NCBI GenBank assembly: GCA_013076295.1
Contig: RQOL01000024.1
Location: 930,001-994,000, forward strand
Direction: 5' to 3'
Length of the DNA stretch: 64,000 bases
Source of the DNA: Sanderia malayensis
Taxonomy: Eukaryota > Cnidaria > Scyphozoa > Semaeostomeae > Pelagiidae
Within the stretch, counting starts at the first letter, position 1. Each line of letters opens with the position of its first letter. Under the pieces are notes generated by a model. That model was not told where the DNA came from. It searched no databases and worked only from the letters and a program-made list of their open reading frames with translations. Both the position numbers and the translations under genes were made by a program. Positions 1 to 64,000 of the stretch are shown here, piece after piece.

Positions 1-822
1 TTTTGGAGGATAATAATGGTAAACAAGGTTGAAATATTCATTCTGTTGCAGAGCATATAATATGAGGATACTGGTAAAATTTTGATAACGACAAAAAACG
101 TTTCAAATGTCGGTATTTTATTTATTTTTTCCCGAAGAATGCAACAGGCCTAAATTAATCGAATGACGAAAACAGTTGTTGAGTTCAAAATCTTGGATGT
201 ACTAGATATAATATGTAAGCTGTGATTAAAGGTAAGTGACAGGATTTTGATATCACAAAAGCTTACTGAAATATTAGCTAATACAACACTTCTCCAATTC
301 GAAAGGAAACGCAATGACAGATCGCTATTATATTATACCTATATACCTATACCTTTTACAAGAGAATTAATTGAAAGAATTGTAGCGGTCTGATATTCCG
401 TTACATATTTAAAGTCACTTAGGCTGAAGATAATTGATTTTCCTTGTTGTGGAACCTTTAGCAAGCAAAACCGTATGGTGTTACATAAGTTGAAATTTCA
501 GGTTTTGGTAAAGTTCTAAAATACTTCAGTAAATTCCCCTCAAGCATCAGCTAATATTTCAGTAAGCTTTTGGAATGTAAAGACCATGTCACTTACCTTT
601 AATTTGAGCATAGATATTATTCATTACATCCAAAAGTATTAATTTTTACAACGTTTTTGTAATTCATTAAATTTAGGCCGGGTCCATCGTTCCACAATAA
701 ATAAACAAAATACTGATGGCAAAAAACGGTAAATGATAATGGCAAAAAATGATAATGGCAAAAAATGATAATGGCAAAAAACGCACCATATGGTGCGTTT
801 TTTGCCATTATAACAATTTCAA
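1..822. other. non-coding flank with short tandem array
   Basis: I see no gene here; reading frames are short and AT-rich. The only structure is at about 715-811, where a 17-bp unit built around ATGATAATGGCAAAAA is repeated about four times and runs into a perfect palindrome (separate entry). Confidence 0.6.
768..811. repeat. 44-bp perfect palindrome at the end of a 17-bp tandem array
   Basis: Bases 768-789 are the exact reverse complement of 790-811, centred on CATATG. The left arm is also the last unit of the ATGATAATGGCAAAAA array at about 731-780. The palindrome could therefore have arisen by foldback of one repeat unit. It can form a cruciform or hairpin. No function is evident. Confidence 0.9.
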
Positions 823-824
823 TA

Positions 825-1009
825 CAGTCAACTCTGTCTAATTCGAACACCCTGGGCAAGCGTGAACATGTTCGAATTACAAAGAGTTCGAATTATAGAG
901 GTTTGTTTTGCAGGAATTGTTTCTTTGGTGATCCTTGAAGGGACGTGGAAATTCGTTCGAATTAGATAGAGTTCGAGTTACACGAGCTCGAACTATGCAG
1001 ATTTGACTG
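825..1009. mobile_element. pogo/Tigger-like MITE with TA target duplication
   Basis: The 185-bp element begins CAGTCAACTCTG and ends CAGATTTGACTG. Its termini are imperfect inverted repeats flanked by TA dinucleotides (823-824 and 1010-1011). Sub-terminal motifs of the type TTCGAATTANANAGNGTTCGA resemble the ends of pogo/Tigger elements (Tc1/mariner superfamily). There is no coding capacity, so it would be non-autonomous. A possibly related degraded copy lies at 10950-11106. Confidence 0.6.
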
Positions 1010-1011
1010 TA

Positions 1012-1932
1012 GTATCATCATATTGTATGCTCTGTAAAAATATGTATATATCGACTTATTTCACCATTATTATCCCCAAAACTAGCATTGAATTGTAGTG
1101 TTTCTGTATTGACTTGACGACCAACATCAACTTTTTGCCCCTCTTTAAAATGATGGCCACCAAATTTCATTTCGCTTCGCTGATTTTGACCAATTCTAAA
1201 TTCTTGAATCTTACTGCCTTGGTACTAAAACCTGTGGGATAATCATTGTTGGTTTCTTTCCCTGTTCTTCGCTCCATTGAACATATCAAGTCTGCTAAGC
1301 ATTTCATGTTCACTCGAAAGTATTTTGAGTTTTTCTTAATAAGTTTTAATCTCTTCTGTTCAAGGAATATGACCCAGAAATGGCGAGCATTATAAAAGGA
1401 AAGCAAAAGATTGACTCGACTCAGAACATTAATTCAACAGATGGGGAACGAAAGAAAGGAAATAGCAAAGTTTGCTCTGTCATATAATACGATGTTATCG
1501 GCTCAAAAACAAGGCGTGTTTGCAATCATTGTTGTCACAACTTGGACACAACAGGTATTTATGTTTTAAATTTTACATCCATGGTCTCCGTTGACAATCC
1601 TAATTTATTGTAACAAATTTTTTGTACATATTTGTATTGCGAACAGCATTTTTTTAAGGCTTAAACAAATTTGAAGCGCCGTTCGCGGGATCCCGCAACT
1701 GCACTCAGGGATGCATATATACACAGATAACCCGCGTACAAGCCGAGGGTCATTTTGGCCTCCGGTATGCACAATGCTTTACTTTATAAACTTTCAGGCA
1801 GCACAACAATTTTTGCACAATTAAATAAACGCATTGATATGATTTTAGTAACGATTATTTGTAAATAAAAGCAATCTGAGTATATCACCCCAAAAGTTTC
1901 AAACAACGCTATTGTATTATGTAGACAATCTC
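1012..1932. other. intergenic / probable 3' region of the Kv gene
   Basis: No gene is recognised between the MITE and the Kv stop codon. The stretch would include the 3' UTR of the minus-strand channel gene. A small GC-richer patch at about 1675-1740 has no interpretable feature. Confidence 0.5.
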
Positions 1933-3297
1933 TCAACGCGAACCACTCCCGGCAGTCTTTGAACCACCACCACTGCCATTGTTATTGTTACCGTCCATTT
2001 GCATCGATTTCACATCGAACGTCTTCGAATACATTGTTAAATAACGCCCGCCTATGGATAACAGCGGAACGGTAAGCGTTAAAGCGCCAACAACCGCGGC
2101 GGCCGACGCTGCTATTTTCCCCGCTGCCGTGACAGGTATGACGTCACCGTAGCCCAGGCACACTATAGTTTGTATGGCCCACCACATTGCCTCAGGTATG
2201 CTTGTGAATTGCGTGTGTCCCACCCCACTTTCCACGTAATACGCCAGACTGCCCCACATTATCGACATTAACAGCATGCAGAATACAACAGTAAACAAAT
2301 CACGCACACTGCTGCTCAGTATGTTTATCACGACGCGGAGCGTGTCGGAATGCTTCGAGAACCGCAGCAGTCGCAGTACTCGCACTGTACGGAAGACTTT
2401 GATGAACGCCAGGCTCGATATTTGCCGCACGTCGATTGCGAACGCGATAAAGTAAGGAAACACGGCGAATGCGTCGATCTGGTTCATCGGCGACTTCACG
2501 AATTTCAACCGCTCCGGCGTGCAGGCGAATTTCAGGAGGATTTCTAACAAGAAAAACACGTTCATCACCATGTCGCTGAGCGATATCGCATTGCCGCTGA
2601 CGTCACTCGGATCCAGTGTCTCGTGGATTTCCGGCAGTGTTGTGAGACAGGTCAGTGTAACCGACCCAATCACCATCAGCATGGAGAAAATGGCAAAAGC
2701 GCCCGCTGGTTTTGACGAGTTCTGGTCTTCGAGAAATTCATTGAGTTTCTCGCGAACTGTTTTTGCAACCCTCTTTTGCTTGACGACGGGCGGCCTAGTA
2801 AAACCTTCTCGCTCTTTCATTATCCAAACATCATCTTCGTCTAGGCCGTAAAATGCGCAGTCGTTCTCGAACTCCTGCATCGACACTTCAAACGGGCATA
2901 TTAAACAACCGTGCGATTGATAATAGAACAGCACGGCTTCAAATGATGCGCGGTTTCGATCGAAGCGTAAACAATCGCCCCTTACGTCATAATATACTGC
3001 CCGTCGTGTCTCGTCGCCAAGCATCGTGTCCGGGTATCGCGCAAGCGTGGTCGCGAGTGTCTCGTAGATCGTTCCACGCACGTTAATCGTCACTCTCACC
3101 TGTGAATTCCTTGCGACGTCAGTCGCAGTGACATTGCTCAAAGACGCGATGTTATTTTTTGAAGTTATCAATGGCTTTGCACGTCTCTTCAAACTGTCCG
3201 TACCGGGTGTTTGCTGCATGAGCCCGGATGTAAAGGACCGGCGCAGCCCCGGTGTTCCGCACCCGGCCTCTCCAAGGTTGAGCATCTGCATGGCCAT
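1933..3297 (-). CDS. divergent voltage-gated K+ channel alpha subunit, Shaker/Kv1 type, single exon
   Basis: Intronless 454-residue frame starting MAMQML. Residues 67-166 form a T1 tetramerisation domain with the conserved core FDRNRASFEAVLFYYQS; the Zn-binding HxxxCC motif of Kv2-4 is absent, as in Kv1. S1 is about 199-222 (ends CLTTLPE, like Kv1 CLETLPE), S2 243-259 with FFLLEILLKF, S3 274-289. S4 is 296-318 with basic residues K300, R303, R306, R309, R312, K315 at every third position. The pore is 369-388 and S6 about 394-420. Two core positions are unusual: the filter reads CLGYGD (380-385) where Kv channels have TVGYGD, and the S6 hinge PxP is PLL (411-413). The C-terminus is a Gly/Asn/Ser-rich tail with no obvious PDZ ligand. 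By family it should be a plasma-membrane tetramer subunit. The altered filter and gate suggest atypical conduction or a modulatory subunit (inference). Three in-frame ATGs lie within the first five codons. Confidence 0.93.
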   Translation of the reverse strand: MAMQMLNLGEAGCGTPGLRRSFTSGLMQQTPGTDSLKRRAKPLITSKNNIASLSNVTATDVARNSQVRVTINVRGTIYETLATTLARYPDTMLGDETRRAVYYDVRGDCLRFDRNRASFEAVLFYYQSHGCLICPFEVSMQEFENDCAFYGLDEDDVWIMKEREGFTRPPVVKQKRVAKTVREKLNEFLEDQNSSKPAGAFAIFSMLMVIGSVTLTCLTTLPEIHETLDPSDVSGNAISLSDMVMNVFFLLEILLKFACTPERLKFVKSPMNQIDAFAVFPYFIAFAIDVRQISSLAFIKVFRTVRVLRLLRFSKHSDTLRVVINILSSSVRDLFTVVFCMLLMSIMWGSLAYYVESGVGHTQFTSIPEAMWWAIQTIVCLGYGDVIPVTAAGKIAASAAAVVGALTLTVPLLSIGGRYLTMYSKTFDVKSMQMDGNNNNGSGGGSKTAGSGSR

Positions 3298-6200
3298 CTT
3301 CTGTCAATTATTCTCTTTACTCAACTTTTAATTAACCCAACCAACTCGATCTTGATAAGATTTCATTGAGAATCTGCAGTCTATAAAACGCAATGCATTT
3401 ACATCTCGAATTCTCTTTAACTCCTTCGTTTCTTGCTGTGTTATGAACTTGCTGCCGTGTCACAGATTTCAAGAAGACAATATCGTCTGTGATTCACCCA
3501 GGGATTCTTTCTCTCGAACTGTTTTCATCTGATTTATAATGCTCGACACCGCAATGGATGATCTATCTTCGTCCACCTCATCATTGGTCAACTATTCATC
3601 GATGTTTCGTCTTTATGCAACTATACCATCACCTACCTTCGCTCTTCATTTTTCAATATTTACCGATTCACCTGTGTATTGTATCAATATGTTCGGAGCG
3701 GTTAACGACGACACCTTGCACGCAGCAACAGAACCTCTTTTTGTCCAGCTTGACCGCGAAGCAGTTACTTCATTCAATTTTTTACATGAATTTCGCCTGG
3801 CTTTTACTTTGTAAACAGCATCATTAGGATCGTGTTGAGCAGCAAAAATTACCTTCTAGAGTCATTTTGGTCTTTACGTCTGCTTGTTTGTATTTGCTTA
3901 TATGACCACTGCCTTGTCAATCTACTTCTTAGACATGCACGAAGCAAGATTTGAAATCAAAACAAACCCAGAAACACTTTGATTTCATTCATGTTCTCCG
4001 CGTGGGACAAATTTTCTCATCGCAAACTTGACAATCTTCTGCTTCAACAGCTTCTTCGACCCTCAACTTTAAGTCATTCGAAGTGCATGTGCACTGGGCT
4101 ATTTATATCAGTTCGTGTTTCTGTCCACTCCCACGGGCGGAGATTGGTTCGCGGCGACTTTGTAACGGAAATCTGACAACTGTTCTGCCTACGTCGACAG
4201 AGCATAAACGCGGTGCTCTTGCTGCCATGGAGATTGCGCAGAAAAACACGTATGCTCTCGACGAACAGCTGAGGATGCGCAGCCGTATTCATTGTTTTCG
4301 TCTGCTTCTCAGTGCATCCTTTTGACTTTGACTAGCAGCTGGTGCTAAGCGCATACAAGCTGAAATTAATTGAACATTTCAAAGTTGCTCATGGTGTTGT
4401 TGTTAACGCAAAAAATACCCATTATGCTCTTTCTAGTGGAAAGTGATTGCTATTTCAAGAGAGCCAGAAAATACTACAATTAGTTGGGTCACGCTAAATA
4501 TAGCCGCAAGCGATGTGGACTGAATTGAACCACAGGGATTTGCTGAAAATGCTGGAAGAGATTCCATCTCTTCTGAGTGAAATGGATTTGGTCTTCATGA
4601 TTCCCATGCCTCAAAATGAATCCATTTATTTGACTAATTTCCTTTTGCATTTGTTTGACTTACTATACCGAAACATTGCGTCCTGTATACCGTAAGCCCC
4701 CACCACCGAATTTGCCCCCACTCGAATAAACCATCGAGCACAAGTATCATGGCATTGAAGTTGTGTTGTGAATTTATTGCAAATAGCAGCGACTTTAAAT
4801 AAAGGATTTTATTAGTTAGCTGTATACAGTGGCTTTCGCAAAGCTTGGTATTGAATATAAACAGCTAGAACTTCGAATGCAATGGATTTGCATTGCCCTA
4901 CAATTTTTGAGGTTCCTTTTCAACAAAGAGTTAATTCTCATCTTACATGATACCGAGGGAAATATATGCACATGAGCCTGAACACATTGACGACCACTCG
5001 AGTGAAATTTCTCAATGTGTCAAACATCTTGCGATCCCCCTTGACGCTGACTTGTTGTATATATGCCTTATGTTTTAGCCTCGATGCTCTCGTTAACTCG
5101 AACAAATTTCTCATTCCCCAAAGTGTTTGACAAACCGAGGTTCGACTCTGTACATCACTCACAGGGAAAGGCGTTGGATCGAAGCTCCACACTTTCTACG
5201 ATCTTCGTTACTTTCACAATGTGCAGCCTTTGGCAAGCTTCATTTTTATCAAACATTAATGACCATATTTGAGAATCTCAACCACCCACACGTGTTACAC
5301 TGGTAATTACGATTCGGATTAAATACTGAAATCCGTAGTAATTAGATATTTTCAATTCATTGAACGTCGAAACCCAAACCGACCAACTTTCAACCATCTC
5401 ATTCTCATCTATGTGAGCTGTGTGACCTTAAACGCGAATGCGCCACCGCAGTGGTCATCCTGCAGGCATCAATTCCTCATGAAGTATCGTATAGGAGTAG
5501 ACTGCGCGGTAGACACCAACGCAATAACATCTTTCATTATTTAATCCTCGAAATTAATTTGGCCCATTGCAATGATCCTCTTTGAAATCGCATTACATTG
5601 TTGTAAATTGTCGATTAACACACTCTGCTTGATTTGTTAACCTCAACATTATTACTTTACCAAGCTTGGTCTGCAAACGAGTATTTCATCGTCACGATTA
5701 CCAACCTTGTAATTGATGATTAATTTCTATTTATTTGTCTCTTGCGCCGTCGATTGATACTCGAAGCTCAAGCCACGAGAGAGCGTTTTGGTTAAGCTAC
5801 TTGTTACACGAGGAAATGCTTCACAGTAATTTGTCTTGCAATAGCAAATTAAGGGGTTGCAACGAGATTTTGCAATGGGTTTTGCACGCAGCAATGATCT
5901 TTGCAACGTGTTGCGATCGAGGCTGGGCAATTGGCTTTCCGCCATTTTTGACGCGCATGCGCAAGCGAGTAGATGCTCGTATATATGACTGACTTCCTTT
6001 GCACCACATTTGGGATTGAAATGGACTTTGCAAGATTAGATGTTGCACACAGTGCAATGGTCAAACAGTTGCCTGCAATCGTTGCGAAGAGTAGAAGCTT
6101 CGAGTCTCCTTCCCAATAGGAGGTTCAATACTCCACTGCTGAATTTAATAACAAGCATTAAGCAGGTGTCGCAGGACAATTGATCCCCAGTCGAGGAGAC

Positions 6201-6840
6201 GTCAGAAAAAGCCCAGTAATAATACACTGTAAAGCCAAGTATTTATTTCGAACTATCAAGGAAAACGGAATCTTATTTGAGATGGGGAATGTCCCAACCA
6301 TAGTGCACAAAAATGGTGGGGGGATGAAAAATTATGCGAGAAAGCGAATGCTCAATATAGCGGGCAGGAGAGATAAGAGGACGTTAGAGGACGTTAAGAG
6401 GGCTTGGACGTTGTAATGGGTCCGTATCCAGTCGACAAAATAATGATAGCATTTCAGAAGAATGAAGCAAGCTTGAAGAAAGTAGCAATTCAGGATGATG
6501 AGCATCGAGCAACAATCAAGTTGAGCACAAGGAACGTGAGACCATGCCAACGAAATAGGTATTGAGGAGATCAGTTGGGAAGAAATAAAGAATCCAGTAA
6601 GCAGAAAGAAAGAGAGCACCAAGTTCACAGGAATCAAACAAGATCAACAAGAGCTGATCAAACAAGGAGCAAGCGAGAAAACATTGATTAAGTATCAGGA
6701 TAGGATAAGGACAACACGAGAAAAACAAGATCATTTATACAACTCAAATGAGACATTCATACATTTTCAGATATTTATAAAGAAGTCGCATTAAAACGGC
6801 TGACCACGGAGCTATTCTGTTAAAACTACAGTCCGCAGAT
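3298..6840. other. intergenic region, no gene recognised
   Basis: This would contain the 5' flank of the minus-strand Kv gene and the 3' flank of TMEM39. Open frames on both strands are short and lack recognisable domains. There is a remnant of the GAATAAGCCCCC repeat family near 4688-4850. A GC-rich patch at about 5860-5990 contains GCGCATGCGC (5953-5962), the NRF-1 consensus palindrome, so an unannotated promoter is possible there. Confidence 0.45.
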
Positions 6841-9800
6841 TCACGTGCCAGCACAAGCCTCGTGTTCTTCTAGTGTCGCTTGAACAGCCCAGCGCTCTCG
6901 TAAAAGCCGGAATAAAATAGCATAGCTGAAGCCAAGCATCACAAAAAGAGACACTACCTGATGCCACAACGTCGCCCAGAGCAAAATGTATAATTGATAG
7001 CATGACACGGACAGCTGAAGTAGAACTAGCCAGTTTAACAGGCGTAGTGGACTACTGAACATGAACTGTAACAAACAAAGATACAATGATTGTAATATTG
7101 GCATCAAACTGATTGTTAATTACAAACTATTGACGTAGCTAGCAGCCATTGGTACAGTTGTATGGCTGTATATATCTATATGGTCAGTTACTGCGTCCTA
7201 TATTAACTGCCACAAGGTACAGGTGAACATAGCTAGACGTAGCTAGCAGCCATTGGTATAGCTGTATGGCTATATATGGCTATATAGTCAGTTACTGCCC
7301 CCTATATTCACTGCCACAAGGTACAGGTGAACCCATTGAAATGACCTAAACTCGTGGCCTTAATGGTGTAGCGCGTTATGGCTTAAGCACATCGTCAAGT
7401 ATACAATCTTAGCCATAGCCTGGTTGACATTGAATCCAACTTATGGCATGACTGAATTGAATGCCAACATATACTCACATAAAGTCTTGATTGAGGTGAA
7501 TCTCCGGGTACTGCCGTGTTTTGCTTGCCAACAGATTTGTATATAACTTTGCTATGTTTTACTAGGACGCCTTGCGGCCATATTGTTAACGGTGACCAAC
7601 TGCAAGAGTAATAAAGACAATAATCAACATTAGTTCACAGCTCAACAGATGCCCCCCCCCCGGCTCAACGACTTGGTCTGTTGGAGAACGACACGGGGTG
7701 AAAAATTTCCAGGAGGCAAAACATACACTTTTGTAGCACGGTTTAGTTTAATGTAGCCATGGGGTTTTTGAGCAGCAATAAAGGTTGGCAGTGATATTCA
7801 AACTCGATAGCATGCCTTGTTTTCGTTCATGACTCCTTGTCGAATTTAAATGCTGAATATGAAGTAACAACCCGCAATGAGTTAACCATAGCTTAATCCG
7901 TTGCTTCTTAATCCAAGAAGCAATGGATTAAGAACTTCAAGAATGATACTTTTATTCAAAACGATAAACGAAACAATGTTTAAATTTCAAACAATAAGCC
8001 ACACGTTTTTTTATAAGAATCCATTTTATAAGAAACTTACTAGTAGAATTTGTGCTAAATTACAATAGATTCTTTTATTCTATTGTTTTCCTTAACAATA
8101 GAAAACAATAGAAAATTTAAGAAACTCTTACTAGTAGGGTTTGAGGTAGGTTTCTTATAAAATAGAAAACGTGTAGATGCAGAGTTTGCAAGTTCTCGTG
8201 TGTTGGTTTCGGCATTCGGCAATTCAAATGAACAGCGAACAAGCTTGGATTTGTGTGGCGAGTGAAAGTGATAATAATAATAATAATTACTTACACGTGT
8301 TGTGTGTCTTTGACTCCGTGATAACGCTTCCATGACCCGAGATGCATTGCACAACGATGTAATCCATCAATGTAGACGAAAGGCATAAGATGACTCATGA
8401 AGACAACGAAACAATTCAACCATATGAACAGCACGAACTGTACAGACCAATATAAATCGTAATATAACCAGCCACTCTGAAATTAATCAAATCAATCATA
8501 CATCTATTCAATCAGCCAATCATCTAATCACTCAATCAGCCAATCATCTAATCATTCAATCAGCTAATCATTCAATCAGCTAATCATCTAATCACTCAAT
8601 CATCCAAATTTTTTACATTCAACCATTCATTGTACGTCATCAAAGCATTCAATCGTTCAACCAAAAGGTTAATCAACATCAACAGAAAAGACCATCGTTC
8701 TACTTGGTGTAACGATAGGCTGATTGGTGCTTCAAGCAATAATCATGATTCACATTTCAGTGACCACCTTAAACCACTTTAAACCGGTCTTACCTGGATG
8801 AATTTCACTGGAATGAAACCGACGTAATACGCACTGACCACCGAGTTAAATATCACTTGTTTGATTCTCAGATTAAAATCGGTCCTTAAGCATTCAGCTT
8901 CGTATCTCACACTATCTGGCGACAACGTGCAATGATCCTCATGACATTTTGACGCATGCTTGTTTACTTCACCGTTTTGTTGAGGCACTTCACCATTCCC
9001 ACTCACGCCGCCAGTCTGGCCATTGTGAAGGATGTTTGGTGGACCGGTGTTGCCTTTACCCGCCTCTGACTGCTTGATGCTGTGATCAATTGACATATGA
9101 CTGAAGGACTTCTGTGAGGCAGATTTCAAAAACATTGATGTATTACTGGTGATAAGATCTTGCATGACCTCGCTTTGGTGAGAGCCAAGTTTCACGAGTA
9201 CTTTGTGGCCGTAGGGATTCAGGGTGAAACCAAATGTCCAGATATAAACAGCAAAGCTACAACAGAATTTTATCACCAAAATCAGGAATAATCAATTTCA
9301 GAATACATTTTCGTTCTCTTTCTGATGTACTACTCCGATGAGTGTCAGACGAAAAGCTTTAGTAGTAGTTATTATGTTTCGCTATGTTTCCGATTTTCAA
9401 CGCTATTCTGAAGTTCTGTACGAAAGATTGTTCTAATAATCAATTTGTTTCATCAACAACAAATGCAATAGAATCCAGATATAATGATCCCTGGGGGCAC
9501 TAATGCACTAAAGATACAATAATAGACAAAAGTCCTTCAGTCGCATAAATACGAAAAAGGTTATCAACTTGAAAACTTCGTTTTTTGGCTTTGTGTAACC
9601 CAAACCCGCCCAAAACAATGTTACTATCTCCATCATCAGACCCTTGTGATTACCGTTGTGGATGACCTATGCTCAAGGATGAGTGTTAGGCACAAGGAAC
9701 TACAGGTTTTTTATTTTATAAGAAACCTGGCTCAAGCCCTACTAGTGAGAGTTTCTTAAATTTTCTACTGTTTTCTATTGTTAAGGAAAACAATAGAACA

Positions 9801-12398
9801 AAAGAATCTATTGTAATTTAGCACAAATTCTGCCAGTAAGTTTCTTATAAAGTGGTTTCTTGTGTAATGTGTAATTACGAAAATACTCACGGGTAGCAAA
9901 GGAAGAGGACATCTTCAAAGGAACTATTTTGAATGACACTGTAGAATGCCCATATTCCCAGTCCACCCATTGAAACTGCAATGCTTGCTTTACCAATTAT
10001 TTTTGCCCAGTATCTGGGAGTATGCAGTACTTCTGAAGCCAAAGTCTGTGAAACAAAAAGGCATTGTTGGCATTAATTTCAACCTGTCAAATTGGCAACA
10101 GATATTGCAGGAACTCAATGGCTTGCAGGCACACGCATTTGAATATGAAGATGATTTGGATAATTGTAAATTGGGTGTGCAGAGAATGAATAGGGGTGTT
10201 AGTTGTTTGTTGTAAACAAAGAAGACAAGATTTCTCGAGACATAAACCCGTAACTATTATTGAATCAGATAAAACTACAATATATAAATTGTAGAACAGA
10301 ACAGAGCAGGGAACAGTGAACAATAGAACAGAACAGAACAGTGAGCTAAGCTATCTAAAGACACATGGCATAAATTAGTGCTGTGTGATAACATAAATTA
10401 GTGTCAGGTGATAACATTAATATTATCATTTCCAACAGAGTGAGTGTGTGTAAAGAGCAAATAACATTGTTTTACCATTCTCACAGCTAGCCATGACAGT
10501 CTTCTTGCAAGAGTGATTGAAATAAACAGCACCAGGTGTAAGTCAATGACAAAAGTATTCTGAAAAAGAAGGCAAAGCATTTTAAACTGCTGCCACATGA
10601 ATTATATGCATAATTGGAAGAAGGAAAACATGATATATATAAAAAAGAATCTAGGAAAAGCAAGCGAAAAAATATTCCAGATTCTTGAAAATCCTATTAA
10701 TATTGCTAGATACATATTCATTTTTCTAATATTCTTATATACTCTTATATATTTATTCTTATATACTCTTATATATTTAATCTTATGTACTCTTGCTTAT
10801 TTATTCTTATGTATTATTGTTATTTAGTTAGCTTATTCCTGCCAAACTTATCATAAGTAGCACATTAATGACTCATCATTATTAAAAGTAAGAAAATTAT
10901 TTGCAAGCTAAAAGTAATTAGAATATAGCATGACTGAAAGATAGCAAGTACAGTTCACTCTCGCTATCTCGAACTCGCAGGGGAAATGAAAATTTGTTTG
11001 ACATGGCGGGAGTTCGAGATATCCAAACTAAATTCACCCAACCAGAGCACAAGGGGAAATGGGAATCTGTTCAGACAGCGAGTTGTTCAAGATAACCGAG
11101 TTCAACTTCAAGAAAGAAAATAAAATTGAACAAGTATCATAGAAATAGACAAAAAAGTACCGTTTTGTAAATATTCAGATATTGCATGAATAGAGCAATC
11201 ATGAGATAGCAGAAGAGAAGCAGTTCGAATTGCATTGGGGTCATCGTGGGAAGTATCGCTACTGGCTTGTGATAAACTGGGTTAATTGTCAGATGCGACA
11301 AAAGGGAGGCATTAGCTGTACCATGAGCTGTCAGATTACCATTCCTGAAATGAGAAGCAGAAAGCAAGGTTTATATTCAGATAGATGAAGAATACATATT
11401 GATTTATCAAACTATGCAGGGCATGGGGGCTTTTGATGTGATCTGTGACATCCAAATTCAGGGATCCCCTTTCTAATTGTTGCTTTCTGGTGTTATATTA
11501 CTAACCCCGATGGTGTAGGAGCTGGGGGGACCTATGCTATTTGGGTTAGATGTTTATAAATAAAAATTGCCCCTTCTAAGACTAAATATGACACATGTTG
11601 TGCCCTTTTTAGTGTGGTGCCCATTTTTAGTACCCTCATACACCTCTGGCTAACCCCAAGTGTGTGAGTTATCTGAAGTGTAGTTATTATTTTTTTCTTT
11701 TAAATACCAAGCCAAACGCAAAAATGTTTACACCTTTATTGGTTGGATGGAAGGCCACAGAGAGATAATGCTCTGGGTCGGGTTTGTTATCAACAGCTCA
11801 AACAAACAGTTATTGTATGGTTTGATTGTACTTTTGACCAAAGATATGTTGCATTTGGAGTCAATACAAATTTGGGGAAAAAGTTTTCAAACCATGTGGA
11901 TATCGAGTATTAATCTTCCTACTTAATATATATCAAATCAACTAAAAGTGTCTGGGAAATCCACTAAACGCTATCCGAGAAAATTGTATTGAAAAGAAAG
12001 GAAGTCTTTCTTTTGCAATGGGACCGCAACCTTCCCACTGACTAGAGGAGTGTTTATGGCAGTTTGAAAGGAGCTTGTTAGGTTGATTTAGTCTGATCTC
12101 TGTTTTTAAGAAGTGTTTTATCGTACGAGATAAAATTGCGAGTGATAAAAACATATTTCTTCACAAAACGTCACTTTAGAGAGAAATTGAGTTTAACAAT
12201 TATTCGGTTTTTCTTCAGGTTCTAAGCATGTGTTTTTAAATATCAACGTGGGCCTAAATCGATAACACCAATGTTTCGAATGCGTTATTTAACAATGTAG
12301 ATGTTGAAATTGAATATTAAACAATAGAATAACCTTTCGGATATCTTGATATTTCGTACAGCCGCCTTGTGAGCTCCAAATTTGCGAAGGACAGGCAT
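6841..12398 (-). CDS. TMEM39A: TMEM39 family multi-pass ER membrane protein
   Basis: Coding exons on the minus strand: 12334-12398 (tentative first exon, [11 protein letters not shown]), 11161-11344, 10485-10559, 9891-10045, 8794-9256, 8295-8476, 7479-7599, 6841-7065. Phases join throughout and give about 489 residues; human TMEM39A has 488. Diagnostic stretches are [64 protein letters not shown] and [14 protein letters not shown]39 proteins are multi-pass ER proteins implicated in secretion and autophagy control; A versus B paralogue is not distinguishable here. The 463-bp exon carries a polar Gly/Asn/His-rich loop longer than in vertebrates. About 12 residues that follow NIYKT in vertebrates (the WWYPYNHP segment) were not found; a micro-exon may be missed between 10560 and 11160. 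The first exon rests only on phase and position. Confidence 0.88.
7132..7334. repeat. two tandem copies of a ~104-bp unit in a TMEM39 intron
   Basis: The unit starts GACGTAGCTAGCAGCCATTGG at 7132 and again at 7236 and runs to AAGGTACAGGTGAAC. The two copies differ at several positions. They sit between the last two coding exons of TMEM39. Confidence 0.85.
8002..8173. mobile_element. MITE family A, copy 1 (CACGTTTTTTTATAAG ends)
   Basis: 172-bp element with inverted termini CACGTTTTTTTATAAG and TTATAAAATAGAAAACGTG. It is followed by TA; the left dinucleotide is CA, probably a mutated TA. The interior contains an imperfect hairpin around ATTCTATTGTTTTCCTTAAC / AACAATAGAAAAC. It lies in a TMEM39 intron and is closely similar to 9703-9864 in inverted orientation. 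Confidence 0.75.
8501..8606. repeat. AATCAGCCAATCATCTAATC minisatellite
   Basis: Short imperfect repeats of the type CAATCA(G/T)C(C/T)AATCATCTAATCA(C/T)T in the TMEM39 intron between exons 8794-9256 and 8295-8476. The same ATCATTCAATC vocabulary continues weakly to about 8660. Confidence 0.8.
9287..9440. repeat. single-ended copy of MITE family B
   Basis: The sequence from ATTTTCGTTCTCTTTCTGATG to TTTCGCTATGTTTCCGATTTT and GAAGTTCTGTAC is nearly the same as 17190-17300, the right half of the family B element. No matching inverted partner is seen beside it, so this is probably a half element. Confidence 0.65.
9703..9864. mobile_element. MITE family A, copy 2 (inverted relative to copy 1)
   Basis: 162-bp element with TA on both sides (9701-9702, 9865-9866). 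Reverse-complemented, it aligns almost base for base with 8002-8173, including TTGTGCTAAATTACAATAG and the central ATTGTTTTCCTTAACAATAG. The two copies form a ~1.7-kb inverted pair spanning the largest TMEM39 exon. Confidence 0.8.
10950..11106. repeat. degraded pogo-like repeat
   Basis: It begins TACAGTTCACTCTCGCTATC and ends near GATAACCGAGTTCAAC, with internal GAGTTCGAGATATCC and GAGTTGTTCAAGATAACC. These are the vocabulary of pogo/Tigger ends. It lies in the intron between TMEM39 exons 11161-11344 and 10485-10559. No clean terminal repeat pair remains. Confidence 0.4.
11345..12333. other. large first intron / upstream region of TMEM39
   Basis: No coding sequence is recognised on either strand. 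If the tentative TMEM39 first exon at 12334-12398 is right, this is its first intron. Confidence 0.4.
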
Positions 12399-13837
12399 AG
12401 ACCAAATTTTACTTTTCTCACTCTTCCAAGCGCATTCAATTGATAATAACAATGACAGCATTTGATGAAATTGGAAGTTGCTACTGCACCTTCCAGAGAC
12501 TAGAATCCTCCAGCTCCTCAGGACATACAGCTCCTGATGATCAAAAACTTTTGCTTACAAACAACAAAACAATTAATGGTTATTAAAATTCTTTCTCCAC
12601 TGCCCGACAATCTCATTGGCAAGTAACTTTTGGGTTGGGAAAGGAAAAAAAGCTGCAACTTGGTGGTCGTCAGCGGCCATGCTCCTTCGCAGGAAGCTAG
12701 CAAAACAAATTTAACTTTCACTCACTTTCCCCAATTCATAATTTGTAATATTTCATGTTATTTAATTTTTATATTTATTAACAGTATAGCGATAACAGAC
12801 ATAACAGTTAGTAACTTCATTGATCTATGTCATGATTTTTCGTTCAGCTTCTCCCATTAAATATTATTGACAATTTCATTTATTCATTTTTTTCACTATC
12901 CATTGTTTTGTCTAATGTAAATTTCTACCATTAACTTTCAATTTACCAAAAACAATTAGAACAACAGAAACCCTTGTAAAAGTTCACGTGCCTCAGCTCA
13001 AATAACTGGCATTATTGCGTTTAGAATTGTTGAAATCTTTGTAATTTTTTCTCAAAAGCGTGCAACAAATCTTTTGGGTCGTTTTTCGAATCATTAATTG
13101 TTTTCTTTCTTGTTTTCTTCTTTTGTTGCACTTTTCGGTGCCCTTGCTTCGGGAATTATTAGGTAAGGATAAACTGGAGATTCTTGAATTCAGAAATTAT
13201 TTGTTAAAATGCACTTCATGGTTCGGAGCTCACAAACAGCAGCCATTAAAGTTGGATAACAAACATTCTGGTAAGGCGCAGTTTAATTTTCATTCATAAC
13301 ATTGTGCTGCACTCTCTCTACTGAATAACTTTTCAGGAAAACTGGACAATTTGTCGGAAATTCCTTTCCACAATACAAAAGTTTTCTCACGATAGATTTT
13401 TTTATTACAACACAACTGTATGTTTTCGATTTGAACAATATTTGCATGAAGCCAAATGGAGAAATCAAATTATCCAGCTCAACAGTTGGAATTCCTAATC
13501 ATAGCAAATCTCTGTCAGAAACAACTAGAATTTGAAATAATTGTCGTAGGAACTTGCAATTTGTCTCAAATTGATCAGAAATGCGTATAGTCAGTGGCAT
13601 TTATCAATTTCAACATTTTGATTTCGTAACCCCGAGCAAATGGCTGATACATGAACTGTTAGACTTGGAGTAGGCTTTTAAAAACTACTAAAATTGGAAC
13701 TAAATCGCATAGAAACCTAAAAGGTGGCTCAAATTTATCCTGTTGGTGTAATTTACTCACAGAGTTTAAAAGTCCGTCAAACTAATCAGCGACCAGGTCC
13801 AGAACTGGATCATGATCGTATATTATTCAGTGAAGTA
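12399..13837. other. intergenic, nothing recognised
   Basis: AT-rich sequence with only short open frames. It probably includes the TMEM39 promoter. It ends at the long-TIR element starting at 13838. Confidence 0.45.
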
Positions 13838-14121
13838 TATGGCGTGCATATCCCGCCAAAAATCGGGTCTTGTAAAGTTCAACACTGTCTTCTGTTTGAT
13901 ATACATCTTCTCCACAATTTCTAAAGTCGTTTCTTGTTACTTTATTCAACTTCTAAAGTGTCAGTGACAGCTCAGCGTTTTCAATTAAAGTTTTAGTGAC
14001 TCTGTTCTAAAGTTTTAGTCACTGCTTTCTGTTCCAAAGTTTTAGTCTCTGCCTCGCTTTCAAACATGCCTCTCTTCCGTTTGGCATTCGCGCCAATTAA
14101 ATGCACTTATTAAATTTTGTT

Positions 14122-14157
14122 ATAATAATAATAATAATAATATAATAATAATAATAT
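14122..14157. repeat. ATA/TAA microsatellite
   Basis: ATAATAATA runs with one phase slip, inside the long-TIR element. Confidence 0.9.
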
Positions 14158-14297
14158 ATGCCATAACGCGCTACTTTCACAAGTTTGGCGGCAAAAAAAG
14201 GAAAGAAAAGAAAGACGAACAATAAAGAACTATGAAAAGTTAACATACAACGGTATGTAGATTAAACTAACTTTTAAGATAAAAATACGAATGAGAC

Positions 14298-14672
14298 CTA
14301 GGTGTGTGGGATTTCAATTGCCTTGTTCTTAGATCTAGTTTGTTGTAGAAAGGTGCAGATACCTTGGATGACACTGGGTTCTTTGCTTTGAAGAAGTTTT
14401 TTAAAGATGGATTCAGTTAGGTTAACTGTATTGGCTTGGAATCCAGCACTGAGGTATAGATCGTTCCTTTCAGTAGCATGTGCTGGGCATTCACATAGAA
14501 AGTGTTGTTCATCTTCAATTTTGTCCAAATTACATCTTTTACATTTACGGTCATTTACCTTCAAGCCTTTGTGTCGACCAGCTTCTATTTGTAAGTTATG
14601 GTCACTACATCTAAATTTTGACAGTATTTTCCTGTCTTGGAATGAGAGCCCAATTTTTAGGTATTTATACAA
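14298..14672 (-). pseudogene. non-LTR retrotransposon reverse-transcriptase C-terminal fragment
   Basis: 124-residue open frame without a convincing start. Its centre reads CKRCNLDKIEDEQHFLCECPAH, a C-x2-C-x9-H-x3-C-type cluster preceded by FRCSDHNLQIEAGRHKG. This pattern is common at the C-terminus of LINE-type reverse transcriptases in invertebrate genomes. No RT catalytic motif is present. It lies inside the 13838-15179 element, so it is probably captured or inserted debris. Confidence 0.6.
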
Positions 14673-15253
14673 AAATGGCAGAATTCTCTGATGTAAGTGG
14701 TTTCCTACAGCAAAGCATCACAAAAATCCATTTAGGCATCATTACAGCATATCAACAAGCAGTGTTGGTAGGATATTTAGTGGTCCAAATGGGGACAACC
14801 AAAATACGAAGTAACAAAGGAGCACCTAGCATCGCTTATCGAGCTGGGATTTAATGCGCCCACCATTATTTCGCTGCTTGGAACAAGTGGAGCGTCGAAT
14901 TGCTGAGTTTGATCTTTACTGTCGGCGCGAAATCGACATGGAAGGGAAACAGATCAAGAAGGAGGCAGAGACTAAAATTTTAGAATAGAAAGCAGTGACT
15001 AAAACTTTAGAACAGAGTCACTAAAACTTTAGTTGAAAACGCTGAGCTGTCACTGACACTTTAGAAGTTAAATAAAGTAACAAGAAACGACTTTAGAAAT
15101 TGTGGAGAAGATGTATATCAAACAGAAGACAGTGTTGAACTTTACAAGACCCGATTTTTGGCGGGATATGCACGCCATAGAAGTATTTTAGTTTTTTGAC
15201 CATGATATTTAAAGGAATCTTTTAAAGTCATCTCTACTAGTGTGTAGTAACAA

Positions 15254-15334
15254 AATAATATGAGTCATCACATAAAATAATGATTTTACTACATAAAACT
15301 ATGTGTGTTGCCGTATGTGATGACTCATATTATT
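15254..15334. repeat. 81-bp hairpin with 21-bp perfect arms
   Basis: 15254-15274 (AATAATATGAGTCATCACATA) is the exact reverse complement of 15314-15334. It is 75 bp outside the long-TIR element and could be a tiny MITE. No target duplication is obvious. Confidence 0.8.
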
Positions 15335-15532
15335 GAGATTTAAAGGAGTACACAATGTCTGAAATTTTCATAACTTTGTAAACTGTTTCCAGTTTAGGCA
15401 GAATTCGAGCGGCAAAAACACGAGAATCCAAACAAAAAACGAGACTCAAAACATTCGCAAAAACACGAGACTCTTACAAACATAAGCATATGGTTTTAAG
15501 CACAGAGCTACGATGACTAATTTAGCAGACTA

Positions 15533-15930
15533 CACGTTTTTTTGTTATAAGAAACCGGTTTATAAGAAACCTAGATTTAGACGCCCTAAAATTTAAAAAA
15601 CTTTTAGAACTACAAGGAAATACTTAAGAAACATTAGAAATTTCGGAAACACGTTTTTCCTTTACGGATTCAACAAATATCAACTACAGTAAGTGTGTTT
15701 TATGTGCTGAGCATAACATTGTCGGCACCACATGACGATTTTTCGCATTGACGATTTTTCTTTGTTATAATACTAATATTTTGCTACATCCACGTTTTTT
15801 CTTCCTTTTCACTGCAACTTTTTCATTAAATTAGGAAACTTTTAAGAAACTTTTAGAACTAAAATGCGGCTAAAAATTAAGAAACTTTTACTACTAGGCC
15901 TTGAACCAGGCTTCTTATAAAAAAAACGTG
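15533..15930. mobile_element. MITE family A, long copy 3
   Basis: 398-bp element with termini CACGTTTTTTTGTTATAAGAA and TTCTTATAAAAAAAACGTG, flanked by TA on both sides (15531-15532, 15931-15932). Sub-terminal TTTTAGAACT and AAGAAACTTTTA motifs link it to copies 1 and 2, but the interior is different and longer. No transposase frame is present. Confidence 0.75.
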
Positions 15931-16475
15931 TATCCAATCAAAATTAAGAACAACAGGAAAGATGCAAATGGAAAGGTTATGTTGGGTATAAGCTTAAACG
16001 GATACAATCTAGGTTATACAAATGACCAACAAATAAGCCGAATATAGTGTGAATATAAACTTGTGCCAAGGTTATGGAAAACAACCTTAGTCATAGAAGT
16101 AAAGGAAAGACGATAAGATATGAAAAGAAGATTATATATTGAAGACTTTATATTGATGCTACATAAAGGTGGAATATCAAAACTCTAAGGAAATACCTAT
16201 ATGTAATGAAACGCTACAAATAGGATCACACATAATATAAGAGAGAAAAACAAGCTAAAAACACAAGTGATGACGCAACCTAGTCAGCAAACATTACAGC
16301 GCAGGCGCGGGGAATACGCATGCAGTATTACAACTTTGTCAGGATGTCCTGAGCGCAGTTGGCACCAAAAGTCAAATTTCCAGGGCTTTGTTATGGTTTG
16401 CTTCATTAACCAATGTTTTTCCTCCACCATTAGCAGGGCAATCTGTAAATCATTATAAATAATGATTAATTCAGT

Positions 16476-19400
16476 TTATGAATATGCACAAAAATGGGAC
16501 ATCATCCTTTTCATATCAAAATTTGAGATATAGAACTGAATTTGAGATACAGAATTTGAGATATAGAACTGAATGTTTGACTTACTCTTTGGTTTTTTTG
16601 AATAATCAGAAGGAAAGAAGATGGCGACGCAAGCCAAAGCCAGAATGCATGACACGCCAGTGACAATACTTTGCACGTACCTTGTGAATGTTCCACTGGA
16701 GAAACAAAAACAAACCAATCAGATTTATACGCATGAGTATTCAAATTACAAATTGAAACAGCTGAATAATTAGTATGCGAATGAAACATGGTTAGTAAAA
16801 CCTACGATTCTTCGCTAGGTTTCAGTTGTTGAATGACATAGATTACGATACCAGATGAAAGCTTATCAGTAAAGACCATGGCTGAGTAGACAAATGCACC
16901 AGAACCCTGTAATAAGCATACGTTATAATGAACAGTCAATACTATAATTCACAATATAGCTTTTAAAATCGGAAACATAGCGAAACATAGTAAATACTAA
17001 AGCTTTTCGTCTGACACTCATCAGAGTAGTACACTTTCTGTAAAGAGTTCGTTTTCCCACTGGGACTCTTTCAATAATCTATTGTTCGATCACCGGTGAT
17101 GATTGGTTGTTTTTGCACTATACCAATCATTCACCTCTTTTCTGATTGGCCAATTTCGATCCTCTTCTGGGTATAATTGTTTGTTAGGTTTTCATTTTCG
17201 TTCTCTTTCTGACGTACTACTTCAATGAGTGTTAGACGAAAAGCTTTAATATTTACTATGTTTCGCTATGTTTCCGATTTTAAAAGCAATTTTGAAGTTC
17301 TGTACCGATCAAAGACAATTCACAATATGAAGAATAACTTGATAGTAGATCAGTGAAGAGAGCTGGTAAAGTAAACGAACAACAAAGGTCTTTGATGACA
17401 TTAAAGTTCCTTTTAAAGCCATCATGGTTGAATATCTTGATATTTAAATCACGTAAATTGAAAATAAATCCAAAAAAATCTTACTCTGTGCGAGCCAATG
17501 AGATCAGCAGTCATAGCAAGTGACGTAATTAGCATTATGGAACATCCGCTGCCCATGAGCATTGCAGCAACATAAACAGACTTACGAGCATCTTTGTTCA
17601 CAAAGAACAGCCAAAAAAATGACACCAGTGCGCACAAACAACCAATTATAAACGTGAACTAAAAAGAAGAGTTTAATTTATAGATTATGGGATTGGCATG
17701 ATACTCCTGAGGAAAACTTTTATCAATGAAGTTGGTGTTTATCGATTAACCACGGCACAAACAAACACGACCGTGTAATCACAGCAAGCTAAAAAAGCTT
17801 TTATTCCTAAATTAGTTTAGATAACAGATGCACATATGTAATTTCACAGTTATTAATTGCATAGTTTTACCTTAAAGCCAATTCTCTTTGTAAGAGGTTT
17901 AACTAGAATGCTTGCGAGTGCTCCACAGACAAGAAGAAGAAGTGGAAAGTAGGCAATAGCTTCCTGAATAAACACAAAAATGATGCGATGCAAGGTGAAT
18001 AAAAAAGACGTCATCTTTACTCAATGTAGGAAACAGAGAAAAACACTACGTTTGTTTCTAAGTCATGGGTAAACTGGTTTACCTTTTCGAAATGCATCGT
18101 TTCTGTCAGATATAAAACAAAGTAAGCTTGAGAAACATTCAATGTTAATTGAGTACACATGTGAACGACAGCCATCTGAAAGTAAAATAAAACCAATTAA
18201 GTACATTGCTACTATAATAACTTAGCATGAATTATCGAGCAACAAAGGGCTGTAACATGAGATTTAAAGATATAAAATCGTACTCTTGGAAAAAAGGGTC
18301 ATTGTAAAATATTTAATTATAGCTGTAGTCGTGGCATCGAGACTAGAAGGTGCGTATTGTCATCGAGTTGGCATTTGCTGGCAGTTGTAATAAAATCAAG
18401 TACATTTGCATTTGATGCACTTGCCTAATGCAACCCAGCCTTACCCTGTAAAACAAAGAGGATTTGAACCATTCTTTCCAATTTTTGCATTTTTCTTCTT
18501 TATTACAATTCGATGGTTGTATCAAATCGATATCGTTTGTAAAAACATCACCATTAACTTCATCCGCTCGGACAACAGCTGCAGAATTATTACCAGCCTC
18601 GCTGTCACCAGACCTCGCATTCAATATCAATTCGTCACTGATTGATTCATGATTAACTGATTTATGATTGACTGAATTATGATTGATTGGTTCGTGAATG
18701 GTTGGTTCATGATTGGCTGATTTATGATTGACTGATTCGTCACTTATTGATTCATGATTGACTGACTTATGATTGGCTGATTTATGATTGACTGATTCAT
18801 GATTGGCTGATTTATGATTGACTGATTCGTTACTGATTGATTCACGATTGACTGATTTATGATTGATTGATTCGTTATTTGATTCCAATTCAACCATGTC
18901 TTCTTCTAGTGCATTATGGTTCACAACGGTTTCCTTCAAAGAATTCTCAATTGATGTTGAATCTTCTGAACAGAAAAGAACGGAGTATAAATACGACAGT
19001 ATAACAATGTAAGAAAAGTATAAGACCAGTCAGAGCGCATAAATTAATTAAGAGATCCCAACAATGAGATAACTGTATTTCGCCCAACTCCCGCAAGACC
19101 TATCGCCCAAGCTCAAGAAACCATTCGCCCCTAAGGTTATAACTGCCATCTGAGTCATGTTAATTTCATTTGGAATTCTGAAAAACAACACAATGTTTCC
19201 TAGCAAGTATCTACAATTATTGAAGCATTTTTTCAGAATTTTACCCCTTCATTCCAAATAGTTGGCGTTGTTGGGCCTGACACGGCGAAATCCTTTCTTG
19301 ACGAAAGCTCCATATTTTAGGTTAAAACTGAAATCGCATTGGCCTTTCATAGGTTTGAAACTATTATTCATTATTCACTGGGCGCAAGGCTAGGTAGTAG

Positions 19401-20548
19401 GTTCTATTGTAAGATAAGATTCATAAAACACAGGGACTCAATGTAAAAGACCTGTTATCTTCTTGACTTTGCCATAGTTCCGCGGTTCTTTCGTTCCAAA
19501 ATGAAAAACCAACGAAAATGCAAACCCAGTGCCAATGACAATGATTGACAATTGCTGCAAGAGAAGGAAAAGCAAGCACTGTGATCATTGCAATCTCAGC
19601 TGGCCTCATATTCAAAGAACCTGGCATTCAAGAAGTTTCTTTTTAACGACAGCGAATAGTCAAGAAATAATGTAGTTGCTTACCATGAATTGTGGCGCAA
19701 GGCTTCGATTTACGCTCTCTTCCGGATTAGATCCAAGAAGCAACCAGGCCACCACGAAAACGTAAATTCCGCAAACAGATCTTAGCCCGGAGCTAAAAAT
19801 CATCAAATATATAAACAATATATATTTGATGATTATATAGGGAACAAAAAGAGAATTTACGGTCAGCATAAACCATATACAAAGCTTACCGAATTGCATT
19901 GAGTTCAACTTTTTCGCTGGTTTTCCGGGCGATTTCGGGTATGAGCGAAAGATGAGATATCTGCACAGATGCCCAACCAAATTGAAAAACGATGGCAAAT
20001 CCAGAATAATAAACAAGCAGAATCGTGGTCGATGCATTCTCGCAATTTATGCACTGGTTGAAGATGAAAGGAAGGGACAACAGAACACAAAATGTGCCTA
20101 TTAAATGCCAGAGTTTTCGTCTTCCGTAGCATTTCACATTGGTCTTGTCGCAACCATAGCCAATGAAAGCAGTGGATATTGCATTTGCGACTTGCCCAAT
20201 TAATAACACAAGGCCGGCATTTGCATTAGAAAGTGAAATAACTTTGGTCATGTACAACAGCAAATAACTGAACCAACAGTTGGCACACAAATCATTGAAA
20301 ACATGACCAACACCGTAGAACAGTTTTTGCCTGAAAGGCAAGCGAACACCTCTGTCATCTCTTGTGGATTCATCGCAATTTGAAGAGCAAAGCCTCTGAA
20401 ATATCTTCCACGGCATTATTATATCTAACAGACCAGTTATAGGGTGTTTTTTTCTTGCCCTTTCAGAATCTAGCCGATATAAAACAAGGTGCCAACTGTT
20501 TCCTTCCACTCTGTGAAATATATGATTAAATCGTAAGACAGCCCACAT
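16476..20548 (-). CDS. MFSD12: MFSD12-like major facilitator superfamily transporter
   Basis: Exons: 19890-20548 (start at 20548, or 20416 for MPWKIFQRL), 19684-19792, 19452-19554, 18445-18965, 18083-18175, 17871-17963, 17485-17658, 16806-16906, 16476-16695. Phases join and give 646-690 residues, against about 480 in vertebrates. Family landmarks are GVGHVFNDLCAN, KLWHLIGTFCVLLSLPFIF, FQFGWASVQISHLSLIPEI, SEKVELNAIR, LNVSQAYFVLYLT and ITSLAMTADLIGSH. Vertebrate MFSD12 is a lysosome/melanosome cysteine importer, so a lysosome-related organelle membrane is expected. The excess length is mostly the loop between the two six-helix halves (18445-18965), which carries about 18 NHES/NHKS-type repeats. 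Donor GTCTTT after 19452 is weak. The C-terminal tail repeats SQIQFYISN. Confidence 0.9.
16959..17287. mobile_element. MITE family B, 329 bp with 74-bp terminal inverted repeats
   Basis: 16959-17032 and 17214-17287 are inverted repeats with few mismatches, including ATCGGAAACATAGCGAAACA on the left. It sits in the MFSD12 intron between exons 17485-17658 and 16806-16906. A half copy is at 9287-9440. No coding frame. Confidence 0.75.
18655..18880. repeat. coding minisatellite in the MFSD12 loop
   Basis: Imperfect 12-15-bp units of the type GATTGACTGATTTAT, read on the minus strand as NHKSVNHES, NHKSANHES and ISDESVNHKS. The unit number is likely to vary between alleles. All units keep the reading frame. 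Confidence 0.85.
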
Positions 20549-21472
20549 GGAATGCGTTTAACGACGTTTCAAGGAAGGCATTAGTGCCTGGAATTAAAGG
20601 AGATGTTCTTTTGAATCTGGGCTTGTGGTTGCTTGGTTGGTAAGCTTTTTTGTTATGAGCGCACAACTTTCAAAATTGTTTAAAGAACTAGACAAAAGAA
20701 AACTCAGCCATTACTAAGTTGTTGCATAATGGTTTAAAGGAAGTTCAACAGGTGAAAGGTTTTTAGCTGATATTCTTGAGCCTATTTTTTCATGTATTAT
20801 AAAAAGTTTCTACTACATTATCACGTGGAATTTTTTTCACTATCCGCAAATTTATGTTATCAAAGTTTCGACAACCTTTTTCCCTTTATTGTTTCGTACC
20901 ATTTAAGCCATACACTCTTTTCTTTTTATAAGAATAAACTTTATAAGAATAATGAGGCTCAAAATTCGTGAAACTTAAGAAAATTTTAAGAATATTGTCA
21001 AGCTCACGATCTTGTGAAACTATTATTTTTAGCAGGCGTTTTTAATTTTTGAATTGGTGTGCTTTTCACAGGCAATGGTTTTAAATATTATCATCCAAAT
21101 TTCCATGAAATTTCAAGAATTGTCGTATAAAAGAATTTATGGTGTGGCCCATCTTCCAGGGAGTAGGGAGTCGTGTTAGGATAAATCAAAGATTAATCTT
21201 TGGTTTGGTTTCAGAGCTCCTCAAATGTATTTTGAGATAATGCTTAAAATTGCAGAGTGTAGAGAAATCCCTGATTGTAGCTGGGATACTATTCCAGGTT
21301 TTAAACCCATGTAGTGAAAGCTCTTTTTCGTGTATTCGAGATTATATTTTGGAACTTGGATACATATTCGTGCCATTCCTTGTTCTATAACTTGAATACG
21401 CGTTTCTTGTTTTAAATTGACACGTCACGTCCCCAACTTCTATAGACTAGCACTTACCACCTCTATATAAGT
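20549..21472. other. intergenic, upstream of MFSD12
   Basis: No gene seen. TTTTTATAAGAATAAACTTTATAAGAAT at 20930-20960 resembles one end of MITE family A, but no second end is clear. Confidence 0.45.
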
Positions 21473-21546
21473 GTGACTGACTTGCCCAATGGTAGGGCGT
21501 CAGCGTGAGAGGCCGAAGATCCTAGGTTCGAGTCCCACCCAGTCAC
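21473..21546 (+). ncRNA. tRNA-like Pol III sequence, probably a SINE head or tRNA pseudogene
   Basis: 74-nt sequence with a perfect 7-bp acceptor-type pairing (GTGACTG with CAGTCAC), a D stem GCCC/GGGC and a 4-of-5 anticodon stem. It has an A box (TTGCCCAATGG, 21482) and a consensus B box (GGTTCGAGTCC, 21525). The presumed anticodon loop GTGAGAG would read GAG (Leu), but there is no long variable arm, the T stem has two mismatches, and two extra bases precede the D stem. It is therefore unlikely to be a functional tRNA. The following ~230 bp (to about 21775) may be a SINE body; part of that tail recurs near 22730-22790. Confidence 0.45.
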
Positions 21547-22171
21547 CGGCCCGGTCAATATGTTGTGGTGGCAGTACAGCATGTTGGACAGCTGGTGGTG
21601 AGAGGCCAGCTTTCGGGCATGCAAAAACTTTAATGGATTTCAGCGGCTCCATTATCATGCTCGAGAGTTAGACTTCATCTAATATGTACTCGCAAGAGCT
21701 CATGGTTGTGCAACACCCAAGAGTGTAGGGTGATGCTAAGGGCGGGAATCCAAGCGTACATGCAAAAGTGGGTGAGCGCTAATTTTCATTTCTTTTTGTT
21801 TCCAGTTTATTTTAATTTTTTTAATTATTGTAGCTTCGACTAGTTTTCGAGTCAGTTGAAAAATGGTTTAATTAAATTTTTCTGTACAAAAAAATAATTA
21901 ATATTAAGGTAATAAAAAAGTGCATAATGTACAAACATTTTCTCATAGATAAAAATAAAATAATGAATAGAAAAGTGAAGGTAATAAGTAAAATTTTAAT
22001 GGATTCATGGTTTATTTTACAGGTTAAAAAAACATACACCGTACATGGACAAGAAACCAAAGCAATACAGATGACAAGACAACATTGCTTTCTTGGGGTA
22101 AGTACAACAATTGTTAAGTTTTACCAATCATAATGTTATGATTTACATTTAAAATACTTTTTAAATCAAAT

Positions 22172-22690
22172 AACTGTCCTGGAGAGCTGAAACTTGTCTC
22201 AAAATGATCAAAAGGCCCTAATTAGTTGGTTTCGATTATGTCCTAGCCAAATTTTGGTCTATTTCAAAATGTCATTATTGCACTTTGAACGTTCATGGAG
22301 TATACATAAAGTAATTCACTTGTCGCAGCCAGTCCTCGTGGTCAACTGTTGAACCAATTGTCCTAGAGAGCTGAACCTTGTCTCAAACTGATCCGAAAGT
22401 CCTAATTAGTAGGATTCAACCCCTTGTGAGTGACATTTCGATCTAGTTCCAAAATTGCTTTTTCTAACCCTTGCTTTATGTATGATAGGTAATGTATTTC
22501 ACTTTGGGCAAGAGCTCGCCCGAGGCCAACTTTTGAAGTATGAATGCGAGAAGACTGGGAGTGGTCTCAAACTGACCAAAAGGTCCTAATTAGTAGGTTT
22601 TGACTATTTGCTAGCCAATTATCGGTGTATTTCAAATTCACGATTTTCGACTTTGAGCGTTCATGGGGTAGCAATACATAAAGTTATTCG
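22172..22690. repeat. three diverged tandem copies of a ~190-bp unit
   Basis: Each unit carries TGTCTCAAACTGATC-AAAGTCCTAATTAGTAGG and a block ending TTTGAGCGTTCATGGGGTA...ACATAAAGT. Copies start near 22172, 22355 and 22545. Identity looks about 65-75 percent, so the array is old. It lies between the tRNA-like sequence and the MPV17-like gene. Confidence 0.7.
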
Positions 22691-23384
22691 AATGAAGTGA
22701 GCCATTTTTCTTCTTCTTATTTTTGGAGTCTAGGGTGTTGCTATAAGTGGGAATCCAGCACTTATAAGGGATGAGCCTTCTTTTTTTGCTTATATTTCTT
22801 TTCAGATTTGTTTTAGCTGCATGTTTTCTAATCATCTTCTTTATATGGCGTATACTTAACCTACCCTTTTGTCCAGTAAATATTACAACGCACTCTGTAG
22901 AGTGCCAATTTGCACGCATAGGTGTCTACCTGGCGTATTATACAAATTTTTCAAAATTGAATTGTTTGATGTGGATGAGATAGCAAATCTACTAAAGAAA
23001 ATTTACTTCTCCAGATAATAGCTTCTTAGTTTTTCGTTAAGTGATATAATTAGAAGCATAGCATAATATCTCATTATAACATATATTGCCATTGATTCAT
23101 GGGTAAACATAAAGGAACTGATTTGTTGCCGACGTCCAAACCTAAATTTTGTTCCAAGAGAGTGAAAAGTCTTGTATTTTATGTTTTTTATGTTGGTATG
23201 TATTTTTTGTATGTTTTCGTGTGATCCGAGCGAGATTTTTTTTCGGGACACTATTATGTTGATACACCAAGTTTTTTTCTGAAATGCGATGCGATACAAC
23301 TTTTGTTTTTTTTCGATAAATTTTAATTATCAACAAGAACACCACCATTGTAAATATCATACTGTTCGTACTGTTGCAGTTGTA

Positions 23385-24469
23385 ATGGTATTTTCGCATG
23401 TTAAGAGGCTGTTTCACAAACACAGGTACATAGGCAATGCAATATTTTACACCTGTTTGCTATCATCGGCAGATTTTGTATGCCAAAAAATTCAGTTTGG
23501 GGTACTTGCCAACCATGATTTAGCAAGGACTGGAAGAATGGCCGTTATGGGCTGCACTTACTATGGCCCATTCATGACTTTCGTCTATGATCATTTAGAC
23601 AGATTTTTGCCAGGAACTGCCTCAAAGACCGTTCTTAAAAAACTAGCAATCGATCAGTTTGTTTTGACTACGTTTGGAGTTTGCGTCTTTTATGTAGGTA
23701 AGTAAATGCAATAAATTTAAATAAATTTAAATATCTACTAAATATACGATATTTTTGATTAATGTGCAATGCAACCGAATCTAGCTTTGTTTTTTGCCTC
23801 TGGTGGTTCGTTGTTTTCTGCATACAGAGCACCATGCCAGAAGGGCCAAAAGGGGTTGATTAGAGGCCCACAACGCCCCTTTTATTTATGGTAATGCACC
23901 TTTACCTTTGTTGCAAGATGTTTGCTAATTTTAACATTTTAAACACTGCAGGAATTTCATTGCTCGAAGGAAAAAGCTTGAAAGAAAACTTTGCAGAACT
24001 GAAAAAGAAATTTATTCCAACTTATGCTGTAATATTTTTCACAGAATTATATATAGTATCAATTTTTTTCATAAACTTTGTTGAAATTTATTCTTTAGCC
24101 CAGAATTAGCCCAGAATTGTCTTCCTTCCAGGCCAGTTTCATGGTTTGGCCAACTGCCCAAGTGATCAACTTTGCACTTGTCCCAACTGCTTATCGTGTT
24201 ATTTACATCTCAACTGTTGCCTTTTTCTGGACAGTTCTGCTATCGTACCTAAAAAGCAAATCTGAGTTGTAAGTACAATTTTACTCACCTCACATTTTTA
24301 CTTTTTTACTCAGCACAACTATCTCAGTGAATACTTTTGTTTTCTTGATTTTGATGATTAAAATTTTTCTTCCACATCAAGGCCTTTTATTCTGAAGTAC
24401 ATTGAAGATTTGACAAAGCCTAATGAATTAAAATATTCCACTGAAGACCTTAGGATAAAATCAGACTGA
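23385..24469 (+). CDS. MPV17L2: MPV17/PMP22-family protein, MPV17L2-like
   Basis: Exons 23385-23697, 23952-24028, 24132-24268, 24382-24469; GT-AG borders and phases join, giving 204 residues (human MPV17L2 206). The start is MVFSHVKRLF; upstream in-frame codons look non-coding. The protein has four predicted membrane spans and the family signature FMVWPTAQVINFALVP, followed by YRVIYISTVAFFWTVLLSYL. GCTYYGPFMTFVYDHLDRFLPG is also typical. MPV17L2 is a mitochondrial inner-membrane protein linked to mitoribosome assembly. Without the last splice the frame would stop at TAA (24269-24271, ...KSKSEL), so a shorter isoform is possible. The gene lies head-to-tail with USP22, 558 bp upstream of its start. 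Confidence 0.88.
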
Positions 24470-24551
24470 TTTAGTTAAAAGAAATTTTAATGAAAATTTT
24501 GTCAACTCTAAATTTCCAGAGTATATTTGATAACCTCTTCTCCCAAATTAG

Positions 24552-24557
24552 AATAAA
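24552..24557 (+). other. polyadenylation signal AATAAA of the MPV17L2-like gene
   Basis: AATAAA 82 bp after the stop codon, followed by a second AATAAA at about 24563. Spacing is suitable for the 3' end of this transcript. Confidence 0.5.
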
Positions 24558-25027
24558 ATTGAAATAAATTTATATTTACTTAAATTTTATATCCATTCAG
24601 GCTTGTAATCAAGGGATATTGCATAATTTTTATCAACAATTTCATAATTATTTTTTGTAAATGAATATTAAACAATTTTTGAAGATAATATTTTCTGATG
24701 CATCAACTTTGTGATATTCATATGCCTCTATTTTTGTGAGATTCTTTGCTCGTCCGTACTACTAAATAAAAGATAAAATTTCATATAGACATATGTGATT
24801 ATATAATTTTTGCTACATTCTGTTAACTTAATAACATTCTTTGCCGTATTATGGATTCCCGTGACTCCATGGTTCAGGGTCCAACGTTTCGGAATGACGC
24901 TACTCCCTCCGGAGACAAGACGAGGCTGTGATATGATGGCGTGAAAAACGACAACAATAAAAACAGAAAAGTTATTTCCTGCTGCACGGCAGAATAGGAA
25001 ATTTATCTTCATTCATACAACTTCCAA

Positions 25028-28000
25028 ATGTCTTGTGCACATTTAGCTGCTTTTAAGGATAGTAATGGTACTGGAAATTATCAGACTATCTTCTCGAACT
25101 TCGTCATTTGCTCGTCCAAAGAGGCTCAAACGCGAAAGGTAAAAAGTTTTATTGAGGTGTGGGTTATATTCTGAACGGAACGTGTCAATGATAACAATAC
25201 CCGGTGCCCTTCCCTTTCAATATGGATATTGCATTTGTTTTTTTATTGCTACTTCACTACTGTAAAACAATTTCATGTCCTGAGCTTTACGAAATTGATT
25301 TTAAAAAGTTAGATTATAGGTGAGGTTTGAAGTTTGAAAGAAAGGTTTTGTACCGGTAGCAATAGAACATCATTGTTTATGATTGACCTGCACGCCAAGT
25401 CAAGTGTCGCCCGTTATTTTTCCACGCGTGATTAAAGCTCACAAGGAATTTTGTGTTTGCCGGAGGGGTGCGTGTAGCTGCGAGGTATTTTCATAAACCC
25501 ACAGGCTGCGGAGCTCATTAAAATATGAAATATCGTATTGGAAATGAGTTTTTTATGTGCCATATTTCAGATAATTTTATAAGTTCCCCTCTTGCAAAGG
25601 CCCCACCCCCTCGAATAGGCCACACCCTCAATCTCAAATAAGATCCCCATCTAAAAGTATCAAAAATAAATAAGGCCTCAGGGGGCCAATTCTAGGATTT
25701 ACGGTATTTAAGTGTTGAATAATTGGGCTGTAAAATATTTTTCCTGACTTCTTTTTATTTTGTATTGTTCTGTATTGAAATGTTCCCCTTCCATAGGCAT
25801 AACTAACATAGCTTAGCATAACTAACATAACATAGCATGAATAATTTCTGAAAAGATTCTGAATCTGAAGTTGTGGTTGATTGGGGAAATTTAGCATTTT
25901 TCTTCTCCGCTGTATAGAAACCTGGTTATATTATAATTTTATTGTTCTATCCTATTGTTCTATTGTTTTATTCTATTGTTATATTTTTTTGAGTGTTTAT
26001 GCTTCATGCTTTCAATTTGTTCAACCGAAATTAGTGATATATGTGAGAAATCATGACATCATCAAGTTTTCATACTTTTATTTATAAAAGTTTGAAATAT
26101 AAATAAAAATTATTAAAAGTTAAATAAAAATTAAAATAAACATTTTAACAGAGACAATTGTGTGATAATTTTGCATAGTAACACAGAAAATTGACCACCT
26201 TACCCCAGAGTATTCCTATCCTTTTGTTTTATTTTTCAAATATTACAATAACATTTAATCAATTGAGCATTTGAACATCCCATCTATGTGTACAAGCTCA
26301 ATGTCCTGTGTTGGGTATTTGGGGGGGGGGCACTATGTATATTCTGGGCAGTGGGAATGTGACACCTGGGATGGTATCAATTTTCACAATTTTGGTATTA
26401 GGAACTTTTTTGATTTTCATGATTTTGGTTAAGGCTAGTGGAAAATTGTAGTTGGATTAAAACCTGTGTGTTACAGCACTTAATTTAAAAGTCATTTGAC
26501 CCCATGGGGCTGGGTACTTATCTGAAGCTCTTAGCTCATTGCCAGTTATTATAGTCACAGTAATTTTTGTAATCAACATAATTAAAGCACTCATGGTAAT
26601 CATAGGTCAATCATCTTTAGTAATAATTAAAATCTTTATAATCATGCCTGCTGTTATATATCTTAAAAATGCTTATACCCTTGCTATCACTTTAATCACT
26701 GCAATCATAATGTAAATGGAATTTCTATTGAATCCAATTTTACTTTCTATTTAAGGCAAAATGGCTTAAATGTCACCAATGCCACACATATTCAAATCGC
26801 CTTCATGCCTGTTTGCACTGTGTCTACTTTGGCTGCTATTCTGGTGGCAAGCACGTGTTTGATCATTCAAAAAAGAAAAACCACATTCTTGGTAAGTTGC
26901 ATCAGAATTCCCTTCTACTGTTCTGCAATGTGCTTGACATGCTGTTTAAAAATAGTGCAGGAAAAAGTGGTTCCGGGTCCATGGTTACCCCCATGCAAAC
27001 GTTTCACCACCTCATCCAGCCACCATGGAAGAAACACGTCAACTCGAACCCCATACAGAGAAGCTTTGTGAACAAAAGATTAGAATAATGTTGAGTTTGC
27101 TGACAATTCCAAGAAGAACAAGTATAAATCTCCAGCTCTGTGTTGTTCACTTGATCATAACAATGGAAACAGAAACATAACAATTATTTAAATATCAGGG
27201 AGTTTACAGGTTGAAGGGGCACCTTTTGAAAAAGAAAAGGGCATTTTAATTTGTTTTATAAAATATTTGGGGTGCATGGCTCTGCTGTCTGTCCTTTTTT
27301 ATGTCCCTGAAAACTTTGCCACACAGTACCATGCAAAGTATTCTAAGACTTTAAGTGCAGCTTAATTTTTAGAGAGCTTTGTTATGCTTAAAGAGACCAT
27401 GATTTCAGTCCCTGCTAAAATGGCATCCTGTTCAAAATTGTTTTTTAAAGGAGTCAGCTTGCTGAGTTAGACAAGGAATCAAGGTCCTGAGGCTACCCAT
27501 TTGAAAAATAGCTGGCTGTATTTTGCCTAACTCTGAAATGAGATGTAAAAAAGAACAGTTCTAAAGGCAAGGGTGGTGATGTCATATCCTGGTTCAGTTG
27601 GCGTGAATCTCAGAACCAGCTGTACCCAATAATTAGTAGTAATTTTTATTTGTGATTTAATATCTTGTTTCAGAGTTTGACTTAATTTTGATTTCTTTCT
27701 TGTTAAAAGCTGTAGATCTATTGTATGGAAACATCTATTGCTTTCTCTGTTCAACATATGTTTACGATGACGAAATTGACTGCATTGCAAGAGAAGAATC
27801 TGACAAAATATCTTGGATCAAAGGTAAATCGATTTAATATGTCCCGACTCCACTCTCCTTTTTACTATTATCCTCCAACTTGCCTTCTATTGTTCAATTA
27901 TGTTCTATCTGGCCTTGCTTTGTTCTGCTTTGCATTATCATGCCTTGCTTGGCTTTAATATGCTCTAATTTTCCTTTTATTTTGTTTTGCTCTACATAGC

Positions 28001-31000
28001 TCTACCTCGCCTTGCCTCGCTCTAATATGCTTGGTTTGTTTACTGCTCGTCTTATTCTTTTCATTTTTTGCATCTTTGATCTATTCTTCTTTGCGTCCCT
28101 CCCCTCTAAAATAGCTGAGATTTTTCCTCTTGATTGGCATAACGTTGTTTCTCTCTTCAATGAATCATTGTTGATTATGAACCTTACAGGCTCCGGAAAG
28201 CGCAAATACTTTGAATGGCAACCGAATGAGTTGGAAGCCGGTCTTCTCGTACTGAATCAAAAACGACGAAAAATTTGCAAAAATTCAACTGTTGGTATGT
28301 TTCAATAGTGCTTCCATTCCATTCACACTAACCATGTGATGTATTTTCCGCAAAGTATTCCTCTACAGCGACCGCCGATTGAACTTGACCCTTGATTTGT
28401 GACCTCTTAGCCTCTAAACTCCGACCTCTGAAGTCGAATGTTGTTTAAATAACACTTCTCAATGTGAAATTCATATGAGATGTCCTGAGACCTTTCCTAA
28501 TCAACAAAGTTTCTAAATTTGCAAAACAAATTTATTTGACCTTCTTTGCCTTTGATCTTTGGCCCATGACCTTTAAAAGCGTGACCCTTGGCCTCGTATC
28601 ATTATACTAATCTCACACCACTTCTGTTACACAGGTTTACGAGGCTTGATTAATCTTGGCAATACGTGTTTTATGAACTGCATTTTACAAGCTTTGATTC
28701 ACACACCGATGTTGCGAAGTTACTTTCTGTCCGATAGACACTCCTGTCCGTCGGCCGAAGATAGTCACAGTTGTCTCATGTGCGAGATGTCACTTTTAGT
28801 TCAAGAAGTAAGATCATATTATACATTTGAATGCCTCTATAAGTGCCGAAAATTGATCATTGAACGTTTAACATTGAACATTGAACATTGAACATTGAGC
28901 ATTGAACATTGAAAATTAAACATTGAGCATTGAACGTTGAACATTACTGTATATCCTTGAATAAGCCCCCACCCCCGAATAAGCCCTCCCCTCAAATAAG
29001 CCCATATCCTGATAATCATTTGCAAGGATATTGAGCCCAAGTTTCCAGACATTGAAGTTGCTAAGTGAATGTATTGCAAGTAGCAGCAAGTTTAAACCAA
29101 TAACTTCATTGATTGGCTGCATCGTATAGCATTTATTTTGCTTAATATTGAACAATTATCCAGCTAAAATTTTGTTCTTGCAAATAAGCCCCCGGGGGCT
29201 TATTCGAAGATTTACGGAGAAAATATCAAATTTACAATAAATATTATTTATTAAATATACGTACTATAGCGTATTAAATCTGCTTCTTTTATAGTTTCAT
29301 TCTGGTAAGAAGGGTCCTCACATACCATTTCGGTTGCTGCACAAAGTGTGGACAAATGCGAAGCACTTAGCCGGCTACGAACAACAAGATGCTCACGAGT
29401 TTTTCATTGCGGCACTAGATATTCTTCACCAGCATTGTCGAGGTATGCGCATTGCCATCCGCTTTTTACTTGCTTCATTTATGCTTTATGCTCGAAACTT
29501 GATAACCTGCAACCTCGTTCTCCACTGGGTACATACCGTAAATCCTCGAATAAGCCCCCACCTCCGAATAAGCCCTCCCTTCGAATAAGCCCCCATCCTG
29601 ATAATCGTTTGCAAGGACATTGAGCCCAGGCTTCCAGACATTGAAGTTGTTTAGTGAATGTAATTGCAAATAGCAGAAAGTCATAGAAAATAGCAGAAAA
29701 TAGCAGAAACCAAAAACTTTATTGATTGGCTTCATCATGTAGCTTTTATTTTGCTTAATATTGAACAATAATCAGACTAAAATTTCGTTTTTGCAAATAA
29801 ACCCCTGGGGGCTTATTCGAGGATATACGGTAGCGGAATTGCTTTTACAAAGTCTGGATTTTTTTATTCAGATGATGGCACGATACCTTCGAATAATCAC
29901 AACAAATGCAACTGCATCATTGATCAGATCTTCACCGGTGGACTTCAGTCGAAGCTGACTTGTTTTGGATGCCAGTAAGTATACACGGTCCACTCTGATC
30001 GGATCATTTCATCCCCCATGCCAAGCATTATGCGTTAGTGGGTTTATCAGTGCGAAAGGGGGTCATTTCCGGGGGTTATGTAAAGTAAAGAAATACTCTT
30101 GGTGCCAGGAATTCCTGGATGAATTTCTAACCAGTTGGTGGACCCACATCTTAATAGAATTTACAATTAGAAGGATCACGTTTTGTTGTGACTCGTTAAG
30201 GGTATAATCACCAAAACATATCAAATTTCGTGTTAAATTATAATCATTGGATAAAATTGGAGATTATGACCCGAAATTCGATATTTGGTTCTACACTATT
30301 TCACTGCGCAGTGAGCAGACACTATTTCAGTTTTTAGCTTTTGTTCAATGTTTTTCCCTGTGAAAACATACTATTTTGTTTAGCATTTGCCCTGCGAAGC
30401 AGCATTTTGTCAACCTCCATTACCCGCATGAATTTTGTCCTTGAGTATTCTCCTAACCATCGAATAACCCCTAATTTGAATACGATAGATTCATATGAAT
30501 CTACTTTTGTGTTTGAAACCATCGACGAATCGTTGTCTCATCTCTTGCAGGGGCATATCAACGACAATAGATCCATTTTGGGACATCTCACTGGACCTTG
30601 GTAGTATTGGTTACACCATGTCAGCAGTGAAGAGCAACACCTCGCAGACACAGCGAGGCTCAATCGTCGTAAATTCTACTCCAGAAGGTTTTATGTCAAT
30701 TTTAATATGAATGTTTTGTCATACACCATTTTTTATCCATGGATATCGGGGTTGAACCGGGCACCAGGAGTACGTGTGCCCCCAATGAAGGGCCCCCAAT
30801 GTGCCCCCAATTTCATGAAGTTGTTTCGTTCTTCAAATGGAGCCCTCTTTTTCATTGTGACCCCCAAATTTGAAATGCTTTTTAGTTTCATGTCTCAGTT
30901 CGTACCCATGTGACATGTCAGGGGCAACATTATATGACTGTTGATTATGCTTTGTTAAATACACTGCTGCATTATACTATGCTTTCTATGCTATGCTATA

Positions 31001-34000
31001 CCATAATGCACTTTGCTATATTATGCTGTACTGTACTATATTATGCTATCCTCTACTTTACCATAGCATACCATACCATCCCTTACCATGATTTTACAAG
31101 CATCTTTCATGAAGTTGTTTCGTTCTTCAAATGGAGCCCTCTTTTTCATTGTGACCCCCAAATTTGAAATGCTTTTTAGTTTCATGTCTCAGTTCGTACC
31201 CATGTGACATGTCAGGGGCAACATTATATGACTGTTGATTATGCTTTGTTAAATACACTGCTGCATTATACTATGCTTTCTATGCTATGCTATACCATAA
31301 TGCACTTTGCTATATTATGCTGTACTGTACTATATTATGCTATCCTCTACTTTACCATAGCATACCATACCATCCCTTACCATGATTTTACAAGCATCTT
31401 TCATTCTCATACTTCTATGTTTATGTATGTATACTCATATTTATAGAGAAGAATACAAAAAAATTTATACCAAAACTCTGAGTTTCATGTTTGACTTTTG
31501 ATGGAGAACACTGAACGACAAATTTCATGTGGGTGGTGGAGGTTGACAAAATGCTGCTTTACAGGGCAAACGTTAAGCAAAATAGTATGTTTTCACAGGA
31601 AAAAACATTGAACAAAAGCCAACTGATGATTGTTCGCAGGAACATAAAACTCAGAGTTTTGGTATAAATTTTGTTTTTTTGTATTCTTCTCTAAAATTCC
31701 CTACTCTCACGAGTATCGAGAACTATAAGTTGAACAGGAGTTTCACTTTAAGTGATACTCATATTTATATATATATGCTCTCGGTTTGATTCCTGGTAGT
31801 ATGTCGAATTGCGTTGAGGTTTAAGTGTTGCAGTTCTTGATAAAACTGTTTTTATTTCAATTTTTCAGATTCCTCATCACAAGATACGAATCTGAGCAGT
31901 CAATCTTTGTCAGAGGAACCTGTACCCCAGTCACTATTAGATTGCTTAGAAGGGTAAGCCCGTTTATTTTATTTGACTTTATATTGTTATCACTACGTTT
32001 TTGAAATGTCGACCTTATCAGCTTACTAATTTTGATGCCTCGTTCAGGTTTACAAGACCAGAGAAACTCGGGAGCGAGGCCAAAATTAGGTGTAGCCATT
32101 GTCACAGTTACCAGGTAAAAAAGCAATTGAAGTTTCCGTGCATTGGCTGCCTGAGATGTGTTATTTGATTGTAGTTAAACTAATTTGAATGTAAACATAT
32201 TAATTCGTTGTTCTTGTTTTTTAACAGGAATCGACTAAACAACTGACGATGCGTAAACTTCCAATTGTAGTTTGTTTTCATCTCAAGGTGAAACAATTTA
32301 ATCGATTTCTTCTTCTATACTTGTTATTTAATTTTAGTTCTTTTATCTTTTTTTTTTTTCACTGATCTCAATAATAATCAACTGTGGCGCTGTTTTTATA
32401 CCGATAGGCCGCCGGTTACAAAACAAAAGAAAAATTATACTTTTTTTTTACATACATAAATATAATAAGTTACTGAATTCTACCAACAGCGTGTGTAATG
32501 TTAATATCGTCCAAATTCGTGCAAACTTGCGACTTTATTGCACGAGAGCCTCTTACGCATAGTATTGCCGACCGCAGTAACAAAAATGAGAGCTTTGTAC
32601 GAAGCCAGTGAACAACTCGACTATGTTCAAAATCCTTCTTTCCTTCTTTGTTCAAAATCCTTCTTCCTTATTTTTATCTTTAATTGTCTTTTTGCGTATA
32701 ACAACGTTCTCTACTGTGTTCTGATGACCCAAATCAGAGGGATATATCAATCATATCACTTTTGCTGTCCATTTTCTGCTAACAAGATGACTTTTGACGT
32801 TCACTTTTGCTGACAAGATGAGATGTGAAGTAGAATGATGAATCTGCGTATTTTTCAATGAATAACAAAGTTATTTTTTGTTATTTATTTTCAGCGATTT
32901 GAGCATTCGAAAAAATCAAAGAAAATATCGACTTTTATTCCGTTTCCAGAAGAGCTCGACATGACCCCGTTCATGGCGTCTACGTAAGTTGATTGCAATA
33001 AAATAATGTTTTTAACATCAATTTATTTGTCATTTTCCCCTCATGTATATTCCACTCCATTTTTGTATTTGAAGTCTGCAGTAATAGACAAACGAAGCAA
33101 GCCAATTTTGGATTCAGATCAAAATGGCTCTCCACATAATTTTTTTCTATTTTTGTCAACGATTTGAGTGAAGAGCAACTGTTTTTGTTTTTTTTCCAGA
33201 AGCTTAGAGAATCACCGATACAAAAATCACAAAGAATCACATATATGCTTAGATAACAAGTACGTCATTTTGTTTTTTTGTCTTTGGTTTTTAGGCTACT
33301 CTTTATATATATTAATATCGTAACTATATTACGGTACGGGAAAGGATATTGGGGTATGGGGGCAGGGGGCCAGTCATCCCATCTGCAGGGACAGATGGGA
33401 TGATTCCCCCTTTTCCACAAGGACAACCAAGAGAGCAGTATAGGATTATCACAACCAGATTAAATAATGTGTTCATATTGTGTTCCACCCACCTTTAATC
33501 TCCGGCTATTCCCACTACCAGAATTAGTTGGATTAACGGTCAGGGGCCAAGTTATAGGGGCCATACAGATTGCCGATAAACCACAAAATCGAGAAAGAGC
33601 CTGGTGCTAATTTGAACCGAACTTTGCTCTTCTATATTTTTTGCAACAATGCCTTGTAACTGACCATTTTGTTTTCCCTCAACAGATATTCTTTATTTGC
33701 TGTTGTTATTCACACGGGTACCCTAGAAGTTGGTCACTACATGTGCTACATTCGGCAACAGAAAAACGAAGTATGCATCTTAGTTTGATTCATGTTAATT
33801 ATCTACACAGACCAACAGACCCATTTTTATCTACAGAAGACTTCACAGTTACTAAGAAAAATCGTGCTCAATTTTCTTTTGCTTATGCTTAAGCATGTCT
33901 TCTGCTTCACGTTGAATTCATGTTTACATGTGGTACATTGGTACACATGGTACATTTTTTGCAACAGATCGCTTCCATATTGACCCCTAAACCGTGATTT

Positions 34001-34600
34001 GAAAGATGAGAGAATTAGAGACATGGACGCTGACTTATAATTTCCCCTGGCGAGAGGCTCGATATTAAGACTCAAATTTTCCTGGAAATTTTTATTCCAC
34101 ACAACACCTATGTATTATAGATATTCTGAGGAAAACAAGGCAACACAAATATATCAAGTTTAACAGCGTCATGAGTTTAGTTTTTTGATTTGTGGTTTTT
34201 GACAACAACGCGTTTTTTCCGTTTGGGGGAGGCTGATCCACCCCCATCAAATTCCCATGGGAGCTTCGAGTCCCCAAACCCCCACGTGGTTGGCACTTAG
34301 CTTCGACATGTGATTATTTTTAATTTATTAGCTGTTTTGATTTTCCGTTTTAGTGGTTCAAATGTGACGATGCATGGTTAACGAAAGCTAGTATTAACGA
34401 AGTATTGAATAGCGAAGGGTAAGATGATGTCAATTATTTTTCAGCTTTTATCATTGATACATTCTCCCTCCCCCCCCATGAGTATATTTATAAATCGGGA
34501 GCTAATGTGTCACTATCTCCTTGACTTAATCTAATAAATCAAAATATTTCCTTCAAGGTACCTTCTTTTCTATCACAAACAAATTCTTGAATACGAATGA
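25028..34600 (+). CDS. USP22: ubiquitin carboxyl-terminal hydrolase 22 (SAGA deubiquitinase catalytic subunit)
   Basis: Sixteen exons: 25028-25138, 26756-26891, 27710-27823, 28190-28294, 28635-28807, 29295-29442, 29872-29974, 30551-30687, 31869-31953, 32048-32114, 32228-32287, 32895-32983, 33200-33259, 33686-33770, 34354-34418, 34558-34600. Phases join and give 526 residues (human 525). Residues 1-115 form the zf-UBP domain (C3, H5, C43, C46, C56, C59, C64, H70, H74 visible). The USP core has the Cys box [13 protein letters not shown] (catalytic C167), [10 protein letters not shown], Zn-finger CNC and CFGCQ plus CSHCHSY, the His box [12 protein letters not shown] (H480) and [13 protein letters not shown] (acidic partner D496/D497). 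It ends [12 protein letters not shown] like vertebrate USP22. By family it removes ubiquitin from H2B and H2A in the nuclear SAGA complex. All catalytic residues are intact. Introns hold several repeats (separate entries). Confidence 0.95.
25585..25712. repeat. fragment of the GAATAAGCCCCC family
   Basis: CCTCGAATAGGCCACACCC...AAATAAATAAGGCCTCAGGGGGCC...AGGATTTACGGTA, in USP22 intron 1. Closely similar wording recurs at 50430-50541. Confidence 0.65.
28866..28945. repeat. CATTGAA heptamer array
   Basis: Tandem heptamers CATTGAA/CATTGAG with single substitutions, in the USP22 intron after exon 28635-28807, directly abutting a GAATAAGCC element. Confidence 0.85.
28946..29220. mobile_element. 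GAATAAGCCCCC MITE-like element, copy in USP22 intron
   Basis: It begins ACTGTATATCCTTGAATAAGCC and ends CCCCCGGGGGCTTATTCGAAGATTTACGG, so the ends are inverted repeats. The interior (TTCCAGACATTGAAGTTGCT, TTTATTTTGCTTAATATTGAACAATTATC) matches 29529-29832. Confidence 0.75.
29529..29832. mobile_element. GAATAAGCCCCC MITE-like element, best-preserved copy
   Basis: Starts TACCGTAAATCCTCGAATAAG and ends CTTATTCGAGGATATACGGTA: terminal inverted repeats with ACCGTA/TACGGT tips. It lies in the next USP22 intron after the 28946-29220 copy and in the same orientation. Non-coding. Confidence 0.8.
30336..31619. repeat. inverted repeat pair enclosing USP22 exon 8
   Basis: 30336-30436 (AGCTTTTGTTCAATGTTTTT...) is the reverse complement, with few mismatches, of about 31517-31619 (...AAAACATTGAACAAAAGC). 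The two arms bracket exon 30551-30687 and the 294-bp duplication. Pre-mRNA pairing of the arms could loop out the exon. Confidence 0.75.
30811..31398. repeat. direct tandem duplication, 2 x 294 bp
   Basis: 30811-31104 and 31105-31398 appear identical base for base. Both contain a degenerate TATGCTATAC-type run. They lie in the USP22 intron after exon 30551-30687. Apparent complete identity means a very recent duplication or an assembly artefact. Confidence 0.9.
31443..31693. repeat. hairpin with ~40-bp arms
   Basis: AGAAGAATACAAAAAAATTT...CTCTGAGTTT near 31445-31484 is mirrored by AAACTCAGAGTTTTGGTATA...TATTCTTCTC near 31648-31692. It overlaps the right arm of the larger inverted pair. Confidence 0.75.
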
Positions 34601-35261
34601 ATTATAGTCAAGGTTAGTGCAACTAAAAACAAATATAATTATATTAATGAGCAAATTATTATTACATTAATTTTCCAACTCTTTTTGTGTGTGTGTGTAA
34701 ATAAGTTTGTCGTTGTTGTATTCGTGGTAAACAAAATTTCAATATTGTCCTAATCATCTTGGACGATTTAAGTGTGTATGAAGTGAAACCACATTGAGTT
34801 AATTGCCTTCTTCATTCAAAAGCCAATAGCAGGGCTCATACGTGATTCTTTTGTTTATGTGGACCAATTGAAATGCTCCATCGGACGTGGTCTATATGAG
34901 TATGACTTAGATTTCATTGCACGGATAATACATCAAGCCCTTTTCTGTTATGTTTCTGTCAAAAATTTTTGGAAAGAGTGAGAAAATGAAATTAAATCTG
35001 AACTTGTACTTTGTACACTGAAATATTCATCATAATACAATTAATTTCATTCTTTCCAAGGTTATGGATACATGTAAATTTCCCTCAATAAATTTGGCTA
35101 AAATTGCTATACTAGATTGATTTAATATTGTCATTCATCACTACATCATCTATAAACACCACTAACCTAGATCAATTTAATATTGTCCTATCAAAATTAA
35201 ATTCCTTTTGAGTTTATTGAACAATAAGAACAAGGCAATTTCTAGATTGTTCTTGTCTTAT
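34601..35261. other. convergent intergenic spacer USP22 / RABL3
   Basis: It holds both 3' ends. A GT microsatellite is at about 34687-34698. I see no gene. Confidence 0.5.
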
Positions 35262-37774
35262 TTATGAAAAGGTTGAGTACATTTTTCTTCGCTTGTCTGC
35301 AATCGAACTTCTGGGAGATTCATAATCAAACGAAGTTTGATGCTGAAAATATAATTATGATTGTTGTTAATTAAAATAATATAACAGTTGATTTAGACTT
35401 AATTTATCTCAACTTTGGGGTTGGATGCTAATAGCTGGAAACATCTTGATAACTCGAAGGCAATTCTCTCTTCCCCTGGGTGTTCAATTTGTCAGAATTC
35501 AACAATACTACAAATTTAAATCACAATGACAAAAGAAGATGTTTTAATATTAATAAGGAAGACAATACCTGTTGGTTGTAAGTTTGGCTCTTTACAAATT
35601 TTCTTTCAATTGCCTTTAAAAAACCATTAATTAAATAAATAAAGTAAGTAATGAAATTAAATAGTACACTGAATGATGCTTGGTGAATTTGATAACAAGA
35701 AAAATGTTTTGACTTTAAATAGCATGTCGGCCCTTTTTACACCAGCCCTAGATGGCGTTCATTTTGGTCACGCTCCATTATTAGGGCCAGCGTAAAAAGA
35801 GCTGGTATTAAAAGGGTCAACAAAGGAAAATTTTGGGACGGATGGAATTAGGGTTGGTGTAAAAAAGGCTCATAAGGTAGAAAATGATCAGATGTGAAAT
35901 AGTTTGGCAAATACCTTGTCTAAAAATTTGGTAAATGTTTCCCAATTTTGAGAGCCAAGAGATAATGATTTTTTCTGAAGACAGTCCTGTTTTTGGAAAG
36001 ATAAAACATGTACAATGAGGTTGTGAATATTATGGTAACTTTATCAGCATAAATTTTCACTTGAAAACTGTAGCTTACCAGGTTAACTTGCAAGGCCCCT
36101 ATTTCTCCAGCAAGATTAACATAGCCTGAATTCAACCTAGATTGTGGTGCTTGGTCCTAAATGGAAGTTCAACGAAAATATTTTATATAATAACAAAAGT
36201 ATTCAAACACTTCTGGCTGTTTGTTACAGAGACAAATTGGTTTTTCCAGATCATTTGCATTATTAACAATGAATAAATCTGTTTGGAAAATGAATTCTCT
36301 GGCTTACCAATTTTGTTCCAACAATTATAACTGGTAAAGTATTGCCTGAAAATTCATCGTTTTCGTAACCTGGTGCCCTGAAATAATAGTTGACAATCTA
36401 GCAAAATATGCAATACTATTAATATAGCTATTTCACTAACAGATATTGATATTAACATTTGAAATGGCCGTATTTCACCAATTAAGAAAGCTAGGAAATT
36501 CAACACAATTAATTTAAATTTTTTAGTTCTCACCCTAGACTGTCATACAGACCATTTTTTACCGTTACACCTGCAAAAGAGATTCATGTTTAGTCATTTC
36601 AAAGTCATTTTAAGAGACTTTGTCCAAATTATTATTCAACCTGATGTGAAAATTTGGGTTACCTACCAGTGAAATCCTGCTTCCCTGAATACAATACCTC
36701 AGAAAACCATTTTCGTAAATTTTGATAAGATTTCTTGTTGCTTAGATCATGCACAAGAATAACACCTGAGACGAAAAAATTAGACTAAATCCGAGCAACC
36801 AAAATCCTATTTCAAACCCAGGTTTCAAAACAAGCTTGACTATACAAAGACGTTTTTATAGAATTAACATTTAGATTTCAATCCTGGTGCATGCAACAAC
36901 CCTTGAGTAGGGGCATCGTGGCTGGGGGGCATAAGGGGGGCCATGGCCCACCCTGTGACAGCAAAATCGCTGGATTTTGGGGAAATTTTGGAGATTTCCC
37001 ACTCTTTTGGAAATTTTTCAGCATTTAACCAACTTTTCAGAAATTTTTCATGTTTGGCTCACCCTAAAATTCATGTCCCACAATGCCCCTGCCCCTGAGG
37101 GAAACCAAATTGATATTTTGGGGGTTTTTTAATTGTATTAGAAAGTAACTAAAAGGACCAGACATTCTACAAGGGTTCATTATATCATGATATTGATTTA
37201 GGTGCACTGGATATTCTCACCGTTGACTGAATTGTAAAATATGCTTCTACTGTTTTGATGACTTGTAGATCCACCAACATCCCAGAATTCAATAAATACT
37301 GATTTATCTGCACCAGATGATGCGTGCTTGAAGTCGTAAAGCTTTGGAGAATTGTACTGGATTAATTGACTGTTACTTTTAACAGATAGTCAAGAGTATT
37401 ATTTCTGATACAGAGTAGAGAAGACATGTTTACTGTTACTATACTTGTATGTAACTAACTGGCTTCATGACAACTTACTAAAACTTCTACTGAACACCCA
37501 ATAGTCCAAGGTGACTTTTTCAAAGTCTCGCCATGTGACAAAATATGCACGAGAGATGTTTTTCCCACACCTGAAAAGAAATCCTTTTGGAATATAAAGA
37601 CATCACAAACAACATAACATGATGTGATGGGTAAGGTTTTCTTAGGATAGAGTGGTGTTAGACACATAGACTTTGTGTTAGGTTTATTAAAACTAAGCCC
37701 TGAGATTAATTGCCTGAAATGTTACCTGAATCCCCGATAACTGCTATTTTTATCTTATCTAGACTTGCAGACAT
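35262..37774 (-). CDS. RABL3: Rab-like protein 3, small GTPase
   Basis: Ten exons: 37726-37774, 37479-37570, 37221-37356, 36667-36765, 36534-36570, 36308-36377, 36079-36156, 35915-35986, 35569-35613, 35262-35342. All junction phases agree and give 252 residues (human 236). It starts MSASLDKIKIAVIGDSGVGKTSLVHI, with the P-loop intact. Switch II region is WDVGG in place of DTAGQ, as is typical of RABL3. LVHDLSNKKSYQNLRKW and IIVGTKLD (G4-like) follow. The tail SSIADKRRKMYSTFS has no C-terminal prenylation Cys, as in vertebrate RABL3. RABL3 is a cytosolic atypical Rab-family GTPase linked to KRAS prenylation and lymphoid development in vertebrates. The ATG is 256 bp from a possible plus-strand first exon. 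Confidence 0.93.
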
Positions 37775-38029
37775 TGTTGAATGCTTTAGAATTTCATTGT
37801 CAGTAGATTGGCGGCCATTTTTTTGTTATGCTTTAAAATCAAAAGCGAGGCTGATTGACCATTTGGCAGTGTTTCAGAAATCTGATTCGAGGCTGGATAT
37901 TTTCCCAACCATTTACCCGCGTTGTAAATCGCGGGAAATCTGAAGAAGAAGAATGGGGAAAAGTCAGTTGCCCCCGCCCAGCGTCGCGTCAGGTCAGGTC
38001 ACGAAGAAGTTTGAAGCAGTCGAAGAAGG
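37775..38029. promoter_or_regulatory. likely RABL3 promoter, possibly bidirectional
   Basis: A GC-richer island (about 37950-38010, CCCCCGCCCAGCGTCGCGTC) stands out from AT-rich flanks directly upstream of the RABL3 ATG. No TATA box is apparent. An exon-like plus-strand stretch follows at 37953-38072. Confidence 0.4.
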
Positions 38030-38072
38030 ATGGTAGAAGTACAAGAAGAAAGCAAAATTACATCAAGAAACA
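37953..38072 (+). pseudogene. exon-like stretch with an in-frame amber codon
   Basis: ATG at 37953 opens MGKSQLPPPSVASGQVTKK, then FEAVEEGW, then a TAG, then KYKKKAKLHQETSK up to a good donor (AAG|GTAAAT). Composition on both sides of the TAG looks coding. A second ATG in another frame (38030, MVEVQEESKITSRNIQ) also reaches the donor. I do not recognise the protein and found no convincing downstream exon. It could be a broken first exon, a non-coding first exon, or a sequencing error. Confidence 0.3.
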
Positions 38073-38089
38073 TCCAAGGTAAATCTTAT

Positions 38090-38980
38090 CTGTATCTCTA
38101 TTAAAACGTTCAATATTAGTTTATAAAGATTTTTATGTCTGGATGATAGTGTTATTTTTTATAAACGAGAAGATTTTTCTGCCATGAATTGAAGGAACAA
38201 ATTTGCTTCGAGAAAACTTGACTCCAACACTTAGGCCATATCTAGGCCTATATAGAGACCGAAGAAATGTTTCATTTTCGTCATTACGTTTCCAGTTTAT
38301 TACGAGTTCCTTGCCTTAATTAACATTCAACACACTCCTTAAAAATCAGGCTAATTAATAGGAGCTGAGATTCTATTTTTTAGTGCAGAATTTTATTGAG
38401 AGCCTTCGCCATTTTGTCAGCAGGTGTTTGTTTGAATTATTTCGTTTGCTTCGTAGACCAAGACAACGAAGTTTTGCACACATCGCAACATATCACGAAG
38501 GAAAGAAGAATAATATTCACAAGATCATATTCATGGCGGATAAAAACATTTTATAAAATAATTTCTATTTCTCTTCGCATTTTGTACAACTTTATTCATT
38601 ATAAAAACTTAGGTTGTGTTTTTCATGGGTAAAATAGAATAAGACTAGAATTAGACAAGTAAAGAGTAATCGTAAAGTAATAAATTAACAGTTAGGATAT
38701 TCAAGGAATTCTCTTCTAGTGACAGGATAATCAAGTTAGGCTAATTTAAGGAAGCGCGCATTTATTTTAGGATAGAAGCGCTGTAAAATAGCGTAACAAT
38801 GTAGTTAGATTAAAAGGAGCTCGGGGTGGGGTAGATGTGGGTGGTTTAAACTGGGGGGTAGGGCTGCTGCAATTGGGAGTAAACCCCTGCAGCCCATGGC
38901 CGTAGGGAACCCGTGTCCTTACGGTCGCTGGTTTGTCCCGGACGCTCTGTTCCGTAAAAGGTGGGAGGAAGTACAACAAA
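38090..38980. other. spacer, no gene recognised
   Basis: Short frames only. A G-rich block at 38815-38900 precedes the inverted repeat that starts near 38985. Confidence 0.4.
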
Positions 38981-38984
38981 TTTT

Positions 38985-41445
38985 TAAAATATCCCGACCT
39001 TGTCCGCCATGCCAAGTTCTGTCCTGCTTCTTGCTGTTGTCTACCTTGCTTTGCCATATGATGTCATGTGCCCATGGTCCCCTATTTGACTCAACCAAGT
39101 TGCCAAGTCCTTCAAAGACAGCTCTATTCCCAATAGATGAGAAAATGACGTGCCTATACGGTGTTACTCAAACACAATGCCTCATTGTCACAATCTATAT
39201 CCAAGCTCATTAGTCCGAAATAATACGCAACAAAACAACTGGCTGTGGGGCATGTTACAAATCAACAAGACCGTGAGATATAACTGTCAAAGTCAGAAAA
39301 CGTAACCTGTTCACATATTAGCCAAACGTTCCTAGTGCCTCAAGTTTTGAAAGAAGTAATGCAACCTCCTTTTGGTGCGATGAATGCGAGGCAAACAATT
39401 CATGAGAGCATTAAGCATTGCCCCCGCGAAGGCCATAGCGCCATTGCATTTACTGCACCCCCCAGGCCGTATCATCATTATTTGATCAGACGAATGGCTG
39501 AACATCACAATACAAAAGCGAGGACCATATATATTTTAGCCCATTTTAGTACGAAATAATCCACGTCAAATCTGGTGAGTTTTCTTTGTGCAAAATTAGA
39601 ACCAAAATAATATAACGTTATGACAAAAAAATTCCTTAATGATATTATAAATCATAAATTTTAAAATAAAACAAAAGAAATACCCCCATACTTCCTTTAT
39701 TTTACTTTAAATGACTAAAAATTATAGTTCTAACTTTCTAACAAAAAAACAAGAAGTTATTAGCTACCATGACAATACCAACACTATTTCTACGTCCACC
39801 ACTACTGAAACAAATACTAAATACTTTGACATTGATCACCTGATGATGTCTGTGAGGAATAAGGCAACCTAAAGCAACTACATGGTTTACTCGTGCGTGA
39901 TATGAATGCCCATGAATGCTACTGTTAAAAATGGCAATGCTGTTGGCAACAATTACGTCACTGAGATTATCCAATCATAAACAACACTACTTGAAGCAAA
40001 AGCATCAAAGTCAGTACAAGCCAGATTAGTATTTGGAAAGAAGCACCACTACAAGTTTGTCTGAGAGTCAAAGCACTGCACCATAACGATGTAGACAATA
40101 ATACTCCAAATACTGCACTACAACAACGTAGACAATAGGACTCCAAATACTGCACTACAACGATGTAGATAATAGGACTCCAAATACTGCACTACAACGA
40201 TGTAGACAACAGGACTCCAAATACTGCACTACAACGATGTAGACAACAGGACTCCAAATACTGCACAGGACTCAAATACTGCACTAGAGCGATGTAGACA
40301 ACAGGAGTCCAAATACTGCACTAAAACGACGTAGACAATGGAACCCCAAATACTGCACTACATGACCTAGACAATAGCACTCAAATACTGCACCAAAACG
40401 ATGTAGACAATAATACTCCAAATACTACACTACAACAACGTAGACAATAGGACTCCAAATACTGCACAGCAACGATGTAGCCAATGGAACTCCATGTACT
40501 GCACAACAATGACATAGAGAATAGGACCTGGTTGCCGAAAAGAATGCAACAATGCAAAGATAATAGAAACTCTATTTCTCTACTCTAATCAGCTAAAACA
40601 ATTGTTACAAAGGTCTTCTACGTATAACAACTGCAATCAATACTAAATCACTGATTACTATTTCTTCTATAACTGTTCTCAGTTCTATAACAACAAAGAC
40701 TTCTACTATTGTAGTATACTCCAATGGTTAGTTTAGCAACCAAAATGCTGACAATTGATAAGACTATAACTGAGCATAGCTCACTAATTATCCAGCTATT
40801 TATAACCTCTACCTTTTAACACACTTTCTCTCTCCTCTTGTTAAAACTAGCAATTAATGAAAATCAAAAAATAATATATGATAAACTAAATCAAAAATGA
40901 TATTCTACTAAAGTTTATAACTTAAAAAATTCTAGTATTGCACAAAGAGATTCATTTGAATTGGTGGATTGCAGCCTAATGGGAAGCCCGGGGTATAAAG
41001 GATTTGGGGTACAAGCTTTTGCGTAAATGATGTCAGAGCAGACCGATATCAAATTCAGCGACCCAGGCTTCAACTACGATGACGCGTACAATGCTTAATA
41101 CATCTCCTAGTTTTAGATGCGAACAGATCACAGTTCTCGTTCTCCTCGAGAAATACTCCACAAAGATGAAAATAAGTAACAGCTACAAGCCTTTTCATCC
41201 CAGTCCTTAGATTGTTAGAAGCTTGGATATTCATGTGACATGAGAACATTATGAAAGAGCAAGATTAATATAGACACGAACATTTTCTCACCATAAGAAT
41301 AGAGCCGCAACATGACAACAAGGTTGAGCCAGAATCAGAGACCATGAGCCATGAACACCATACAACGCAGCAAGGTAGTCCAACAGCAATCCACAGGACC
41401 AAAACTTGGCACGGCGGACAAGGCCGGGTGGCGTACATTCACTAA
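38985..41445. repeat. diverged large inverted repeat (~225-bp arms) around a minisatellite
   Basis: The left arm (38985-39210; CCGACCTTGTCCGCCATGCCAAGTTC, GTCTACCTTGCTTTGCC, GGCTCTATT/AGCTCTATTCC, GAGAAAATG, ATATCCAAGCTC) matches the reverse complement of 41215-41445 over most of its length, with roughly 30 percent mismatches. The 2-kb interior has no recognisable coding frame but contains the 36-bp minisatellite. This could be the relic of a foldback element. Confidence 0.55.
40075..40530. repeat. ~36-bp minisatellite, about 12 units
   Basis: Unit of the type CCAAATACTGCACTACAACGATGTAGACAATAGGACT, with substitutions and some shortened units. Located inside the 38985-41445 inverted structure. 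Confidence 0.9.
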
Positions 41446-44415
41446 ATCTACAAGAAAAACATTACAAAATTATTAACAGCATAAAATAAAACTAAAATTA
41501 CAATAATCATCAAAGTCACAAGCATGCAAAACTAAATTGAAATTAAATTCAGGAAAAAAGCACTTTAGGGGCATGTAACCTAATGGACGACTTAAAAATA
41601 GGAAACTATTGGTTGCAAATGAGAAACTAAAGGCCCCTTGTTAAAAACCCACATCTAACCTTTAGATGGATATGTACTTTCTTACTCTAGAAATTAAAGG
41701 TCCCTTTTTGGATCTTTTTTGAGTTGGTGAGCTAGGGGTTTTGACTTTCATTTAAACTATTTCTTTGCATGCTTGTGACAAATGACAATACTTAAAATAT
41801 CAACCCTTAGATAAATATACTATTACTTTAGCCTTAATGGTTGAAACTGTCTTTTCCAAATAGATCTGTACACTTTGGATGATTGTGAATAATATTTAAC
41901 GGGGGAAATTATTCTATTATTCTTCAGTGACTAGCGAGGAACATTTAAAGAAGGGAATATCTTTCAAAGACAGTTTCAAAATTGGCCATTGCAGAAGCAT
42001 GAACCTCTATGAATGAGAATTTAAATTTACACAAAATGTATTGAATATTCTCCTCTGGCAAGTTCTCTAAGAGTTCCTGATTGACATTTTGTCACATGTT
42101 TTAAAGTACTTCCAAAGTGCACATAATTCTGCATCAATTCTTTTGCTTCTGCCATCAGTGGATTAGAAATACCTCCAGATATTTTACACAAATTTACAAC
42201 TGTTTAAATAAAAATATCTGCAATGACCAATTGAGCCCCCTCTCAAGGGATGATAGCAAAGTCGGTGCCAAAATGTTTCAGATAAATGCTTGCAGAAAAT
42301 TTATTTCAGAATTTTTCAATATTGCAGTGAACCAGATAAATAGTTTGTAACCACATTCAAATATTTATTTAACTCAGGGAAGAGTTTAAAACAATATAAA
42401 AAGAACTAATGATAAAGAAAAACAGAAGAATAAAATGAAAGATATGAAAAAAGAAAGGAAAGAAGAAAGTAAAAAGACTTAAAAGTAGAAAAAAGAAACA
42501 GAAGGAAGGAAATACCAAAGAAAATGTAAAGAAATCAATGGAAAAAAATATAAGTATGAAAAAGAAATGAAAGAATAAAATTAGGAATAGAGAAGGGGAA
42601 GAGGAAAGAAGAAATGATAATATATTATAAATTGAGAGAAAATCAAGAGAATTGACCTGTATCTGAAACATTGTGGCACAGACAATCCATTAATTATAAA
42701 GTAGAAAGAACAAAAGTTCAATTTTCCTCCTTTACTCATCCATCAAATGTTCTAATTATCTTCATTCTATATTCTTCATCCATAAGATCTCCAATAACTA
42801 AAAAAAGAAAATAATTACCTGTAGGCTTGTTCTAGCGAATAGGAAGCATATTCTATTATAATTAAAACGTAACCAGAAGAAAATGTAAAGAAATCAAGAA
42901 AAAAAGAACATAAGTATGAAAAAGAAAATGAAAGAAAGAAATAAGGAATAAAGAAGGGGAAAAGGAAAGAAGAAATGCTAATATATTAAAATTTAAAGAA
43001 AAATAAAGAGAATGGACCTGTATCTGAAACATTGTGGTGGCACAGACAATCCACTAATTACCAAGTTGAACGAATGAAATTTTCAGATTTTTTCTTTACT
43101 CGTGTATTGCATCAAATGTTCCAATTATCTTTATTCTATATTCTTCATCCATCATCCATAAGATCTCCAATAACTAAAAAAAGAAATTAATTACCTATTG
43201 ACTTGTTCTAGCGAATAGGAAGCATGTTCTATTACAATTAAAACATAATCAGAGCTGATCAAATGTGCTGTCCGTAAGGTGGACAACTGCAAGCTCTAAT
43301 CAGGCTCCCCTCCCAGAAAATAGAGTCATCTTTTTTTTCTTACTTTTTGTTGTTGGTTGCCTTCACAAACCACTGCTAAGACGCCAGGAATGCTGTTTTG
43401 GAGGTTTTTGCCAAGTTTCAATTAATTTAAACCAGTGTAAGGTACCGTTTTAGTACAATATAAAAAAACGCAGCCCTGAGAAAACACGTAGGCCAATTTT
43501 TTCTCACATAAGCTCCAAAAACTTTTGTAATGAATTGGATGACAAGAAAGACGGGGGTAAAACTTGCATTGAAATTGCCAAAAAATAAGAAACAAACCAT
43601 GCCACAATTGCAAACTTATATTACTTTATTAAATGTTCAGATAATCACTAATTACTATTATACTATATGATTATAGTTTGCAATGATATAAATAACAAAT
43701 AAAGAATGCTACTACATTCAAACACAGCTTGCAACAATTTCAATGTTGCACCCCCTATTTCCCCTATCATTCAATTCAAAACGAAATTTTCTTGTCGCTG
43801 TGAGAAAAAAATGCTCACCAATTTTGGAGATTGCTGCGTGTGTAGAGGAAAGTTGAAGTCGGAAGCACCCAGTGGTTTTTCTCTAACACTCTATCACCGA
43901 TATTTAATTGGCTCGGAGAGCCAGAAAAGAGAGAAATTTATGCCCCCAGAAAATGGAGAATGATGTTTCGAAAGTATTTGCCAAATTAAAAGTAATTCGG
44001 TGTAAGTGACGTTTTGGTGCATTTTAAAGCCGGGCATATTGGCCGCTGGCTTTAGCATATCACCCCTTGAGGCAGCCTAGTAGTTGAACAACAAGAAGAA
44101 CGCAACGGAGAATTGAGAACAAAATCAGGGTAAAGTAATTCCAAATTGTAGGAGAAAATAAAACAGAAACCAAAAAAGAGAAAAAAAATAACACATTCAA
44201 AATTCCTTGGTCCATTCCAAGGTGTACGTGACTTGCGTACGCAAATTATATTATCCTTAAATTTTCATCCAGTTTTTTTTTTTGGATTTTTATTCTACAA
44301 TTTCGGTGTTATTTTATTTATGTATTTATGTCATTGCCTATTTCAAGCGTCTCGTATACTTTTGAGAAAATTAAACTTTGTTGTCCCTACAAAATTCTCA
44401 AAAAAATCAATAAAA
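41446..44415. other. spacer, repeats only
   Basis: Includes the purine-rich tandem duplication at 42522-43255. No gene recognised on either strand. ATTTTATTTATG near 44312 could provide a minus-strand AATAAA for the downstream MGCC gene. Confidence 0.45.
42522..43255. repeat. tandem duplication, ~359-bp unit x 2
   Basis: Copies start at 42522 and 42881 with AAATGTAAAGAAATCAA. Shared blocks include GGACCTGTATCTGAAACATTGTGG, ATAAGATCTCCAATAACTAAAAAAAGAAA and TTGTTCTAGCGAATAGGAAGC. They differ by substitutions and small indels. The first third is a purine-rich strand (GAAAGAAGAAA). Confidence 0.85.
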
Positions 44416-47400
44416 TTATTTAGCTGCTCTGTCCTCAGCACAGCTTTCTAATACAAAATCCCATACTGGCTGTACGGAATCCTCCTCTTCAAAATTATCT
44501 TCACTGAGTGTCAATCTTGCCATCACCGTTTCAGGTTCGACAAATGGCTGTACGGTCTCGCCTTCTTCAATGGTGCTATTACTAAGCGAAAGCCTTGCTA
44601 TCACCGTTTCAGGTTGGATAAATGTTTCTTCATCTTCGAAATAATCATTTGCATTATGACTTTCACAAGTGCAAGTGGATACATCTGGTGCTTCCATGAC
44701 ATGCGATTCCAAATAGTCAGAGGAAGCACCATCTGCATCACTGCCATCGTGTTCCACTTCAACTTCATTCATTGCTTCAACTTCGTCGCAAACAGCATTT
44801 AGAATGCCTTCGAGGAAACTGCTGCAGGCCACCACAATAAACCGATCCTTTTCAACCTCCAATGTGTTCTGTGGGGGTTGGCAAATGTTGGATTCCGTCT
44901 TGGAATCTTCAAGACGGTTCATTGATTCTGGCTGGTCTTCAATGTTGCTTCCATTGTCAAGGAGACTTTGATCTGATGTATCAATCGGGTTGACGGAGTC
45001 CACGTTGGCATTTCCAACGACTGGTACCACTTTGTCTTCCAAGCTTTCTATTGGCACAACTTGTTCCAAGCCTGTAACACTTGACAAGGCAATGTCATCC
45101 TCTTTTGAGTCATCAAAAGATTTTCCTTCGCTGGTTTGGTCGTTCGCAATTTCAGCCTCGTTTCCGCACTGATTTGAATCTTGAACAGCAAGAGCACCAT
45201 TGTCAAGGCAAGGCGAATCGCTCTCTGTACAGATTCCTGACACATCTTCTGAATGTGTCTGTATGGTCTCGTCTTCTTCAATGTTGTCATTATTAACCAC
45301 AAGTCTTGCTATCACCGTTTCAGGCTCGACAAATAGCTGTACGGTCTCGTCTTCTTCAATGTTGTAATCACTGGTGGAGAATCTTGCTATTATTATCTCA
45401 GGTTCCCCAAGAGATTCCGTATCTTCAAAATTATAATATGGATTACAGCTTTCACAAGTGCAAGTGGATGCATCTGGTGCTTCCATCACATACGATCCCA
45501 AATAGTCAGAGGAAGCACCATCTGCATCACTGCCATCTTGTTCCACTTCAACTTCATTCATTGCTTCAACTTCCTCGCAAACAGCATTTACAATGCCTTC
45601 AAGGAAACTGCTGCAGACTTCCACAATAACAGGATCCTTTTCAGCCTCCAACGTGTTCTGTTGTGGTTGGCAAATGTTGGATTCCGTCTTGGAATCTTTG
45701 AGATGGTTTAGTGATTCAGGCTGGTCATCAATGTTGCTTCCATTGTCAAGGAGACTTTGATCTGATGTATCAATGCGACTGATGGAACCCACGTCGGCAT
45801 TTGCAACAACTGGTACCACTTTGTCTTCCAATCTTTTCACCTGCGCAATTTGTGCCGAAATTGGGCAATTTGATACACAAGTGCGAGTGCATGATGCATC
45901 TGGTGCATCCTTGACGGACGATCCCAAATAGTCAGAGGAAGCACCATCTGCATCGCTGCCATCTTGTTCCGCTTCAACTTCATTTGTTGCTTCAACTTCC
46001 TCGCAAACAGCATTTACAATGCCTTCAAGGAAACTGCTGGAGACTTCCACGATAACAGGATCCTTTTCAGCCTCCAACGTGTTCTGTTGTGGTTTGCAAA
46101 TGTCGGATTCCGCCTTGGAATCTGGGAAATGATTCAGTGATTCAGGCTGGTCATCAATGTTGCTTCCATTGTCAAGGAGACTTTGATCTGATGTATCAAT
46201 GCGACTGATGGAACCCACGTCGGCATTTGCAACAACTGGTACCACTTTGTCTTCCAATCTTTTCACCTGCGCAATTTGTGCCGAAATTGGGCAATTTGAT
46301 ACACAAGTGCGAGTGCATGATGCATCTGGTGCATCCTTGACGGACGATCCCAAATAGTCAGAGGAAGCACCATCTGCATCGCTGCCATCTTGTTCCGCTT
46401 CAACTTCATTTGTTGCTTCAACTTCCTCGCAAACAGCATTTAGAATGCCTTCGAGGAAACTGCTGCAGACTTCCACAATAACAGGATCCTTTGCAGCCTG
46501 CAATGTGTTCTGTTGTGGTTGGCAAATGTTGGATTCCGTCTTGGAATCTTTGAGATGGCTTAGTGATTCAGGCTGGTCCACATCGGCATTTCCATCAACT
46601 GGTACCACTGTGTCTTCCAAACTTTCTATTGGCACAGCCTGTGCCAAGCCTGTAACATCTGACAAGGCAATGTCATCATCTTTTGAGTCACCAAAAGACT
46701 TTTCTTTGGTGGTTTGCTCGTTCGCAACTTGAGCCTCATTTCCGCACTGACCTGTATCTTGCACAGCAAGAGCACCATTGTCAAGGCAAGGCGAATCGCT
46801 CTCTGTACAGATTTCTGCCACATCTTCCGAATGTACGGTCTCGTCTTCCTCAATGTTGTAATCACTGATGGAAAATCTTGCTATTACGATTTCAGGTTCC
46901 GCATCTTCAAAATGATCATTTGGATTGCGACTTTCACAAGTCGAAGTGGATGCATCAGGTGCATCAATGACATACGAATCTCCGGAATGTATCATAACAA
47001 ACTCGCCTTCTTTATTGTTTTCAAAATTGGCCCGAATTCTTGCTATCACCTCTGCTTCTGCAACTCGCTGCGAAACAGCATTGAGGATGTCTTCAAGAAC
47101 ACTGCTGCATACTTGAATGGAGTGGTCCTTGACTTCAATGGAGTCTTCCTTGATTTCAGTGGAATCAGCACTTTCTGAAAGATCTGCCTCATATCCGTCT
47201 TGTCTGGCATCTTCAAAAGCAGCCTTCTGTGGTTCTTCAAATGCTGCTTTACTGGGAATGCCATAAACTTGTCCTGGCAAACCCAGGACGCCGTCGTTTG
47301 GTAGGTGTTGCAGAGATTGCGAGGATTGACGTGGCAGTACCCTTAGGACTCGAAGGTTTTTGTCAACAGTGTCGGAGCTGCTACTATCAACTGGTTGCTG

Positions 47401-48290
47401 AAATGTAATGGAATATTTGAGTTAATTGAACACAGATTTGTAGATTGGATACTTAATGATGCATTTATATTTTTATTCCATGCATACCTGACGTCGCTTC
47501 CTGGTTCTTCGTTTACGTTTGGTCAAAGTAGGTACCTGGCCTCTTGTTCCACTTGAATCTGCAGTATATAAGGCATATAGTTTTAGGCATATTCAATATT
47601 CACTAACATCTAAGAAAACATTAAAGAAACGTCATGCTCACCTCGCCTATATAAGTGAGAAAGATTATCACGCAAATCTACACCATCGGAGTTTCTACAA
47701 CCTGCAAGTGAAACAAAGTCAATATAGATCCTCACGTGGTATAGTTAATGTGACGTCAAATATTTATGCTAATGTGACGTCACTTTTATTCTTCAGCTTT
47801 GATATAAAGTATTGAAAATGGCGCCCTCCTTTGTAATTATATTAATATTAACTGCATTTTTGAAAACATAATCTTCATTTGAAAGCGCGTAGTATTTTAA
47901 TTATATATCCTTCTCTACAAAAATATATCGATATCATATATCATATCGATCCATATTGAGGAAATGTTTTCAATGAGATAACAACTGGCATAACATTTCT
48001 CGTGTCTGGCCTGCGCTCACAAAATTTGAGTCGCTGCCAACCTGTAATTTTATTTTTGCCATAAACAACTTTCACCTTCAATTATGCTCTATTTATGTAT
48101 ATTGTGTTTCGCTTAAACTTGTTTTAATATTTTTCTAATCTGCCTCATAAAATTTAGATGTGATAAAATTGCCAGTTTGTTACATATAAAATATCAGTTG
48201 ATTTATTTTTTTAGCTAATGGAAATTACATATATAATTGACATTGCTTACCAACTTGTCTTTTTGTCTTTTTCCAGGAACAGCAACCCAT
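44416..48290 (-). CDS. acidic internal-repeat protein with MGCC N-terminus; candidate multivalent PKA-anchoring protein
   Basis: Not a family I recognise. Exons 48251-48290, 47642-47701, 47488-47558, 44416-47397; phases join, giving about 1050 residues. It begins MGCCSWKKTKRQVG: Gly2 followed by Cys3-Cys4 and basic residues, as in N-myristoylated, palmitoylated proteins. A basic stretch TKRKRRTRKRRQ ends exon 3. The long last exon is very acidic and built from repeats. Five copies of an amphipathic helix occur, such as SSFLEGILNAVCEEVEA, at residues about 153-173, 365-386, 507-528, 649-670 and 912-933. Five copies of EPETVIARLSxSxxxIEE occur (about 224, 722, 748, 985, 1011). A spacer around LEDKVVPVVANADVGS also recurs. 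EGILNAVCEEVEA aligns with the RII-binding helix of AKAP-Lbc/Ht31 (SRIVDAVIEQVKA) at the hydrophobic positions. No enzyme domain is seen. The anchoring function is inference; the gene structure is well supported. Confidence 0.75.
45640..46490 (-). repeat. two near-identical 426-bp (142-residue) coding repeats
   Basis: AGGATCC landmarks at 45631, 46057 and 46483 are spaced exactly 426 bp apart, and the sequence between them is almost identical. The unit keeps frame (142 codons). It contains one candidate RII helix, the ASCTRTCVSNCPISAQIAQV segment and the DTSDQSLLDNGSNIDDQPES segment. More diverged partial copies lie on either side. Confidence 0.9.
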
Positions 48291-49385
48291 TTTACCAACA
48301 ATCCTTGTGTTTTAAATAAACAAAATATTTCTCTTCGATGAACGTTTCTCTTTTCAGGGAGTTAGAACTTGAATTCTGAGATTGATAACTATCTCCGCAC
48401 TATTTTGTTTCTGCTGGTTGATCTGACGTAACATTCATTAATTTCAGACATCGAATGCACTGTGATTGGCTACCAGCCGACCGCGCAGGGATTGAAATCG
48501 CCTGGTGACTAGTATCCAGTCTGCAATTTAGCTGCTCTTTTGCCATGAAAGTTGACAACTGACTTGTTCATCTGACATCAGGAGAAGTGAATTTTTAAAG
48601 TTTAAACAATGCCATGTCTAGCAATGGCCAATGGTCAATTGAGAACCAAGCTTCTGGTTCTTGGACTGGAGGCCACAATTTCCAAAAATGTCTAGATTTT
48701 TTTCGATATTCCTGTTTATCATAAATTACTTCACAGAACAAAACTCGTCCGGTCTCTCTAGCGTCAATACTTGAAACGGCAACCATGAATCTAACGATCT
48801 TAATATTAGCAAATAAAAAATATACAGTCACTGATGATCAAGATTCTAGTTCTTGCACTGGAGGCCACAATTTCCTAAACTGTCCAAATTTATTGCGATA
48901 TACCTGTTCATCATGGGTTGATACACAGAATAAAAATCATTCGCTCTCCCTAGCGTAAATAATTGGAACGGAAGCCCTGAATCTAGCGACCTTAACATTA
49001 CCTGATGCGAAAATCTACAGTCACCTGACAACCAAGCTTCTAGGTATCGGACTAGAGAAGATTGTACCCAGCTTTAGCTGATTTGTTCGATGCTCCACCG
49101 TGTACATCATCTCTTCTAATCAAACCGGACAAAAAAAGCGGTAGTACAAATTCAATGTAACTCCAATTCTAGAAACCCCTGATATTGATAGTATAGGTCT
49201 GCTTCGCCCTCTAGTGTATAAGGATAATATACACTAGAGTGCGAACCAGGCTCAGCGCGGTGAAGCAGTTGGGACGCCATCTTCTTGGAGGCTTATTTGA
49301 GAATTTCGCGCTCTGAAGCTTTATGATTTAAACAAAAATTACAAGGATATTATTATTGCTCAACCTCAAATAAAGATAGAAACCT
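48291..49385. other. upstream region of the MGCC gene, repeats
   Basis: Probable promoter just upstream of 48290. The 48644-49029 repeats and a palindromic CTCTAGTGTATA...TATACACTAGAG (49211-49242) follow. No gene recognised. Confidence 0.45.
48644..49029. repeat. two diverged tandem copies of a ~193-bp unit
   Basis: Both copies contain TTCT(G/A)GTTCTTG-ACTGGAGGCCACAATTTCC and a TCTCNCTAGCGT-AATA-TTG-AACGG block. A third partial start (ACCAAGCTTCTAGGTATCGGACT) is at 49030. Confidence 0.75.
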
Positions 49386-49550
49386 TCATAATATTATAGT
49401 TAGTTCAAAATACTGAAGTTTTCTTGCTGGGTCGAGTGTATTAATACCATGTTGCAAAAGGCGGATTTGCATTTTATGGACCACGCCCAAATAGGGTAAT
49501 TTAGATATTAATCGATCGGCAACGACCTCCTGAGTATGAATCTGCAATAC
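49386..49550 (-). CDS. unassigned possible coding exon
   Basis: After an acceptor-like TTGTATTGCAG the minus strand reads IHTQEVVADRLISKLPYLGV, then VHKMQIRLLQHGINTLDPAR, then KLQYFELTIIL and stop. The composition looks protein-like. No partner exon or known family was identified; candidate frames at 50089-50219 do not join it in phase. It could be the last exon of an unrecognised gene, or a fossil. Confidence 0.25.
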   Translation of the reverse strand, partial: VLQIHTQEVVADRLISKLPYLGVVHKMQIRLLQHGINTLDPARKLQYFELTIIL

Positions 49551-51925
49551 AATTTGTGGAAGACTCCCGCATTGAAAATATTTTAGCATTATTTATACTT
49601 GCGCCCACCTTTAGTTGCAGTCGATCAGCGCTTTTTTTCGTGTTGGCCTGATGGCCTTTGACAAAAAGGACATAACTTTAGAATGCGGGAAATCAAATCC
49701 AATACGGTAGGAATGCATATATTTGGGAATGCGCCGAATCAGAGGATACACTTATTTTACTTTGTTTTTTTGTGTTCGTTTTCCGCCCCCGCGCAAACTC
49801 TCTGGAAATTCATTGAAACCATGAAAACAATGCAGAAAAAAGAAATTTGAAATGCATTCCCGGATGCATGCATTTCTACTTACAAAGACCTACATATTTG
49901 ACATTATTTTCCAAGTTCTCATGGAGTAGAAACGTATTAAAATGTTAGAAAGTTGCAAAAATTGTGTCCTGAAGTTGTGGAAAAATGAAAGCCCACAACA
50001 ACATGAAGTATGACAATGAAATAAAAAAAATTTCAAACAATTAATTCTCAAATCTTTGAAAAATGTATCACTTACCCCACAGATGCAAAAAGTTTTTAAA
50101 AGCTCCATATATTTCCTGAGATATTCGTATTTTGTCACAGTCGACTCCGGTGCTGAATGGCATGTCGAATCCCAGGATGAATAAGATTCTGAATGGTGTC
50201 CAAGACTTTCTTGAAATTTTCATTCCACCTGGTGAGTTGACAGTTAATACTCTCTAGTATCGGCTTCGCAAGTCACTGCTTATGAAATTTCGCATTTGTT
50301 ATAGCTAAGTTTGACTTGACGTACAACATAGTCACGGGTGGGCAACTCCTTATTTGTCGTACCTCCTCGACTCGACTCAACCCCTTCGCAAACAATCACA
50401 TGCACCAAAGTAAGGGTACTGCTTATGACTATCCCTCCCACCTCCGAAGAACCCAAATCGTGATTCCCTAAAATCGTGCATATCTAAAAATGCCAAAAAT
50501 AAATAAGCCCCCAGAGGGGCTAATTCGTGGATTTACGGTATGCATTTACAATGAAGTAGCCAGGCCAATCCATAACAATCCACATTAATCCATGCAGAGT
50601 ATAATAATTTCATTTTGCAACAAAACTATATAATTTGGGAAAACATTACGCTTACAAGAACGTTTTACGCGGATTATCGTATCATTGAACACATAACTAA
50701 TAACATGCGTATCAATTCCCGTACAGTTTAATTGAGCAGGAAATTTATTGACACTGTTTCATACAATACACAGTCTGTTCGAGCGAGTGCTCTCCGACGA
50801 GCAAGATGAATCCAGTAAAAATCATGCATATAAAATCATGAAATCTTGCAATTACACATGTAAATAAAATTTATAATCTCGCTTTATTTGAAATAATATA
50901 ATTTCGGATTATCAAAAATCGATTAAAACTCAAATTAAAGAAATTGCTTATTCCGATATACTAAATTTGATGTACTGTAACATTTGCTTAATGTGGAAAT
51001 AAAAGGAATTTCGAGGAAGGGATTATCGAGATATAGCAACCAGTTTGTTATGACAGCAAGCAAACAAATTCTAAGGTGGTTAATATGATAGCAGCATTGG
51101 CCGATAGCACAAAAGGGTAAGAAATAGTGGGTAAATAGGGAATGCCAATGTTCCTAGTTACGGTTTATACCAACATATTGTTTGCATAAATCATCTAAAT
51201 CTGCTTTAACATACGCAAGATAAAATCAGCCCACCCCAATCTAAAAAGAAACTTCCCTAACCCCCTGACACCGTTTACTCCCTCCCATTCTAAGCCAATC
51301 TCCGGCGTCCCAAATCGACCATTATCATTTCAAATTCGTCAAAAGTTCAAATAAGCATAGCCTATACTGTGGTAGCTAGAACAACGCTGTGTGTGTTCAT
51401 AAATTGAAAATCAAAATCAAAAACACTAGTTTTTATCTATTAAGAACGGGGCAAAAAGACCCTCGGGTAAAACACAAAACAAAAAGAAGGCTGAAGTAGC
51501 TAAGTAGGTGGGTTTTCAGAGCCCCCATATCCCCGCTTCCACAACTTTCCATATCAGAAAATCTTAGTGGAAATCAAAACATGGTCACTTCCAAAACGGG
51601 TTCCATGTTATTGTTCCGTGGCTTCACCAGGGTGGGGGTGGGGGGAATCAAATTTTGTTTATGAATTCGATTGGAAAACTAGCAGTGTCGAAACGACATG
51701 CAAAATTAATTGCGCGAAAGTGCAAAATACTTCCACAGGACAATTGTCAGATGAGAATGTTCTCGACACGAGACAAATAAAAAAACCCTACGATTTGAAA
51801 CATATTCCTGTTTCGCTGCTGATCTATTTGCTAGAAAAACTGAAAAATAAAATCAAATAATAGCTTAATAAGATGACACCGTCTGGTTGGATAACAAGCT
51901 GATGCCATGACAGAGCGAAACCGGC
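49551..51925. other. spacer between the MGCC gene and the Rh gene
   Basis: It contains a GAATAAGCCCCC-family fragment ending GATTTACGGTA (50430-50541). No other gene is supported. Confidence 0.4.
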
Positions 51926-54900
51926 CTAGACAGCTTGGCTGATATCTCTGATGTGGTTTTCCTCGTTTCCTTTGAGGCTCTGTAATTCATGATCGTGCTG
52001 GAAATCATCGTGATGGTCCACGTGGTGATGGTTGTGTTCGTGATCATCGTCGTCTTCATCGCCGTGGTCGTGGTTATCGTCATGGTCGACGTGGTGTTCG
52101 GGTCCAATGTCGTCCATTTCTTCGAAACTGTCCTGTTGTGAAAAGAGACGAAAACTCGGAATCAAAAAACGATCGCTTCGTTGATCAAAGAGACATGATG
52201 CTACGTTGAAATGTGTTAATGTAAAATGAAATTTGTTACACGACGGGGAATCGCTGTTTTGGTGATTCTACTGTGAAGTAAAAGTTCGCTTGCTTACCTC
52301 GAAGTCATTGAAGTCGTTGAATGCGTCGTGTTCGTCCACAGGATCAAAAAAACTCGTCCGAACAACCAGGCCTAGAATAAATGCACCCGTGATAGTGTTG
52401 AATATAATAGGCACAAAACAAGTGGATGGAGTAAAAGAGTCTTAAGCAATGGGCAAAGAATGGGGTGAAATAAAGCTAAGAGTAAAAATGATGAGCTGGC
52501 TGGGAGTAAAGAAGGGAAGAGCGTTGGGAAAGAAGTTAGAAAAAAGTCAAGCAAAGGAAGCTGAAGGGAAAAGAGTACAGAAATGAAAGGTTTTAAAACC
52601 AAGAATAAGAAACAAAAAGTAAGAAGCAAATTGTGCAGGGTAAAAATAAATAACAAAGTCAGAAGTAAAGAATAAGGAGCCTTAGAGGAATACTGTAAGA
52701 AGTAAATAGTCAAGGGACTCTGGGTAATGAAAGTAAAAGCTGAACTAATGCCTAAGAGGTGAAAAGAGTCACACAGATAAAATGAAAAAGCAAGGAGTGT
52801 ATTGTGTCATTGGCTGACGTGCTTACCCGTGAGTAACCCTCCAAATATACCAAATGCAATACTAAGTACTAAACCAACAACTTGATAAGCAGCCTGTTCT
52901 CCTCCGCTTCTATTCAGCCCCGCAGGAATGTCGGGTTCGAATTGAATCAAATCAAAGTAAGCAGTGCTGTTTTCAGTCGGTGCACGGGCTGGAAACACTT
53001 TGTAGAGGCTGAAAATGAACGAAGGGGCAGCGCGTAAACTATTTCAATATGTTCACATGCAACAGTAATAGTGATCTGCTACGTATATAAAGCTATGCAA
53101 ACAGTACAACCTTGGAGTACAGACCGGCTTGATACTACAATAGCGAATGCGAGATATTGCTTGCAAACGAGGCTTGTGACGTTTTCGGTTGAATACGGTG
53201 CCTTAGTTCTTATATAAATCTTACAGAAGTTTAAGCTCTCCACATTTGCACTATAATGTCTTTATACATGAATGAAAACATGGGACAGTAATAGCCTCGT
53301 TTTCAATCAAGAGCCTCGTATTCACGAAGAAAATAACAGGAACAACCCATGCATACCTCGACTTATACGTACTGTAATTCGCCATAGCGGTTGCGACGAT
53401 GCAAGCGATGGCTCCGATTAGCCCTGGAAAACCGTGCGTTGCAAGCACGCCTCTGGTGTCGTAGACCTTGAAGCGCATCTCGAGTTTCACCTGGAAAAAA
53501 GTCAAACAATTGGTGTGAGAAGTCAAGACACTGGAACATCTGATATCCACGAGATCAGGTGCTGAATAGAGTGAGAGGAGAAGAAAAAGCAAGTTCTCAT
53601 GTGTCAACTAATCGTCAACTGTGGCGTCATGGCTGGGAAAAGTAGCTTTTCAGGAACCAGAGCTATACCACACCCAACACACAAACGGCAAGAAAGTTCG
53701 GCAAGGCAAAACTTCAAACACTTCAGATGGTCTTAAAATGACGATAAAAGTAAATGGGGACAATTGGGAAATTTCCCACCACCCGTCTGGCCATCACGTA
53801 GTAGCAACACAGGACAATAGATTTTAAGTCCATTAATGCCAATGTGGAGGATATCGAACTTGAAAAATTACAGAAATTGCTGACTGTTATGATATATTCA
53901 AAGTTGTGGTCGGGCGGCGAAGAGCTTCAATATTTGCCAGTTGCATATGCTGAGCTTAAATTTTGCGGATTTCATGGGTTCGAACTGTGAAGATTTTTGA
54001 CTGTCGACGCTAGAGCCTGAACTCGTTACATGAAATCTCAAATTCATAATTCGCTGCGTAGGGACCTACCCTCTCTAGTAAACCACCCTCTCTAATAAAC
54101 CACCCTTTCTAGTAAACCACCCTCTCTAGTAAACCACCCTCTCTAGCAAACCACCATCTCTTGTAAACCACATTCTCTAGCAAACCACCTTCTCTAGTAA
54201 ACCACCCTCTCTAGTAAACCACCCTCTCTAGCAAACCACCATCTCTTGTAAACCACCTTCTCTAGTAAACCACCCTCTCTAGTAAACCACCCTCTCTAGT
54301 AAACCACTCTCTCTAGTAAACCACCACCTCTTGTAAACCACCTTGTCTAGTAAACCACTCTCTCTAGTAAACCATTCTCTCTAGTAAACCACCCTCTCTA
54401 GTAAACCACCCCCTCTAGTAAACCACTCTCTCCAGTAAACCACCCTCTCTAGTAAACCACCCTCTCTAGTAAACTACTCTCTCTAGTAAACCACCCTCTC
54501 TAGTAAACCACTCTCTCTAGTAAATCACCCTTTCTAGAAAACCACTCTCTCTAGTAAATCACCCTTTTAGAAAACAACAACAGCAACAACAACAACAAGA
54601 AACGCGGCACAGAGACTCAGTGCAACGAGTCCAGGTTGAGCCCAATAACAGAACCCCCTGGTACGCTGATATTCTACATTTCTTTTCAAGGGAAACCACT
54701 GTGTTTTACGGGGGTATTAAGGCAACAGCGACGTACTCACCAATATATACCTAAATCCAATGACGCTGACAAGCGATCCAACTATACCGATGAGTATTGC
54801 GCCCCATGGCTGCACAAAAAACTGCGCCACGCCACCAACTGCGATGCCTCCAGCCAGTGTGGAATTCTGAATGTGCGACTGAAACGAATGGAAATGCATA

Positions 54901-57900
54901 AAGGTACATGGAGGAAATTTTCAATTGACGTATTGTAAATTATTAATACAGCGCTACGATGCAGGGCAATCAATTGGTTCTCTTGAGACATCACGGGCAG
55001 TTGCGTGTGGTGAAATGTGACGGTATATCGAAAGGGGTAGCTAATACAGCGTACTGGGGGTTGTCAAATAAGCCCCCGGAAAGTTACTTGAAAAAAACAA
55101 ACATTTTTATTGGGATTTTTATTGAAGATATTCATCCAAGCTTGCTGCTATTTGCTTCATTGTCTTGACAGTTGGACTTAATGCCCTTGTAAATGATTAT
55201 CAGAATGGAGGCTTATTCGAAGGGGGGTTATTTGAAGGGGAGGGTTCATTTGAGGGGGGCTATTCGAGAGGGAGTGCTTATTCGAGAGGGAGTGCTTATT
55301 CGAGGGGGAGGGCTTATTCGAGGGGGGTTATTCGAGGACACGCGGTATGAGCCATACAAGTAGCGATAAGGACAGTTCATTCGACTTGGGGGTTCAACTA
55401 GAGTAAAACACAAGAACACATAGATCAATTACCATGCTTAGTCTTGACTCCGAGCTGGACAAAACAGAGAATGCAAATGTTGCGACACAGCTTGCAGCCA
55501 GCGCGTAGTACGTTGTCAAAATCGCACGATTGTATATGACACCTTCGCTATTGTAGGCATTCAGGCTGGGCCAATACACCCACAAAAATAGGGTACCTGG
55601 GGGAAAAATCAAAAAGACGAATGATCATAACTAAATGAGGCGTATTGTGTTTGATCATAGAGAAAATAGGCGCTCAGGGGCGTTTACATCAGACGAGGCC
55701 TGGGGCGTTTACTTGCACTAACTGTGAAGGTCGACTGGTGAATTTTATCCTTGCTGAGCGTGAGAAGAAGAAGGCTAGGCGTCTCAGAGTGACAATGATT
55801 ATGACGAAGATTCTTAGAGCTGATCATGTTGAGGGGAAAACGATGCCAATGAAAACTTACCTAGCAGTGCAAATGTGCCAGATTCATAAGATGCGCAGTA
55901 GAATCTCGCATTGCGCACAACTCTCCCTCGATACATCATTCTGGCGAGAGCGAGGCCAAAAAAGGCACCATACACGTGTACGAACATAGTTTTAGCATTA
56001 TCCGTAACGAAGAGCATCACGGTACAGATGCCCTCGTTAATAGAGTAGATGAAGGATTCGAGAAGTGCTATTGTGAGCAACTGCAATGAATTGGCTTTTC
56101 CCAGGATGGCTCCAAATGATACGAGCACAGATATGGCTGCGAAATCGGCAGAAAGCATTCTGAAAAGAACAATCATTGTAATGGGGGTTATTTAGTAGCT
56201 TAACCTTTCAGGGGGGAGGGTATCTGTTTCTTGCTTCTAAGCGCTACATTTCAAAAGGAACGGAAAGGAACATGGACATGACAGTTTTATTCGCTGTCCT
56301 GAACCAATTAGGGAGGAGAAATAATCTCTTTATGGTGTAGCATTCATAACATTTAAAGATGTGATGTTCAAGCTCGTAAAGAAATGAAAATTCTTATTGA
56401 CGTCTTGTCGGAAAATCTATAATCCCCGCACGAATTATCTAATGTAAGTAGTTGGAGAGTGGGGTGGGAGAGATGGTGGTTAAAAGCAACAAAGAATGAT
56501 ATATGATATAAGAAAGACAGAAATTGGAGAATGAAGAGAACAGATAAAGGAAGAAAAAACAATGAATGAAAAAAGCAAAAAGGAAGCAAAAGAAAAGAAA
56601 CGGAGGGAAGGGGAAGGGGAAGAGTAAAGAAAATAGGAAGAAAAAATAACAAAAGTAAAAACAGAGAGGTTATTAGGGTTATTAAACAAGGAACAAAATG
56701 AAGAAATATAAAATGAATTACTGAAAAGTAGAAGAGTGGGAGAGAGAAGGTTGGACAATAGATGAATTAGAATAAAATATCAATGCTAACAATGTCATCT
56801 ATCAATGTTAGAAATATCGTCTAACATTGATGAGATAAAAGGTGATTATTAAAAAGTAATCAATTTACAAAAAAGTCTTTAATTTCTTGAACCTGAACTT
56901 GATCTGTGAATTGTCTGATCTGATGAACGTCTGCCCACTTGGTCTAGTGGGCAGATATCCAGATTCCGATTACAATTTTCATGGTGGCGGGTGCAACAGT
57001 GTAAATCTCTAAAACTATTTACATCAAGATAAAGTACTGTGGCTAGGTCAGTCATTTCAATCTGGGCAGGTTATCTGTCCAAATTTTAATTGAAATACTC
57101 TCAGTGGTTGCTTAGCTGTGCAGTTTTAAATAGCCCCCAGAAAATTAAGAAACGCAATAGCAAATTGATATTATGATCTTTACTAGCCAAGCACATCTTA
57201 GCAAATAGCATTTATAGTTTTTTGGATATCACCCTTAGTTTAACAAACTAGGAATATAAACCCTGACTTTTGTTTTCTACTGGGTTTTCTTGCATCAAGA
57301 TTCAACTGCAAAAATTGATGCAAAAATATAAATATATTACCTCTCAGTTGTGAGCAAAACTTTGCTGTTCTTCATTTTGAAAAAACCTTGAAGTAGTGTA
57401 GCCCATTGGATGACAACGCCAACTATCAGTAAGGAGTGGACCAAGCTGCCTTGACTATATCTTTTAAGAAACGTCAACACCAAACCGAACCCAAGAAGCG
57501 TTGTCAGGTGAATATTTTGAAAACCTGCAAAGGAATTGGCACATTTTCCAATTATTGTTCGCTTATTAATGTTCGTTTCTGGAAAGGTGGGAGGGAGCAT
57601 GAAAGTTATTGCGTAAGATTTAATTTACGATTTGGGTTTTATTTTCAATGTTCAATTCGTCGTTTAAAAATTGAATATCGTTTTATCAGTACCGACCAGT
57701 ACGAAGTGTAAACAACAGGTATCTAGCATTGTTTTCGTACAAAAACAATATGCGATCACAAGGCGTGCTTGCAAGTTCTGTTGGAAACAATACAGCACAA
57801 ATCAGGTGATAATCAACTGCTCCATGAAAGGGCCTATCGAGTAATTCCCGGCTTTGACGCTATTTGTCATGGTTAAAGACGAGATCTTCTTAATTTGATC

Positions 57901-58129
57901 TATGAATAATATCTGAAATAACTAAATATTCATTTGAAACGCGCTAGAAATCGACAAACATCAACTCACCAGCTGCAGAAACATTTCTCGAACTATTTTT
58001 AGCCCCGGACTCGGAGGGAAGGAGCTCGTCGCCATAGTCGACGAAAACGACAAATAAAATCAGCAGAATTCCTTGAAAAAGAAGCAGCAAACTAGCAAAT
58101 TTCCCCTTGCCACTATTCTCTCCAGACAT
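51926..58129 (-). CDS. Rh-family ammonium/ammonia channel glycoprotein
   Basis: Nine exons: 57970-58129, 57341-57524, 55861-56159, 55433-55596, 54741-54878, 53357-53490, 52827-53008, 52298-52371, 51926-52132; phases join, 513 residues. Landmarks: N-terminal span LLLLFQGILLILFVVFV, ADFAAISVLVSFGAILGK, VHVYGAFFGLALARMMYR, NSTLAGGIAVGGVAQFFVQPWGA and ATHGFPGLIGAI. H176 and H334 match the twin pore histidines of Rh/Amt proteins. NSS and NVS glycosylation sites lie in the first extracellular loop, as in RhBG/RhCG. By family it is a trimeric plasma-membrane NH3/NH4+ (perhaps CO2) channel. The cytoplasmic tail (446-513) is exceptionally His/Asp-rich: HHVDHDDNHDHG, DDDDHEHNHHHVDHHDD. An in-frame alternative acceptor at about 57580 would add 19 residues to the loop. 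RhBG/RhCG-like; the exact orthologue is not assignable. Confidence 0.93.
52396..52740. repeat. purine-rich intronic tract in the Rh gene
   Basis: The plus strand is dominated by AAAG, GAAG and AAGTAAG motifs in the intron between exons 52827-53008 and 52298-52371. Similar purine-rich tracts occur at 42400-42640 and 56470-56760. No coding meaning. Confidence 0.6.
54066..54572. repeat. 17-bp minisatellite, ~29 units, in an Rh intron
   Basis: Unit CCTCTCTAGTAAACCAC with scattered substitutions (CATCTCTTGTAAACC, CTCTCTAGTAAAT). It lies between Rh exons 54741-54878 and 53357-53490 and ends in a short AACAACAGCAAC run. Likely length-polymorphic. Confidence 0.95.
55057..55348. mobile_element. GAATAAGCCCCC-family element with expanded end, in an Rh intron
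   Basis: It starts GTCAAATAAGCCCCCGGAAAG and ends with eight or more reiterations of GGCTTATTCGA(G)nGG, finishing CGAGGACACGCGGTA. The core TTGCTGCTATTTGC and AAATGATTATCAG matches the family interior in the opposite orientation to the USP22 copies. The terminal motif has amplified into a short array. Confidence 0.7.
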
Positions 58130-59392
58130 CCTGGCAAAATCTTCGTTTGATAACAGCTATAAGTAATTTTTGTCAATTTTTATAATATCCTCATGTTCGC
58201 CCTGGTATCAACAAATTCCAAAGGAACAAGAATATGGCAAAACAGAAATTTTCTGCGACCATTGTGTCAAGTTTGCACCTGATTGGTCAGATGTTTATTA
58301 TTGTTCCCAGAGCATAATCGAGGCCAATCTCGTTTTCAAATCCGGATGAAACGATGACTCTATCATAAATGTTTCATTGACTTTACAATTCTTTCAAGCA
58401 TTGCTTATATCTACATCATTATCAGTTTCAGGGAAAAGAAAGGAGCAATAAATGTGTCCTATCACCTTTCACAATTTTACTGTATACCTACTGCTGTAAA
58501 AGTCTTCAATTACTTTTTATTTGCTTGTTCCCTGCAACCTTTTATCTAGTTTTTTCTGTTATCCTTTCAATTTTATTTTCCATTATTTATCTCTCCATTT
58601 TCAACTCATTTTACCTCACTCTCCAAATTAACCAGTAGAAAATTAATAACACAAGCATAGTATCATACAATTTTCCGATATTAAAAGAATTCAAATTCAA
58701 CAATTCAACTACAATTTTCTTTATTAAACAAACATGGTTGTTTTTATTAAATTCAAAGATGCTTCGTTTTCTATTTAACAGAAGACAGGCCATTATGAAT
58801 ATGAAGATAACTTTACAACTATCAAGAGCTCTAAATTTAACTGTCAAGACATACCGTATTTATTCGATTGAGCACCCCACCTCAAAAACAGCCCCTTCCC
58901 CTAATTTATTGATTTGTTCATCTCTTTGCTGGCATTTGTTCACCAGCAGCTATAAGTTATTCATTAATTTCATAATCCATTACATTTTGTAATCCCATAG
59001 GTTTAATAACTGTGTGATTGCTTGAGGAGTTAGAAATGAGCTCTTCCCTTGAACTAGCACCCCATCCCCAACCCTCTTAGAGGGCGAATTGTTAAATTGG
59101 AGCCAAGATGCTCAATCGAAAACACAATACACGCATTACAAATTAAATAATTTACAACGGTGCCATGCTACGCCATCCAACGTCCACAAAAACCGTATGT
59201 CGTATGCAAAAATAGTAATTCATAATGTCACATGCACCTGCTTGAGGGTTTCTGGAAGATAATCAACGCAGAACCAATTTTGAAGTATTATTTTTATCAG
59301 CATGGCTTCGCAGCTCTTGTAGAAATATGATGACCCTATCGTCTATACGCATAGTCTCCTTTGTGGTTCCAAATCTTTTTGAGGATAATTAT
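58130..59392. other. intergenic between the Rh gene and the coiled-coil gene
   Basis: It includes the Rh promoter side. A GAATAAGCC-type fragment begins CATACCGTATTTATTCGATTG at 58850. No gene recognised. Confidence 0.45.
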
Positions 59393-61965
59393 TCACAATG
59401 AACGACCTATTAAAAACAATAAAACATCAATGAAAGACGTTTGAAAGATGGAATAGTTATTAATAACTTATAACTCAATAAAAGACAAAAAATGATGTGA
59501 AAGTATTAAGATTTCTTTTCAATTGTTGAACTCTCGTTAATCGATCGAAATCAAAAATTCTGTGTTCAGCTTTCTTAGCTCTCAACACAAAATATTATAG
59601 CATGTAGTTTATTTTTTACCTCGAATAATCTCAGGGAACATGCAGTCTTTCTTCGCTGGTTGGTCTAATCCTTTAGCTAGAAAAAGACAAAGATGCATAA
59701 GCTATAAATAAAAACGCTTGAAGATAAATTATGCATCAAAAATAACGAAACATCTCAGAGAAAACTTCAATGTAATTTATTCATCGGAGTACTATTATTT
59801 GTATTGATTCAATTATTTGTAGTCGTTGCATGGCATATGGTTACAATGCGAAAGATCACATGTTTCAAAATGGTTTAAAATCCTAAAATTTGGCAGGTGA
59901 TGATGCACCGTGGTTGCGAACAGTACGGTGTCCCAATAGGAGTAAACGGACGTGAGAGACAGAGAGAGACAGAGAGAGAAAGAGAGCGCTGTGACAGAAA
60001 TTGTGGGAATAGCATATTGATGTGTATATTTCGACTTACAAGATCCGCACATTGATCTGAGGTATGTATTTTCCGTTTCAAGTTCCAGTTCTCTTGAGCG
60101 TCCCGTTTTAATATTTTCGTGAAGCTCTTTGCATTTCTTTTTGGACGCTTTCAGATCCTCTTCCATCGTGTTGCATCGCTCGTTGGATCTCTCCAAGTCA
60201 TCGTACAAAGTTTTACACTGATGCTGCAGTGCGTCGATCATGCCGCCTTGCGTTTGCAGGTTTCTGCGCGAAATCGCGAGTTGTTCTTCGAGTTTCCCGC
60301 ACTTCTCGCGCATTTCCCGCGAATCTTCCCCCAATTTGCGATACTTCTCGTACGAATACGTTAACTGCGTGTTCAAGCTCTCCACGCGTTTCTTCGCGTT
60401 CAGCAGCTTAATTCGCTGCGAACAGTACTTCATCTTGGCGTGGTCAAGTTCTTTCTTCAATATCTTACTGTACTCCGACGAATTCGATAACTGCTCTTCC
60501 ATCGATAGATCATTGGCTCTCGATTCAGAGATACGTTCACGCAGATCATTACACGTACTCTTCATACTGTTTAAATCGAGTTTCATTTCCTCGTACCCAT
60601 TTTTATACACTATCAGTTCTTCTTCGTAATTCACGCAAGCTGCTTTGGCATCTCTGAGTTCTTGAAGCGCTCTGCGATATCTTGACTCAGCATTGTCCAA
60701 TTGTCTTTCCAATGCTGACTCTGTATCGCTACTGTTTGCTGGACTCTCCATTGAATCTGCCCTGCGACTTGGCGATCGCCTTTGAATCTCCTCGCGCCGA
60801 CGCAATAACTTCGCCGTGTTCGGCACTGGAAGTGTGAACGTTTCGCGCCTCTTAATACCGCTGGCTTTAGTGATCAGTTTCCAACGACTTGCCAGCCTCA
60901 ATGCCTCGAGATGCTTCTCAAAGAGGTCCGGTACTAGCCTGAGAACGAGGTCGAAGTCGTTCGTGCGATTGCGCAGTCCGTTCATAAAGATGTCCTTCTC
61001 GCTCTCCTTGCTGAAATGATGATCATCGATTTCTGAGCAAGTAACAAGTGCCTCCCACCCTTGTAGACACTTTGCGAGATTTCGAAGGATGTCCTGAAGA
61101 GCGGTCATTGCGTGTTGGCCTGCGAAGAAATCAGCCAGCGGTTTGTAGATGTTTTGCTTGAAGATGTTCAGTAGTTTCTGCGAACATTCGCAAAGTTTGA
61201 CGAACTTATCTAACGGATTCGTCGATTCAAACTCTTGATCGGACGACGAAGAGTTGTTGCCACGGTTTCTCGAACGCCCCGAGTGGTGGCGCAAACCACG
61301 TGACCTTTCCCATTGAAGCAACTCTTTCACTTGCCTGCAAAGAAGAAAGAAAAATAGAAATTTAAACCATATCACATTCAGGTGATATTATACTTGAGTC
61401 ATAACTATTTATTATTTTTCGGGTCACATTACATGTCGGTCTTGTGAAATTAAATGAATGGCCTAAATATTATGCATACCGTATTTCCTCTAATTAGCGC
61501 CCACCCTCTTTTAACCGCCCCTTTCAATAAGCGCCCACCCTTAAATCAAAAAGTGTGAACTAATTCTTAAATTTTCACTGTTTAGTTCTTCAAATAATTT
61601 TGCAAAATATTTGACTAACTTCGCAAGATGTTTAATAAGCGCCCGGGCGCTTATTAGAGGAAATACGATATTAGTATCATTATTTTCCAATGAGCTACAG
61701 TCTGAAAGCAAAAAATGCTATGATAAGGCCGTCATGTTGGACCTAAGCTATTGCGACTGTTGATATTTGTCGATACTTACTCTACTGATGTCAGATCTCC
61801 GAATGACTTGTGATTCCATACAGCCCATCTCTTTGTGATCTTTTTCAAATACTTGTACAGGTTTTCCACGTAGACATCTTTTTCACCATAGTAGTGTGAC
61901 TTGTTCTCCGCCTCAAATGAGGCTAGTTGCTCTGACAACCAGGTGTCCTTCGCGGATTGTGACAT
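59393..61965 (-). CDS. unrecognised helical / coiled-coil protein
   Basis: Exons 61781-61965, 60040-61334, 59620-59676, 59393-59406; phases join, 516 residues, starting MSQSAKDTWLSEQLASFEAE. I do not recognise the family. Residues about 1-220 look all-helical with conserved-looking aromatics (KITKRWAVWNHKSFGD, LDKFVKLCECSQKLLNIFKQ, LFEKHLEALRLASRWKLI). A basic/Ser-rich linker SRGLRHHSGRSRNRGNNSSS and a second RRREEIQRRSPSRRADS follow. Residues about 270-485 form a long coiled coil with heptads and repeated xLExQL / xKKKCKELHEN patterns. No membrane span, signal peptide or catalytic motif is visible. Likely a cytoplasmic scaffold or cytoskeletal adaptor (inference). The last two tiny exons rest on splice signals only; reading through the exon 2 donor gives a different C-terminus. 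Confidence 0.7.
61485..61672. mobile_element. MITE-like element of the AAGCGCCC type
   Basis: It begins TACCGTATTTCCTCTAATTAGCGCCC and ends GGGCGCTTATTAGAGGAAATACG: near-perfect terminal inverted repeats over about 25 bp. The ACCGTA tip and overall logic resemble the GAATAAGCCCCC family, but the sub-terminal motif is AATAAGCGCCC. It lies in intron 1 of the coiled-coil gene. Confidence 0.8.
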
Positions 61966-64000
61966 GGTGTTCAGATTAGCGTACTAAAAATCGAAACGGA
62001 AACTCTTATTAACTTTTATTAGGAACTTGCCTTTAATATAACATTGTTACAAACAATAAAAAATTGAATTACTTTAATCTATTGGTGTTTTAAAAATCTA
62101 ATGGGCTACGTTGAATACTCCACGCAAAATTTTGAAATAGATGACTTTACTTCCCAAATACTTCAATTCTCTTTAGAAATTTTGTGGTTTGGAACTTGGC
62201 CTAGTATGCACCGCAATGAAATTAATTTCTTTCAAACGCAATGTTTGGAAGCAGCATTTCAATTTGAGAATATCTAAATTCCAATACGGTGTTTATTCTT
62301 TATGTTTAGAATTGTTCATAAGAGCTTGCATTCTGGTCTGGAGTTTCTCTATATTTTTAAGAGTTTTCACAAACTAAAGAAATTGAGTTGGGTCATATTT
62401 TCCCACCACCCTAAACGGTTCCAATGACTTGGGCCTTCGAATCTAAAGCCCTTGCATTCTTCGAACCTTTCGTCGTTATTCAACTGGTTTAACCGGCTTT
62501 TTCACATTTTAAACGGGTTTAAACCATATCTATCTAAAACGGTAAACCGACTTTGCATCCGATCCGTAGCTGAGCTGCTTCGACAATTCAATTCAAGGCG
62601 TGGCGTTTTAGTGTGCACGAGTTCCAGTTAAAAAGGGTCATGGTCAAATGAAACAGTTAGCAATAACATTACATATCGTCTCGACGTTTCTCGATTTCAA
62701 TACTTCACCAATAGTGCCACCACTACTCTGTTGTAGGGCATCTGGTTTTAACTATTGCTAGTAATAAATTTAGAGGTATTTAATCAAACTTACAAACAAT
62801 TCCTGTGAATTTTCTGTCATTTTTTACTCCTATATCTCGTCTTTCCTTTTTTCTCACTAAACCCTTTAAGCGAATGTAACTGTGTATTTTCAACGTTCTG
62901 AAATATGCTTGCTCGTTTTATTAGCCACAAAGCGTCAATGGACTCCAGAATGAGGCCATGACATTTTTATACCGTGATTATCTTTTTAATTGAGCGTGGC
63001 TTATTGTCCAGTGCGAATTAATTGGAAAGTGGGGGAAGTAAAAATGTAGAACGTCACATTACAGCTATAAATATAATAAAAACAATATTATGGCATTTGC
63101 TAATTAACTTGATGGGAAAACACGCAATATATCTGACTCAATGGCACTTTGCAATTAATGCTGTGTTCCTCCCACTCTTTTCCTGTAACCTTCGTTGTTT
63201 TACACATGCTTTCGTGTAAAACACACGAAAAAGTACACTTCATTTTATAATTAGGGAAACTAAAATGCAACAAAGGATGAAGGTCAAGTTTGAGGTGAGA
63301 GTCAAAGTTTATAGGTGAAAATTGAAGTCAATAATTTTTCGGTATTTCAAACGCAAGTATTAAAGTCAACTTGTTGACATAATTATTTACATGAAAAGCC
63401 ATGTAATGATGTAATGATTTTATTTTTTTACCCTCTTTGCAAATTCATTTTGTTTTGTTCGGGAATGTGTACGTAAATGATGCTTAGTCTAATTGAAAAG
63501 GCAAAGAATTTAACAAAGGGTTTCCATTGCGTCAAAATGTTGTTTTTCGATAGTAAAATGGCAAGCGCAACCAAGGCAACCGTTTGTTCAGGGACGAATA
63601 TCATGCAAAGCTTTTCAAAGAATCGCCCCCTCTGCGAAACATATATTTAGAAACTTCCTAACAGAAAGAAATATTAACAAGTGTAAGAAAATATTTACTA
63701 TTTCTAATTTTAAGCACTTAATGAGCTTTCGCCATTGTGAGGTGACGTCACGAAAAGATGTTAGACATTTGAGAAGTTTCGACAGGGCGTGAGACCAAAG
63801 TCCTCGCTAACGTAATCGCGTTTTGTTAAGTCTCTCACAAGCAAAATGTAAGAAATGGCTTGATTAGGCCGCGGCACGTGCCCGCGCCGTGCCCACAGAC
63901 TGGACAGCCACTACATGGAAATTTCGCATTGCAATTTTACAGCATTTGACCGAGCAAAATTGTTTCAAAATCCCATTCTGGGTAACCGACGCCCAATTTC
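61966..64000. other. right flank, no gene recognised
   Basis: Upstream region of the coiled-coil gene. Short frames only on both strands. A GC-richer patch at 63860-63900 (GCCGCGGCACGTGCCCGCGCC, containing an E-box CACGTG) may belong to a promoter beyond the window. Confidence 0.45.

Follow-up and report, generated by a model that had tools for sequence, protein, structure and literature searches.

What does the gene that occupies positions 44416 to 48290 of this stretch of DNA encode, and could its product be, as a sequence-only reading had proposed, a lipid-anchored protein that gathers PKA through tandem copies of an RII-binding helix? The whole stretch that was analysed, hereafter the window, is 64 kb long (C155:930001-994000, C155 being the contig that carries it) and belongs to a genome of 184 Mb in 918 contigs. 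The first part of the proposal is confirmed: there is a gene that starts with MGCC and encodes five helices. Its four minus-strand exons, running from 48290 down to 44416 (Table 1) and separated by three introns of 549, 83 and 90 nt, all bordered by GT...AG, splice into 1050 codons plus a stop in a frame that closes, and the EukProt model P0003 (gene144-756_t) is identical to the spliced product (100% identity over 100% of the length). This model is taken to be a prediction and not a transcript because another EukProt entry, P0004, fuses a related gene on contig C675 to an upstream hydrolase and omits the MGCC exon. The best evidence here linking the MGCC exon to the repeat gene comes from the exon-1 pattern ATGGGNTGYTGYNNNNNNAARAARAC, which has six exact matches in 184 Mb (three on C155 and one each on C453, C464 and C675), the reversed pattern, used as a control, having none; the three C155 genes, C464 and C675 all carry the same 40-nt exon, and C453 carries the beginning of it. 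Scanned for Rfam families and tRNAs, the 64-kb window gave no match, and a search of positions 38000-53000 for inverted repeats of at least 30 bases found none. Other genes recognised by sequence are a Kv-type channel and an MFS transporter, which together with PKA R subunits suggest that the genome is that of an animal.

The encoded protein opens with MGCCSWKKTKRQV, passes through the basic cluster KRKRRTRKRR and continues as an acidic chain. Taken whole, its 1050 residues include 21% D+E, with a pI of 4.05 and a net charge of -155, and its first 57 residues, the cluster among them, are basic (pI 11.6), so that the acidic protein of about 1050 residues that had been described is indeed there. 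So are the five copies of an amphipathic segment: all five helices, each of 16-18 residues, were located in the protein, and their helical moments of 0.34-0.37 reach only the 88th-93rd percentile within it. Helix position 1 is Cys in 27 of the 28 units of P0001-P0003 and the C464 locus, and Ser in the remaining one. The five copies do not represent five independent events because they arose by tandem duplication; a tandem DNA repeat with a 426-bp unit covers copies 2-4, and DNA identity among the 90-codon stretches surrounding copies 2-5 is 82-95%. The protein ends in a C-terminal module, TCTCESxNxxDYFxDEE....

Table 1. Features of the window gene (positions in the window), the three related genes on C155 (positions on the contig) and genomic loci with candidate partner domains (contig only)
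Feature	Location	Strand	Remarks
Exon 1, MGCCSWKKTKRQV	48251..48290	-	40 nt; exon-start pattern specific to family loci
Exon 2	47642..47701	-	60 nt; GT-AG borders; homologous exon at C464
Exon 3	47488..47558	-	71 nt; basic cluster KRKRRTRKRR inside
Exon 4	44416..47397	-	2982 nt with stop, 993 codons; all five helices
Helix copy 1, CSSVLEDILNAVSQRVAE	47056..47109	-	residues 154-171
Helix copy 2	46414..46467	-	residues 368-385
Helix copy 3	45988..46041	-	residues 510-527
Helix copy 4	45562..45615	-	residues 652-669
Helix copy 5	44773..44826	-	residues 915-932
Tandem DNA repeat, 426-bp unit	45453..46578	.	2.7 copies, 94% matches
Second repeated motif, copy 1 of 5, EIVIARFSISDYNIEED	46843..46893	-	consensus E-x-x-x-A-R-[LF]...E-E
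Second repeated motif, other four copies	45349-45399, 45271-45321, 44560-44610, 44482-44532	-	
C-terminal module, residues 965-1050	44419..44676	-	related to the C-terminal module of helix-less C675
C155 relative	897214-902594	+	1555 aa, 7 helices
C155 window gene	974416-978290	-	1050 aa, 5 helices
C155 relative	1028119-1033178	+	1452 aa, 7 helices
RI-like first exon	C613		a later frame has an RI-type inhibitor site
RII-like first exon	C479		
Intronless 385-codon frame	C815		Pfam: D/D and cNMP-binding domains
SPA17-like D/D	C655		same locus: open frame with IQ-like motifs, by eye

A new result is that the window gene has relatives in the same genome, with which it forms a family. Genome searches with P0002 and with the C675 protein as queries delineated this family, at the core of which are three near-identical C155 genes inside 136 kb. 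The C464 locus, with MGCCCWKKTTSKV as its exon 1 and nine helix units spaced about 112 codons apart, is interrupted by an in-frame stop (exon 3) and by two frame breaks (exon 4), and is either a pseudogene or an assembly error. C675 carries an intact gene for 473 residues, starting with MGCCVSKKTTEVV, in which the MGCC exon is followed by a homologous stretch without a helix and by a C-terminal module that shares 47-52% identity with its C155 and C464 counterparts over some 65-90 residues; C453, a near-copy of it with frame errors, is probably the other haplotype. Fragments of family members lie on C859, C478, C655 (two), C815 and C616 (four). The four on C616 are about 6.3 kb apart and adjoin frames that, by eye, resemble C-type lectins. 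The five-fold helix thus stands for the window protein but not as a fixed number, given five helices in P0003, seven each in P0001 and P0002, nine at C464 and none in C675. The two near-identical genes on C155, the diverged paralogues and the second repeated motif were absent from the sequence-only reading.

Outside this genome, protein searches returned no relative from other species: the five proteins retrieved, P0001-P0005, each map to this genome, in a search that requires shared exact 5-residue words and has length limits, so that remote relatives can be missed (the search that returned P0003 scored the 7989 candidates sharing most words). Two helix peptides and the C-terminal module, searched by sequence against the PDB, gave no match, and no tandem-helix AKAP is apparent from the titles or the opening lines of the abstracts that literature searches listed. 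Within the databases searched, the sequence is as novel as had been supposed.

So which feature of the repeat is actually retained? Judging by sequence comparison, the clearest conserved trait of the unit is the hydrophobic face of the short helix. When 16 C155 units, taken without the three first copies, were set against the nine C464 units, 99% of the 1152 cells at face positions were hydrophobic on both sides at an identity of 40%, against 26% identity at the other ten helix positions; the face was defined as helix positions 1, 4, 5, 8, 9, 12, 13 and 16 and the hydrophobic set as AVLIMFCWYT, both picked after inspection of the helices. Units of the same locus cannot be counted as independent, which reduces this to a single comparison of two lineages; with its hydrophobicity kept at 40% identity, the face seems to matter. 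The dN/dS of the face between C155 and C464 is 0.15, at a saturated dS of 2.4. Between units of the same locus, dN/dS of the helix is 1.13 within C155 and 0.98 within C464, the corresponding flank values being 0.52 and 1.0, and for the N- and C-terminal blocks of the C155 genes it is 0.37-0.64 in five of six comparisons, the sixth, based on 11 differences, giving 1.24.

Could such a face be that of an RII-binding helix? The positions that form it include those of the published AKAP consensus LxxxAxxIVxxAIxxA, in which position 5 is Ala (as given in the portion of PMC3682517 at hand). For comparison, we employed six reference helices, either checked against PDB chains or taken from a paper passage; smAKAP, the full sequence of which falls below the length limits of the protein searches, was represented by its helix alone (PDB 5hvz). 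Ungapped BLOSUM62 scores of copies 1-5 against the Ht31 helix of AKAP-Lbc are 25, 29, 32, 32 and 26, with a shuffle mean of 26.9 and three of 60 shuffles reaching at least 32. Against AKAP10, AKAP7, AKAP5, Chd8 and smAKAP, the copies do no better than shuffles (34 to 60 of 60 as high), the smAKAP helix giving a match of 18 versus a shuffle mean of 25.1, a score that all 60 of 60 shuffles equal or exceed. For AKAP5, the protein's best match (28, shuffle mean 24.8) coincides in part with copy 3 but in a shifted register, which does place a small residue at position 5. In the Ht31 register, this position is bulky in the family helices, compared with A or S in all six references; copies 2-5 have Gly at position 7, and position 13 is Cys or Ser.

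A 13-position profile that we built from five RII-binding helices gives left-out known binders 10.7-13.0 and the RI-binding smAKAP helix 6.25, against a mean maximum of 7.36 for shuffles of the window protein; copy 1 scores 2.45, copies 3 and 4 score 2.04, and copies 2 and 5, at 0.62 or less, are outside the best 12 places. The top place in the window protein, VSNCPISAQIAQV at 6.21, is not a helix copy, and at C464, where four of nine units exceed 5 in this register (5.76-8.7), the linker VSNTNVDSVIELV tops every unit at 10.59; given these low scores and the higher-scoring places elsewhere, the helices do not stand out in the profile. The Pfam RII_binding_1 profile (PF10522) matches neither the three full C155 proteins nor the unit peptides submitted; it recognises Ht31 (28.4 bits against a cut-off of 18.8) but misses AKAP5, a true binder, so that its negative is weak evidence, and its failure to match anywhere in the whole genome is uninformative, there being no match in control genomes either. 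A strict AKAP pattern likewise misses AKAP5, matching only Ht31 among the six references, and finds no place in P0001-P0003. A relaxed hydrophobic-spacing pattern, written after the units had been seen, finds exactly the five copies in the window protein, all nine C464 units and two of the six reference helices, but 192 of 2000 shuffled versions of the window protein also contain it at least once, so that one such helix is unremarkable. At C815, a degenerate relative, TVAKVLDAVVEQL, lies upstream of a module-like stretch and scores 35 against Ht31 in BLOSUM terms; a profile built without Ht31 gives it -1.0 instead of 6.8, and the relaxed pattern does not match it. As far as such comparisons go, the helices are not distinguished from chance by the profile, by Pfam or by the patterns. 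The suggestion that they are RII-binding helices is accordingly weakened, given that Ht31 is the only reference that the copies resemble, that three of 60 shuffles equal this resemblance and that position 5 is bulky; the motif and profile check (PF10522, our profile and the strict pattern) does not pick the copies.

With Gly2, Cys3 and Cys4 and the basic cluster in place, the MGCC start appears to be of the right kind for lipidation. The PROSITE myristoylation pattern expects a small residue at position 6; Trp at this place in the proteins of C155 and C464 breaks the pattern, and Ser in the C675 protein (MGCCVSKK) fits it. The lipidation signal that had been read from the N-terminus is thus weakened by Trp6, the MGCC start and the basic cluster being present. 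According to the passage available from PMC7373427, an N-terminal glycine is required for myristoylation but does not predict it.

The simplest account of these parts is a tethered, mostly unstructured chain with several copies of a docking helix. We assign a probability of roughly 0.4 to a docking scaffold with several helices, tethered to the membrane and perhaps acting as AKAPs do, with PKA as the first partner to consider. Under this hypothesis, the MGCC start and the basic cluster would hold the largely unstructured protein, whose family has to date been met in a single animal genome, at the membrane; each repeat would present one amphipathic helix, the hydrophobic face of which, in view of its conservation, could dock into the groove of a partner; and the likeliest partner that we can propose is the D/D domain of a PKA regulatory subunit, because of the hydrophobic spacing and the likeness to Ht31, in which case one chain could gather several kinase holoenzymes at the membrane. 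Cognate subunits are available, RI- and RII-like genes both being encoded in the same genome: PF02197 finds six places, of which four are above the cut-off and were identified by eye, on C613, C479, C815 and C655 (Table 1). The profile, Pfam and pattern results, Trp6, the modest helical moments, the absence of a helix from the intact paralogue C675 and the unit-to-unit helix dN/dS near 1 count against this hypothesis. It is doubtful that the full scheme applies, namely a lipid-anchored AKAP family in which an R-docking helix was tandemly amplified to 5-7 copies per intact chain (nine in the broken one) and many PKA holoenzymes are gathered by a single membrane-bound molecule; in this scheme the local density of the kinase would depend on the number of copies, beside a second, intronless RII-like gene.

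A conserved face combined with failure of the AKAP-specific tests is what one would expect if the helices docked elsewhere, into a non-PKA D/D or DPY-30-like fold of the SPA17/ROPN1 type or into some other four-helix partner, with the scaffold logic unchanged and a pathway other than PKA served. The genome does contain a SPA17-like D/D exon, with the frame bearing IQ-like motifs in the same locus, but no positive evidence favours any named partner, and PKA R subunits are the best known takers of such helices, so that we regard this possibility as unlikely. Similarly improbable, in our judgement, is that the gene is a minisatellite-like coding array that expands under weak constraint within a young, decaying family, most copies having no specific partner. 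The 426-bp tandem copies, their varying number (5/7/7/9), the near-neutral helix dN/dS between units, the relatives that are interrupted or incomplete (C464, C859, C478, C655, C815 and C616), and the searches that returned no homologue from another species all fit such an array; the face that is 99% hydrophobic across C155 and C464, the three long open frames maintained at C155 and the N- and C-block dN/dS values (five of six at 0.37-0.64, the exception of 1.24 resting on 11 differences) do not. Self-pairing of the helices within or between chains, yielding membrane-attached clusters without a kinase, would account for the repetition of near-identical amphipathic helices and for the almost invariant Cys at position 1, but the strong acidity of the chain (net -155) disfavours close packing of many copies; we judge this to be quite improbable. 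Finally, a TRAPP (Bet3-like) domain, as labelled by Pfam on the EukProt entries, is almost certainly illusory and was rejected: although PF04051 exceeds its 27-bit cut-off in all three C155 proteins (28.8, 35.9 and 32.9), the best stretch spans only profile positions 109/110-137 of 154, the complete domain is absent, and a single 141-residue unit reaches 11.9 bits (E 0.19), so that the score is a sum over repeats, an artefact. The Obc1_C label on P0001 (27.8 bits, cut-off 27) is taken as the same sort of artefact.

If the helices of the tethered scaffold do bind PKA, this would be a natural anchor of high valency, the highest number otherwise met in the partial sources at hand being the three potential sites of BIG2. 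The family would then supply a natural copy-number ladder, from none (C675) through 5, 7 and 7 (C155) to 9 (the broken C464), with which the effect of anchor valency on local cAMP signalling could be studied. Should the helices not bind PKA, the family still offers a probably membrane-tethered protein with a greasy helix face as the clearest conserved trait of its repeat.

Among known systems, LAMTOR1, a scaffold with a lipidated MGCC start, resembles the window protein in its MGCC start and in the scaffold role proposed here, and differs in having Ser instead of Trp at position 6 and, as far as is known, no such helix repeats. A second relevant case is smAKAP, which has an MGC start, one helix and about 95 residues. 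In the passage of PMC13025221 available to us, smAKAP (C2orf88) is described as a myristoylated and palmitoylated membrane AKAP that binds RI, and as such is a precedent for a tethered anchor of the kind considered here. The differences are the binding of RI stated there, the single helix and a match of that helix to the window copies below shuffle level. AKAP12 is myristoylated and disordered, and to our knowledge neither it nor AKAP5 is made of tandem copies of one helix. Both AKAP12/gravin and AKAP5/AKAP79 are membrane-associated scaffolds that bind RII (PMC13025221), and this is the likeness to the window protein, sequence having been compared for the AKAP5 helix only. The Ht31 helix of AKAP-Lbc, the top match of the six references, aligns as IVDAVIEQVKA with IVNAVCEEVEA of the window protein and differs in Ile instead of Cys or Ser at position 13 and in the upstream AASR, where the window copies have FLEG or VLED. 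As for valency, an RI-specific AKAP reportedly holds two PKA in one study; we know of no tandem copies of one helix in either that protein or BIG2. The latter has three potential R-binding helices (PMC13025221, in the part at hand), so that in both, as in the proposed scaffold, a chain carries more than a single anchoring helix or PKA, the difference lying in the smaller number of sites.

When the repeat units of the C155 genes, which carry the MGCC start and the repeated amphipathic helix, are compared, synonymous divergence is lower in the helix segments (window 44416-47397) than in their flanks (dS 0.064 against 0.228), a pattern that would fit either homogenisation of the helices or constraint on their DNA sequence.

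With regard to the potential partners of such helices, the intronless frame on contig C815 (see the table) is a second RII-like gene in the genome (G000), besides the RII-like first exon on C479. By eye, the inhibitor site of this frame reads with Ala (GRRQAVAAESYDP).

Features located in the window and elsewhere in the genome
Feature	Location	Strand	Details
Kv-type channel	window 1933-3303	-	456-aa open frame; BTB_2 and Ion_trans domains
Leu/Phe/Ser-rich low-complexity frames	window 42369-42689, 52372-52806, 56368-56766	-	
RII-like gene	G000:C815:4438721-4439875 (L022:1444-2598)		385-codon intronless frame; PKA R-subunit dimerisation/docking domain and cNMP-binding domains
Four family fragments	C616:529642-548841 (L039, L041)		spacing ~6.3 kb
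Partial C-terminal module, two copies	C655:279449-280226 (L014)		opposite orientation, both inside a 1-kb stretch

The Leu/Phe/Ser-rich frames of the window are probably pyrimidine-rich simple sequence. Open frames adjoining the C616 fragments resemble C-type lectins by eye (frames of L039 only), and both partial copies of the C-terminal module on C655 contain stops. The sequence of C453 (L012) is a near-copy of C675 (L011), the contig of the intact paralogue that lacks the helix, with frame-breaking differences in several adjacent genes, which suggests an unpurged haplotype combined with residual assembly errors.

In the diverged paralogue on C464 (L009), a linker between helix units, VSNTNVDSVIELV, scores 10.59, possibly by chance, in the RII-helix profile (13 positions, five known RII-binding helices), which is close to the 10.7-13.0 obtained for the known anchoring helices when each is left out in turn.
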